DNA of 64,000 bases from assembly GCF_019059575.1 (NCBI RefSeq), contig NW_024881837.1, forward strand, positions 402,501 through 466,500, in the 5' to 3' direction. The stretch is from Amphibalanus amphitrite. Its lineage: Eukaryota; Arthropoda; Thecostraca; Balanomorpha; Balanidae. The position numbers were made by a program, and so were the translations under genes. Below the pieces are notes generated by a model. The model ran no database searches and had not been told where the DNA came from. It saw only the letters and a program-made list of their open reading frames with translations. This document shows positions 1 through 64,000 of this stretch, in pieces. The number at the start of each line of letters is the position of its first letter. Positions within the stretch are counted from its first letter, which is position 1.

Positions 1-229
1 ATGTTGAAAGAAAGCAAAGTAATCATTAGGTATTAGGTAATTATTAGGTACGTAATAGTTATCATTTGGCCGGACGGCAACCATCATAAGGATTATAAGG
101 AGGCACATTTATTTTTTATAAATTTAGTCCGAACCTTTTGAATGGAAGGATTCTCAAGGACAGAGCCACCGCTAAGCAGAGCTCGTTGCGATGGCTCTGC
201 CCTCTACCCTCCGATCGTGCAATTCCTGG

Positions 230-454
230 TGCATGGCAGAATTTAGAGTCAGAAGTTTAACTACGCACATAGCCGCGCACGGCCGGTCCCCTCACTGACT
301 TCGCCTGGCTACGGCCTGCCACCAACCGCAACCATACCCGCCAGGAGGCTCATAAACATCGAGCGCCCGTCGCGCTTCGAACCCGGACCGTCATACCGGG
401 ACACGAGCTCTCACCTCGCGGAGTCCAACGCTCTACCGACTGAGCTACAGGACC
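230..454 (-). repeat. tRNA-derived SINE (head and proximal body)
   Basis: Read on the minus strand from 454, the sequence starts like a tRNA: a GGTCCTG acceptor-like stretch, an A-box-like TAGCTCAGTCGG (436-447) and a B-box-like GGTTCGAAGCG (373-383). The A to B spacing is longer than in a normal tRNA and the body continues for at least 140 bases without tRNA folding, so a SINE with an internal polymerase III promoter fits better than a functional tRNA gene. The 3' end is not defined; it may reach about position 130. A tRNA pseudogene or an intron-containing tRNA are alternatives. Confidence 0.6.
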
Positions 455-477
455 AGCTTTATTTATGAGTTTGATTA

Positions 478-530
478 GGTCAGGTTTGGTTTGGTTTGGT
501 TTGGTTTTGTTTGATTTGATTTGGTTTGGT
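478..530. repeat. (GGTTT)n-like simple repeat
   Basis: Imperfect TTTGG pentamer repeats directly beside the SINE head. Confidence 0.8.
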
Positions 531-596
531 AACTGGTTAGGCTAGAAAGGACTAAGGAGTATCTCCAAGTAGCGCGGACCCAAAATGCAGAGTGAG

Positions 597-2444
597 CATG
601 GGCGGCGCCACCGGGGGGGACGGGGGGGACAGGTCCCCCGCTATCGAAAGTTAGGGGGGTACAGTACCCCCCTATCGGCGAGGTCCGTTCAATAGTTGAT
701 AATAATGCATTGTAGAGTTATCCGTCGCATTTAATGCATCGTTGGTTAATCAAGACAGGTTCTGAATAAAGATTGCTGTTGGGATGTATCGCAGGGGGTC
801 CTGGCCATCTGCAAAAGGTGTGGAGCTGTGATGCCTGTAGTCATAAGGTGATCGGCAGGGCCTCGGGGATCGTGCCCCCCCCCCCTTTTTGGGGCGCCAG
901 ACAGGGTTTATTACCTCCCCCACCCCACTGCCAGACCACATTGCCGACAAAACCAAGTTTACTGAAATTCCATAGATTTCCGTTACTATATGGATATTTT
1001 CCATTCCTAATTAGTCAAATTCAAGCATGGCAGCTCTACCACAGGAACCATTTGAAATATATGCCATTTAACCCAGCACTTGTGGGCAGAAGTGTTCGGA
1101 TAGATCACAGGCAGGACCAAAAAAGCACGCCGTAGCCCAAGATCTTATAATTGGGTAGCATCGGCACCCTCTCGTCAAGGGGTTCGATAGCACTCGTTTT
1201 TTTTTCTGCAAAACTAAGTTCGGTCGGCGGCCGAACGGCTGGGGGTCTAATCAAGCCCCCTTCCCTCCCCTTCTTACGTCAGCGGCTGTGAAAATGCCAT
1301 TACCAGCTGTTGAAACATGGCAGTTGCTTTTGCATGAGTGCACGAAAGGGTTTTAGGTACGTGATACGTGAAAGGTTCTACATGAAATTGAGATACACCA
1401 GCTTATCAAATTGTGCTCACTGTGGTGCGCTCGGTTTTACCTTGACTAGTCTTTGAATTCTGGGGTGAAACAGACCAGTCAAGAAACCTGTTCCATAAGG
1501 AGAGCCACTGATGCTAAAGAGATGAGGGATGAGGTTTCAAGAGACCTTCATTACCTCCCAAAGGGGTGCCACGCCATTTGCCAATCCCTGCTGTAGTTGT
1601 TACGATTGGAGGGTGAATATGAGAACGATGCAGGTCGTGACAGCTCGATCATGACGAACACAATGGTGCCGACATCACAGCTCTATGTACCGCAATTTTT
1701 GACGAAGTTAATCAACAAGGACCGGAATCCTACCCTGGGGCACTTCACCTGCAGAGGTCGCCGGACCTGAGACCCTTTCACTCAATTTTTTCAACGGTGC
1801 ATGCGGCATGCGCTCGTTTTTCCCTTGAAGCTCTTGGTAAGTAAAATCCATCAGAAAGTGTGATCAAATAACGGCTGGTGACCTTCCATGACCTAGCATG
1901 ACCTTTTGAGTGACCACCGATGACATGACCACTGACGGCTAGCCATTAGCTGCACCCTGCCCGTTGCATATGGATCAGGTGGTGATGTCATGATTCTGAA
2001 ATTATATTGCAGTTTTGGCGCACTTGTCTGAGCAGAAAACATTCCCACTTTTCCTCCATGACTATATGATGATGAAGCCATGAAGCTGACCAGACGCAAG
2101 ATCGAAAATTTGAAAGTACGAAACGTAAGTAGTTGGCACTGCTACTCATACCTAAGCAATTCGCAGCTTGTAGGAAACCAGCTTTGAGTTGGCAAGACTG
2201 CAAATTTTGATTTAGAGGCAAGGATGCTTGAAAAGGTGATCGATCTTATAGTTGTCCTATGATAAGTTTGGAAACGGGATGCACCATTCGATGTGTTTTG
2301 GGCTTTGCCAAGTTTCGCGGCGTTACGTGCCTCGTTTTTTTTTTTTTTTTTTGCATACACGATCAGTATCTACTTTTGGGATTCTCAGTCAGGCAAGCCC
2401 CCGTCCCCGTCCCCCCCTATCGAAAACCCGTGGCGCCGCCCCTG
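597..2444. mobile_element. Non-autonomous hAT-like DNA transposon
   Basis: The left end CATGGGCGGCGCCACCGG and the reverse complement of the right end CAGGGGCGGCGCCACGGG match at 16 of 18 positions. The element is flanked by a perfect 8-bp direct repeat AGAGTGAG (589-596 and 2445-2452), the duplication length made by hAT transposases. Both ends carry G/C runs followed by a CTATCGAAA word. No transposase-like frame is seen in the 1.85 kb interior, so it would depend on a transposase supplied elsewhere. The boundaries are direct observation; the superfamily is inferred from duplication length and end style. Confidence 0.75.
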
Positions 2445-2534
2445 AGAGTGAGATATACCTAGTGGCTAGTTTTTGCGCACTCTCCGTAGAAGCCTGCCCA
2501 AACGGTCTGAGGAATATTCCCTGGGATTCTCTTA

Positions 2535-2755
2535 GCAGACATCACCCGAGCTGCCATATCCAGTTAGGTAGGTTGGTAGGTTGTAGGTTGGTAGGTTAGG
2601 TTGTAGGTTGGTAGGTTAGGTTGTAGGTTGGTAGGTTGTAGGTTGTAGGTAAGGTAAGGTCAGGTTAGATATGTTTTGTTATATATTTAACCATGAAAAG
2701 ACAATTGTTGCGCAAGTGAGACATAGATATGGCAGCTCGGGTGACGTCTGCAAAG
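2535..2755. mobile_element. Small inverted-repeat element with minisatellite core (split by foldback element)
   Basis: A 26-bp inverted repeat (2535-2560 and 2726-2751, one mismatch) encloses a GGTTGTAGGT-type minisatellite. The right arm is interrupted by the 6.5-kb foldback element: weaker pairing (about 12 of 15) resumes beyond it at about 9263-9277. A second copy of the same architecture lies at 12314-12474. Confidence 0.55.
2561..2670. repeat. GGTTGGTAGGTTGTAGG minisatellite
   Basis: Irregular tandem mix of GGTTGGTA, GGTTGTA and GGTTA words. It resembles degenerate TTAGG telomere-type motifs but is too irregular to call telomeric. Confidence 0.8.
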
Positions 2756-3170
2756 ATGTAACGGAAGTTAGCAGGGATTCAGCAGGGGTTCAGCAGGGAT
2801 TCAGCAGGGATCGACGGCCCCTACGATTTCGCTGAATTTTGGTGGAGAGGTGCAGAATGGTGTCCTCTATCGAAAATCCTAGTGCCAAAATGCGGGGAAT
2901 CCATCAGGGGGGCCACAAATCCCAAAAAACAGTATGCCCTCAGGGCACAATCGACGAACTTTGAAAACCCTACTTCTAGCCGTCAAAACAGCTAAAAATG
3001 CACGTCATTCGAAAGAGGACAAAATTTTACATGCAACGGTACCAAATTAAGGGGGCTAGCGCCCCCCTGAACCGAACAAAACAGCTTCAAATATATGGGC
3101 CCGGGAGTATGCCCTCGGCATAAATAAACGTTTTCAACAATTTCAGGCCTATAACATCGACAAAATCCAG
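2756..3170 (+). repeat. Foldback left terminal inverted repeat
   Basis: Unique ~415-bp arm matching the reverse complement of the right arm almost base for base. Near the tip there are four short TTCAGCAGGG direct repeats (2771-2810). Its CCCCTACGATTT segment resembles part of the 278-bp unit, suggesting the satellite arose from terminal-repeat sequence. Confidence 0.85.
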
Positions 3171-5396
3171 CAATATGCACATCATTGGAAAGAGCGTAAT
3201 TTCCCAAACAAAAAACCCAAGTAACATTTTTCGATGGGGCCCACCTGGGGCCCACGGGACCCAATTGAAATTTGGGGCCCAATGGGGCGGCCCCTACGAT
3301 TTTCTTCAAAATTTGCACAGACACTCTCCTGGGCCCCCTCTTCAATCTGGCTGAAGAGACCTACCGGGGAATCCAAAGGAAGGGGCCCAAAGAGGGCCCC
3401 AAAGAGGCCCTTTCTAAGTATTGCCCCTAATTTCGCGACCAACCCCGGCAATATGCACATCATTGGAAAGAGCGTAATTTCCCAAACAAAAAACCCAAGT
3501 AACATTTTTCGATGGGGCCCACCTGGGGCCCACGGGACCCAATTGAAATTTGGGGCCCAATGGGGCGGCCCCTACGATTTTCTTCAAAATTTGCACAGAC
3601 ACTCTCCTGGACCCCCTCTTCAATCTGGCTGAAGAAACCTACCGGGGAATCCAAAGGAAGGGGCCCAAAAAGGGCCCCAAAGAGGCCCTTTCTAAGTATT
3701 GCCCCTAATTTCGCGACCAACCCCGGCAATATGCACATCATTGGAAAGAGCGTAATTTCCCAAACAAAAAACCCAAGTAACATTTTTCGATGGGGCCCAC
3801 CTGGGGCCCACGGGACCCAATTGAAATTTGGGGCCCAATGGGGCGGCCCCTACGATTTTCTTCAAAATTTGCACAGACACTCTCCTGGGCCCCCTCTTCA
3901 ATCTGGCTGAAAAAACCTACCGGGGAATCCAAAGGAAGGGGCCCAAAGAGGGCCCCAAAAAGGCCCTTTCTAAGTATTGCCCCTAACTTTGCGACCAACC
4001 CCGGCAATATGCACATCATTGGAAAGAGCGTAATTTCCCAAACAAAAAACCCAAGTAATATTTTTCGATGGGGCCCACCTGGGGCCCACGGGACCCAATT
4101 GAAATTTGGGGCCCAATGGGGCGGCCCCTACGATTTTCTTCAAAATTTGCACAGACACTCTCCTGGGCCCCCTCTTCAATCTGGCTGAAGAAACCTACCG
4201 GGGAATCCAAAGGAAAGGGCCCAAAGAGGGCCCCAAAGAGGCCCTTTCTAAGTATTGCCCCTAATTTCGCGACCAACCCCGGCAATATGCACATCATTAG
4301 AAAGAGCGTAATTTCCCAAACAAAAAACCCAAGTAACATTTTTCGATGGGGCCCACCTGGGGCCCACGGGACCCAATTGAAATTTGGGGCCCAATGGGGC
4401 GGCCCCTACGATTTTCTTCAAAATTTGCACAGACACTCTCCTGGGCCCCCTCTTCAATCTGGCTGAAGAAACCTACCGGGGAATCCAAAGGAAGGGGCCC
4501 AAAGAGGGCCCCAAAGAGGCCCTTTCTAAGTATTGCCCCTAATTTTGCGACCAACCCCGGCAATATGCACATCATTGGAAAGAGCGTAATTTCCCAAACA
4601 AAAAACCCAAGTAACATTTTTCGATGGGGCCCACCTGGGGCCCACGGGACCCAATTGAAATTTGGGGTCCAATGGGGCGGCCCCTACGATTTTCTTCAAA
4701 ATTTGCACAGACACTCTCCTGGGCCCCTTCTTCAATCTGGCTGAAGAAACCTACCGGGGAATCCAAAGGAAGGGGCCCAAAGAGGGCCCCAAAAAGGCCC
4801 TTTCTAAGTATTGCCCCTAATTTCGCGACCAACCCCGGCAATATGCACATCATTGGAAAGAGCGTAATTTCCCAAACAAAAAACCCAAGTAACATTTTTC
4901 GATGGGGCCCACCTGGGGCCCACGGGACCCAATTGAAATTTGGGGCCCAATGGGGCGGCCCTACGATTTTCTTCAAAATTTGCACAGACACTCTCCTGGG
5001 CCCCCTCTTCAATCTGGCTGAAGAAACCTACCGGGGAATCCAAAGGAAGGGGCCCAAAGAGGGCCCCAAAGAGGCCCTTTCTAAGTATTGCCCCTAATTT
5101 CGCGACCAACCCCGGCAATATGCACATCATTGGAAAGAGCGTAATTTCCCAAACAAAAAACCCAAGTAATATTTTTCGATGGGGCCCACCTGGGGCCCAC
5201 GGGACCCAATTGAAATTTGGGGCCCAATGGGGCGGCCCCTACGATTTTCTTCAAAATTTGCACAGACACTCTCCTGGGCCCCCTCTTCAATCTGGCTGAA
5301 GAAACCTACCGGGGAATCCAAAGGAAGGGGCCCAAAGAGGGCCCCAAAGAGGCCCTTTCTAAGTATTGCCCCTAATTTTGCGACCAACCCCGGCAA
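3171..5396 (+). repeat. 278-bp satellite, left array, about 8 units
   Basis: Near-identical units with a 278-bp period, each rich in the palindrome GGGCCC. The length equals almost exactly eight units. One unit lacks one C of a GGCCCC run near 4963. The period is not a multiple of three, so frames cannot run through the array. Confidence 0.95.
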
Positions 5397-5409
5397 TTTC
5401 AATTTCAAT

Positions 5410-8400
5410 TGAATTGGGTCCCGTGGGCCCCAGGTGGGCCCCATCGAAAAATGTTACTTGGGTTTTTTGTTTGGGAAATTACGCTCTTTCCAATGATGTG
5501 CATATTGCCGGGGTTGGTCGCAAAGTTAGGGGCAATACTTAGAAAGGGCCTCTTTGGGGCCCTCTTTGGGCCCCTTCCTTTGGATTCCCCGGTAGGTTTC
5601 TTCAGCCAGATTGAAGAGGGGGCCCAGGAGAGTGTCTGTGCAAATTTTGAAGAAAATCGTAGGGGCCGCCCCATTGGGCCCCAAATTTCAATTGGGTCCC
5701 GTGGGCCCCAGGTGGGCCCCATCGAAAAATGTTACTTGGGTTTTTTGTTTGGGAAATTACGCTCTTTCCAATGATGTGCATATTGCCGGGGTTGGTCGCG
5801 AAATTAGGGGCAATACTTAGAAAGGGCCTCTTGTGGGCCCTCTTTGGGCCCCTTCCTTTGGATTCCCCGGTAGGTTTCTTCAGCCAGATTGAAGAGGGGG
5901 CCCAGGAGAGTGTCTGTGCAAATTTTGAAGAAAATCGTAGGGGCCGCCCCATTGGGCCCCAAATTTCAATTGGGTCCCGTGGGCCCCAGGTGGGCCCCAT
6001 CGAAAAATGTTACTTGGGTTTTTTGTTTTGGAAATTACGCTCTTTCCAATGATGTGCATATTGCCGGGGTTGGTCGCGAAATTAGGGGCAATACTTAGAA
6101 AGGGCCTCTTTGGGGCCCTCTTTGGGCCCCTTCCTTTGGATTCCCCGGTAGGTTTCTTCAGCCAGATTGAAGAGGGGGCCCAGGAGAGTGTCTGTGCAAA
6201 TTTTGAAGAAAATCGTAGGGGCCGCCCCATTGGGCCCCAAATTTCAATTGGGTCCCGTGGGCCCCAGGTGGGCCCCATCGAAAAATATTACTTGGGTTTT
6301 TTGTTTGGGAAATTACGCTCTTTCCAATGATGTGCATATTGCCGGGGTTGGTCGCAAAGTTAGGGGCAATACTTAGAAAGGGCCTCTTTGGGGCCCTCTT
6401 TGGGCCCCTTCCTTTGGATTCCCCGGTAGGTTTCTTCAGCCAGATTGAAGAGGGGGCCCAGGAGAGTGTCTGTGCAAATTTTGAAGAAAATCGTAGGGGC
6501 CGCCCCATTGGGCCCCAAATTTCAATTTGGTCCCGTGGGCCCCAGGTGGGCCCCATCGAAAAATGTTACTTGGGTTTTTTGTTTGGGAAATTACGCTCTT
6601 TCCAATGATGTGCATATTGCCGGGGTTGGTCGCGAAATTAGGGGCAATACTTAGAAAGGGCCTCTTTGGGGCCCTCTTTGGGCCCCTTCCTTTGGATTCC
6701 CCGGTAGGTTTCTTCCGCCAGATTGAAGAGGGGGCCCAGGAGAGTGTCTGTGCAAATTTTGAAGAAAATCGTAGGGGCCGCCCCATTGGGCCCCAAATTT
6801 CAATTGGGTCCCGTGGGCCCCAGGTGGGCCCCATCGAAAAATGTTAACTGGGTTTTTTGTTTGGGAAATTACGCTTTTTCCAATGATGTGCATATTGCCG
6901 GGGTTGGTCGCGAAATTAGGGGCAATACTTAGAAGGGGCCTCTTTGGGGCCCTCTTTGGGCCCCTTGCTTTGGATTCCCCGGTAGGTTTCTTCAGCCAGA
7001 TTGAAGAGGGGGCCCAGGAGAGTGTCTGTGCAAATTTTGAAGAAAATCGTAGGGGCCGCCCCATTGGGCCCCAAATTTCAATTGGGTCCCGTGGGCCCCA
7101 GGTGGGCCCCATCGAAAAATGTTACTTGGGTTTTTTGTTTGGGAAATTACGCTCTTTCCAATGATGTGCATATTGCCGGGGTTGGTCGCGAAATTAGGGG
7201 CAATATTTAGAAAGGGCCTCTTTGGGGCCCTCTTTGGGCCCCTTCCTTTGGATTCCCCGGTAGGTTTCTTCAGCCAGATTGAAGAGGGGGCCCAGGAGAG
7301 TGTCTGTGCAAATTTTGAAGAAAATCGTAGGGGCCGCCCCATTGGGCCCCAAATTTCAATTGGGTCCCGTGGGCCCCAGGTGGGCCCCATCGAAAAATGT
7401 TACTTGGGTTTTTTGTTTGGGAAATTACGCTCTTTCCAATGATGTGCATATTGCCGGGGTTGGTCGCAAAGTTAGGGGCAATACTTAGAAAGGGCCTCTT
7501 TGGGGCCCTCTTTGGGCCCCTTCCTTTGGATTCCCCGGTAGGTTTCTTCAGCCAGATTGAAGAGGGGGCCCAGGAGAGTGTCTGTGCAAATTTTGAAGAA
7601 AATCGTAGGGGCCGCCCCATTGGGCCCCAAATTTCAATTGGGTCCCGTGGGCCCCAGGTGGGCCCCATCGAAAAATGTTACTTGGGTTTTTTGTTTGGGA
7701 AATTACGCTCTTTCCAATGATGTGCATATTGCCGGGGTTGGTCGCGAAATTAGGGGCAATACTTAGAAAGGGCCTCTTGTGGGCCCTCTTTGGGCCCCTT
7801 CCTTTGGATTCCCCGGTAGGTTTCTTCAGCCAGATTGAAGAGGGGGCCCAGGAGAGTGTCTGTGCAAATTTTGAAGAAAATCGTAGGGGCCGCCCCATTG
7901 GGCCCCAAATTTCAATTGGGTCCCGTGGGCCCCAGGTGGGCCCCATCGAAAAATGTTACTTGGGTTTTTTGTTTGGGAAATTACGCTCTTTCCCATGATG
8001 TGCATATTGCCGGGGTTGGTCGCGAAATTAGGGGCAATACTTAGAAAGGGCCTCTTTGGGGCCCTCTTTGGGCCCCTTCCTTTGGATTCCCCGGTAGGTT
8101 TCTTCAGCCAGATTGAAGAGGGGGCCCAGGAGAGTGTCTGTGCAAATTTTGAAGAAAATCGTAGGGGCCGCCCCATTGGGCCCCAAATTTCAATTGGGTC
8201 CCGTGGGCCCCAGGTGGGCCCCATCGAAAAATATTACTTGGGTTTTTTGTTTGGGAAATTACGCTCTTTCCAATGATGTGCATATTGCCGGGGTTGGTCG
8301 CAAAGTTAGGGGCAATACTTAGAAAGGGCCTCTTTGGGGCCCTCTTTGGGCCCCTTCCTTTGGATTCCCCGGTAGGTTTTTTCAGCCAGATTGAAGAGGG

Positions 8401-8844
8401 GGCCCAGGAGAGTGTCTGTGCAAATTTTGAAGAAAATCGTAGGGGCCGCCCCATTGGGCCCCAAATTTCAATTGGGTCCCGTGGGCCCCAGGTGGGCCCC
8501 ATCGAAAAATGTTACTTGGGTTTTTTGTTTGGGAAATTACGCTCTTTCCAATGATGTGCATATTGCCGGGGTTGGTCGCGAAATTAGGGGCAATACTTAG
8601 AAAGGGCCTCTTTGGGGCCCTTTTTGGGCCCCTTCCTTTGGATTCCCCGGTAGGTTTCTTCAGCCAGATTGAAGAGGGGGCCCAGGAGAGTGTCTGTGCA
8701 AATTTTGAAGAAAATCGTAGGGGCTGCCCCATTGGGCCCCAAATTTCAATTGGGTCCCGTGGGCCCCAGGTGGGCCCCATCGAAAAATGTTACTTGGGTT
8801 TTTTGTTTGGGAAATTACGCTCTTTCCAATGATGTGCATATTGC
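5410..8844 (-). repeat. 278-bp satellite, right array, about 12.4 units, inverted
   Basis: The same unit in the opposite orientation. The array starts mid-unit after a short AT-rich join (about 5397-5409), so the centre is not a perfect palindrome. Variant bases recur at 1946-bp spacing (7 units), for example the CTTGTGGGCCC variant near 5831 and 7777, showing a higher-order duplication. Confidence 0.95.
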
Positions 8845-9260
8845 TGGATTTTGTCGATGTTATAGGCCTGAAATTGTTGAAAACGTTTATTTATGCCCCG
8901 AGGGCATACTCCCGGGCCCATATATTTGAAGCTGTTTTGTTCGGTTCAGGGGGGCGCTAGCCCCCTAAATTTGGTACCGTTGCATGTAAAATTTTGTCCT
9001 CTTTCGAATGACGTGCATTTTTAGCTGTTTTGACGGCTAGAAGTATGGTTTTCAAAGTTCGTCGATTGTGCCCTGAGGGCATACTGTTTTTTGGGATTTG
9101 TGGCCCCCCTGATGGATTCCCCGCATTTTGGCACTAGGATTTTCGATAGAGGACACCATTCTGCACCTCTCCACCAAAATTCAGCGAAATCGTAGGGGCC
9201 GTCGATCCCTGCTGAATCCCTGCTGAACCCCTGCTGAATCCCTGCTAACTTCCGTTACAT
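8845..9260 (-). repeat. Foldback right terminal inverted repeat
   Basis: Inverted copy of 2756-3170, with the same four short tip repeats in reverse orientation at about 9205-9246. The 9-bp duplication follows at 9261-9269. Confidence 0.85.
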
Positions 9261-9338
9261 TCTGCAAAGAGAGTACCTGATCCCCGATGAAAAAACGAAA
9301 CCGCCCATCCGAACGCAGCATGTGTCTGCCCCAACCAG

Positions 9339-9587
9339 AGGGGTGTTCACGGGCACCGCACACTGCTGCGTGCGCTGTGTGCGGTGCGTCCAGCAGGCGT
9401 GGGGGTAGGGGATGGGTAGGCGGTTCTGACGTCACGGCTGCGTGCGGTGGACGGTCCACTGTGGCCAGTCCCGACCGGCCACAGCGATCGCTGTGTGCGG
9501 TGACGGAAGGCTGACGTAGGGACGCAGTGGGCGAAGCTTGGAGGCTGTGTGCGGTCCGACCGCACACAGGGCCCGTGAACAGCCCTC
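9339..9587. mobile_element. Short terminal-inverted-repeat element (MITE-like)
   Basis: AGGGGTGTTCACGGGC at 9339-9354 pairs with GCCCGTGAACAGCCCT at 9571-9586 (15 of 16). The interior is GC-rich with repeated TGTGCGGT words. The tip AGGGCTGTTCACG is shared with the element at 21154-21788. No convincing target duplication was found. Confidence 0.45.
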
Positions 9588-11152
9588 AGATCTTGTCGAA
9601 CCCTGCCACGTTTTGCAGACTGGATCGCTCCCAAAAATAGCAGAATCGTTGTCATTTTTAGCACATGTGACAAAAATAGCATATGATAAAAATGACTGAT
9701 TGACCAAACCTCCCAGACTGATACAAATTCCTGTGAATCTGGGCTCTGGTATTAACTGGATAATTCGCCAGCTGACCCCGTATGGTGGCGCTAGTGGAGC
9801 AGCACCATATGACGTCAGCAGAAAACACCGTGAGCAGCTATGAAATGGGAGCGAGCACCACGGAAATATCGAAAGGTGATGGACATGTACTGACTTTGGT
9901 CATTCAAGTACCACCAACACCATACAAAAACCATATAATATCATCAAGACTGATTCTGGATTCGATTCGTTCGGGTATTTAAAATACATAAAAAATGTTT
10001 GTTACCGAATTCTGAAACAGTATAAGGATATTCTTGTTCCTTACTTTTACCTTGTGGAGTACTTTTACTTGCTTTCTAGTGCGCCCATCACTATCTTGAA
10101 ATCTGGATTGCAACGCTGTAGGAAAACTTGTTTTTTCATTTGTCATTTCTTCCACTTTTAAGCAGTGATAATTTATTTGGTTTTATACATTAAATAATGA
10201 AGACGGCTCCTAACTTTTTAGGGATCTGCAGTGGCCCAGAGAGCAAAATCAGACATTTTCTAGAAACTTGAGGCCACTATTTTCTTATATGCTAGATAAT
10301 ATACAAATATTGACATGTAAAGAATGATACGGGTGTATAATTCTGCAGAAATATGAATTCAAAGTATTTAAATTTTTCAAGAACCTTTTTAAAATCTTCC
10401 ATAATGACTTCTTTCAATACAAGGTGGAAGCAATTTCAGTTAACAATAAAGCAGCACAAGGCAGTACCTTGAGCTGCGATGATCCATAACCAATCGGCAC
10501 CTGCAATTTGATTGATCTTCGAGATGTACCCTACCTCTGTTCCCTGACTTTCCCTTTTCGTTGTACCGGGTGAAGTGAATATTCTGTGAATATTCTTCTG
10601 ACAGTCAGTTTTAAGTCCTACATTATGTTGTCAATCAGATTTAATTGGTTCAAAAACCGTCGTAGTCCGTCTCATTCGCAGTCTACATCTCCACATGAGC
10701 ACCCATACATGCTCAAAATTTTCACTACGTATGTACTATGTACCCTGCAGCGTATCCTGATGAAAAATGTTTTGTTGAAATCAGAGACACTTCCCAAGGT
10801 AGGCCATAGTCCATGGCCATATATTTAAGTCAAAACAGATGAAACAGATAAACACAATTCCAATCATCAAGTCAACCAGCATCGACAATCTGCACATAAG
10901 TTCTAAACCTATTGCAAGACTAATTTGCATTCAAACTTTGTATTGCAGAAGGGTGGAAGCTGCATGGAATTATGCGACAATTTCAGCGTGCATCCACGCT
11001 CGAAAGAGCAGGGTTAATTGTAACAATGTCAATACCATAACAATAACGTAATTGTAGGTGTTGTGATTCGGTTGTCTCTTGTCTGTGCTGGCCATTGCGC
11101 GGGCGGTCCAGCGGCGGAACTCGGCTTCGCCGCCGTGGCGCGCTGGCAGTTG
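9588..11152. other. Non-coding, no recognised feature
   Basis: AT-rich sequence with frequent stops on both strands. Short open frames show no recognisable motif or splice context. Confidence 0.6.
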
Positions 11153-11170
11153 CTTCTTCTTCTTCTTCTG
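11153..11170 (-). repeat. (GAA)n 3' tail of the LINE fragment
   Basis: On the minus strand an AGAAGAAGAAG tract follows the stop codon of the RNase H fragment. The JAMM-carrying LINE ends with the same kind of tail at 20152-20167. Confidence 0.6.
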
Positions 11171-11189
11171 CATCCCACCGCCAACCCGC

Positions 11190-12207
11190 TCAGGGGGGCG
11201 GCGGCGCAGGCAGGTCGAGCGGCGGCTCGGTCCGCCCAACATCCTCGATGAAGGTGACGACCTTCGTCGCCGGGCCGCCGAGGACGTCGACCAGGCGAGG
11301 GTCGACACCCCAGCGGCGGCGGCGGGCCACCTCATAGGCCGGACAATCGGTCAGTAGGTGCGCCGCGCTGTCGGGCTCCCCGCACGCGGGGCATTCGTCG
11401 TCGGCTTCCGGGCCAATCTTGTGGAGCGTGTCACGGGTCAGCGGTGATGTGCCGGTCCTCAGCTGGGACAGCGTCACTGACCCCAGCGCGCCAGGGAGTC
11501 GTGGCCAGGCGTGGGGTCCGGGTGTGGGTGGGCAGCGGTTGCCCTCTGTCGCGACAGCTCCCGGACATGGCGCGTGACGGCGGCCCGCGCACTCGACAGG
11601 TCGATCGGTGCGCTGTCTTGGTCGCCCGCCGTGGCCTCGCCAGCCAGGCGGTCGGCGGTTTCGTTGCCGTCCAGCCCGGCATGGCCTGGCACCCACTGGA
11701 GCACCGTCTCGGTGCCGTTCTCGGCGATGATGCTCAGCACTCAGCAGCCTCCACACCTCGGCAGCCAGGGCCATGGTATGGTTAGCTGGGCCGCGGCCGA
11801 GTAGTTGGAGCCCAGACCTTGAGTCGGTGAGGAGGCGGACCGACTTGGTCGACGCCAACTCCCCGTCCTCCAGGCCGGCCACAGCCGCGAACGCCTCGCG
11901 CATGGCGGTCAGTTCTGCTCTTAGGCTGGAGCAGACCGCCCCTGCAGGAGCGCGCACAGTCTCTTCTCTGTTGAGGTGGTGGAACTGGATCAGAGCCTGC
12001 GCCGCCCTGTTCCGTCCGCCGCGAGCCGAGCCGTCCGACCAGATAGTGACGTCCGGGTGCGGGAGCTCTGCAATGGCTTGCAGGGCAGCTTCCCTGCAGA
12101 CTGCAGGCGGGTCCGACCGGCGGGTGGCCACGGGCAGGTCCACCCTGAAGGTGATGCCGCCGCGGTGGCCCAGCCATGGCGGGTCGCAGCTGTAGAGCGC
12201 CGAAACC
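11190..12207 (-). pseudogene. LINE 3' fragment: RNase H domain and C-terminal zinc knuckle
   Basis: The minus-strand translation shows an RNase H fold: TIWSDGSARGG (first Asp), a SSLRAELTAMREAF block (Glu), LLTDSRSGLQLL (second Asp), then HAGLDGNETADRLAGEA in another frame. A C-terminal CPAC...HLLTDC zinc knuckle follows. Such RNase H domains sit at the 3' end of ORF2 in I-group and related LINEs. The copy is 5'-truncated, with no endonuclease or reverse transcriptase upstream. One frame break coincides with a 7-bp tandem duplication (CTCAGCA twice, 11733-11746); a second break near 11500 returns to the first frame. It is a dead remnant. The exact clade is not determinable from this fragment. 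Confidence 0.8.
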
Positions 12208-12313
12208 TGTAACACAATAAAATTGCAATTGTAACAAAGACCTGCATGGTCAGCACACATCTGCAGTGACTGTCATCCCAAGTTGGTATGAATTGGCACA
12301 AAGTTGGGTCATG

Positions 12314-12474
12314 GTAGCAGACGTAGCACAAGCTGTTGTGATATGCCATACCGCAGGACTAGGTCGTAGGTTGTAAATTTTAGGTTTAAGGCTGTAGTTT
12401 GTAGGTCAGGTTAGGTAAGGTTTGGTTAGAAAGACCCATTCTCATGCATCGGGCAGCTTGTGCTACATCTACCT
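12314..12474. mobile_element. Second small inverted-repeat element with GTAGGTT core
   Basis: An imperfect inverted repeat of about 20 bp (12314-12336 and 12455-12474, with a 3-bp indel) encloses a GTAGGTTGTAGG-like tract (12361-12426). Architecture and arm sequence (GCAGACGT...AGCTG) resemble the element at 2535-2755. Confidence 0.45.
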
Positions 12475-13320
12475 TACCAATACCCAATTTAAATTCCCAA
12501 AATTGATGGCAAACAGGCTTTTTGTATAACAAGTGTGGTTAATTGTTCTAATCCCCGCTGCAATATGAGGGTAACTGCTTTTCTACAATCACAATATTTG
12601 AATTCATATATGTAGGTGTTCACATGTTCAGAAAATGATACAAAATATGACACAATTATAGCTGCAACTGGATAGTGGATACCAACCTCAACTTAAAGTT
12701 TCTGCAGCCTTATAACCTAACAAATGACTAAATTGCCAAAATAAATCCCTCAGTACAATAGCTTGACTCTAAAATAACAGAAATTTTGCATGCAGACCCT
12801 GAAATGGAGGGTTTATGAAAAGTAACAAAAATAAACATTCACTAATATCAATATGTTGTTATAAATTTCATATGTAGCATAAGCGCCAATACTGCCTTCA
12901 TTTACAATGTTGCTACTGTTTTCCACTCACAAACGCTGCCCTCCGTGGACAGCAGCAGCAGCAGTGAAACGTCACCCGTGGTGTGACATCATCACCCATG
13001 ACGTAATGGAAATCCAGTTGTTACCAAGGCCCGTGAATCTGCACAGCACAAGAGTAAATTCACACTGCAAACATCAATGGAGAGCCCAGCTATGAGCCAA
13101 CACATCAGTCAAGTAATCTCACCTGAACAATTTTCATCTGCGACCTGCCATAGGTCGCAGATGAACGCAGATGAATATAGTACGAACACGGTGGTAAGTG
13201 GTGGCACGCTCCTGTCCTGATACCATCCTTTATTCAACAATACTGACAGTAATACCTGTAAACGCAATTTTCTGAGTCAATTATCGCATAAACCACGATC
13301 TAAACCTACTTTGCTTAGAA
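12475..13320. other. Non-coding; possible 5' UTR of the downstream LINE
   Basis: No gene is seen. A perfect 12-bp-stem hairpin (13135-13163, CATCTGCGACCT and its complement around GCCAT) lies 158 bp before the ORF1 start. How far the LINE 5' UTR reaches is not visible; no target duplication was recognised. Confidence 0.4.
13135..13163. repeat. Perfect hairpin upstream of LINE ORF1
   Basis: The stem is CATCTGCGACCT, the loop GCCAT, and the other arm AGGTCGCAGATG. Its role is unknown; it may lie in the LINE 5' UTR. Confidence 0.6.
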
Positions 13321-16300
13321 ATGGCTGGTGTGAAAGCCCCGAGCAAAGCAACAAGAGGTAAGAAGACGAAAGTGGCGCATGTGAAAACGTCGAGAGAAGC
13401 GAGGTCAGGGGAAAATGATGATGTGAGGACTGTTAATGAAGCTGAAAATAGCTACATTTGTCCTAAATGTGGGAAGGAGGCTGAGATGGATGTTATAGAA
13501 TGTGAAACATGTCATGAATGGTTTCACTTTGCATGTGCTGGGGTCACAGAGCAGCTTCAGGATTTGAGTGATATTGAATGGATTTGTTGCATGTGCATGT
13601 CGCAGAGCGCAACTAACTTCGCAAATGGGTGTGGCAGGCATGATACTGCTGACAGTGCACTGAGGGGGATGATCTCAGAAACAGGGGGCGATTCCGCAAT
13701 TAAATTTGGCATGATTGAAACTGGCCATGCAAACGGGAAGCATGAGACGGATTCAACAATGGTGCTCCGCAAAGACCATGCAATGGGGGATGGCTATATG
13801 TGTGAGGGCGAAGAAGGTGGTTGCATGAGAAGCACTGCAAATGAACTCGCACCATGTGTAAATGATGAGACGCATCTGCATGGGCATGATGATATGCATG
13901 ACACTGAAACTTTGACTGGGAGTCAAAAGGAGTGTGATAGCTTGCGGAGTGCTGTAATTATGCCAAGGGATACTGTTGAATCCTTCATACAAGCGGCCAA
14001 AGCTAACTCGGAAAAGAAGATAGAGACATTAGGGTTTCTGGCAGGTACAAAAGATGATGGAAGAGTGCGCGTCACATCAATAATAATACCTGAACAGATA
14101 GGAACAACATCAACATGTGAATGTAGACAGGAGGAACAAGTGGTAGAATGCATTCGAAAAGACGATCTCATTCTGGTGGGGTGGATACATACTCACCCCA
14201 TTTATGATACATTTATGAGCTCAATTGATGTACATACACAGTACACCATACAGAGAGATGTTAGTGAGGCATATGCCATAGTATGTGCAACTGAGAAAGG
14301 CAAAACTGGGTACTTCCATCTCACAGTGCAGGGCATGAGAAATGTTTCAGGATGCCAAACAGGAGGCTTTCACGAAGGTTGTGGTGAGGACACAAACTGG
14401 GAAGCAATTGAGCAACCCGAGTGGTGTAGCACACAGATAGAGGTCACTGATCTACGAAGCAGAATGAACAAAAAAGTTCAAGTCGATGCACAGGAGGGAC
14501 CCCAGCAGAATGAAGATGCTGGTCTGGAGGCAGGAAGAGCCTGCAGCAAGAACAACTCAAAGAAAAGGAGACCTGAAGAAAATGTGAACAAGGATAGCAT
14601 GCGTGAAGTGGGAAAGCATACAGAGGAGAACAGGAGGCAACAGGCAGCATTAAGCAATGCAATGCAGCAAAGTGAAGACAAGAGGGAGAAAGGAGAAGGA
14701 GGCAACACAGAGAAACTGAGACCAAGCACGTCGCAGGGCTGTGAAAGAAGCCAAGGAGTACAAAACTTGGTGATTGATGAAGAGCTGCAGGAAGAAGGTC
14801 GAAGCCAAGAACAAATATCGGTTGGAAGAAAACATGAAGGTAGGGTTGAAGAGATGGCCCAGCAGCACGGGGGACGGGAGCAAGAGGGGGATGAGGCAGA
14901 AAAAAGAAGCGAGGCATGCCAACAGGAAACAGTCAGATATACCAATTTAGTACAGGATGAAGGAACGCTCTGTCAAGAAAGTGAAAAGCATGAGGGAGAA
15001 ACTAGCAACAGAGAGGAAAATAGCAGAAATGAGAGAGAAAATGTTAATGTGACTGTACCAGGAAAAGGTGGACAGAAAGACCCTACAGGTAAACCGAAAG
15101 GCCTGAGAAAGGCTAGGCTAACTAACGGCGTACTAAAAAGTCCCAGAATTGGGTTAGCAGCACAAATACAGCAGCTCAAAGCGGAAAATCAAAAACTGAG
15201 AGTACAGCTGCATCAACTGGAACAGGGAAAAGAAGTGCAAAAGAATGTTGACCAAGTGGATGGTGGAAAAGTTCTAGGTGAAGGATTATGTGGAGCGTGT
15301 GCAGCATACCTGCTATGGCTACATAGACAAGAAGAAGAAAAGTGTGGAACTCTGCAAAACCAAAGCATGGATGCGGCAAATCAGCTGAGAAATGTGAGTA
15401 AACAAGGGAAGGAAAACAGCACACCAACGGCAAATCAACACTACAGGCAGGGACAAGAACAAGGCATGTTGGGAAACACATACCAACAAGAAGAAACAGA
15501 GAATGAAATTGTTGTGGTAAGCAGTGATAATGAAGACACACAGAAAGTGCGGGAATCAAGTAACTCCAAAAGAAACCAGGAGTTGACAAAGGACAAAACT
15601 GTACAATGCGACCTGAACTCACAGAGCACAGGAAAGTCGAGATCGAAAGTGGGAAATGAGAATGAAGGATGGGGAGAGAGAGAACAGCAAAGAAAGGAAA
15701 TGAACTGCCGCAAAGGTGGCATAGAGAAAAGAGGAGAGGACAACAAACAGGAAAACCATGAGGATAACACGATACATGGAAGAAATCCTCTGATGAGCAA
15801 CAACGTAGAGCAAGGAAGAAACAATGGTGCTACAGGGCATGAAAGAGGACAAGGTGGAAGACACCCACGATACTATAGAACTAGAGTGTTCGTCAATCAG
15901 CGGTATAGAAATAGGGACGAATACAGGGAGTACGAAGAAAGGGAATGGGAGCCTGTGCATCACTTTACAGGAGAAGACAACATGCGCAGGTTGAATGGAA
16001 ATAGTAGAAAAAACTACTACAGGACAGACAGGTACAGGGAAGGAGTGTATAAACAAGAACAACGCGAAGAAGGTAAGGGAGCCAGAGCGTTTGGAAAGCA
16101 GGACCTTAATGCAGACGGACATGACAAAAGAAACGGAAACCGCGTCCAAGTAGAACCACCCTATTACGGTAGGCGCTTCGATGGACACCCAGGTCAGAGA
16201 AAGTGGGGCAGACATGAGCATCATGAACCCCAAGACTGGCAGCTGAGAGGACAAAGACAGATGAACTGGAATGGCAACAAGGGGTGCAATCAATCACATG

Positions 16301-16617
16301 AGCGAGGGACTGGGAATGAAAACCAAGAATGTTCCAGGGACTATATGGAAGACGAACGTAACTATGGGACCACTGAGGAATGGAATGAAGAGGGTGGTGC
16401 ATCCGGAAATCAGCAGCAGAGGAGGCAGTACCAACAAGAAAAGTGGTACAGTCGAGAAGAGCAGAGCTGGAACTATCCGGAAAGTCGACGGGTCCGGAGA
16501 GAGCATGGGAATTTTCACCGGCAAGGGGCGAGTGGAAACCCAGATCAGTGCCCAGGTTGGAGAGGGAAAAGCTATGCCGAAGCCCTGCTGGAAGAGCGCA
16601 GGGTCTTATGGTACTAA
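13321..16617 (+). CDS. LINE ORF1 protein: PHD finger + AMSH-like JAMM metalloprotease
   Basis: An uninterrupted 1098-aa frame. Residues 47-92 form a C4HC3 PHD finger (C47, C50, C61, C64, H69, C72, C89, C92), a fold that commonly binds histone tails. Residues about 214-355 match the JAMM/MPN+ metalloprotease of the AMSH family: E235 in ETLGFLAG, H290-x-H292, then S300 and D303 in the exact HxHx7SxxD spacing. The second AMSH zinc site is largely kept (H305, C345, H351); the fourth ligand position is Gly353, with Cys354 next to it. AMSH enzymes cleave Lys63-linked ubiquitin chains. A leucine-rich coiled coil lies at about 612-640. The last 250 residues are rich in Arg, Tyr, Gly and Asn, suiting RNA binding. 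The long Glu/Gln/Lys-rich middle looks disordered. Deubiquitinase activity is inferred, not shown. Confidence 0.88.
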   Translation: MAGVKAPSKATRGKKTKVAHVKTSREARSGENDDVRTVNEAENSYICPKCGKEAEMDVIECETCHEWFHFACAGVTEQLQDLSDIEWICCMCMSQSATNFANGCGRHDTADSALRGMISETGGDSAIKFGMIETGHANGKHETDSTMVLRKDHAMGDGYMCEGEEGGCMRSTANELAPCVNDETHLHGHDDMHDTETLTGSQKECDSLRSAVIMPRDTVESFIQAAKANSEKKIETLGFLAGTKDDGRVRVTSIIIPEQIGTTSTCECRQEEQVVECIRKDDLILVGWIHTHPIYDTFMSSIDVHTQYTIQRDVSEAYAIVCATEKGKTGYFHLTVQGMRNVSGCQTGGFHEGCGEDTNWEAIEQPEWCSTQIEVTDLRSRMNKKVQVDAQEGPQQNEDAGLEAGRACSKNNSKKRRPEENVNKDSMREVGKHTEENRRQQAALSNAMQQSEDKREKGEGGNTEKLRPSTSQGCERSQGVQNLVIDEELQEEGRSQEQISVGRKHEGRVEEMAQQHGGREQEGDEAEKRSEACQQETVRYTNLVQDEGTLCQESEKHEGETSNREENSRNERENVNVTVPGKGGQKDPTGKPKGLRKARLTNGVLKSPRIGLAAQIQQLKAENQKLRVQLHQLEQGKEVQKNVDQVDGGKVLGEGLCGACAAYLLWLHRQEEEKCGTLQNQSMDAANQLRNVSKQGKENSTPTANQHYRQGQEQGMLGNTYQQEETENEIVVVSSDNEDTQKVRESSNSKRNQELTKDKTVQCDLNSQSTGKSRSKVGNENEGWGEREQQRKEMNCRKGGIEKRGEDNKQENHEDNTIHGRNPLMSNNVEQGRNNGATGHERGQGGRHPRYYRTRVFVNQRYRNRDEYREYEEREWEPVHHFTGEDNMRRLNGNSRKNYYRTDRYREGVYKQEQREEGKGARAFGKQDLNADGHDKRNGNRVQVEPPYYGRRFDGHPGQRKWGRHEHHEPQDWQLRGQRQMNWNGNKGCNQSHERGTGNENQECSRDYMEDERNYGTTEEWNEEGGASGNQQQRRQYQQEKWYSREEQSWNYPESRRVRREHGNFHRQGASGNPDQCPGWRGKSYAEALLEERRVLWY

Positions 16618-19600
16618 CAAGAGAAGGAGACACTGGGAGAAATTAAAACTCGTTCAGTATAACTGTAGAGGATACCAGAAGAGTGAGTTTATGCAAAGCA
16701 TATTAGATGAAGCAGATATTCTGTTGCTCAATGAAACATGGACTTCAAAGGCAAATCAAAGTCAAACCCTACTGACCGAAACACATGATGTGATTGCAGT
16801 AAGCTATGATGAATATATAGACTATGCCGTCTTACAGAACAAAAGTGGTCGTGGGCACGGGGGTGTAGCGATTATGACGAGAAAGGAGCTAGGCATGATT
16901 GAAGTGGACCACCGTGGCAGCACTAGGATTCAGGCGGCAATTGTAAAGGGCATGGAGATTGACATCCTAGTCATTGCTGTATATTTGCCGACTGGCACAC
17001 TTCAGAAGACAACCATTGAGTTTCAAGAGACAATAGATAAGGTGACAGGCATAATTGAGGAGTATGGTGAAGAGAAGATGATCATTGTTGGAGGTGATCT
17101 CAATGTGGACCTGACTAAAAACGTGCATCCAAACAAGAAGTATGTCGAAGCGATGCTAGCTGACTATGGATTAATGATTCCCTGCAACAACATAGAGGGC
17201 CATAACACATTTTACAAGAATGAAGTTGAAGCAACATCACTGCTAGACTATTTTATGGTTGACAGAGGTCACTCAATGTATGTAACAGAGTATAAGATTC
17301 CAGAAAGAAGCGCTCTCAACACGTCAGACCATGAGCCGATATGTGTCTGTGTTGAAATGAAAAGGAGATGTAAACAGCAAAAAACAGAGGAGCAAAAAAT
17401 TGACTGGGAGAAGGCACGAAGGAATGGCAGCATTGAAGCCTATCGGCGTTACCTATGGAAACATAGACAGACGCGAGTGGACATAGACAGTATCAACAAG
17501 ACCATTATAGAAGCAGCGAGAATGCTTCCAAAGAAGGGAAGAAGGAACAAGGCAAGTAAGTGGTGGAACAGCGCTCTCACGGAAATGAGACGAGAATGCT
17601 TAGCAGCTAAAGACAAATGGAAAGAATGTCCGGCGGAAGAAAAAGATATTGCGAAAGCGACATACAGAAGTAAAAAGCGGCAGTATATCAATGCGCAAAG
17701 AATGTATAGGCTACGTGCCCGAAAGGAAGATGATGCTAAAAAAGAGATAGAATGCCAAAAACTATCAAACAAGTACTATCAAAGAATACAAAAATGCGTA
17801 CGAAGAAGCAAAGTACAACGACTGAAAATTGAAGGAAAAGAAATCTACCAGCCCCTGGAGATTGCTGAGGCGTTCCTCCACCATTTTGTTAGAACAGCCA
17901 TGCCAATAGAAGACCCGTGTTTCGACAGGAAATGGAAGGAACATGTCACGGCAGTGGTCAACTTAACATGTAACAAATACCAGGAAAAAGGACGAGACTT
18001 AGAAGACTGTAAGCCAATAACAGAAGCAGAAATATCCAACATTATTCGAAGACTGAAGAGAAGGAAAGCACCAGGAACAGATAATATTATGGCCGAGCAT
18101 CTCATAGAGGCAGGAGACGCTCTTATTCAAGATATAGGAACCTGTCTCCAGGATATAATGAAAACAACAGAGATTCCAGAGAACTTCAAATGTGGACTAG
18201 TCACTCCAATCTACAAAGGACACGGAGGTAACACTGAGCAAACAGACAGCTACAGGGATATATCTGTCCTGACTACTGCCTGCAAAATATTCGAAAAGGC
18301 TATAATTCACAGACTAGGTGAGGAGCTCAAAGAAGCCGGAATACCGTCTGATTTACAATTCGCGTACCAAAGTGACAGGAGTACTTTGCAGGCAAACTTC
18401 ATCCTTAGAGAAGTAATATCTGCAAATAGAGATATAGGCAAGACAGTATATGTCGCCTACTTGGATGTGCGGAAATGTTTCAATTCGATTTGGCACGATG
18501 GTCTCATCTATAAGCTAATCACCAGCAATGTTCACCCAAGACTGGTATTGATACTCTACAATCTTTACAAAGAGTTCAGAGTCAGAGTGAAGGTTGCAAA
18601 TGAAAAGTCTGGGATGGGAAACATGCAACAAGGACTAAAGCAGGGTGGAGTGTTGTCCACTAGCCTGCTCTGTCTCTACATGCACGATAAGATACAAACT
18701 CTGCAGCAAGCACGTGTTGGAGCAAGAGTTGGAGATATACAAGTACCTATCATTGCATATGCAGATGATGAAGTTCTCATTAGTACAGATCCGACAGAGA
18801 TGCAGTTAATGCTCGATGTTGCATACAGTCATAGCACGAAATGGAGATATCAGTACAATGCAAGTAAGAGCAAAATCATGGTATATGGGAAATGCTGAGA
18901 TGGCAGAAGATGGTTACTAGGAAAAGAGCACATTGAAGTAACCACAGAATATACCCATCTGGGCGTCCATATGACCAACAAGGCTGAAGGAAGAAAGAGA
19001 ATCGAAGAGGGTATGAAAAGGGCGAGAAGAGCGATGTTTGCAAGGTGCCCAGAAGGCCTTAACGTTGCCCGTACAAGCCCACTGTCTCTTTACACCACAT
19101 GGAAAATATATGCTGAACCGATACTCCTGTACTCCATGCCAGTGACGATTTTCACAAATCAAGAAATTAACTACCTGGAGGTGATGGTGGTAAGACTTCT
19201 GAGGGCTATGCAAGGATTACCCAGAAGAACCCAGAACTTAGCTGTGTACATGATGCTTGGAGCGTTACCCCCTAAGGTGATGATAATGAAAGCAGCTATG
19301 CAATTCATTCAGTTTCTCGCTAAAGCAGCGCGGGAGCATGCACTGACGGAATACATGATACTGCACGGTGCTCTCAACAAGGACAGGAGCTCGAGCATAC
19401 TAAGGCAATGGGAACATTACTTTACCGCATTGAAGCTACCAGGCATAATACAAATGATGACAACAAATGGAGTACAGGGTAAGAGCTGGTATAAAGTTTG
19501 CAAACAAGCCATCAACGCGTATACTAAAGCAATGATTATAGAAGAAGCTAGCAAGAGACAAACTATACAGTGGATCGCCGATATTGCACAAAATATGGAA

Positions 19601-20119
19601 GAATACGAGCCAGCGAATCAATTCTGGCCGAAAAACAGACTAAGTGTTATTGGCAGACAAGCGACAGGCACGAGGATACGACTTCTAACGGAGCAGTCGC
19701 TTCTTGCCACAGGAGTCTTAAGAAGGCACGCTGAGCGAAATGAGATCTGTCCATTATGCATGAAAGCAACAGAAACTCTTGAACACTTTCTTTATGAGTG
19801 TGTGGAACTGCGGCAAGAACGTGAGGAAGGACAGAGGAGGTGGAATGCGAGGTTAAATAGGACTCTACCTGCGAAGCTGACTGTCCGCAATGCTGACTCA
19901 GAAGAGGCCTTGTTGATCAATTACCTATACAAGACAAGGATACAAAAGGAACTGCAGTCTGCATGTCGACAGCAGTTGAAACGAGCAGGACAAGAAAAGA
20001 ATCCTGTCCTCATCCTCCCAGTCTCTCCTTGCCCGGTGCCACCACTAGCGTCTTGCACAGTACCTAACGTAAAGGCTGAGATAAGGGACAGCAGAGGGTC
20101 ATCAGGGAGGACAACCTGA
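16574..20119 (+). pseudogene. LINE ORF2: endonuclease, reverse transcriptase, zinc finger; one in-frame TGA
   Basis: The likely start is the ATG at 16574, overlapping the ORF1 end by 44 bp in the +1 frame; the frame is open further upstream to 16271 without conserved content. Residues about 27-260 hold an APE-type endonuclease (VQYNCRG, LLNETW, VGGDLNVDL, NTSDHEP). The reverse transcriptase spans about 490-770, with KAPGTDN, a palm YLDVRKCF motif and catalytic AYADD near residue 728. A C-terminal CPLC...HFLYEC zinc finger lies near 1058. A TGA at 18896-18898 interrupts the frame just after the polymerase core, and the same frame then continues to 20119. All catalytic motifs before the stop are intact. 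I read this as a single nonsense mutation; the copy would make a protein lacking thumb/C-terminal regions. Confidence 0.85.
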
Positions 20120-20168
20120 TGGTGCACCCGATGGGTGGAACCGACGACTGAGAAGAAGAAGAAGAAGC

Positions 20169-21153
20169 ATAGGAAATACACTTATGACACAGGTATCGTC
20201 CAGCAAGCTTGCCAGGGTCACCCATTCCCAGGGCCTGAATGACGGACTTCGAAACGTACTTGGAACCAATCTTGTTCAATTTTGGCACTTCCGACTCACT
20301 TGAAATCAGTGCGTGCCCCCCATATGCACAACGCCGTCTTCTGCCGTCAATATTCATCTTGAAATTTAGAAGCCAAGGCGTACAAGCGCTCAAATCTCGG
20401 GCAACATGGCGTCCAAATGGCGTCGGCGACGGAAGTGGCGCACGTCGCCATTGCTAATATACGGTTTATAACAAAAACGAGATAGTTTTCGACAAATTTA
20501 GCCATTTTCCGTAAAACCATATGCTTAATGAGGTATATCAATCGAAAGTCAATACGCTAATCTATCTCAATCAACAACTTGTAGAGGCCAGCTCCCTCCC
20601 ATTTTTCAACTACCTCTTTACCATAGTGCCTTTTTTCATTCAGACATTGAAGCCTTTAGGGGCGAATTTCGCCTTTTTCCGTAGAACCTTAAGCTTAATG
20701 AAAATTAACATCTAACAGACAATTAAATACTGGTGCTAATTTTAATTTTTATAGAGGCCAGCTCACTCTAGATTTTTTATAGGAACGCTCTGTCTAAGGG
20801 CCATCACTTCTTATCAAGCACAAAATGGCACTTTGAAAAGCGATAATTTAATGTTTTTCTGTTGTTTTCCAAAAAGTTCATATCAAGAGAATGCAAAAAT
20901 CAATTTCATTTCTAAAAACATCAGAATTAAGTAGGTTCACTGCCTAGATACTGAGATATCCGAGGCTTCCTGAAGGCATGATGTCATACCGTGAAATTAC
21001 AAATTTCTTGGCAAGAACGAATTTTAATGAGGATAACTAAAAATATGTCTTTATTAAATCGCGAAACATAACTAATAGCAAAGTATTAGGAAAATCTGTA
21101 AAGTAGTTACGTAGCAAGTATCTTGCAAATCATGCTAGCACTAGTTGTCAAGA
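20169..21153. other. Non-coding; includes a diverged tandem duplication
   Basis: No gene is seen. Segments at about 20492-20610 and 20660-20775 share order and words (TTTCCGTA-AACC, TATGCTTAATGA or AAGCTTAATGA, TAGAGGCCAGCTC), consistent with an old duplication with a period near 160 bp. Confidence 0.5.
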
Positions 21154-21788
21154 CAGGGCTGTTCACGACGTCGGTTTATGTGGTTTACATAAACTGCCCT
21201 CGGGGCACGTTCCCGGCTGTGACGTCACACGGCGTTTACGTTTACGAAACACGAGTGTTTACTTAAACAGTGACAACTAATAAGCAGTTGAGAAGATACT
21301 GTAAAAGGTGCAAAGAAAAGATAATCTGATGGAAATATGTCCTATATCATGACATATTGCAAGAATAAGGACAGTTTTCATCACAAAATACCCACGACGC
21401 TAGACGCTGGTTAGCAGAGAACGATGCTCAAAATAGGTCTTAATTACAATGAAATAATAAAACCTCCCATTCCAGTCCTCTGCAACCCGTAAAGGGTTAT
21501 TTTGAAACTCATTTACCCACCTACCAGCCCCTGAACTGTCCGAATTCAATTTTCCTAACTCACAACTCGCCTCACGAGTTTGCCGCACATCGCCATCATT
21601 GTCACATAAACGCGTTTACGCGCCATGTTGATGCTCTGAGGCATCAACCGCATAAACGGTTTACGGCGGAGGTCTGACGTCATTGACGAGATGTGACGTC
21701 AGGATCAGATCGACGCTGATTGGTCCTTCAAAAAATAAACATGTTTACGGTTTATTAAACGGGATAAACCGACGTCGTGAACAGCCCT
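21154..21788. mobile_element. Terminal-inverted-repeat element, about 635 bp
   Basis: AGGGCTGTTCACGACGTCGG at the left and its reverse complement at the right form a long inverted repeat that continues into GTTTAT/ATAAAC. The interior carries many GTTTAC/GTAAAC and TGACGTCA words but no coding frame. The tip resembles hAT or other cut-and-paste MITEs. I could not confirm a target duplication: the flanks share only AAGA. Confidence 0.65.
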
Positions 21789-21827
21789 AAGAACCCGTTG
21801 CCTTCATGTTGAAGGAATTTTTCGGTG

Positions 21828-22492
21828 TTACCTAGTGTTTTTATATACCTTGGGCCGCAGCACCGACCACATTCGCGTCGGCCCGGCTTCCCGCAACTGG
21901 TCGGTGTAGTAGGCGGCGTGGTCTCTCCTAATTGCGGCTCGGCACAGTCGGTTTACATCCCTGTAGTCAGCGCGGTTCTGACCGGGACCGAGCAGCGCGC
22001 GCCGCCGCGCCAGCAGGTCACGTGTCGCGTCCGTGATACGCGGGGCGCCCGGCGGAGGGAGTCTCACGCGCCGGCGGGGCGCCACGCGGTCCAGCAGAGA
22101 TGTAAATGTCCCGAGAAACGCAGCCCACTTGCCGTCCGGCGAGGCGGCGCGATGCAGGTCGGACCAGTCGCTGGTTGACAGTAACCGGTTGAACTCGGCG
22201 TCGTCGATGCGAGAGATCGGGCGCGCCTCGGTAACGGCTCTCCTCCGACCTGCAGCACTCACGTGACGCAGCACTATTCGGGTAAAATCGTGAGGTGACC
22301 CATATAGTGGCACCTGGTGACGCCTCGACGAGTCACTGCATCTGGTCGGTTGGTAGCGATTATATCGAGGAGTGTGCCGGCAGGTCGATAGGTAGCACAA
22401 GTCGTGTTAGCGAGATGAAAACCATAAGTTGACAGTAACTGCGTCAGCTGAGCACCCAAGTGAGGTTCTCGATATGTCCTTGCTTTTCTCAC
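21828..22492 (-). pseudogene. LINE ORF2 fragment: end of endonuclease and linker to reverse transcriptase
   Basis: Two minus-strand frames join across a frameshift near 22300. The first gives LTQLLSTYGFHLANTT and LLDIIATNRPD, typical of the last third of an APE-type endonuclease. The second gives the arginine-rich linker ending MWSVLRPK, which normally precedes the reverse transcriptase. The copy is cut at both sides. It resembles the Jockey/CR1 type layout of the element at 46-49 kb but is not the same family. Confidence 0.65.
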
Positions 22493-23569
22493 GACTGACT
22501 AACCCATCGGCATCTCCCTTCAATGCTCCCTTTCCAGGAACCTGGCTTCCCTTCCGTTACCAGGGACGCGGTTGGGCTGCAGTAGCTGTCCCATTGGGAT
22601 ATTTCCGTCCCACTGTGTACACCGTGACGACCTCTGTCGCTACAGTGCACGGTTGCACCGTAGGTAGTCCGCACAACAAAGCGAACAGTCTAACAGTAAC
22701 TTCCACACCCTTTCCTACCATCCCGTAGCTTAGCAATGGCCTTTTCGTTAGCCTTAGTTTAGTTTATTCACAACATCAACGGGCTGACTTCTAATTACTA
22801 ATGAAGTGATAGAATAATGGCCGAAGAACTTTTCAGACCGAAGAGCCTACTGTTAACAAAAAAAGTCACCCGGGCTAATCAGTCAGTTGTAGGATCAGTC
22901 CAGTCATCGTCTCTCCCTTCTCTTCTCATTCTCACCGTTTCATCATGTAGCGGGGTTTCGCCGTTGCGGGGCTAACCGGCCATTCGGTTCCCAGGTGGGC
23001 CAGCTCGCGCCTCGCTCCTCCTCGGGTATTATCGGGCTCTGTCGGACCGCTGCTAGAAGCCCTTCTCGGCCCAGCCCCTCGTGAACCCGTCCAGACCCTG
23101 ACTAACATATAGGTAGTGTAGCAATTCAGATTGAGCATCGAAGTTGAATCCAATAGAAATACAATGTTTTAATTAATGTTGAAATAAAAGCGTACGAACC
23201 ACAAAGAGAACACTGTAAAGGTGCCTATGTGCAGAGTGAGCCTGACAATTTTCCACTCAGATTTATTGCATGTTGTATTTGCTTAAATGCATTGCGATCA
23301 GAGTCATTTCGCGTTGTGCAAAGAGTATACATGCAAGAAAGATACACTTTGACGTGAAATTGGCAAGACATTCGTTTCATTATCGATCTAGGGTAAGATA
23401 TAACAACACCATGATTGTGCATTTAAGTATTGCCTTGCGTAAACGCTGTTCATCAGCACCAAACGACGTGCGTCACAATCAACGAAAGCATTGTGCGAAC
23501 CAATCACCACCGCAACACTGTGCAGAGCGATATTAGACACGTAAACAATGATTAACAGCTACATAACAG
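22493..23569. other. Non-coding, no recognised feature
   Basis: A short GC-rich frame on the minus strand (22932-23153) has no recognisable domain. The rest has frequent stops. Confidence 0.5.
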
Positions 23570-23571
23570 TA

Positions 23572-24545
23572 GGGTAGCCTGGGGCAAGACGCCCCAGATA
23601 ATTTATTTTGCTACATAACTTTTGTCCCGGCATCACCTGGAAGGCCAAATTTGTGCTCAATGCGTTCTTTGGACATTTTACTTTAAATTCCACCCCTCAA
23701 ATTCATTCACTTATGATCGGACTCCTAGCTAGGAAGTAATTTGTGAAGCAACTGCAAATGGGGCATTTTGCCCCAACCCCAGGGCAAAACGCCCCACGGC
23801 CTGGGGCAAGAAGCCCCATACTCTAGATTAAAGAATAAACATGCTAGTTTACTTAAATCTTTTATGAGAGGTCTGTTAGACCTTGGGAAGCACGGCACTG
23901 AAGTTAGCTCCTTCCATCCTATCAGGTGTTCAGCTAGTGACACTATTGTATGAGCAGGTTTTTCACCTGCCTCATAAGGCCAAATAATAAATTATTGCAA
24001 TGGAAATGTTAACAAAATACTTCCTTTGCCATCCAGTTGCTGAGAAAAGTACATATAAATGCATAGAAACTTACTGCTCGCCAGCTACCGAACATTAGAA
24101 AGTGGGTAGCCCTAACAACACGTGAGGTAAAACGCCCCATGGGGCGTTTTGCCCCGCGACCTACTGGGGCGTTTTACCCCATCACGTAGTTCGGTCAGAG
24201 AACAACGCCTTGCACTCCAGCAAGGCATAATTTAACACGAACCAAGCCGGCATTAAAAGCGTTAGATAAAGTTATTCAAAATATATAAAAGTCATTAACC
24301 TGATGTGGACCATAAAAGAACGCCATGATGCATAAACTGACAACAAAACATAAAAATCACTCCAAAAACACATTTTTGGCTATATCTCCCTCAATAGTCA
24401 TCACAATTTCTTTCCAGTCTGCTCATATAATGATCATATAGTGCACGTTTTAAAGAAGAGATGATGTTTCTCCAGAACCTTGCCAGTTCCGAGAAACATC
24501 GGTGAGGCGTTTTACCTCGGCGGGGCGACTTGCCCCGGTCTACCC
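23572..24545. mobile_element. TA-flanked TIR element with GGGGCAAAACGCCCC palindromes
   Basis: The ends GGGTAGCCTGGGGCAAGACG and the inverted GGGTAGACCGGGGCAAGTCG agree at 22 of 25 positions and are flanked by TA (23570-23571 and 24546-24547). TA duplication is typical of the Tc1/mariner group, though the superfamily is not otherwise supported. The interior has repeated self-complementary blocks such as GGGGCATTTTGCCCC and GGGGCGTTTTACCCC near 23760-23820 and 24130-24185. No transposase is seen. Its right end lies about 105 bp beyond the P450 stop codon. Confidence 0.65.
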
Positions 24546-24650
24546 TATGTACATGACAATAGCTGTCCCAGTTTCTCATCAGTCTCTCTCGCATCGAGCT
24601 CAGCCAGTCAGGTACCTACGCCTGGCCACATTGGGGAGAGTGGGGGGCCT

Positions 24651-27600
24651 TCAGCCCCGAAGCTGGATGTTCACGAAGAACTCATTCGGCTGCCGAACGG
24701 CAGCGACACGGCTCTCCAGACTCAGGGTCTGTCCGGGAGCTGCCGAGAACCGGAACCGCTGCAGCAGACAGGTGAACAGCACGAACATCTCCATGCGCGC
24801 CAGCGACTCGCCGAGACAGAACCTCCTGCCGATGCCGAACGGGATGACGTGCTCGTCGCGCCGGAACGTGCCGTCGGCGTTGATGAAGCGCTCCGGTCGG
24901 AAGGTGTCCGGATCTCCCCAGTAGGCGGGGTCCATGTGGACGACGTCCAGGTGCATCAGAACCAGAGAGCCTTTGGCCACGGTGTAGCCGCCGAGCGGGG
25001 CGTCCTGCAGCGCCGAGTGGCCGACGGCGCGCGGCACCACGGTGGCGCGTCGCGACACCTCCTGCAGGGTGGCCTCTGTGTACGGCATGTTGGCGCGGTC
25101 GGTGTAGGAGGGCAGACGGCGATCGGCGCCCACACCCAGCACGGCGTCAATCTCCTGCTGCACGCGCGTCTGCACGTCCGGGTGCATCACCATCAGCAGC
25201 AGCGCCCAGGTCAGAGACGTGGAGGTGGTCTCCATGCCCGCCAGAAACAGGTCCATGCAGACGATAGAGAGGTTCTCGTCGGTGAAGCTGCGTGCCGCCG
25301 CGTCCGGTGACTCCATCTCGATGAGGAAGCGGTCAATGAAGTCACGAGGCGCGGCGCGGTCCAGCGTCTGGCGGTGCTCCTTCATCAGCTCTTGAAACAT
25401 AGCTAGTGAGTTGTCCCTGTTGTTTTTCAGCTCCTTCAAGCCAAACGAGTTTGGGCTGATGAAGCGCAGAAACGGGAACATGCTTAATGGATTACTAGGA
25501 CCGGTTATGGTCACGAAATCATTCACTTCTTTGACCCTCTGTTTAGCTTCAGGTTCGCTGCGATCCAGGCGTTTGCTAGCAACCAGTCTCCAGAGCACGT
25601 TCAGTACCGTCAAGTTAAACCTTTGATTTACCTTCATTGGGGAGTGCATGTCTTGCTCCATTTCTTTGGCCAGATGCTCAAACTCCTCCAGAATAATCGT
25701 CTCCATGGAGTTAGTTCCGAAACCCAAATCACGCAAGTGCCGCAGGGTAAAGCGTCGATGCTCCTGCCAGGCAGGACCGTCATTGAGGATCACTCCTAGC
25801 TTCTTCTGGAAGCTTCGGTAAAGAACTATGAAGTTGCTAGGCCTTCCACTGAACTCCTGTCTGGCACACGATTCCTTGATCAAGTCGTAATTTAGCAGAT
25901 GAACAATCTTGAAGTTTCCTGGCATAATGTAGGCCATAATGTCTCCATATTTTTTGCGATGTTCTTTGACCATTACTTCGAAGTCTCCTTTGAGAGATCT
26001 GAACGTTTCGAACAGGTTGCCAAAGATCAGGAACATCGGTGGCCCTGGAAAAAATGCAATGTTAAAGTCGCTTCTTACTGCCATTATATATGCCATTATA
26101 TGAATGCATTACACATGCATTCATGATGTGTAATGGGCAATGTTAAATGTAGTATTTGTGTTTACAAATCCGTACATGCGCGGTCTGAAAAGCCATCACA
26201 TGGAGACCGTACGCAAATAAATACAAAAATACAAAATTATGGGATAACATTGACGGGAGCACATCAAAGCGATATGTTCAAGGAAACATATCACTTTTAA
26301 TGGGGCTTTGAACTGGAACAGCGGCTTTGTAGCTTGAGCTGAGAAACGTACAATTCTGAAGCTTGTATGCCCCAACAATCACCCTAGCCAAAGATATGAC
26401 GATTTTAGTTCCGAAATTAGCCCTTATGGAGGAAAGCGATGCCTTACGGAAGAATGCATAGAATGCAGCTACATACTTCCGGCAGAGGCCAATCGTCAGC
26501 CAATCAGCATGCAGTTGGTTTTGAACTACGCAATATGATTGGTCAACGAATAATCAGCTTCCGCCATGCAAGCACTATACCTATTTAGCTTCTACCAAAG
26601 TTGGAAAAAAGGTATTCCTATTTCTAAATATTTTAACACTATAATTGTAGATATCAATTATTTCCTTTTCTGATCATTTAAAACATTAAACATAATAAAA
26701 CTTTAACTGTAGCAAAAACTCATTTGAGGAAAGTGGTATCTTCCTTTAAACGCATTAATTACATGTTGTGAAGAAACGGGATCAAAGCTGGTGTAGAGGT
26801 TCACCAAACACAATCAACATTAGTTGCACATATTTTCTAAGACAGCGCATATTGCATCAATACATCAGACAAAACAGTAATCACAGAGGCACGGGGCCGG
26901 GGGGCCTCAGATTTGGAGGCCTCTTAAATCAACCAGCCGACATCGAGTTCCGATATTGGCGCAAAGCCTTGTCGCCCATTGCTTATTGGGAACATCATGA
27001 TACTACTGGTCCACACCGGGTTCATGGCCTCCGAAGTGCTTTTGACCCTTCGGCCGACAGAGGGTGCCGGCACAACCCGCACTGCTAGTTCGCACAGCAG
27101 GTGTTCCCATGGAATTAAAAGCAAAATTTATTGCAGCAAAGAGCTTCGTTATGCTGTTAATAAGTGAATTGATAAGTTGTTACGCCTGGTATAACGGATC
27201 TCGCTGCTTATTTTAAGTTTCGCACCTGCCAAATTTACCAAAACAATGTTTAAGTTTAAAGGGAATAGTTCACCTTCCTGAAATTAGTTTTTTTGCAATG
27301 GATTTATGATTTTTGTGTGCTAGAAATTATTAGAAAATAACATAAATCCTTTTTTTATAAAAAGGATTATGTATTTTCTTTATTTTAATCCGCGCCCCGT
27401 AGCGGAGGGGGCGAAACGCCCCTCCCCCTGTCCTTTGCCGTCGATATCTCCTAAACGGCTGCAGATATCGCCACCAAACTTTCAGCACACCTCCGGGCAT
27501 CAATTTTACACATTGTGACTAAAAAATTGTCCAGCAGCTAAGATAGGTTGGCCACAAGTGACGTCAGAATGACGTCATGTTCTGTTATTTTCGACCGAAA

Positions 27601-29124
27601 AAAGAACTTCGCGAGAAGAGCTGTCAGGCCTACAACTTTGAAGACACAGAAAAATGATCAAACATAAAAGTTGTAGAATTGACAGGGCTACAAAACTGCT
27701 ATCTCGGATTTTTGAAATTGTTGAGTTTTCACCCCCGAAAATCAAAAAAGTGTTTTTTGGATATATTAGCCAAAAAAAAAATCCAAAAACAAATTTTGAG
27801 CTTCGAAAAAACGAAAAATATATGATAGTACATACCTGATAGTACATAGTCTAGTCATACAGTACATAGTCTAGTACATAGTCATACAGATATGATAGTA
27901 CATAGTCTTCTATATGCATACCAAATTTCAGATAGATATCTCTTTTTTTTGCCAAGTTACAGCGAAAACAACCGTTCAAAAATGATGACGTCAAATTTTT
28001 GAACTCAATTTTTTGGCAATTCTAGAACACGTAGGGCAACACAAAGAGCACCATTAGACTCCCCGTGACGAGCTGCATCGAATCGATACCCATTTTAAGC
28101 AAAAATTCTAACTTTGAAATTTGACATAATTTGACCTGACCTTGACCTGACCTTCACCAGAACGTAACATAAGCTGGCCTCAAAGGCTGCCTGACCCACA
28201 TAATCGCATTTGTCATGTAAAATGGACCATAAAACATGTATCACACGACACTTTCATATTGTGACCCCCCAGTGACCTGACCTCTGTGACCTGACCAGGT
28301 ATCGGTGACCTCAGATAGCAAAGTATGTGGTTGACGAACAATTAACCATCGATGGTTTTCAATAACTTACCAATTTACTCGAATTCACAACACATTCCTT
28401 GAAATGCCCATGTGAACGGTGAAAATCCAACCTTTGACCTGACCTCTGACGTCATCGGTTTGACCTAGGTCAATGAAATTTAATCACAAGGTAGTTCCCG
28501 GGTGAGGCTATCAAACACCGTTTGAATTTTGAAAATCGGCCGGTAAATTTTCAAGATCTTAGGGGGGGCGAAACGCCCCCCCCCCCCCCAACGGGTGGTA
28601 GGGTCCACCGATAGCCCTACGGGACGCGGTTTAACGTACGAAGAGAAGAACTACATTCTATCTAAAATAATATTTGACGCGGAACCTTATTATGCGTTGA
28701 CCAATCATATTGCGTAGTTCCTGTTCAAACCCAACTACGTATGCTGCATTGGCTGCAAGCAGCAAGCTGATTGGCTGACGATGACGTAGCTGCATTCCTC
28801 AGCAAGGCACGCACTCCTCTGCAAGGCACTCTTTACGGAACGGAAAATGGAATATCTTGGTCTAGTGTGATCGTTGGGCCGTGAAAGCTCCTGATTTGTG
28901 CTAGTCTCAACTCCAGCTGTGAAGCTGCTATTCCTGCTCAAAACCCCATGTTAAAAGTGAACAGTTTCCTTTTAGCTAGGTATCGGATAAGGTATGTTTT
29001 ACCTACTTTCAGGCACGTTTGGGGTATCGATTATCTCACCGGGTGGATAGTTGGTCGGTCGTTTCACCCGCAGTGACCAAAGTACCGCCAGCACCAGACC
29101 CGCGATCAGAACAACAGTCAGCAT
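24651..29124 (-). CDS. CYP2-clan cytochrome P450 (492 aa, two coding exons)
   Basis: Exon 1 is 29124-29040 and exon 2 is 26044-24651; joined they give 492 codons plus stop in one frame. The junction (donor G/GTGAGATAA, acceptor TTTTTTCCAG/GG) rebuilds the proline hinge YPPGPPM. Visible P450 marks: an N-terminal membrane anchor (MLTVVLIAGLVLAVLW), C-helix WQEHR, I-helix AGMETTS, K-helix EVSR, FRPERF, and the heme loop PFGIGRRFCLG with the thiolate Cys near residue 438. Length and motifs are complete, so the enzyme should be active in the ER membrane with NADPH-P450 reductase. The CYP2 clan in arthropods includes ecdysteroid and xenobiotic enzymes; the substrate cannot be told here. The intron (26045-29039) carries a transposon and inverted repeats. 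Confidence 0.92.
26460..26560 (+). repeat. Inverted repeat arm 1 in P450 intron
   Basis: About 100 bp matching, in inverse orientation and with indels, 28690-28796. Shared words include CGTCAGCCAATCAGC, AACTACGCAATATGATTGGT and GAATGCAGCTAC. Confidence 0.75.
27389..28630. mobile_element. TTAA-flanked element A (piggyBac-like MITE) in P450 intron
   Basis: TTAA lies at 27385-27388 and 28631-28634. The ends TCCGCGCCCCGTAGCGG and inverted ACCGCGTCCCGTAGGGC are related. Sub-terminal hairpins GGGGGCGAAACGCCCC occur at both ends (27404-27425 and 28562-28587). The interior has no coding frame but many TGACCT/AGGTCA hexamers. TTAA duplication with CCC-initial ends suggests piggyBac-type mobilisation. 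Confidence 0.7.
28690..28796 (-). repeat. Inverted repeat arm 2 in P450 intron
   Basis: Partner of 26460-26560. The two arms bracket element A, so an intronic transcript could fold into a ~100-bp imperfect duplex with a 2.1-kb loop. Confidence 0.75.
29040..29124 (-). CDS. P450 first coding exon (membrane anchor)
   Basis: An 85-bp exon coding 28 residues plus one base: a hydrophobic helix followed by RVKRPTNYPP. It is recognised only because the donor at 29039 joins in phase with the acceptor at 26045 to make the PPGP hinge. The start is the first Met before the helix. GC-rich sequence upstream to about 29350 may be 5' UTR and promoter; no TATA box was identified. Confidence 0.85.
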
Positions 29125-29489
29125 GACGGCGACTTCAGCGGGGCAGTGCTCCGCCTCGCTCCGGCTCCCAGCATTCAGTGAGCGTCCCGTCGCCTCTGCT
29201 GGGCCGCTCAGTAAGCGTCGCCAGCTGATGTCGGGCCAGCGGCGGCGCGAGGCCCATGATTTGCGGGAGGTAACGCATTGCGCCGCTACACGGGAGCTGA
29301 CGGAACGGTGACTATGCTCTGTGCGCTCAGAACTTGCTTGTAAGCGCGACGGAGCATCTACCGTGATAAGGCGGTGCCTGACATACTTGTCAGACCCTGC
29401 TATCTGTAAGGCTGTCAATATTGGACCAAGTTGTGATGACGAGTGTCCGCACCGAACGTAAAGTGGCAGGGGTATTTTCATACGTGTTG

Positions 29490-29605
29490 AATGTTGATAT
29501 TATATTAGATATGTATTTATTAGATATATTGGATATATATTATATATCCAATATATTGGATATGTGATATATATTATATTGAATATACAATATATTGGAT
29601 ACAAA
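29490..29605. repeat. (AT)-rich ATATTGGATAT simple repeat
   Basis: Repeated ATATTGGATATATATT-type words, largely self-complementary. Confidence 0.85.
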
Positions 29606-29639
29606 TTAGTGTCCTTTTGTTATAAAGCTGTATGGCTGT

Positions 29640-30016
29640 GAGCTCTGGGATATGATGAGTGATAAGAAGGCCTTTCGTGAACTATGTGTTGCTTATCACT
29701 CTTGCATCAAGAAATTAGTAGGTGTACCTAAATCGTCAAGGAATCATCCAATATGCCAGGCACTGTCCATTCTGCCTTGCAAAATGTATGCGGCGTATGG
29801 CAGCTTCTGTTTTACATACGTCTATTATCATGTGATAATGCTATCATACGCACTATGTTTGATGATGAGGTTGGCAGAACAGGCATTATGGCTACCTTGC
29901 ATGGTGCCATTCGCCGTGAATACTGTCTCATGCAGCTGGATCTGAGCTCTGTGAGTCATGCTGATGTGTCAAATGTTTTTAGCTCAGCGCTCAAACGCAT
30001 TGTCGAAAATGGTTAG
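29640..30016 (+). pseudogene. LINE ORF2 C-terminal fragment
   Basis: Two plus-strand frames join across a frameshift near 29790. The first reads FRELCVAYHSCIKKLVGVPK and ICQALSILPCKM; the second reads GVWQLLFYIRLLSC and DDEVGRTGIMA. This is the region after the reverse transcriptase in Jockey/CR1-type LINEs, where ancestral Cys-rich and Leu-rich segments occur. The copy is 5'-truncated. A 3' UTR with ATGAAATAAACGG and an (ATT)n tail follows at 30111-30147. Confidence 0.65.
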
Positions 30017-30127
30017 TCTATGAACACGAACGAGCTGGAATGTTCAGTGTTTCTCTGTGGTATGTATTTGTGTTGGTGACTGTTTGTATTCGTGTTATGT
30101 GCCTCTGATGGCATGAAATAAACGGTA

Positions 30128-30147
30128 TCATTATTATTATTATTATA
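30128..30147 (+). repeat. (ATT)n tail of the LINE fragment
   Basis: A short ATT microsatellite directly after the fragment's AATAAA-containing 3' UTR marks its 3' end. Confidence 0.7.
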
Positions 30148-30149
30148 AA

Positions 30150-30752
30150 GCAACCAGTAGGCAGCGACGCCCATCATGAAGTAGGTAATCAGTTGTGCTC
30201 ACATGAATAAAATAGTTACGGGAGAAACATTCTGTAAATAAATAATTTTGAGCAATGCATGCAACATTGTTTATAATGTGTGACAGCTATGATCTAACAA
30301 AACCTTTTTTGTCTTGTTGATTTCATTTGCAAGTTGCAACACCGGTTTTTTTCTCAAAGATGGATGGTTTAACTTCTAATCGTTAAATGATAAGTGTTCG
30401 TTGGCTGGGCAGAAGCCGCAATGGTCAGGCCTCCATGGGGCTAAGACGTGTTCAAATAAAAGGCTGGTTCAATAACATCGTTTCATCAATCGAGTATGTC
30501 CTCAAATAACATCGAGTGACGCCGATTACGTTAGAATTTAAGCTGTTGGAAAAAAACAGCAAAATCGCATTTTGCACATTGATTGTCTTTGTGGATGACC
30601 ACAGCCTGAAGTGAATGGGAATATTATGGACCGGAAGCTATGTTTGCTTGAGATAAAAATGCAAGGGCGTGGTTAGTGTACACTGTGCAGTCACCACTGT
30701 AAGATAAGTAGGCCTATCCATTGTGCAAATGAGATAAATTGCGAAAAATAAA
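30150..30752. other. Non-coding, no recognised feature
   Basis: AT-rich unique-looking sequence without supported frames. Confidence 0.5.
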
Positions 30753-30844
30753 CCCGCGCCGCGCTGGGCTATTCAGCCATACGCGCCCTGCTGGAGAAGG
30801 GGCATATTCTGCCCCCCCCCCCGTCTAACTTCCGAACCGATGAT

Positions 30845-32609
30845 CTACACTGTAAACCAAATCTACAAGTTGGCTCCTTGTTACAAGTTTGGTTCCAATT
30901 CGCATAGGCGTCACCTTGTCGATTCACCAGCCCCAGGCTTGTTGGCTAACAAACTAACAGTTTGTCTACAAGTTTGGTTCCAATTCGCATAGGCGTCACC
31001 TTGTCGATTCACCAGCCCCAGGCTTGTTGGCCAACAAACTAACAGTTTGTCTACAAGTTTGGTTCCAATTCGCATAGGCGTCACCTTGTCGATTCACCAA
31101 CCCCAGGCGTGTTGGCCAACAAACTAACAGTTTGTCTACAAGTTTGGTTCCAATTCGCATAGGCGTCACCTTGTTGAGTACTAGTCTGGGCCTTGTGAAC
31201 CTACCAACTTCTGGATAGGCATAGCCGTTTCCTTGTCGGTTCAACAACCCCTGGTTTGTTGATGAACTAGCCTTTGACTGGGCATTGCTAGTTTACAAAT
31301 TGTCAACAAGTAGGTGTACTAACGCTCAGTTCGAACTTGTTCTTCCTTACAATCGCTTTGTTTGTGTTGATAACCTTAAGAACTTACGATTCGCGTTCGT
31401 TTTCAATTGCCACGATACTGATTCAGGAAATATTTTCTATACGGACAGGTCATTTTTTGGCTGGAAGTGGTGCACAAAATCATGACTGGCATCAGTTATT
31501 GCTCAAAGGCTTGCGCTGACAAGAAACGAAATACTGATGGGTTATATAATCGATGAATGCATACACCACATCCATTCGGAAGTTTCTGGAATCATTAGTA
31601 TTTATTACGGTCACGTACCTACATCACGTAGTATGTAATTAATACTATTGACTGGAGACAATTCCAAGTGCATATTTTCGAATGGATGTGGTAAATGCAT
31701 GAGGTATAAGGTATACCTATCGTGCACCGTCAGCATATAAGTCTTTGAAGCAAGAACTGCTGCGTATGTGGAAGAACATGGTTTTGTGCATCGCATCAAG
31801 CCAAAAGTATAACATGCCCGTATGACGAATATTTCCACATTGACCATAACAATTATGGCAGTTGCACGATCACGCAGATAATTCGAATAAAGCATGATCG
31901 CCAACCAGATTAGCTTTTACAGCCCATATATGTCCATCAGTTAAGTTAAAAATACAAAGAGTTGAATTAAAGGCAAATAAATGTATTTATATATAAAAAA
32001 CACCGACCGCAAAACATCTGCTCACATGTGCATGCAAAGGTCTGGCCCACTTACATTGCGCGCGCAGGGGAAGGGAGGCGTCTCGACCGCGGGTATAGGC
32101 ACGATTAGTGCGTCCCGCAGGCCAGAGCGGGCCTCACTCACAGCACGAACACCACAGTTCACAGATTTCACTTTTTACTGCACAAATGCTGGAACAGCCC
32201 TCGTCGCTGATCCATGCTGCACGGCGGCCGCGCGACAACTGCTGGTTTGAACGGTTTGAAACCGCCGCGCCGGGGCCGGACGGCGACCGCTGATTGGTCC
32301 GCCAAGTCTGACGTCACGGGCGCAGCTGACCATGTGTATGCTGACCAGCTGACCAGTACAAGTTAGGCGCCGGTTAAATAACCATGCGGCAACAAGTTTC
32401 CAAAACTGGTTAAGAAACAAACGTTGAAACAAATGTAGAGTTGGTCTGGATACTGAGAAGTTGGTGTGCATAGTAACTATTGACTCGTAGTTGTCATCTG
32501 ACAAGCAATGCACCAGACAACGGCTTGTTTGAAAAGTATCAGTTGGTAAACATACCAAGAGATGATTGGTTATATTACACAAGACTTGTCAATTTGGTTT
32601 ACAGTGTAG
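30845..32609. mobile_element. TIR element with sub-terminal 85-bp minisatellite
   Basis: A perfect 18-bp inverted repeat CTACACTGTAAACCAAAT (30845-30862) pairs with 32592-32609, and weaker pairing extends to about 26 bp. ACAAGTT-type words are dense near both ends, and the 85-bp minisatellite sits just inside the left end. No transposase frame or target duplication is visible. The superfamily is unknown. Confidence 0.6.
30881..31190. repeat. 85-bp tandem repeat, about 3.7 copies
   Basis: The GGTTCCAATTCGCATAGGCG core starts at 30891, 30976, 31061 and 31146, an exact 85-bp period. Each unit contains an inverted AACAAAC-TAACAGTTTGT segment. The last unit decays after 31175. Confidence 0.95.
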
Positions 32610-33086
32610 AAAGACGAGGAAAACGGCACTCGAAAGCTCTCAACAAGGCACACCTTTGGAAGCAAAAATGTTCTGCCATAGTGGTCAGAGATCAGGTCAA
32701 GTCAGGTCAAGGGTACAAAATGCAAGTTTCTACATTATCGGCTTTAAAGCGCAGCTGGCGAAGAATGGACTGAGACTGATTACCCAACACGTGTTCCTAA
32801 GCTATGAAGACAGGATTCGTTGTATGTAGCGTCATGCAAAGGTCAAAGTCAAGGTCAGATTAGGTCACCAAAAGCCGAACCTGATAAAAGAGGCTGTGCG
32901 ACACATGTTTTGTGGGTCATTTTATGTATCATTTTATTTTTATGTATGTGGGTCATTTTATGTATTTTATGCATAGAATTCAATGGACTTACTCAATTAG
33001 TGACATGGGCCAAATTTGGATGAATTTCAGGTCGAGCTCAGGTCAAGGTCAGGTCAAGTGAGGTTAGATTTGAAGATGCTTATTAA

Positions 33087-33988
33087 CCCTCGCCCGCACA
33101 TGCCATTTTCCCATCCTAGAACGCACATGGGGGGGGGGGGGGCTTGCCACCCCCCCGCGCCATTTCGTTCCTGTTGGAGATAGAGCTTAGCGGTAAAGAC
33201 CAAAAAGCTTCTTTGGGAAGAGACGAATCCAATGATACTCAGTTTAACCTTCTCAGGTCAGTCATTGACCTTCCAGGTCAGGTCAAACTAAAAAATGTTG
33301 CTGTTTTGGGTCACCGCTGGATATCAAGTGCGCTGCTTATCAAATACCGATGACGATGCTGTTTTCTGGTGCCAAGCCAGCTAGAACCACTTTGTCACAC
33401 TACCCGACCAGAATTTTGCTGCTGAGGTCATTTCAGGTCAAGTTAGGTAAAGGTCAATTATATGTGTTTGTATGTCTGTGTGTGTCTGTGTGTATACTGA
33501 TGTATGCACCGATTGTTTTTGGGTCCATATTGCATGAAATCATGATCTGAGAAGCTTTTACCAAAAATGCAAAAAAAAAACTTCACAAAAAGTAAATTCA
33601 GCTTGCCTAAAACGCAATTATCTTAGATGACCTAGGTTGACCTTGACCCTGACCTTGACCCCTGTACATCGTCGAACAACATGTTCCATGATAGGTGGGA
33701 GGTAAGACTGGCAAAAAAGGCCGAAATCAGGGTGTCAAAAGCTCACAAGGCCCATGGCAAACGCAAGATGTTGAGAATTGGCCATTTGGGTCATGACATG
33801 ACCTGAAAAACAAGGTCATATCTCCGAAACCAAAAATCACAGAAACTTGAAAGTTTCAGCGAACATCAAGAAAGGATAGACGAGCAGCTATACGAAAAAT
33901 CAGCTTTCTAGCTCTAAAAATGTTGAGTGCAGAGCAGAAAGACTACCTGGGGGGTGGCAACCCCCCCCCCCCCATGTGCGGGCGAGGG
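33087..33988. mobile_element. TTAA-flanked element C
   Basis: Perfect TTAA at 33083-33086 and 33989-33992 flank perfectly inverted ends CCCTCGCCCGCACATG and CATGTGCGGGCGAGGG. Poly-G/poly-C hairpins lie just inside both ends (33128-33162; 33950-33973). AGGTCA words recur inside, and no coding frame is present. Confidence 0.8.
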
Positions 33989-34868
33989 TTAAGACCTAAA
34001 AAGGTGTCTATCGGATGCAGCTTTTCAAGGCAAATCGATTAATGCTATTTTTGTTCCGCACAAGTTCTAGAGCTAAAAAAATCGTTTTTTATGTGTGCCG
34101 TGACGTCATTTTTTTAACAGCTTCTTCATTTGTAACCGATTCTTCTAAAAATCAGAATACATGTGCACTGAGACTAGCTGTCTAACATATCTTCCGATCT
34201 TCCGTTATTTTTATAAACTCAAAATGTTGGATTTTTAATGCCTTTCCCCAAAATCAGTTTAATATGGACTAAAATCCAAGAATTTTAAAAAAATCGAAAC
34301 AGCCATTTGAAAGACAAAGTAGAATTACGACAAGCTTTTTGTTGCGTCTTGACTCCTTAAAAATGAAGATGTTAGAGGCGTTTAAATTTTTGCAGTTCTC
34401 GAAGCAAAAATGGCGTGACATGACGTCACTAAAACGTCAATTTATCAAACATTTCCGACCAATTTCGCTCACATTTTTTGAGAACATGTCAAATTAATGT
34501 AAAATAAGATATATGAGAGAGTTTGACGTCGCTGGCTTAACGCTTTTAGAAGTTATTGGCGAAAAACGGGATGGGACAGATTCTGCCCCCCCCCCTCCCC
34601 TGCAGCGTGGCGCGGGTTAAAGGGACCCTCCCACCTTAACATTAGATTTGAGTTGAGATAGCCAAAATGGGGTCCCTGGCTCACAATTACCGGTTTCGGC
34701 ACTCACAACATCGAGAAATGCCTTAAATCGGAAATATTGAATTTCAAAATTGCAGCATTTTGATTCAGAGGGGCTAATGCATAGGAATACCCCTCTGAAT
34801 GTGTGACGTCAGCGCAAATATCTAACGATTTTTAAATGTTTGACTAAAACGTTTTGTAGCACGCGGTG

Positions 34869-35060
34869 TGTAGTAACTTGGCAGTGAACTAAACGGCAGT
34901 GATTTAACGACCATGAATTCAGTTGACCTTGGCCGAGATGTTGTCGGAGCTTCAGTTTTGTAAAATACACACTTGTTGGATCGGGCTGGCACTGTGAGGA
35001 CCTTGGTGAGGACTTGACGAGCGGACTGCTGATTCGGGAGATTCGGAAGACGACACTACA
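34869..35060 (+). repeat. Gypsy 5' LTR (192 bp), followed by primer-binding region
   Basis: Bounded by TGTAGT...ACTACA. The following ATTGGCGACGAGG (from 35061) is in the position of a tRNA primer-binding site and resembles that region in other Gypsy elements. Confidence 0.75.
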
Positions 35061-35094
35061 ATTGGCGACGAGGTAGTCGGACCAGACGTGAGGT

Positions 35095-38000
35095 ATGGAG
35101 GGAATTCGTCCGCCCGCGGCATTCTTACCTCTTCCAGGCCCGCCGGTGGTGCCGTGGAATAACTGGTTTCCGGACTTCGAAGTTTATGCCATGGCCATAG
35201 GTTGGTCAGCATGGAGTCAGGAGAGGCAGCAGGCCTTGCTCCTGCACTGCCTTGGGCAGGAAGGGCGGAGACTGTTTAGGGCTGAGTGCCCAGGAGGTAT
35301 TGTGAAAACAGAGCCCTCTGACACCACTTTGGTTGAGGATACAGTAGCTGTCTTATGTCGTCTGTTTGTCAGTAAGACTGATATCATCTCAGAGAGGATA
35401 AAATTCAGGAAGTGCAGACAGCAGGCTTCTTCTGTTCGTACCTACCTAGCCAATCTGAGGGAAGGTAGTCAGAAGTGTGCATTTGGTAACTTAGAAGATG
35501 AAATGATAAGAGATCAGTTTTTGGAAGGATGTTCCTCTCAAAGGCTTAAGGAAAGACTGTGTCAGGAAGAAAACCTAACCCTGCAGCGTCTTGAAGTCAT
35601 CGCTCTCACTGCTGATCAGGCTGCTGACCGTCAACAAACTCTAGCTGGCAGGTCTCCGGAGCTGGGGGCAGAGGTCCTCAAGGAAGTGGCAGCGACTGAG
35701 AGGAGAGGCGGCTTCTCCACCCGGCGAGACTCAGAAGGCAAGAAACGACAGCAAGGTGAGATGACCTGTTTTGCATGTGGCCGTAAAGGACATAAAGCCA
35801 AGAGTAAGGAGTGTCCAGCCAGGGTCAGGAAGTGTAACAAGTGTCATGAGAAAGGGCATTATGCAGTCATGTGCAAGCGTCAGGAGTCTTCGCATGCCTG
35901 TGTGGTAGAAGTGTCGACTGTGCACCATGTGCCCTCTCAAGTGCCTCGTCCCATGATGTCTGTTGGCATTGATGGAATTCAGGTCCAGATGTTGTTGGAT
36001 ACAGGATCGGGAGTGAGTCTGATACCCAGCAGCTTGTATCAGGAGCAGTTTGCGCACGTCCCTCTACAGATGTCTTCCATCAGGCTTCAGGGATATGGAG
36101 GACACCTTCTGCCTGTTCGTGGTATGATGACGGCCACAGTGTCCTCTGACAGGGGATGTTCGACTGAGGGTACCTTGTTCGTGGTGGAGTCCCACAGTGT
36201 ACCCCTGCTTGGCCGTGACCTACAGCAGCTGCTTAGTGTTACAGTCAAAGATGGCAATGTCGTCTGTGCGGTAGAGGGGGAGGATGCAGAGGTTCTGCCC
36301 GCCATACACGGCTTTGTCCACAGAGTCAAGGTGAAGGAGGGGGCCACTCCGGTCCGTCAGAAGCTGCGACCCCTGCCGCTGTCGGTCAGGGGTGAAGTGA
36401 AGGAGCACCTGGAGAAGCTGGAGAAGCAGGACGTCATAGAGAGGGTGGACTCCTCTCCATGGGTGTCACCTGTGGTGGTCACCCGGCGACGGACTGGTGG
36501 TATCCGTCTCTGCTTGGACTTGAAGGAGGTGAACAAGAGCATCATCTCGAGTAAGCACCCCTTGCCTGACATGCAAGAGATGTTAGATAAGCTCAGAGGA
36601 GCCAGAGTATTTTCTTCACTAGACATGAAGTCAGCATTCAATCAGTTGATGCTTCACAAAGAGTCCCGTGACTTGACCGCTTTCATGACGCACGAGGGTC
36701 TGTGGCGCTACAAACGGTGCTGTTTTGGACTGTCGTCCATTCCAGCGGCATTCCAGAAGGTCATGGAAGCCGTCCTGACGGGTCTGCCAGGGGTGATGGT
36801 GTACATGGATGACATCATTGTGTTTGGCAGGGATGCACCAGAGCATGATGTCCGGCTGCAGCAGGTCCTCGCGCGACTGAACGCTCATCGTATCACCCTG
36901 AACGAGAAGAAGTGCTTGTTTGGTGTCCCCACACTTGACTTCCTCGGGTTGACAGTGAGCGCAGCTGGCATCTCGGTCAGTGTTGAGAGGACGAGAGGGA
37001 TGACGGAGTTGACGTCACCGCGGACCAAGGCTGACCTCCAGTCAGCTCTGGGCCTTTTTGGCTTCTATGCCAGGTTCGTGCAGGGCTACTCGTCGCTGGT
37101 GGAGCCTCTGCGCGCGGAACTTCGTTCGAGTGCAAGTCACGAGTTCGAGTGGTCTGAGGAACTGGAGCTGGTCTTCAGGAGGGTGATCGCTCTGATCACG
37201 TCCAGTTCTGCGCTTGCCATGTTTGACCCCACCTTACCGACAGTAGTGACCACGGACGCGTCTGATGTTGGTCTCGGTGGGGTGCTGAGCCAGATCCACC
37301 CGGAAGGAGAGCGGGTCGTGGCGTTCGCATCCGCTACCCTCTCCTCAGCACAGCGGAAGTATTGTGCGACTGAGAAGGAGGCACTGGCTGCTCTATGGGC
37401 TATTGAACACTGGCATCGGTACCTGTTTGGCATTCACTTTACCCTCAGGACGGACCATCAGGCGCTGCTGCGACTTCTCACGTCCAGAGGAGTCGGACGG
37501 GCAGGAATGAGGATCAGTCGCTGGGCCAGTCGCCTCCTCGTCTACGACTTCGAGATCCGTCACGTGCCAGGCAAGTGTAACGTGGCTGACGGTCTCTCGC
37601 GTCTGCCGGCAGTGGGCGCGGAAGCGGCTCCAGACGACGAGGAGCAGCTGGTGGCGGAGATAGCTGAACGGGTGGAGCGTCTCTCGGCAGTGAGCAGAGG
37701 CGAGCTCCGCGAGTCAGTTCAGACCGATCCTGTTCTCAGGAAGCTGAAGAGTCAGCTGGACGAAGGGTGGCCGGCAAGGATTGCCAGCTGTCCTGACGAC
37801 CTGAGACCGTTCTTCCGCTGCAGGCTGGAGCTGTCAACGGCTGACGGTCTCATCTTCAAGGGCGACCGGATCGTGGTTCCGGAGGAGCTGAGAAGGCGTC
37901 TTCTGGATCTTGCTCATGAGGGGCATCAAGGCACGGTAAGAACTAAGCAGCGCTTGAGGGAGCTGTTTTGGTGGCCCGGGATGGACGCCAACGTTGAGTG

Positions 38001-38288
38001 TCTTGTGCGTCAATGTGCTGCTTGCGCTACCGCTGACAAGACTGTCAAGGTGAATGTGCCCCCACTGAACCCGGTGCCCCTGCCCCAGACGCCCTGGAGT
38101 AAAGTGGGCATAGACTTCATTGGACCGATGGAGGGAGGTGGGGTGCAGAGACGTTTTGCTATTGTCATGGTCGATTACTACTCAAAGTGGCCAGAGGTAG
38201 CATTTTGTGCGCACCCCAACTCGGAGTCAGTGATAGAGTTCATGGAGGCTGTTGCGAGTCGAGAAGGATACCCAGAAGAGCTAGAGCA
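35095..38288 (+). pseudogene. Gypsy Gag-Pol polyprotein, integrase truncated
   Basis: One continuous frame from 34 bp after the LTR. In order: a Gag-like domain with two zinc knuckles (CFACGRKGH and CNKCHEKGHYAVMC, about residues 224-262); an aspartic protease with LLDTGSG near 300; reverse transcriptase with VYMDDIIVF near 570; RNase H with TTDASD near 719; integrase with the HHCC zinc site (HEGHQGT ... CAAC, about 940-980) and the first catalytic Asp (VGIDFIGP) near 1005. The frame breaks after REGYPEEL, just before the expected second catalytic Asp, then runs through LTR remnant and flank to a stop at 38370. Gag, protease and RT look intact, but integration function is lost. Gag and Pol share one frame without a shift. 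Confidence 0.88.
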
Positions 38289-38542
38289 GAAGACGACACT
38301 ACACGGTGGTATATGCTATTTGCGCGCAACATCTGCCGCAAACGCCGCACTTCTAAAATCAAGTCGCTAGAAACAGCGGAGATCCCAAAAAAGTAAACAA
38401 AAGTAAAAGTCTAATATCTTGAAAACCGGTGAATATTTTTCGGTGAAATTTGGTAGATATTCGTTTTCGCTCTTTCTGAACCGAGCGACATCACTTTCAT
38501 GCCAATTCATAAACTTTTTTGAAGGTGGGAGGGTCCCTTTAA

Positions 38543-39555
38543 GAGATAGACTACATGTTTGTCCCGGTGTGAGAGACAGACCAAGGACAGAGAAGCGAGT
38601 CGGGTGAGGGAAGACATCGAGGAAAGACAATGAGGTCGCCGAGATGTGATGTGTGTTTACAGTATTTTACACTGGCATACAATACACCGTAGCTACGTGA
38701 TGCATGTAGGCCTTACTCGTGGCGCGACAGAAGTGCATCGAATGATTTTCAAAGTATGTAAAAGTGCAGCTTCCTGGAGTTCTTTAGGTCGTCCCCACAA
38801 CAAAGAAAATGAGCATGGTGGCTCACACATTCCTTGTCACGAATGTTGACACCCAGTCTGGTGCCGGCGTTTGGCAACCATAACGTTGCGGGACGGCGCC
38901 AATGTTTTCACAATGCCAACACCAAAACATCGCCACATTGCCAGAGGGAGCGCTCCGTGCCTCGTGACACCTTTCACCATAGCAAAGTGAGCGAGCACGC
39001 GGTCAACAGAGGCACAGGGCACATCGTCATATAAATGCCCGCTAATGTGTCGTGTAGTGTGCACAGGCCAAGTCTCAGGCATAAACTGTTGATTCAAGTG
39101 CCTCGGCTTCCTCCAATTTTCTAATGCTTAGGTCAGCAAGTGTCACACGTAACAAAGAAGACAGGGCCACGGCCAGGGATCTGTGAGAGTAGGATATCAC
39201 TGTTGGCACACGAGGCATTTTGATATCAAAATGTATCTCTTATAAATTGTGTTATACCTATTCACAAGTACCTGCACCTATGATAATGCGACGGCGATGC
39301 TTCATTTCGGTGATATTTATAGATTATCCGAGCAATGCACACATCTGCCTGTGTTTATGTACCCTGTTGCTGGATCCGCCCTTGATAACATGAATGCTCA
39401 CAGCAGTGCATCAGGGCGACTCGGCGGCAGCGGCGACTTAAAGCCGGTCGATCGGAAGACGATCGCTGCCGTCGCCATGCCCACCGACAGACTCGAGCCG
39501 GTCCTCGGCGGGACTAGACAGTCGATCCTCGCTGAGACTGGGACGGCTTGCCCAG
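38543..39555. other. Non-coding, no recognised feature
   Basis: Mixed-composition sequence; short frames lack motifs. Confidence 0.5.
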
Positions 39556-39912
39556 CTACCGACCGAGACCGACAGGCTGCCTAGACTGACCGGCTGCCTA
39601 GGCCGACCGGCTATCCGGGACCGACCGGCTGCCTGAGACCGCAGAACTATAAGGACCAATCGGCTACCTAGACCGACCAACCGGCTGCTTGAGAGCGCAC
39701 AGTGAAGGACCGGCTGTCCAGGCCACAAAGGGAAGGCCCGACCGGCTGTCCAGGCCGCACAGGGAAGGACCGACCAGCTGTTTAGGCCGCACAGGGAAGG
39801 ACCGACCAGCTGTCTAGGGCGCGCAGGGAAGGACCAACCAGCTGTTTAGGGCGCGCAGGAAAGGACGGAACCGCTGCCTGGTGCCCACCGGCTGCCCGAG
39901 ACAGCACAGATA
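39556..39912. repeat. GACCGACCGGCTG-type minisatellite
   Basis: Degenerate units of about 41 bp; best copies at 39700-39870 share GCACAGGGAAGGACCGACCA and CTGT(C/T)TAGG. GC-rich, without supported coding potential. Confidence 0.85.
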
Positions 39913-39970
39913 AGCAACGACTCAGGAAAGATACCCAAGCGTCCAGTCCGGCTTACTCGATTTCTTCCGT

Positions 39971-39980
39971 CTTTATAAAT
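39971..39980 (+). promoter_or_regulatory. Possible TATA box upstream of gustatory receptor
   Basis: TTATAAATTA lies about 170 bp before the ATG at 40147. Positional guess only. Confidence 0.25.
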
Positions 39981-40146
39981 TATCATGCTATAATACTTCT
40001 TTCAAACGGTAAACAGAAGAGTAATAAGCCAAGACGTCCATCCAAGCTATAAGAGCAAAACCACTCCAGAGAATCATCTTCGACGCGTGGAGCTCCTTGG
40101 GCGGTGAATAATCCGAAAGAAACTTGTTCTCATTTCAAGCAGTGTC

Positions 40147-41394
40147 ATGATTTCGATCCATGTAAAGCAGCGAAGCGTGGGAGCAGAAAAGGCAGGTGAA
40201 GACCCGCAAGTGGCCACCGCAGTACCAACAGTAATGTCGCGACCGTTGTCTATTCTGGTTGCTCTCCTGAAGCTGACAGCTCAGTCCGGTGGCGCAGGCT
40301 GCGCCCAGTTTCTATACGCATTGCTGATGCTAGGCATGGCTTCTTTTGCTTGTCTGGTCAGCGGATGGGAGTCACTCATCCTTGGCATTCAAAAATTAAC
40401 AGACGGAAGCAAGTTTTTCAATGCGCTCTTGACGTCGGCGTTCTTCGGCCTGCCGTCCTTCCTAATGTGGTTTACAATGGCAATCACTTTCCTTTTCGGT
40501 CGACGTCGCACGGGTGCTTTGCTGGAAGAAGCGCTGGAAATGTTGCAAGACATCAGCGTTTTACCTACTTTCGCAGAACAGCGCATCAGGCACAACCGCC
40601 GCCTCTATTGTATGCTAAGTGTTGTTTTGTTCATATGGGTGGTAGGCGTGCTAAGCTACATCATGATGACAATTGAAATACAGGCTGCCTTCTCGATGCA
40701 TGGGGTTGATCCCTTCTTGTCAGTTCTTCTAATTGCAATCAGCACCGTAGTTTTTATTTCATTCCTCATGAGCTCCTTCAAATTTGCGTTACTTTGCTGT
40801 ATTTCTGTGTGTGGAATTGAGACCGTCAACTCGGAGCTCAAGACCTTGGCCGAAGATGATGGCCCTGTGAGCTGGAGTGCCCTGAGGCGCCTGAGGTTGA
40901 TCCAGTCCCGGCTGAGCCGCGGATTCTCCCGGGTCACCGAGCAGCTCCGGCCTGAGCTGATTTCCACCATATCCTACGGCACATTGGCCCAGGTGATCAC
41001 CATCTTCCAGCTGATCGGAGCCGCCCAGCAGGACGAGCACATCTTCATCTGGAGCACGATCCTGTACCTGGTGCCGGCTCTGGTCTCCACTCTGGTGCCG
41101 TGCTGGTCGTGCCAGAGAGTGCTGGACGCCTCCGAGGGGACCCGCGCCGCCCTGCTGACCGTGGAGCCGCAGGACGCACCCGCAGACCGTCAGCTAGCTG
41201 CCCTACTGGCTGCCACCCAGCGCGACCTGGAGACGTTCGGCGACCTGGGCTTCTTCCGGCTGCAGCTGTCGGCGATCCTGGGCACCACGTCCACCGTGCT
41301 CACCTACATCATCATCATGGTGCAGTTCCAGATGTCGGAGAATGGCTGCGGCGACTCGGGGGGTCACCAGGGCAACACCACAGACGCAGCCTGA
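40147..41394 (+). CDS. Gustatory receptor (7tm_7 family), single exon, 415 aa
   Basis: Multi-pass protein with about seven hydrophobic helices (roughly residues 55-75, 95-118, 155-178, 190-222, 275-300, 305-322, 370-395). The C-terminal helix ends TYIIIMVQF, the TYxxxxxQF signature of arthropod gustatory receptors, preceded by DLGFFRLQLSAILG, typical of the family's last two helices. Length is normal for the family. The N-terminus is expected in the cytoplasm, opposite to G-protein receptors, and these proteins work as ligand-gated channels in chemosensory neurons. The frame runs uninterrupted with no intron; many family members have 3' introns, so a single-exon form is worth noting. The ligand is unknown. 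An alternative start is the Met at codon 30. The 3' half is GC-richer than the 5' half. Confidence 0.85.
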   Translation: MISIHVKQRSVGAEKAGEDPQVATAVPTVMSRPLSILVALLKLTAQSGGAGCAQFLYALLMLGMASFACLVSGWESLILGIQKLTDGSKFFNALLTSAFFGLPSFLMWFTMAITFLFGRRRTGALLEEALEMLQDISVLPTFAEQRIRHNRRLYCMLSVVLFIWVVGVLSYIMMTIEIQAAFSMHGVDPFLSVLLIAISTVVFISFLMSSFKFALLCCISVCGIETVNSELKTLAEDDGPVSWSALRRLRLIQSRLSRGFSRVTEQLRPELISTISYGTLAQVITIFQLIGAAQQDEHIFIWSTILYLVPALVSTLVPCWSCQRVLDASEGTRAALLTVEPQDAPADRQLAALLAATQRDLETFGDLGFFRLQLSAILGTTSTVLTYIIIMVQFQMSENGCGDSGGHQGNTTDAA

Positions 41395-43476
41395 ACCGTG
41401 AAAAGGTAGGTTGGAGCGATGCCATCTTAAGCTTCGTGAAGTGAAGGTAGATCTCAAGGACAGCGACGCTCCGTTCAACTATTAGAACGGTAGAGAGGTA
41501 TTTGTCGTTTGCACTTGAAGAAACGGATGCAGGCATGAGTCACAGCGCAGGCAGATACCGTATTGCACCACTGTATTTATCGTATAGCCAGAAGGCGCAT
41601 TGGCTATTTGTCGAACTCAATTAATTCCCTGGATGGATAACGCATTGCTGCTTAGCGACACATCCTCTCCACCGACCGCTATATTACTGACACAAATGGG
41701 CACAGGCCCCTTCCACACCTTCGTAAGTACTAAGTAGAACAGACTGCACGCATGCCTCACCTATATGCGTGCGAGCAGCACAGGCTAATGCATCCGGAAA
41801 GTTGTGTGTCATACCTGTTGTGTTTGGCAGCCTAGCAGTGTTCGATAAAAGAGCCGTTTCTTTTAACGTAGTTTTTTGTCATACAGAACAGACGCATTTT
41901 TCCGATCCGTGTTCCACGAAGACCTTTCGACTTCGGCGCCTGTGTCAATAGAATCGTCTGCGAAGATGTGAGCTGTGTGTTGAAGGCTGCATTTTGGCCG
42001 GCTGTTTTGGGCTGAGTGGGCTGATGCTTGTGTCGCAACGGGCGATGCCATGTGTGATAGTGCTGAGAAATGAGAGAACGTGACTGTCAAAGTGTTGAAA
42101 AGCGTTAGACAGGACAGATGGAGATGCTAGAGTGCTTTGCGTTACGCATATAAGGTAATTATACACATCGTAAGTAGTTTGTTCGTGCTTACGAATGCCT
42201 GTAAGCCTGTAGGGAATTACTCTTGAATAAAGCTATAATCACACACTGTTTTGTTTGCTTGCCATTGTGAAGTACTGAATTGAACGTTTATATTTTTATG
42301 TGTAGTAAGCATATTCATATCATAGCCCCTAATACCGCGCGATGACAATAAAAATGCTTGCTTTTTCCGCAATTTCAAATATTTATTTCGAAAACACAGC
42401 GCTCTATTTGAAGCGTAGCGACCCGCAAAGCCTCCAACCAATCAGTAGGCTATACATCTATGAAAAAAGACATGAAGCCTGATTCACGCGTATTTCATAC
42501 AAACTGGGTTGACATTTCGCTGTGTAGCCCCTACAAACGGTTAAGATCACATTTACAATGCACAAAACATCTAGCTCGCCCGGCTGCTCCCCTCGACTAA
42601 ACAGCTCCCTCACAACACAGCGTCCTGTCACAAGTACCATGTGCCCTTCTCTGCCCTTTTCCGGTCTGCACTTTTCATGATGCGTACAGTTTGCTCCACA
42701 TGAAATGGTGAAAAGGCGCAATTCTCTTGTATTTGTAATTTACTATTCATTTGTAGCCTAAGTTTACGGCACTGGAAATAAAATACAATTCAACGCCCTT
42801 TGTTTTTGCTGACGCGAATTCAGCAAAATTTATAAGAAAAAAGAAGATGGATTCGCATCTGTCTTCAGTAACGGCTCTGCGGAGTGAAGAACTCAGCTGC
42901 AGCAGTGACTCTTCTGTTAACTTTGAAAAGAAAAGTTCAAAATTGTTACTTGAATAAGGGTGAGCCCCCTGTTAATTAGCTGACCAGATAATGGCCTAAC
43001 TAGGTCACTCCAGGTTACAGTCATGTGTGGATTGACTTGGCAGTGTTAGTTCAAACATGACAAACATGAACATACATACTAACAAACATCTTCTGAAATT
43101 ATTCAGTGTATTCTTGTATTCTTGTATTCTTGTATTGCATAATATCACCAACAGGCATGATCCCTATGATAGGTGAAGTCAAAAGATAAAATACGAAAAA
43201 AAACAGTGTTTCTAAGAAACATATTTACTTTGGGTAGAATTGACCTATTGAGAATAAAATAGTCTGTTCGCTGCTCATATTTAAAATGAAGGTTTGTTGA
43301 GAATCGCGATTCCTTAAAAAAAAAAAAACTATTCAAAAGCTGCATGGAGAAAAACATTAGATGATAACAATAAGGAAACCATAAAGCAGGGGTAGCGGTG
43401 ATATTTATATGCACTTAAAGCCGGCATGATAGTTATATGTGGCTCTGTTGTGGTCTTACCTTCGCGAGGAAAATAA
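41395..43476. other. Non-coding, no recognised feature
   Basis: AT-rich intergenic sequence between the gustatory receptor and the Reeler gene 3' end. Simple A/T tracts occur (e.g. 43315-43330) but no supported frame. Confidence 0.55.
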
Positions 43477-45026
43477 TTACGCAGACACTTTGTAGAACTC
43501 GACCCATTCCTTGACGACCGAGCCCCTGTGGAGACAAGCGCAATTTGAAAGATAATTACAGAAACAGGTGATAATGTACCAAATTAACAAGTTTTCATCA
43601 ATGTTATTTGTAGCTCTGAAGTTCTATGATAAATATTTTAGTGATATTTCTAACAAATCATATTTCACTGTGCGACCACGTAAAGCCGGCATTGCTGAGC
43701 GAGTCCTTACTTGAATGAGACGGGACCGGATCCGACCCAGAGAACGGAGAAGGAGTTCTTCACGCCGGCTCCCTTCTGTCTGATGGTAGCGCCCTGGAAG
43801 GGACGGCAGGCGGTCGTCAGAAAATCACCGGGACGGCAGCATGAATCCACGTACATACATCAACATTGCTATTTACGGGGTGTTGTCAGAAAACCATCTG
43901 TCATCCAGGAGGGCCACACTGATAAACCTCAGTTCTCAATAATTCTCATGGTTTCTTCCCAACACCCCGGTCTAAAAATGCAATGTAGAATGCTTGCCGA
44001 TATGCTGCCTTTACTAGTTAGACCAGAAACTAGGGTGTTGTCCAGAAAAGGATTGGCAGTGGACGATCATATGTGTGAAGGTTTTTGGGTCAATAACGCG
44101 CATTGCGCAATGTCGCAATGTCGGATTGTATTGAAAATACGCAACGTCGGAGTGTTACAAATGGCTTACTTGTGGTCAGCCATGCGAGAAGTCATGGGAT
44201 TTCGCCATTCTATCGAAGAGCCGTCTCACCTGAGGGCAGCCCACGTTGATTACGGGGTGGCTGGGTGAGCTAAAGCTGCCGCTGCTCGCCTGCAGGATAA
44301 AGCCCTTGAAGGAATCTCCTGAGATCGTCACTGAAAACACGCAAATGGTTAATTAATAGTGGTCGTGGATTGTAGTGACAATCATGGCTACTAATGCTTG
44401 AAGTAGGAAATGTTACCGGCACTTTTTTGCTCACTGAATATTCACCAGATCATGGTTTCCATTTAGTTCTACTTCTAACTTAGATGTAGGTATTATCTTA
44501 CGTAAAAGATTCGAGAAAGCAATTTAGTCCTCGGCTAATTGTAGGTTTTGGTTCTCCAGGCTCGAGAAACCTTCTGAATCATTTTTAAAACCAACATGAT
44601 ATTTTTTTACTTCTCTTTGTGGTCAGGCCAGCTTACGTTCAAAATGTACCTAAGGAGAGAAAACTTTTTTTTTCAATTCAATAAAAACGAATGAGTGAGT
44701 TTTCAGGGAAGGTAGTCTTTCGCAAATAAGTTCAATACTCAATAGACGAGCATTGTAAAGAAAATGCATAGACGTAACTACCTACATCCAGCTAGGACTC
44801 CATGCAATTGATATCCTACAAAGTGCGTACCCTGTTTTCCACCAGGAGCGTCGGTGACCGTCAGCGAATAGGGATTAGCTCCGGTCTGCGGCTCAAAGGG
44901 CTCGTGCTTGGGATACAGGTTCTGGCAGGCGAAGTTCTTGTGCGCGGGATTCACGAATTCATTGTTGCTGAATCCTGCCACGAGGCCCAGGCAGAGAGCC
45001 AACGCTGTCACCAGCAGTTTCATCAT
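43477..45026 (-). CDS. Secreted Reeler-domain protein (142 aa, four coding exons)
   Basis: I assembled this by splice sites: exons 45026-44831, 44330-44230, 43793-43711 and 43525-43477 (minus strand). They join in one frame with GT/AG introns and end at a TAA. The product has a signal peptide (MMKLLVTALALCLGLVAG), then a Reeler domain: early Cys in NFACQNLYPKHEP, PYSLTV, the hallmark GDSFKGFILQA, VGCPQ, and SVLWVGSGPVSFKG near the end. Size and single domain match the arthropod defense-protein/Noduler-like group, implicated in immune responses. Secretion is predicted; an immune role is inferred from the family only. An AG acceptor at 45035 suggests an upstream non-coding exon. Intron 2 holds an inverted repeat. 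Confidence 0.85.
43875..43971. repeat. Short inverted repeat in Reeler intron 2
   Basis: ACGGGGTGTTGTCAGAAAAC at 43875 onward pairs imperfectly with GTTTCTTCCCAACACCCCG ending 43971. A third related GGGTGTTGTCCAGAAAA occurs at 44034-44050. Possibly a tiny MITE. Confidence 0.45.
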
Positions 45027-45039
45027 GTTCGGTTCTGAA

Positions 45040-45584
45040 AGAGAACATGGATGACCGGTGAGGAATGTCAAGATGACATAGACAGCACAGAGCATGCTGT
45101 GCACAGTGTGTGTACAAGGTCCGTGTTCACATGTGAACATGAAGTCATGCATGACTTCACGATACAGTTTTCCTGATAGAGGATAGAGACGACCTCATTC
45201 AGGGATACCGTGTGCTGAACCTTTATTATATCATATATCCGCTGAAAAGATACGAATTTATTTGCTGGTTAATGGATATGCATTCTAGAAGTGGACGATT
45301 TTTACAGAAGCTCAACAATACCCTTATGTGACGACTGGGGATCATAATTTATATATTTTGCTTCAAAAACGTATAAGATTATTTTTCAATTATCCACTTC
45401 AATATAACTCTCGTTTGATTATATCGCTCAATGTGGTTTTTGGGTTGGCCGCACTTATAACCTATCATTTTTTTACGATCCAAGCGTTTCATTATAACTT
45501 CTCCAAGAGCGACCCTGGGCACACCCTGAAAAAACGCTTCAGTTTTTGTGTAGCTGAGATACACCCATGACAATCCCATTTAGC
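45040..45584. other. Upstream region of Reeler gene, no recognised feature
   Basis: No coding support. A 5' UTR exon of the Reeler gene may lie here or further right but cannot be placed. Confidence 0.4.
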
Positions 45585-45965
45585 AATATCTCGGTAACTA
45601 CTGGGCCGATTGCGCTGAAAGTTGGCATGTCGGTAGGCACCCACTAGGCAATGCATATCCATGTGCCAGAGTTGGGGTGTTGCTGCAAGTGCGCACGTGC
45701 AGGGGTCGATTCCAGATCTCGAGAACAGCTTGACCGATTGCGCTCAAATTTGGTACACAGTTAGGGACTGGTTAGTAGGGTGCCGTGCAAAAGTCACTTG
45801 GGACCCATTTTGCACGTGCGCACGTGCAGTGTGCCGCTTCCAGATCTCGAGAACGGCTAGGCCGATTGTGCTCAAATTTGGCACATCGCTAGAGACCGGT
45901 TAGTAGGTTGCCATGCACAAGTCAGTTGGAGGTACCCTCTCGCAATTTCGCACGTGCATGGCCCA
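45585..45965. repeat. 128-bp tandem repeat, three diverged copies
   Basis: The motif ATCTCG-GAAC...GCCGATTG-GCTCAAATTTGG recurs near 45586, 45714 and 45842 with a ~128-bp period and GCGCACGTGCA between copies. Confidence 0.85.
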
Positions 45966-46167
45966 CCCTCTCGCTCGCTCCAAGCGCAAATACGAGCACG
46001 TTTTTGAAAAAAAATCAACTCAACAAATGCATGCATCATGACCTTTTTGGAACAATAATTAAAACTAAAGATGGCCATTTTGATTCTAATGGAAATCGGC
46101 AGCCTAATTGCCTTTACCGCATGTTTGTACGTCTATTCTGTGATTTCATATGATTTTTAAATAGTTA

Positions 46168-48987
46168 TTTATTTATTTTTTATTATTTCGCATATCTTTG
46201 TGGTTTCCAATATACAATTGGCTTGTTACACCACAGCGTCATACAAATACACATACCGGCTGCCATGATATACAGAATAAAATATACATGGACGCAGTGG
46301 CGTGAGTGATGCCTAAAAAAAGCTAAAAAAGACATGTAACGACTAGCTCAATGACAAGGCTAAAAGATGGTGACGCAATGTAATATAAAACACTCTTGTT
46401 TAAAATGATGGTAGGTGTGTGCGTGCTCTAGAGTTTGGTAAGCATCGACTTTTTCACATTTTTCTTGAAGGTAAAGTCACTTCTGCAGACACGCGTTTTT
46501 TCGTCGAGAGCGTTCCACGTGTTCAGCGACCGGATGGGTGCGGCCAAGCGAGTTCGCTCCAGACGGGCCCGCGGTACATGAAGGAGACCAGCAGCGGTCG
46601 CTCTCGTACTACGCTCTGATATGTCCGCGCGATACGTGGCTAGTGCTTTTAGGTGAAACGGTGCATTCTCCTGATACAGCAGTGAGTGCACGAGGACACA
46701 GTCTCTATAGTCGATCATGTTTTCGAAGGTAAGCCAGCCGAGCTCCTGTCTTGTCTTAGAGATACGATCAAACTTACGTTTCCGTGTGACAATGCGAGTT
46801 GCATAGTTCACCACCTTTTCCATGCGAAGGCGATCCTGCTTTGCAGGTGGCGCCCAGGCCGGCAGACAATACGTCACATGTGGAAAGACCAGGGCACGAA
46901 TGAGGTGTACTAGGGTAGTTCTTGGCAGCGTGTCTCGGATCTTACTGATGGTGATGAGATTGCTGTAGCAGCGCTGCACCACTCTGCTCGTCTGTTGACG
47001 CATGGTAAGCTCTCGGTCCAGAACCACACCTAAGATTTTGACACACTGGGCTGGTGCTATCTGTATGCCGTCAAAGTTGATCATGAATCCATCAGTCTTT
47101 TTGATGGCTGCTGCTGTTCCAAAGACGATGAGCTCGGTCTTTGTGGGATTAACTTTAAGCCCGTTTAAAGTGAACCAGGCAGAGACAGTGGCTAGATCGG
47201 TTTCCGCCCTGAGACGCAGCTCAGTGAGACCTGCCGGGGTTGGCGCGGCGCAGTGCAGTATCTGGGAGTCGTCAGCGTAGGTTATGAGTGACGCGTGATG
47301 TGACAAGTGACACGACAGGTCATTTGTGAACACACTGAACATGATGGGGCCGATCGTACTGCCCTGGACCACTCCATACGGCACCGGGAGGCTGCCGCCG
47401 CCCTCTATGGCCTGCGTCCGGTCGCTGAAGAAGTCCGAGAACCAGTGTGTAGATATTCCGTACCACTGGAGCTTGATGAACAGTGCGTCACGATCAACAC
47501 AGTCGAAGGCCTTGGATAGGTCACAAGATGACAGACACGTCACGAGTCCATCATCGCTATTCGCCGCGATCCTACTGACGAGATCGATAGACGCGCCCTC
47601 TGTCGAGTGATTGGGCCTGTACGCGTACTGCGACGGTGACAGGATATGGTTGTCGGTCAGATACGTGATAAGCTGAGTGCTAACTAGTTTTTCCGCGAGC
47701 TTTGACACCACACTCAGAATGCTGATAGGCCTAAAGTTACATGGTTGCGACGTTTCACCCGCCTTATGAATAGGAATCACTTTTGCATGTTTCCACACTT
47801 TCGGAACTTTACCAGTGACAAAAGACCGATTTATCACTCGGAGCACATGGGGGCCGATCACCGGGAAACACCGCTCGATTAGCTGCAGCGACACCTCGTC
47901 ACTTCCGACCGCCCGGGAGCCACTCATGCGCCTCATAGCAGAACTGAGCTCCGGCAGCGTGGCAGGCCGGACGGTGAAGGACGAACTGCATACGATGGGC
48001 GGGCGCGGCGAGAGCCGCTGGGCCGGCCGGCTCGCCAGCTCGTCAGCGATGCGGCGCCCCACGTCAGCGAAGTAGGCGTTGAAACGGTTTGCAGTGTCAG
48101 GGTCTGTCGCTGCCGCCGGACCCGCCCTCTGACGGGGGCCGAGCGCGTGCTTACGGAGTTGGCTCCACATCTCCTTCGTGGAGGATGGCGCGGAGAAGAA
48201 GTCAGCACGGGCACTTGCGATTTTTCTCTTGAATTCTCGCTTAAGAGCTGAGTACTCTTCTTCGCTGGCCGCTGTGCGCTGCGCATCCCTCTTGCGCCTT
48301 GCTATGTCCCTTCTAGTTTGCAGGTCCCGAAGCTCGTCACTCATAGTCAGCCATGGACGGTCCGGGTGACGCAGTTTTACTCGTTTGAGTGGGCAGTGCT
48401 TGTCCACCGCCGTGTTCCATATGGTCAGGAAGGCGTCATAGACGTCGTCTATCGATGTCGATTCTTCCCGGTAGAGGGGGGACCAGTCGGCCTGTAGAAG
48501 ATCCAGGCAGAGCTGGTCATAATTGACCTGGCGCATGGAGCGCGTGACGATCCAGCGGGGCTTATTCTTCTGACGTGCCAGCCGAGTCTTCACGGTTACC
48601 AGGTCGTGGTCGCTGACGTGGGTCTTGACGACGGTCGGTTCATGTCCGGCTGCTGCTTGATTGGTAAGGACGTGGTCGATAAGAGAGGGGGTCACCCCCG
48701 GGTGGGTCGGGTCTCGAATAAGCTGGACGAAGCCGAGCTCGTCGATCATGCTGGAGTAGAGGGTGACCTGGGGCTTGTCAGGCCGAGTCAAGTCCAGATT
48801 TACGTCTCCCAGCAGGTAGATGGGCTTCCCTGTGGCGGACACTTCCAGTAGCTGTTGCCGGAGATCATCGATGTCGGAGGCAGCCGGGCCGTCGGGCGGG
48901 CGGTAGGCCACGCCCAGAACAGCCGCGCGACCGCCCGGCGCCGACACGGCCAGCCACAGCGTCTCCAGCCGGCCTTCCCCTGTCGCC
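46168..48987 (-). mobile_element. 5'-truncated Jockey/CR1-type LINE
   Basis: The element is cut at 48987 inside its endonuclease; its 3' UTR runs to an AATAAATAAATAA tail near 46169-46190. A 6-bp direct repeat AGTTAT (46163-46168 and 48988-48993) may be the target duplication. 5' truncation is normal for LINE insertions. Confidence 0.8.
46428..48985 (-). CDS. LINE ORF2 (truncated endonuclease + reverse transcriptase)
   Basis: The minus-strand frame is open from the truncation point to a stop at 46428, about 850 codons without a break. It holds the C-terminal two thirds of an APE-type endonuclease (LLGDVNLDL, SLIDHVLTN, VSDHDLV), the linker, then a reverse transcriptase with the motifs FRPISILSVVSKLAEK, CDLSKAFDCVDRD, GVVQGSTIGPIMFSVF and the catalytic TYADDSQI. 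The C-terminal region (LGVVLDRELTM, HVTYCLPAWAP, LGWLTF) is typical of Jockey/CR1-group elements. There is no start codon of its own at the truncation; the first Met is at 48947. The endonuclease is not complete, so this copy could not retrotranspose alone. The unbroken frame implies a recent insertion. Confidence 0.88.
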
Positions 48988-48993
48988 AGTTAT

Positions 48994-50880
48994 ATGCCAT
49001 ATTTGGTCGAAAACTCAAATCATGACGTCACTAAAAACTTGATATGTAAAAGAATGTTCTACCAATCTTTTCTAAAATTTTGTCATAATAAATTTCAATT
49101 AGCCACAGGGATTGTCATCTTCGCTGACGGGTCTCGGCTCCTCGCGGCTCTCGGCTCGGCGCGACTGCGAGTCTCGGCGCTGCTCGACAGGAAGTAAGCG
49201 GCTTGCCGTCGGCTCAGCAGGGTGTGCGGGCCGATGACCCTGATCTGTGGTCGGCCTCGCCTGGCACAGGCGGTCACCGTTAGAGGCAGGCAGAGGCCGC
49301 GCGCGAGCTCCACAGCGCGCCTCAGACTCCCTCTCTCCCTCCCTCCCTCTCTCCCCCAGCGATCACCCAGGTAACTGAGGGCCTTCCATTATACAGGAAT
49401 ATGCTGTGATGTGAAACAAATATCAAATATACGTTGAAGCCAACAACTTTCATGAGATTATCATCGAGAAAAGGGTATAACCGATGAAAATAAAAATGGC
49501 AATAACACCGGCATTTAACAATCGCGCTCAATCATGTGACATTTAATAATCATGGAGCGAGCATGCAACAACGGTTTCTTATAATTTCAATACAGAATCA
49601 ACATTTGTATGTTTTTATAAAACAAGACGGAATAAGATAATAAGGAGGAAAGAGATGTGTCTGAAAATGATTATCCAGCTTGTGACAAGAACTCTGGTGC
49701 ACAATAGTTTTCCAGACAACTATAGCCAACAGCCATCCATAATAAGATAATAAGGTAATAAAGGAACTGCACTTTACATCACCCGCTACGCTAGCCATAC
49801 CGTTCAGTGATCAAGCGACTGACGCCCGTTTTTACGAGGATTCCAGCAGCGGGTCAAGGTCAACATGCTGATGACGAAGGGATAAGACCAGACAAAATGA
49901 CGAGTTAATCGAACATTTGGCGGGAGCTGTGAGTCATAAATTCTATGGAGCATTTAAGGTGGATGACAGCGTAGGTAAAAATGTTAAGCTTTTTTAGACA
50001 GCAGTGCCATATGCTATATTTTGGTGGGTAATAATACTTTTTGATGTTGATTTAAAAATCAATCAATCAAAATCAATAAAAATCAATGAAAAATCAATGG
50101 TGTTAATTTAGACATACCATGAGCTGTATTCGCCGTAAAACAGCGTATAGTTACTTATCGCCATGGAAAGAAAAATAGGTAGGTATGCAACTGGGAGCTG
50201 GTTAATTCGCAATGGGATTATTTTTAAACGAAAAATACTTATTAAAAATGTAGCAAGAGACAGATCAGCAACAGTGAACAATTTGCAACCACCAAAAATG
50301 TCCGCAGGTCACGTATCTATCCCGGCGAAGCGCGAGGTCAGTTGGGGCCGCGTCGCGGAGGCACCTTTCACCCGGGGCCGGGCTGGCCGGCGCTCGGCGG
50401 CACTACTCACCTGGGGGTGTCTGGAAGGCGACTGAGCAGCCGCAGCCAGCCACAGCCACTCGTTACATCGGCCGCCTCCTCTCAAGGTGACATTGGCGGC
50501 TCTTCTGCGGCCCAAAGGCGCCCGCCAGGTGCAGCTCGCCACATACAAGGTCTTCCCGGATCTCACTCGGTCGGGGTAGAACGAGGATCCGACACTCCGC
50601 ACATCATCACGCCCGCCCAAAGACACATCAACGGCAAAACAAGACGTCGCATCACACTGCTCTGGCCGTTCTGGGAACCTGTAACGGTGATTATATGACC
50701 GTCCAGTCGGGTAAGGTTTACTGGATGAGGGCCCGTTGGTGTCCAGTGGATTTATTGGTGTGGTGCATGACCATTGACCACTGCAGTGAAATGAAGGATC
50801 CTGTACGGACGGCCCAGTTCAAACCACGATTGGAGCACGGTTCGCTTGCCTTTTCATCGTCTGGTGGCATAAATCGGATA
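48994..50880. other. Non-coding, no recognised feature
   Basis: Includes a CT-rich low-complexity tract (49326-49358), an AATCAATC tract (50050-50100) and a GC-rich segment (50320-50600) with no domain-bearing frame. Confidence 0.5.
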
Positions 50881-50959
50881 ACTTTGGAATAGACAGCGAC
50901 AACTGTGACGTCGACCCTGTGACGTCACAGGTCAAATATCAAGGTCATCGATATCCTAT

Positions 50960-51104
50960 ATTGTGCATCTCGATGAACTTTTTCGAATGCCGTTTGAATT
51001 TTTCCGATCCGGCCATTGGTTCCGGAGATACGACGGGGGCCCCTTGGCATCCCCCCCCCCCCCAACAGGACGCGGAACCTGTCAGACCTTCAACGGGGCG
51101 CGGG
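50960..51104. mobile_element. TTAA element D, right end only
   Basis: GGGGCGCGGG followed by TTAA (51105-51108), with a poly-C tract at 51048-51063 inside it. No matching left end was found upstream, so it is likely truncated; the left limit given is arbitrary. Confidence 0.5.
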
Positions 51105-51273
51105 TTAACGTGAGGCTTGTTTTGATCTGTGCTGATATGCGTTCTCTGGAAGCACAAGCGTGCATCTCAGCGTGGAAAGACTGGTTAGTAGGAAATGGGA
51201 CTTCCCTGATTGCAAGCTGCGCTTGAGCGAATGTCCCACAATCTTGCAGGGAAGCAGAAAGATTAGAGGTTAA

Positions 51274-51843
51274 CCCTCGCCCAGCGATGGGGGTTGATGC
51301 AACTCCCCCTACGGTTTTTCGTAAATAACGTAAAAACAGCGGCGCGTAGCGCCGCCAAATTTGGCATACCCTCTGAGGCAACATTTTCGCACCTTTCCTG
51401 AAAATTTAAAGTCCCAGCCTTTTCAGGTCAGGTCACCAGGTCACAAAAACCGGTACAAGGTCAGGGCCATGGGGAAAATTGACCTAGCTTAGCGGCAACT
51501 GAATTCCAGAGTTCACTTAAATTGGTAATAAAGTATATTATTCGATGCGCACGGACGTCCTGAGTTCACTGGTGCTTTTATTTTTGCTCTCTCTTTACTA
51601 GGTATAAAGTTATAGGCGAAAAACTTTTGACATGTTTTAGCAACATTTTTGCACTCATACCCCCCCTAAAAAACCTAAATATTGACTTAGAGTCACAAAA
51701 CTTTCACAGGGGCGAGATCTCCTATGGACCCACCTACGCTATAAATTTGGCGTTTCTAAGTGCCATAGGAGCCAATCGCGGGGGGGTCGTACCAATCCCC
51801 CCTCGCCGTCCGTGTTATGGAAAAGGCCCTCGCCTGGCGAGGG
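51274..51843. mobile_element. TTAA-flanked element E, 570 bp
   Basis: TTAA at 51270-51273 and 51844-51847. Inverted ends CCCTCGCCCAGCG and CGCCTGGCGAGGG. The left sub-terminal hairpin GGGGGTTGATGCAACTCCCCC spans 51289-51309; the right-end G/C runs pair less well. No coding frame. Confidence 0.75.
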
Positions 51844-51847
51844 TTAA

Positions 51848-54645
51848 CTCGCATTCTTAATAACAGGAAAGTATAGGTTCTCTCACGATTATTGTACCTA
51901 TTAAATGCTGTGGCATTTACTATACCTACCTACATACTTACAGCACACATACATTTTAGGTCACCTAAGGTCAAGTCAGCAGGTGATCACAATGAAATGT
52001 TCGCTTTAGCTAAACCGTCTAATAGGTTATCAGCTGCTATTAAACTTTCAGCAATTTATTGTGGTGACAAAACGTGCAGTGAAATGGGCTTGCCAGATTT
52101 TCCACATCGTTGAGTGACGGTCACTCACATCTATTTTGTGACCACACCATTACAAGTCAACGCAATAACACAATGCTCCGCCTGCAAAATCCGCAGGCGG
52201 ACGTCTCCGCCGTCTCAGCGCGGCTGACCTCGACCCCCACGTCTATTGCGGTCCTAGAGCCAGCCAGTCGCGCTGCGCTGGGGCGGCGAATCTGCGGTGC
52301 TCAAACACCTACAATTTCTTTCTATTCTCCACCTATGCAGTATGCATGCTTTGATCCGGCAAAAAAAAAATAAGGCAGGTATTTTCTTTTGATGATCTTT
52401 TTGCGCCTCTTCCCGCTTTTCGTTTACTTGGATCAGAAGACGAGAAATTGGGGCGTGAAACGTCTTCCCCATGCGCTTCGGTGTGCTATACTCGTATGTG
52501 CGGTATGTGATCAGCCCTGGCTCTATAGGTATTTTTGTGGAAAATGAGAAACTTTAGCGTATCATGCCAGTTCACATGCCTATATGACATGATTGAAGTG
52601 ATGCTATGCAATAAAGCTGAAATCCGGCAGTTAGTTCTCAGTGCTTCAAGCCTCTTAGTGTTTGGCAAAGATAAGCGTCACGATGCAGACTAAGATAAGG
52701 GATAGGCTCCACCACAGATAACAGTGGTTGTATTTTCCCGTGAAGTACTACTGTTATCTGTGGCTCCACCAACAACAAAGTCAGAATTTGCATAATAAGG
52801 CTCAATGTCATGACAATCACGGTGTTCTGTCGCACACCTAAACAAACAACTTCTCAAAGCAGAAAGTCAACTTTGCAGGGTCACGTTTCAGAATAGACCG
52901 AGAGTGCTCACACGAGTACCTACATTGTTTTCGCAGCTTCTGACATTGCCAAAATATCTCTATTTTGTTGGCTGAAAAATAGAATTAAATAACTTTGATC
53001 AAGATCAGCAAAATTGTGTTCTGAACTGCCCTAGCAAGCGTAAAAAGTGAAATCCGAGTTTTGTTTTTAAATGACTATCTTCCTGGAAAGTATTATGGCC
53101 CGGCAACGCTTCATACCACCAGTGTAGTGTCTCAAATTCGCCAGTGCCTCGGCTGGTGTCTGATAGTTCGTTGAACAGGCCAAACAAAAAATGGTGTGCA
53201 TTTCTCCGCAAATGCAATATACATCAGTAGGTATATATGGTAAGTACCTTTTTGTGAACAGCTGTTCGCTGCGTACTCAGACGTGCTCGCCGTTTGAACA
53301 CCCCACTCGTGGACGGGACTGATCGTTGGCACTCGTCATCAGTTCATCTCTCTCCGCCTTTTGTGTCGTGTGCCAGCAGCAGCCTGCTGAGGCCGGTTCA
53401 GACCGGTTGGAACTTGGAGCAGGCTCACGGCCACCCAATCACATAACCTGGTGTTAGGCAATGCAGCGCTAAAAATTAATTAAACGGTCAAGTGCGGATC
53501 AGACGTCTTTGGATCCTTTTTATCTCCGTGAGTGCCAGTTAATTGGAACTAAATTCGTTGCTCCGATGTGGGACACCGGTCTAATTATATGCGATCATAC
53601 GTATTTAGTTACGTTCGAGAACTGCTAAGTGTAAATGGAAGTATTGGAATCGGGCATAGACTTGAAACAGTCTCATTGCTATTGTCTATGAATACAAGAG
53701 GCCAGATTGTCTTGCGTGCACTCACTTTAGGCAATCAATGAGAAAGCAAACGCGTTGTGACTGGGGTCTATTAACTTCAATCTATATACCTAGTCACATT
53801 CGCTTGTCCTCTCAAGAAAATAATAGAACGCCACATCTTTCGCACCTGCGTCTTTCTGTAAACATTTCTTTTCACTTTTTTCGTCCATTCCTGCAGATAT
53901 TTCGTGACCCAGTGATGCAACCAGCCATTTTTGTGTCAATTACAGGTGCTGACAACCGACATAACAGCAACGATACAGCGTGAAGGCTATTTACATGCGT
54001 GTATACGATATAACCTAACGTTATCCAGCACACAGCACAGGCTTGGGGTAGCTCAGTCATAGACTCAACTATAAAGTAAATAACCAGTTGAGAGACGACC
54101 ACATGATAAGGATGTAAATAATTCGAGCTTGTTGATACGTTTGCAAATGCTCAGGTCTTCCATTCTAGGATTAGGACTAGTGTTCAGGTTTGGTATTCTG
54201 GCACCTCATATTTTACAGGTTGTGCCGTCCTCTCCATAGTCTAAAAATCATTCGATTCTCAGCCTCACTTCTCTTGCTCTGACGCCCATCTATAGACATA
54301 GTATAGATTCGGTGATACATCTATAAACATACTGCATGTTATTTATGATGACCTAAGGCTAGGCTATATCGACTTCAGTTACGCAGAGTCAGCATGGCCT
54401 AGCTGCACAACAATGCTACCCTACAGCAACAGCTCCACACCAAACACTCAGCATGACTCGACAATCTGGATGGCCGGCGTTGAGGTCAACCAACTGGGTG
54501 TCCTGTGGCGACTGTTCACTTTTTACTATTCAGTGCGTCAGAGCTGGTAAGTTATACGGTCAAGTAGATGCGTAGTTGGATAGTAAACATAACTCCGGGG
54601 AAGGAAGCTCGACAACGGGCTTCACGATTGTTTGGAAGTTGGCCC
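51848..54645. other. Non-coding, no recognised feature except a hairpin
   Basis: CCACAGATAACAGT (52712-52725) and its inverse ACTGTTATCTGTGG (52750-52763) form a perfect 14-bp stem. Otherwise nothing is supported. Confidence 0.5.
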
Positions 54646-54647
54646 CA

Positions 54648-54905
54648 CGAGTCACGATTATTAGACAGTGAGTCCTCATGAGTCACGACTGTTTGACAGT
54701 GAGTCCTCACGAGTCACTACTGTTTGACAGTGAGCCCCACGAGTCACTACTGTTTGACAGTGAGTCCTCACGAGTCACGACTGTTTGACAGTGAGTCCTC
54801 ACGAGTCACGACTGTTTGTCAATGAGTCCTCACGAGTCAGGACTGTTTAACAATTAAACCTCACGAGTCACTACTGTTTGTCAGTGTCAGGGAGCCCCAC
54901 GAGTT
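54648..54905. repeat. 31-bp minisatellite, about 8 copies
   Basis: The unit is close to TGAGTCCTCACGAGTCAC plus GACTGTTTGACAG. Copies vary by a few bases, one carrying GAGCCCCAC in place of GAGTCCTCAC. Confidence 0.95.
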
Positions 54906-54909
54906 CACT

Positions 54910-55335
54910 TGTGCTTCTCATGAGGACCCATTCCTGACCTACACGAGCGAATCTGACAAGACACTCGTTACACAGCGTAATTACATAAATTCGACCAAGT
55001 GTATGTATTAGTATTTCGTCGCATACTGAAAAAAACATAAGCTTTACTAAAGTAGTTTCGATTCAAATTTTGAGAACAGCATATAATGAAATAAAGTTTG
55101 AAAAGCTCTTTTGAAAATTGTGGAAGCTTTCTGGGGGTTCATTATGCCCCGCAGTGCCTTTTTTTCTAGATCTGCCATTGCTGCTCTGGCGCTATATTTT
55201 ATTTTTATCGACAGTGAAACCGATAGGCACCTATAAATCTCCAAACCACCTCGTAAAGAAGAGTGGCAAGCGCCTCAACATAGTGATTTGTACTTACAAC
55301 ATTATTTTGCTTGCGATAGATGAAGGCTAATTAAT
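54910..55335. other. Non-coding, no recognised feature
   Basis: Short frames without motifs. Confidence 0.5.
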
Positions 55336-55343
55336 CTATAGTG

Positions 55344-55863
55344 TAGAGCACTTCACGGATAGGCTTTTTAGGATCCGGCCCGGCCCATATCCGGCAAGTC
55401 ATATCCAGATCCGCCCATTATCCGCCTTTCTTTGAATATCAGAATCCGGCCCACCCATGGCCCGTATTGCAGCCAAACTTCCAAAAAATATCCGTAATAA
55501 TCCGTTTCACCAATAACTGGTTTCACCCAAAACTGGACTAACAAATTCAATCTAAGGGACCAGGCAGCCATACATCTCACAGACAATCATGGTTCCAAAA
55601 ACCATGCTTATAAACCTAAAACCACATGAAAATCACCACATTGGTAAACTAGGTATCATCCTGCCGCTTAACACATTAGGTTAATTTTTAACTTCAATGT
55701 TGAATGTTAAAATTTTGATCCGTTTTGATCCAGGTTCAACCTTCAATTCCCAAATCCGGCCCGCCCATATCCGTTCTTTTTTTAACAAATTTAGAATCCA
55801 ATCCTATCCGGTCCGCGGATTTATCCGTGGATAACGGATTTATCCGGCCCATGAAGTGCTCTA
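55344..55863. mobile_element. hAT-like MITE, 520 bp
   Basis: TAGAGCACTTCACGG at the left pairs with CCATGAAGTGCTCTA at the right. A perfect 8-bp duplication CTATAGTG flanks it (55336-55343 and 55864-55871). The interior repeats ATCCGGCCCG and TATCCG blocks near both ends, like sub-terminal binding sites. No transposase. Confidence 0.85.
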
Positions 55864-55871
55864 CTATAGTG

Positions 55872-57369
55872 CAGGGCAATGTCAGTAGCATCCAGATTAA
55901 ACGTTTATATAACATGACACTTTTATAACGTTTTGACTGTGCCCTTTGATATTAAAATCCCAAACTGACATTTTGAATTTAAGGACGAACACATATAGCA
56001 TAAGCAACTGCCAACTTCTATTATGAATGAAAAAAAAAATCATTCGACGAGCTATTACCAGGGCAGTTGTTAGTAGTCGGCAAGGAGAATTACCAATTCT
56101 TTGCTACGGTACTTGCGTCTAAAAATTGGCACGATTTACGTACTTCACTGAGCTTTTCTAGCGTTTTATTTGAGCTAAATTTGATGTTGTGCCGCGCACT
56201 CTACGATGACGGTAGCCACGACCGTCTGTCATTGCGGCGGCGCGGCGCGGCGGACCGAACTGTCAACGATTGGATACGAATCGAGCCGTCGGTCCGACGC
56301 GACTTGGCCGAGCCCGTCGGCGCCTCCCCCCCCCCCCCCCCATTGCAGGGGGGCAGACGCCGACCAGAATTATACAAACGTCTGCATCTGCCCTCGGGTG
56401 GGACGACAGAGTCGCATCTTGATTTCAGTGCAGATCGGGCGCATGGCTGAAATGTGACCATGGTGGGGTGGTAGCGAGGGGGCGGCCTGGGGGGGGGGCG
56501 GGCAGATGGGCTCCTGGGGAGTGGGGGGTCCTTGCCGGCGACGGCCGGTGATGCTCAAGGTTGCATGAATCAGCGCTTTTGGGCAGGAAGTGTTTGTAGT
56601 TATGTCCAGGAAGTCGGAGGCTAATTCAAACGCGAGAGTAGCATTGCGGTGATGACAAAGCGCACAATGAACATGGCTTAGTCATAGTCGGTGTCTCCTC
56701 AGTGGGCTTCATGTTAGATTATCACAGTTCGCTTAACAACACATGACTAAGTTTGTGTTTGTTTCAACTGCAGCCCTGACTGCAAGAATGCAAGGGTCGC
56801 GTCAACTTAGGTCAAAAGGGGTCAAACGACGTTTTCGCTAATGACTTGGCATACAGTGAAATAAAGCTTCAAGAAGGCTGTTACAGTGTGGGTTAGGTAA
56901 GTTTCTCTTGCTGAGCCGAGTCGAATGATATCCATGCATGGGCTCCAGCACCGGGGGGGGGGACAGGAGGTCCAACCCCCGCCCCCCCCCCCCCCATAAT
57001 TCCCTCTCCGTGATGAAGCCTGATGTATGTGTAAGGTCTAAGGATGTGAGTTTTTGGGTTGGATCCGCAATCCTGAGACCGAGGCGCAGCCTGGACCCGT
57101 CCATGCGACATGAATTAGGTATTCAGGCGTACCGACTTCCTGAAAAACTGCACAACACTTGAACGCTAGGTTTATGGGAACTTGTAAATTCACTTAAAAC
57201 TTGTAAATCATTTCATAGTTCATTCGAATCGATGATCATTAATGTGATGAACTTACTGGTTGGTGCTTTTAGTATTGTTTTAGGTACCGTACGTATCTAT
57301 AACTAGGTAGGTATACCAAATGTCATCGTTTAGTTGGGACAGAGGCATTCTATTTTATAATCAACATGT
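55872..57369. other. Non-coding, with G/C-run hairpins
   Basis: GTCGGCGCCTCCC...AGACGCCGAC (56316-56364) and the G-run/C-run pair at 56949-56995 are self-complementary. No frame has recognisable content. Homopolymer lengths here may be sequencing-sensitive. Confidence 0.5.
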
Positions 57370-57373
57370 TTAA

Positions 57374-58546
57374 CCCGCGCCCCAGTGTCAGTCTGGATTT
57401 TCCACGACACGACGAAGGGGGTGTTTGAACACCCCCCTTCTAACTCGGCTCCTGGGCCACGTAGCGACACGCGGTAAGCGGAAATCGAAAGAACGTCAAA
57501 AATAAGGACGAAAACACTTCGGTCATTTTTTGGATCAGGTCAAAGGTCAGGTCACCAGAGGTCACCAAAGGTAAAATGTTGACTATTTCAACATTTTTGA
57601 AACTACCAACGGCTATCTCGGGAACCGATAGAGCTAGAGCGCCGCGGAAAAGCGCATTCGATAGCCCTTTTACAGACCTTTCTGAATAATGTTCTCAGAT
57701 TTGACCTCAGGTCAACGGTTTAGCCTCCAGAGGGCAAAAACTCCAAAAATAGCCGTTTTTACGAAAATTGGTTTTTCGGCGATAACTTTTGACTCAAAAG
57801 AGCCATGACATTACTTTTGCCAGCATCGTGTTCCTCTTGTCGAGACGCGTCGAATGAACTATAAGTTGACCTTGAAAGGTCAACTTGAAAATTTGACCTC
57901 AGGTCAAGGTCATGACCTGACCGGAAAAGGTCATGTTGCATATCAGTCGATCCGCAACGTCGAGCCGAACACATCTAAGGCGTTTTCAGCGCTCTAGCAC
58001 GCCTCTATCAGAAGTTATAAGCGAAAAACTGTTAGATTCTGTTCGTGACCTGAGATGACCTCGGGGACATAACGAGGGGTCACAGTTGCCATTTTCCGGT
58101 TCAGTGTGTCAATTTTACCTACATCTCGATGTTTGAGAGTGTCTTGAATAGCGTTCGTGCAAAACAGACGCTTTTCAATTTTCTCCCATTGACTTATAAT
58201 GGAGAGGCCGCAAAATTGACCTGACCTTAGGTCACCGATATCAAAATTCCGAGATATACATTTTATAGATACTGTTACCCTCATCAATCGCTGAAAGTTT
58301 CAAAGTGATCGGTCACTCGGTGTAGCTATGGCAGACATTGAAACTTTTTATGAGATGAGGTCACTTCAAGTGACCTGGTGACCTGACCTTGAATGACCTT
58401 GGTCTGAAATTTTCAGAACATGTGTAGAATTGATGTATGATAAGGTGTACCAAAAACGGCGGCGCTCCGCGCCGCCGTTTTTGAGATATCTGCGAAAAAC
58501 CGGAGGGGGGGGGGGTGTTCAAACACCCCCCACACTTGGGCGCGGG
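57374..58546. mobile_element. TTAA-flanked element F, 1173 bp
   Basis: TTAA at 57370-57373 and 58547-58550. Inverted ends CCCGCGCCCCAGTGTC and CACACTTGGGCGCGGG. Sub-terminal hairpins are GGGGGTGTTTGAACACCCCC (57415-57439) and its inverse-orientation partner (58503-58530). The interior is dense in AGGTCA/TGACCT and lacks a coding frame. Confidence 0.8.
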
Positions 58547-58550
58547 TTAA

Positions 58551-59200
58551 AACACCAGCTTCATTTATTTGTTTTGGGAGCTTTCAAAAGACACGTCCGT
58601 CTTTTTCTTCAGCCTATCTTCAAGGGCTCCGCCACGGACTTTTGGTTGGGGGGGGGGGACGGTCTGCTCTTCGCCCATCGCCCTAGTGTCTCCTCTAAAC
58701 CTAGGGTACCCCCAAATCCAGTTTTCTCATCGGATTTAGGCCACTTGTTTTTCGTCATAGCCCTGATACGATGATTTTTTAACTAGAAAAATAAAAAATA
58801 GAGAAATGGTAGGCCACCTGACCCATGCAATATTACCCAATATTAGATTGTAGTCATTGTATGTACCTTCATCATATTGACACACCAGACAGAAAAAAAA
58901 CTTGAAAGACCAGCTTCAATTTTTTAATGGTATCTGGCTCATAGTTTTGCGCTGAATCTGAATCCATTTTTAGCATTTGGCGAAGGTCGGATCAGGTTAG
59001 GTGAGATCAACAAGTGCGTGTCCCTCCGGCTAGCCAAAGTAGGTGTCAACCACAGACAGCTTCGTAACATGTTGCATTGGTACCAAAACTACTTCTCAAT
59101 GTTATAGGTATGCTTAATTCGACATCATCTCCAAAAAGTTTCCTAGTAACATGCCTAGCTCGAAAAATTGAACCAAATTCATCTAACGGTAATGACCTTG
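58551..59200. other. Non-coding, no recognised feature
   Basis: A poly-G tract occurs near 58648; nothing else is supported. Confidence 0.4.
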
Positions 59201-59207
59201 ACCTGAT

Positions 59208-59287
59208 ATTCACGTGACCTTGACACCTACTAGAATGCATGTGTCTAATTCACGTGACCTTGACACCTACCAGAATGCATGTGTCTA
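59208..59287. repeat. 40-bp tandem duplication
   Basis: Two adjacent 40-bp copies starting ATTCACGTGACCTTGACACC differ by one base (CTACTAG versus CTACCAG). Confidence 0.95.
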
Positions 59288-59539
59288 CCGTCATTTCACA
59301 TGTTGGCTCGGTTTTATGACATAACAAGTCTGGAAACGTACAGAGTCAGAGAATGTGCGCTAACATACACCGAATCGGTGGTTCGGCCTGACATGGTCTC
59401 CAGAAATAGGCCACAGGCCCAAAAGTCATGGCCCATGGGGTTAGGACTTAGGATCATGAAATTTTCAGAGGATGTGCAAAATTCCCGGGAAATACTAATA
59501 GTTTCGTCACGATAAACCACTTTTTACGCGAGTTACTTG

Positions 59540-59595
59540 TGAAAAACTGAGGGGCGGGTCAATCCGACCCACCATAGTCCATATAAGAACGAGGG
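59540..59595. mobile_element. TTAA element G, right end only
   Basis: GAACGAGGG followed by TTAA (59596-59599), with GGGGCGGGTCAATCCGACCC inside. No left end was found; truncated or too diverged. Confidence 0.4.
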
Positions 59596-59599
59596 TTAA

Positions 59600-59993
59600 C
59601 CTCTCAAACACTTTAAACAAACAGCTTCTCTCATCCTACAGTTCTGCGATATTCTTATTTGACCGATGGAAGTTTCCTCTTAAAGAACGACAGCGTTTAT
59701 CTCCGTATTGATTGTTTAATTGATTGAATTTGAGAGATCCTTATTTGATATACCTACTGGATTACCTACTGGATATACCTACTGGATTCATCATCGGACT
59801 GGGACCAGGGGTGGATTTATTTGTTTTTTATTGGGGTTGCACAACCCTGAAAGGGCGCCCAAAGCGGTTCCGAGGGGCGCAATAGTCCGGAAGTGGGCGC
59901 CACCAGGTACGGTCGTAAACTTGGCGTTGGGGGGGGGGGGGCGAATTGGCAAAGGGGCCCCTGTAGACCCTCGCTGGGGGGCGGTGTGTTAGC
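59600..59993. other. Non-coding, no recognised feature
   Basis: A TACCTACTGGAT short duplication occurs near 59750-59785, and a poly-G run near 59930. Confidence 0.4.
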
Positions 59994-59997
59994 TTAA

Positions 59998-60110
59998 CCC
60001 GCGTACCGCGGAGGGGGGGCGAATATCCACCCCCCTCCCCCTGAAGTTTTTCGTAAGTAGCGGAAAACTTCTGAAACCAGTACGAGACCCTTATATAAGC
60101 CCGGCGTAAG
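59998..60110. mobile_element. TTAA element H, left end only
   Basis: TTAA at 59994-59997 is followed by CCCGCGTACCGCGGAGGGGG and a C-run (60029-60050). No right end was found before the minisatellite. Confidence 0.45.
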
Positions 60111-62735
60111 ATCATTTAAGGCCAGTATTGAGATTGACCCTCACAAACCGGGTGAGACCTCGCAGAGCAGTATGGGTCATTGAACTCCAACGTCAACGTG
60201 GGTCTTACGAGACCTGCCTGAGCCATCAGAGGCCAGTGCGGGCCCGGGGTCATCAAAGGCCAGTGCGGGGTCGTCAAAGGCCAGTTCGGAACCTCTGAGG
60301 TGGTGTGAGCCCTTGAGGCCAGCGTTGGTCCTTGAGAGGTCAATGTGGGACCCCTTGACTGGTATGGGCCCTAAGAGACATGTGTGGTGCCAATGCGACC
60401 CAAAATAGACACAACTAACGACATGGGGCTCTCAGAGACTAGCAGCGGCCCTTAAAAACCTGCACGGGCCAAACAGATCGACAGGGGCCCTCCGAGATCG
60501 GCAGAGAATAAGAAGATAGCGTGAGGCGCCTATGATGGGCAGGCTCGGGCTCTCAAAGACCTAAATGGAACTATCAGAGACCAGGGACCCTTGGCAGCAG
60601 ACATGGGCCCTCAGAAACCGATGTGACACCGATATGGTAATAGACGTTAATGCCGGCCCGCTGCGACGAGATAACGGCCCTCAAATTCCAAAATTCCGAC
60701 ATGGGGACCAACAGAGACTGACAGGGAACCTTGGAGGACGGCATGAAACGCCAAAACATCTTCCTTGGACCCCAGAGACTAAAGATGGGACTCTCAGAGT
60801 CTGGTGCGGGGCCCTCTGAGGCCTGTTTTGGGCCACCAGGGTCCGGTTCGGTGCATCAGATGCCGGTTATGGCCCTCAAAAGCCGGTTTGGGACCCTGAG
60901 TGGCCACTGGCCAGTACTGGCTCTCCAAAACCAGTTGGTCATCACAGGCCAGCCCAATATGATCCCTTACAGGCCAGTGTGGAGCTCTCGGAGGTCAATG
61001 TGGGCCCTCAGAGCCCAGTGCGAGGCACCCAAAGTTCAATCTTGAGCCCCCAGCGACCGGAGTGGGTTCATCAGAGGCTAGTGTGGGTCCCTCAGAGGAG
61101 CCCGATTCGGGGCCCTCAGAGGTCGGTGTAGGGACCTCAAAGGCCAGTATTGGCCCTCAAAGGCCTGTATGGGGCCCCCAGGCTCAGAGGCCGATGTGGG
61201 CCCTCAGGGACCAGACTAACCTGGCACCCCAGAGACCATAATAGGGTCATCAGTGGCGGTGTAGAGACCCCATAGACCGGCTGGGGCCCATTGAGGCCAG
61301 TTTGGGGCCCTCAGAGTCCAGTGTGGGGCCTGTTATAAGCGACAGTAGGCTGTAGGGCTCCCGCTTGCATTGTGTCTCGAACAAGACTGGTCCACATTCC
61401 AACCGCGCCCGCTGACCCCAGCCGTCGGTCCATGCGCCGGCGGGCAAGTCATCGCAGAGGCGGCTCCAGGGAGACAGTCGAGGAGCACACTACCACAGGG
61501 CCCCTAAAGACCGGCATGGGTCCTCAGAGGCCGGCATAGAGCCTTCAGAAGCCAGTACGGGGCCCTCAGAGGCACCCAAGGGACAAGGGCCAGCCTAGGG
61601 TGTCAGTGACAGAAATGGGGTTATCAGCAGCCGGTGTGAGACATTTAGAGGCCGGTTTGGGACCCTCAGAGGCCAGTTTGGACCCTAAGAAGCCAGTTTA
61701 GGGTCCTCTGGGCTCTGAGACCAGTACAGGGCCTTCAAAGGTCAGTTTGGAACCATTAGAGGCCGACGTGGGTCTTCAGAGGCCAGTGTGATTTCTACAG
61801 GCCAACGTGGAGCCCTCAGAGGTCAGTATGGGCCCCTAAAAGACCGGACAGAGCGTCCTCAAAAGCCAGGATGGGCCCTCAGAGGCCAATGTTGGTCCTA
61901 AGAGACCGGCATCGGGCCTTCAGAAGCCAGTACGGGCCCTCAGAAGTGCCCAAGGGTTAGTCTCTGTCCGCCAGAGACAGAAATTGGGCCATCCGAAGCC
62001 ACGGTGTTGGGCCCTAGGAGGCCAGTTTGGGCCGTCAGAGACCAGTTTGGACCCTCAAAAGACCAGCGTGGGTCCGTACCGGCAGTGTGAGGCCCTCAGA
62101 GACCAGTACAGAGCCTTCAAAGGGCAGTTTGGAACCATCAGAGGCCACGTGGGCCCTCACATGCCGGTGTGGTATCTTACAGGCCAGCGTGGAGCCCTCA
62201 GAGGTCAGTGTGGGGCCCTAAAAGACCAGCATGGGTCGGTGTTGGACCCCAGAGGTCAGCATAGGGCCCTCAGAGGCCGATGTGGACCCTTAGAGACCGG
62301 CATCGGGCCTTCAGAAGTCAGTACGGGCCCTCGGGGAAACCCAAAGGCCAGTCTTGGGCCCCCAGAAAAAGAAATGAGGCCATTAGAGGCGTGGACCCCC
62401 AGAGACCAGTTTGGGAGCCCTCGAAACCAGTAGGTACAGGGCCCTCAAAGGCCAGTTTGGGGCCCTCAGAGGTCGATGCAGGCTCTTAGTGACCGGCACC
62501 CAAAGGTCAGTCCTAAAACCCAGAGACAGAAATGAGGCCATCAAGAGATCAGTGTGGGGCCCTCAAAGGCCGGTTGGGAGACTCCTGATGCCGCTTTAGG
62601 GCCTGGAGGGCCCTGAGAGGTCGATGTGGGCCCTCATCGGTCGATGTGGGCCCTCATCGGTCAGGGTTGGCCCTTGAAGGCCACTGAAGCGCCCTCAGAA
62701 GTCAGGATACTCAAAGACCGGCATGGGGGCTGTTA
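60110..62735. repeat. Degenerate ~22-bp GGGCCCTCAGAGGCCAGT minisatellite, 2.6 kb
   Basis: Variants of GGCCCTCAGAGGCCAGTGTG repeat irregularly throughout, interrupted around 61330-61500 by non-repeat GC-rich sequence. Open frames here are repeat by-products. Confidence 0.9.
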
Positions 62736-63010
62736 CATAATACCTGGCGTTGGTTTCTTGAGCCTCGTGACAATCGGGTAAGAGCCAGGGCCCCTACGCC
62801 CTTCGGGGCCCATCGGTTGTTTAAGGGAGCAAATTATAGGATGGCCCCTGATTTGTCTTTGGGGGGCCATGGCCCTGATGCCCCCCTGCGACCTCCACTG
62901 GGCACCACCCCCACCGCCCACTGAGCGGTGAGCGGCGCATTTTTGCATGTCCGACAGCTCTATACAGTATAGTGAATACGGCCTTGTGACAGCTCAAGCT
63001 CTTGAGAGGA
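62736..63010. other. Non-repeat spacer between minisatellites
   Basis: About 275 bp without repeats; no gene recognised. Confidence 0.4.
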
Positions 63011-64000
63011 GGGTAGTACCTACATTAGAGGGGGCGGCGATGGCATTTGCACTTGAGGCGGCAGCGCCTACACTTAGAGGGGGCGGCACCTACATTTCAT
63101 GGGCAGCACCCTAACTTGAGGGGCGGCACCCACGCATGGGGGTGGGGGTGGGGGCGGCATCTATCTACATACATGTGAGGGAAAGGCACCTTCATTTCAA
63201 GGGGTGGCACCTACACTTAGGGGGTGGCACCTACATTTGAGGGGGCTGCACTGCAACTAGGCCTTAGGGGGCGGCAACCTAGGGGTGCCATCTACATTCG
63301 AAGGGACGGCACCTACATTTTATGGGATGACCGATGACACCTATGCATAAGTGGCCGGGGCCAACATTTGAGGGGGCGGCGCGGCACCTTCATTCGAGGG
63401 GGCGGCACCTGCATTCGAGGAGGGCCGGCACCTACATTCGAGGGGGCAGCACTAACATTTGAGGGGGCGGCACCTGCATTCAAGGAGGGCCGGCACCTAC
63501 ATTCGAGGGGGCGGCACTAACATTTGAGGGGGCGGCACCTACATTCGAAGAGGGCCGGCATCTACATTCGAGGGGGCGGCACTAACATTTGGGGGGGGGC
63601 GGCACCTACATTCGAGGAGGGCCGACATCTACATTCGAGGGGGCGGCACTAACATTTGAGGGGGCGGCACCTACATTCGAGGGGCGGCATTTAGGTACAT
63701 TTGAGGGGGCGGCACCAACATTCGAGGAGGGCCGGCATCTACATTCGAGGGGGCGGCACTAACATTCGAGGGGGCAGCACCTGCATTCGAGGAGGGCCGG
63801 CACGTACATTCGAGGGGGCGGCACTAACATTTGAGGGGGCGGCGCCTACATTCGAGGAGGGCCGGCATCTACATTCGAGGGGGCGGCACTGACATTTGAG
63901 GGGGCGGCACTTACATTCGAGGGGGCGGCACCTACATTCGAGGGGCGGCGTTTAGGTACATTTGAGGGGCGGCACCAACATTCGAGGAGGGCCGGCATCT
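63010..64000. repeat. GGGGGCGGCACCTACATTCGAG minisatellite with 65-bp higher-order unit
   Basis: Monomers of 21-23 bp. From about 63400 they are organised in a three-monomer block (GAGGAGGGCC, GAGGGGGC and TTTGAGGGGGC variants) recurring every 65 bp (AGGGCC near 63421, 63486, 63551, then 63618). The array runs off the window end. Frames encoding RGGG-like repeats are by-products. Confidence 0.93.

What the first reader, a model, noticed from the sequence alone, without database searches (positions are those of the whole stretch)
13453..14385. A LINE ORF1 carrying a PHD finger and a complete AMSH-type JAMM deubiquitinase domain
The sequence shows a C4HC3 PHD finger (residues 47-92) and a JAMM core with E235 and the exact H290-x-H292-x7-S300-x2-D303 spacing. 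It also shows AMSH-specific second-zinc ligands H305, C345 and H351 in one uninterrupted 1098-codon frame that overlaps an endonuclease/RT ORF2. Known biology: AMSH enzymes are Lys63-specific deubiquitinases linked to ESCRT sorting, and some LINEs carry cysteine proteases (OTU type) in ORF1. I am not aware of a LINE with a metalloprotease deubiquitinase, but cannot search. Inference: the protein may strip ubiquitin from the retrotransposon RNP or from chromatin, with PHD guiding it to histone marks. It is a candidate for host-gene capture by a retrotransposon.
Basis: partly seen in the sequence, partly recalled or inferred. Interest (0 to 1): 0.93.

Follow-up and report, generated by a model that had tools for sequence, protein, structure and literature searches.

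The report
Jumping genes carrying a captured deubiquitinase
A recently active jumping gene in this genome carries an intact-looking copy of a cell enzyme that removes the protein tag ubiquitin, and a second, unrelated kind of jumping gene in the same genome carries it too, which suggests that such elements use it to handle their host's ubiquitin system.

Summary
It is no one-off chimera. In the window's own 807.6-Mb genome ORF1 recurs as three near-identical uninterrupted copies in different flanks and two broken ones. Two more LINE families carry a JAMM 46-62% identical, far better conserved than the rest of ORF1. Two of these three families have the PHD.

Unexpectedly, a second retroelement class, by motifs and layout Penelope-like, carries the same AMSH domain at the N-terminus of its RT-endonuclease protein. 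The host AMSH gene is separate and its JAMM is split over exons. LINE, Penelope-like and cellular versions form three groups of unresolved order.

Best reading: an RNP-borne, probably active AMSH-type deubiquitinase acting on ubiquitin at the element's own particle; that function is inferred. PHD-guided histone deubiquitination is not supported as the core role. Seven paper searches listed no earlier report.

The parts
13182..20167 (+). The LINE insertion: 5' end about 13182-13196 (depending on the copy compared), 3' end in an (AAG)n run
   Evidence: Alignment breakpoints against copies on C1027, C15, C233, C423
13321..16617 (+). ORF1, 1098 aa, uninterrupted
   Evidence: near-identical uninterrupted ORF1 on C1027 and C15
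13459..13596 (+). PHD finger (ORF1 residues 47-92); nearest solved PHD relative by sequence: TAF3
   Evidence: Pfam PF00628 E=3e-7; PDB searches
13942..14457 (+). AMSH-type JAMM catalytic domain (ORF1 residues 208-379), running to the D-L-R that ends the AMSH-LP and STAMBP chains
   Evidence: Pfam PF01398; AMSH-LP/STAMBP/sst2; conserved ligands
15139..15426 (+). Coiled-coil-like stretch plus Cys/Leu motif of ORF1 (residues 607-702), shared with the third LINE family
   Evidence: hits around 607-702 and o1mid hits; leucine-zipper model sub-threshold, E=0.024
16271..18898 (+). ORF2 first part (875 aa), ending at an in-frame stop that the three other copies readable there do not share
16655..17332 (+). 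Exonuclease-endonuclease-phosphatase (APE-type) endonuclease domain of ORF2
   Evidence: PF03372 E=1.6e-8, 35 bits, cut-off 24.5
18242..18880 (+). Reverse transcriptase domain of ORF2
   Evidence: PF00078 E=9.5e-28
18899..20119 (+). ORF2 second part in the same frame (406 aa) with a zf-RVT-like Cys motif
   Evidence: PF13966 sub-threshold, E=2.2e-4; 43-48% identical to the matching part of relatives

Best explanation
The locus is a recently inserted LINE (APE-type endonuclease plus RT in ORF2) whose ORF1 protein contains a PHD finger and a whole AMSH-type JAMM deubiquitinase domain. Most likely the domain was captured, without introns, from a cellular AMSH gene before the three LINE families of this genome split, and has been kept since by purifying selection. 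Most likely mechanism: the domain rides on the element's ribonucleoprotein (on ORF1p in the LINE; fused to the RT-endonuclease protein in the Penelope-like elements) as a partner-independent zinc metalloprotease, and removes ubiquitin chains, most likely of the K63 type, from the particle or from host factors touching it. That would spare the particle from ubiquitin-dependent clearance (selective autophagy, lysosomal or proteasomal) and/or tune its use of the ESCRT machinery. SHOWN: domain identity, the catalytic and core zinc residues, several families and copies, element ends, stronger constraint on the JAMM than on the rest of ORF1, a separate intron-bearing host gene, occurrence in a second kind of RT-bearing element. 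INFERRED: time and source of capture, enzymatic activity, chain type, particle association, the benefit to the element.
For: Domain and residues. Copies: 3 uninterrupted, near-identical full-length ORF1s in different flanks; candidate target-site duplications, read by eye, in 3 of 5 copies; 3' ends in AAG-type runs. Two further LINE families: C166 (PHD and JAMM; JAMM 62%) and C1476/C360/C1133/C59 (JAMM 46-47%, no PHD found), with homologous ORF2 parts beside them. Selection: window vs C166 JAMM dN 0.28, dS 2.3; RT dN 0.34; rest of ORF1 dN 0.90. Second class: JAMM at the N-terminus of Penelope-like RT proteins, so the common factor is attachment to a retroelement's own protein. Precedents: AMSH and AMSH-LP cleave K63 chains without partners, and the JAMM complex BRISC rescues HIV Tat from K63-ubiquitin-directed autophagy (PMC9313428, passages); autophagy restrains L1, and ESCRT is needed for robust LINE retrotransposition in a yeast model and for human L1 (PMC5478143, abstract and Discussion).
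Against: No activity, expression or structure could be tested (structure prediction was off). Ubiquitin-contact residues are not all kept: AMSH-LP V328/F332, which touch ubiquitin Ile44 (PMC7863924, passages), are E/V in 3 of 3 LINE rows and D/A or D/D in 7 of 7 covered Penelope-like rows, while F332 is kept in 3 of 3 cellular rows; T351-Q352-T353 is I/L/M-Y-D in the LINE rows. Chain type, and even ubiquitin itself as substrate, are therefore not secured. No STAM-binding motif, PTAP/PSAP or YPxnL motif was found in the LINE ORF1s scanned (window, C166, C1476, C360); one PPxY is in the window ORF1 only. The copies on C233 and C423 are broken inside the JAMM. Between the window and the third LINE family the JAMM (dN 0.54-0.55) is less conserved than the RT (dN 0.36). 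Silent sites are saturated in most deep pairs and changes are few in near-identical ones, so the selection test rests mainly on dN contrasts and one usable dS.
Confidence: 0.55

Rival explanations
1. Chromatin role: the PHD binds a histone mark and the JAMM removes ubiquitin from histones at the insertion site.
For: The PHD finger is a real Pfam match, closest among PHDs by sequence to TAF3 (its H3K4me3 binding is recalled, not tested); PHD is common in CR1/L2 ORF1s (PMC4120745, abstract), and that paper suggests a targeting role.
Against: The third LINE family and the five Penelope-like ORFs given to Pfam keep the JAMM with no PHD found; the PHD diverges faster than the JAMM.
Confidence: 0.12
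2. ESCRT-centred role: the domain acts as in cellular AMSH, at ESCRT sites on membranes, to recycle ubiquitin on sorting adaptors that the particle uses for trafficking.
For: AMSH is an ESCRT-linked enzyme (PMC9313428, passages); ESCRT is needed for robust LINE retrotransposition and binds L1 ORF1p by a late domain (PMC5478143); one PPxY in the window ORF1.
Against: The STAM-binding motif of AMSH was not found in the 7 ORFs scanned; the PPxY is not in the other two LINE families; PTAP/PSAP is absent; YPxnL occurs only in Penelope-like ORFs, near chance.
Confidence: 0.2
3. The JAMM fold is kept as an inactive scaffold or binding module, like MPN-minus proteins.
For: Ubiquitin-contact positions have changed and the H410 equivalent is lost in all three LINE rows.
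Against: All 8 core ligand and catalytic columns are invariant in 11 of 11 aligned rows, including the Glu base; it is the MPN-plus, active proteins that are characterised by the motif (PMC9313428, passages).
Confidence: 0.1
4. Artefact: an assembly chimera or a chance insertion of a host AMSH retrocopy next to a LINE.
For: None found.
Against: JAMM inside LINE-type ORF1 at 10 loci in three families of divergent sequence, shared element ends in the window family, ORF1 in one frame across the domains; the host gene is clearly different.
Confidence: 0.01

Closest known systems
AMSH / AMSH-LP / sst2 (K63-specific JAMM deubiquitinases)
   Same: Whole catalytic domain up to the terminal D-L-R, E-HxH-x7-S-x2-D core, AMSH-type second-zinc H, C, H
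   Different: About 39% identical to human AMSH-LP; no AMSH N-terminal domain reported by Pfam; H410 equivalent lost; F332 and T351-Q352-T353 changed; fused to PHD and a retroelement ORF1
PHD-type (Type III) ORF1 of CR1/L2 LINEs (PMC4120745)
   Same: PHD finger in a LINE ORF1 beside an APE-RT ORF2
   Different: No RRM reported by Pfam; JAMM added; the paper's five ORF1 types (Background) include no JAMM, and a term search of its text found no 'protease', 'ubiquit' or 'peptidase'
Esterase (Type IV) ORF1 of CR1/L2 LINEs (PMC4120745 and PMC5478143, sections read; PMC3905857 in listing only)
   Same: A captured enzyme domain in LINE ORF1, thought to act at membranes
   Different: Different enzyme
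Bdelloid rotifer LTR elements and Penelope-like Athena sharing extra ORFs (PMC5408684, passages)
   Same: The same enzyme module found in different retroelement classes of one genome
   Different: There GDSL esterase and DEDDy exonuclease, shared by LTR and Penelope-like elements; here a deubiquitinase domain in LINE ORF1 and at the front of the Penelope-like RT protein
LINEs with OTU/Ulp1-type cysteine proteases (recalled; the 12 papers listed include none on it)
   Same: Ubiquitin-type protease in a LINE
   Different: Cysteine protease, not a JAMM metalloprotease

Membership tests
AMSH-type JAMM deubiquitinase | E-xn-HxH-x7-S-x2-D motif | tested here: met
   E235, H290, H292, S300, D303; invariant in 11 of 11 rows
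AMSH-type JAMM deubiquitinase | AMSH-specific second zinc site (AMSH-LP H362, C402, H408, H410; role recalled) | tested here: inconclusive
   H305, C345, H351 present; H410 equivalent is G, G, T in the 3 LINE rows
AMSH-type JAMM deubiquitinase | Closer to AMSH than to other JAMM families | tested here: met
   AMSH-LP E=3.9e-29 against Rpn11-type 9.4e-7; profile 9.3e-62 against 5.7e-16
AMSH-type JAMM deubiquitinase | Ubiquitin-contact residues V328, F332 (passages) and T353, F355, F407 (recalled) | tested here: not met
   F355 and F407 kept; V328, F332 and T353 changed in the 3 LINE rows; V328 is E in the host AMSH and human STAMBP rows too
AMSH-type JAMM deubiquitinase | K63 chain cleavage | not testable with these tools
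   Needs a biochemical assay
AMSH protein as a whole | N-terminal MIT/USP8-dimer part and STAM-binding motif | tested here: not met
   Pfam reports no PF08969 in ORF1 at E<=1; no STAM-binding motif (pattern recalled)
APE-type LINE (non-LTR retrotransposon) | ORF2 with EEP/APE endonuclease and RT | tested here: met
   PF03372 and PF00078 over cut-off
APE-type LINE (non-LTR retrotransposon) | Dispersed copies with common ends and target-site duplications | tested here: met
   Common 5' and 3' ends in 5 copies; candidate duplications in 3 of 5, read by eye, none clear for the window copy
CR1/L2 clade | RT phylogeny | not tested
   No reference RT set at hand; clade left open
Penelope-like elements (the second class) | RT joined to a GIY-YIG endonuclease | tested here: inconclusive
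   GIY-YIG below cut-off, E=0.0024 and 0.0045 on the C-terminal pieces of two of three ORFs tried, none on the third; RT motifs read by eye; Pfam RVT_1 and a profile comparison gave no significant hit
Penelope-like elements (the second class) | Partial copies in direct or head-to-head inverted arrangement (pLTR-like) | tested here: met
   Direct partial copies at L015, L016, L020, L022; inverted pieces at L024, L025, L045

The most novel reading that the evidence does not exclude
A deubiquitinase is a shared working part of retroelements: an AMSH domain, captured once and then passed between two retroelement classes (LINE and Penelope-like) or captured twice, gives both a way to counter ubiquitin-based host control of their particles, a kind of counter-defence known from viral deubiquitinases and, as far as my searches reach, not described for retrotransposons with a metalloprotease.
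Probability: 0.35. Interest if true: 0.87.

Novelty: new variant of a known kind. Interest (0 to 1): 0.78.

Why it matters
How retrotransposon particles escape the host's ubiquitin-dependent clearance, and why LINEs need ESCRT, are open questions. An element that brings its own AMSH-type enzyme makes both testable with single-residue changes. The presence of the same domain in two unrelated retroelement classes of one genome points to a strong or repeated benefit, or to transfer of modules between classes, and adds a JAMM type to the list of ORF1 architectures.

Tried and rejected
Chance match: rejected (E-values, invariant ligands). Chimera with the host gene: rejected (the host AMSH on C491 is a distinct gene with its JAMM split over exons). 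Looking for the system elsewhere: genome contigs with the JAMM alone found nothing; with the alignment, 31 prokaryote loci, the best four from archaeal bins (two titled Heimdallarchaeota; 'Asgard' for all four is my label), used as outgroup; I did not look for retroelements there; four scans of viral contigs found nothing. No eukaryote collection other than the window's own genome could be searched, so the spread across species is unknown. One origin or two: not resolved. With the archaeal rows the Penelope-like group has support 44/61; without them the LINE, Penelope-like and cellular groups have 100/99, 97/92 and 87/86, but a three-way unrooted split cannot say which two are sisters; one partial Penelope-like row (L045) was dropped from that second tree together with the archaeal rows. 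Profile comparison of Penelope-like RT with LINE RT: no significant match, E=0.28. A PDB search with the Penelope-like RT/EN part gave one chance-level hit. LINE clade naming: left open. Structure prediction: not available. Paper searches for a JAMM/AMSH/deubiquitinase in LINE or Penelope-like elements listed nothing on it by title and abstract start; subscription journals and Repbase notes are not covered. One of the listed papers (PMC3482391) was opened for passages: its JAB passages concern toxins and its Penelope mention the endonuclease fold.
Full report
OBSERVATION. The window holds one open frame of 1098 codons at 13321-16617 (+). Pfam finds PHD (47-92, E=3e-7) and JAB (211-313, E=3.3e-14) in it, both over their cut-offs, and EEP endonuclease plus RT in the overlapping ORF2. 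By sequence the best solved relatives of the JAMM are AMSH-LP, STAMBP and sst2 (E 3.9e-29 to 9.9e-22); Rpn11-type proteins follow at 9.4e-7, about fifteen or more orders of magnitude weaker.

THE ELEMENT. Comparison with other copies puts the 5' end at about 13182-13196 and the 3' end in an (AAG)n run at about 20167. The flanks of the five copies compared differ; short shared stretches consistent with target-site duplications are seen by eye at 3 of the 5 (C1027, C15, C233); I saw none clear for the window copy and only a weak one at C423. ORF1 is present as three full-length uninterrupted copies that print as 100% identical (window, C1027, C15; 98-100% in single domains) and two 98% copies broken inside the JAMM (C233, C423). 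ORF2 of the window copy has one in-frame stop; three other copies readable there (C1027, C15, C423) do not share it, and their frames at the RT are listed as 1284 aa without stops. The family is therefore young, and copies with both frames open exist.

WIDER LINE GROUP. A search of the genome (G000, 807.6 Mb, 2644 contigs) with the window RT lists 126 scored matches out of 7197 first-look candidates (counts are lower bounds): 29 rows (28 loci) at 56-100% identity, then a fall to 33%. A LINE-type JAMM was found at 10 loci: C340 (window), C1027, C15, C233, C423 (window family); C166; C1476, C360, C1133, C59. C166 has a 1431-aa ORF1 frame with PHD and JAMM; the C1476 group has 511-694-aa frames with JAMM and no PHD found; homologous EN and RT lie beside them, except that at C1133 the stretch held shows only EN pieces and the related RT on that contig is 12 kb off. 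Of the 18 RT loci without a JAMM, four were looked at: C1643 and C699 have lost the front of ORF1, C483 (448890) keeps only the tail of the JAMM, and C1443 matches ORF1 only from residue 912 on. The other 14 were not read. So no complete ORF1 without JAMM was seen in this group.

SELECTION (Nei-Gojobori). Window against C166: JAMM 62% identical over the 175 residues compared, dN 0.28, dS 2.3; RT 59%, dN 0.34, dS saturated; EN 52%, dN 0.41; PHD 39%, dN 0.64; rest of ORF1 25%, dN 0.90. Here the JAMM is held about as tightly as the RT. Between the window and the third family the order turns: JAMM 46-47%, dN 0.54-0.55, against RT 60-61%, dN 0.36, so the RT is the better conserved, with the rest of ORF1 still far behind (dN 0.85-1.04). 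Near-identical copies of the third family give JAMM dN 0.005-0.007 against dS 0.009-0.035, while in the rest of ORF1 dN exceeds dS in five of six pairs; the changes are few. In the Penelope-like proteins the JAMM (L017-L020 dN 0.40) is about as constrained as the RT (0.38) and more than the middle part (0.80). Silent sites are saturated in nearly all deep pairs.

SECOND RETROELEMENT CLASS. Most of the other long-frame JAMM matches (C210, C55, C279, C108, C225, C1311, C1971, C796 and more) are different elements: frames of up to 1250 aa with the JAMM at or near the N-terminus, a middle part, an RT with the motifs LLFCMDV.KLYPSVP, GTAIGS.LG and LYLRYIDDIF, a Cys-rich stretch and a GIY-YIG-like C-terminus (motifs by eye). 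All 15 loci L014-L028 have at least part of the JAMM. L017, L020, L024 and L025 have JAMM, middle, RT and EN in one frame; L014, L015, L016, L018, L021, L022, L027 and L028 have the four in order with breaks, gaps or a cut end; L019, L023 and L026 are incomplete or rearranged in the stretch held (read from its table). [quoted passage not shown] Against: Pfam gives GIY-YIG only below cut-off (E=0.0024 and 0.0045 on two of three C-terminal pieces), no RVT_1 hit, and a profile comparison with the LINE RT is not significant. The naming as Penelope-like therefore rests on motifs, domain order and copy arrangement. On C1643 a relative (28% identical RT) lies beside a LINE; no JAMM was detected on that contig, but the stretch read ends inside the frame (L080), so JAMM-free members are likely but not shown.

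HOST GENE AND ORIGIN. The host's own AMSH was found by a USP8-dimer exon on C491 (and on C1333, perhaps its allele) and by JAMM pieces a few kb away. On C491 I count six exon-like pieces: four clear by tblastn with human AMSH-LP, the best 76% identical over 38 residues, a 10-residue first piece (E=1.2) and a last piece with the D-L-R end read by eye; splice sites were not checked. The retroelement domains have no such breaks and are about 38-52% identical to human AMSH-LP (LINE 38-42%, Penelope-like 43-52%). In the trees the LINE rows form one group (99/99; 100/99 without archaeal rows), the cellular rows another (88/91; 87/86), the Penelope-like rows a third whose support depends on the outgroup (44/61 with, 97/92 without). 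Whether one capture was passed between classes or two captures occurred is open. Sharing of captured ORFs between retroelement classes has a precedent in rotifers (PMC5408684, passages).

HOW IT MAY WORK. AMSH and AMSH-LP act on K63 chains without partners (PMC9313428, passages), so a transplanted domain could be active alone. Its common setting in the two classes is the element's own protein: ORF1 in LINEs, the RT protein in Penelope-like elements. I therefore favour a particle-borne enzyme acting on ubiquitin on the particle or on host factors near it. A relative, BRISC, saves HIV Tat from K63-ubiquitin-directed autophagy (same source), and autophagy limits L1 while ESCRT helps it (PMC5478143 Discussion). 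Substrate choice is the weak step: positions that touch ubiquitin's Ile44 patch in AMSH-LP (V328, F332; PMC7863924, passages) are E/V in LINE rows and D/A or D/D in the Penelope-like rows, T351-Q352-T353 is changed in LINE rows but nearly kept in Penelope-like ones, and the H410 equivalent is gone in LINE rows (kept in 6 of 8 Penelope-like rows). The enzyme may have shifted preference. The PHD may help targeting, but the JAMM is also kept where no PHD was found.

NOVELTY. Metcalfe and Casane's five ORF1 types contain PHD and esterase but no JAMM (PMC4120745: abstract, Background and one Discussion section read, term search of the text). Seven paper searches listed no report of a JAMM or AMSH domain in LINE or Penelope-like elements (titles and abstract starts seen). 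The library lacks most subscription journals, so this is not proof. LINEs with cysteine-type ubiquitin proteases are recalled, not seen. I rate it a new variant of a known kind: a captured enzyme in ORF1, with a new enzyme and an unexpected spread over two classes.

HOST IDENTITY.

Noticed in passing
window 3170-8844: A 278-bp satellite in two arrays (8.0 and 12.3 copies, 98% matches) whose printed units look like opposite orientations, meeting at about 5400.
   Followed up: no
window 35095-38370: A 1091-aa gag-pol-like frame that looks by eye like a Ty3/gypsy-type retrotransposon; the flank of the C1027 LINE copy matches window 34616-34868 and 38301-38542.
   Followed up: no
window 46428-48947 (-): A second, different LINE ORF2-like frame (839 aa) with RT motifs seen by eye.
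   Followed up: no
window 24651-26096 (-) and 40147-41394: An uninterrupted cytochrome P450-like frame and a frame that resembles an arthropod chemoreceptor, both by eye only.
   Followed up: no
window 11190-12260 (-): A frame with an RNase H-like stretch and a zinc-finger end, probably another LINE fragment (by eye).
   Followed up: no
window about 13120-13170: The window copy sits next to an inverted repeat in the target DNA, directly before the element's 5' end (by eye).
   Followed up: no
ORF1 residue 946 (window copy): One PPxY motif, 0.01 expected by shuffling, absent from the other two LINE families.
   Followed up: partly
L080 (C1643:63700-68200): A Penelope-like RT relative on a contig with no JAMM detected, next to a LINE of the third family that lacks the front of ORF1.
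   Followed up: partly
L046, L047, L048, L049: Archaeal bins (two titled Heimdallarchaeota) encode JAMM domains with a GWIHTHP motif like AMSH.
   Followed up: partly
L077 and L079 (C491): The third JAMM exon-like piece of the host AMSH gene appears more than once in a row, as if part of the gene were repeated.
   Followed up: no
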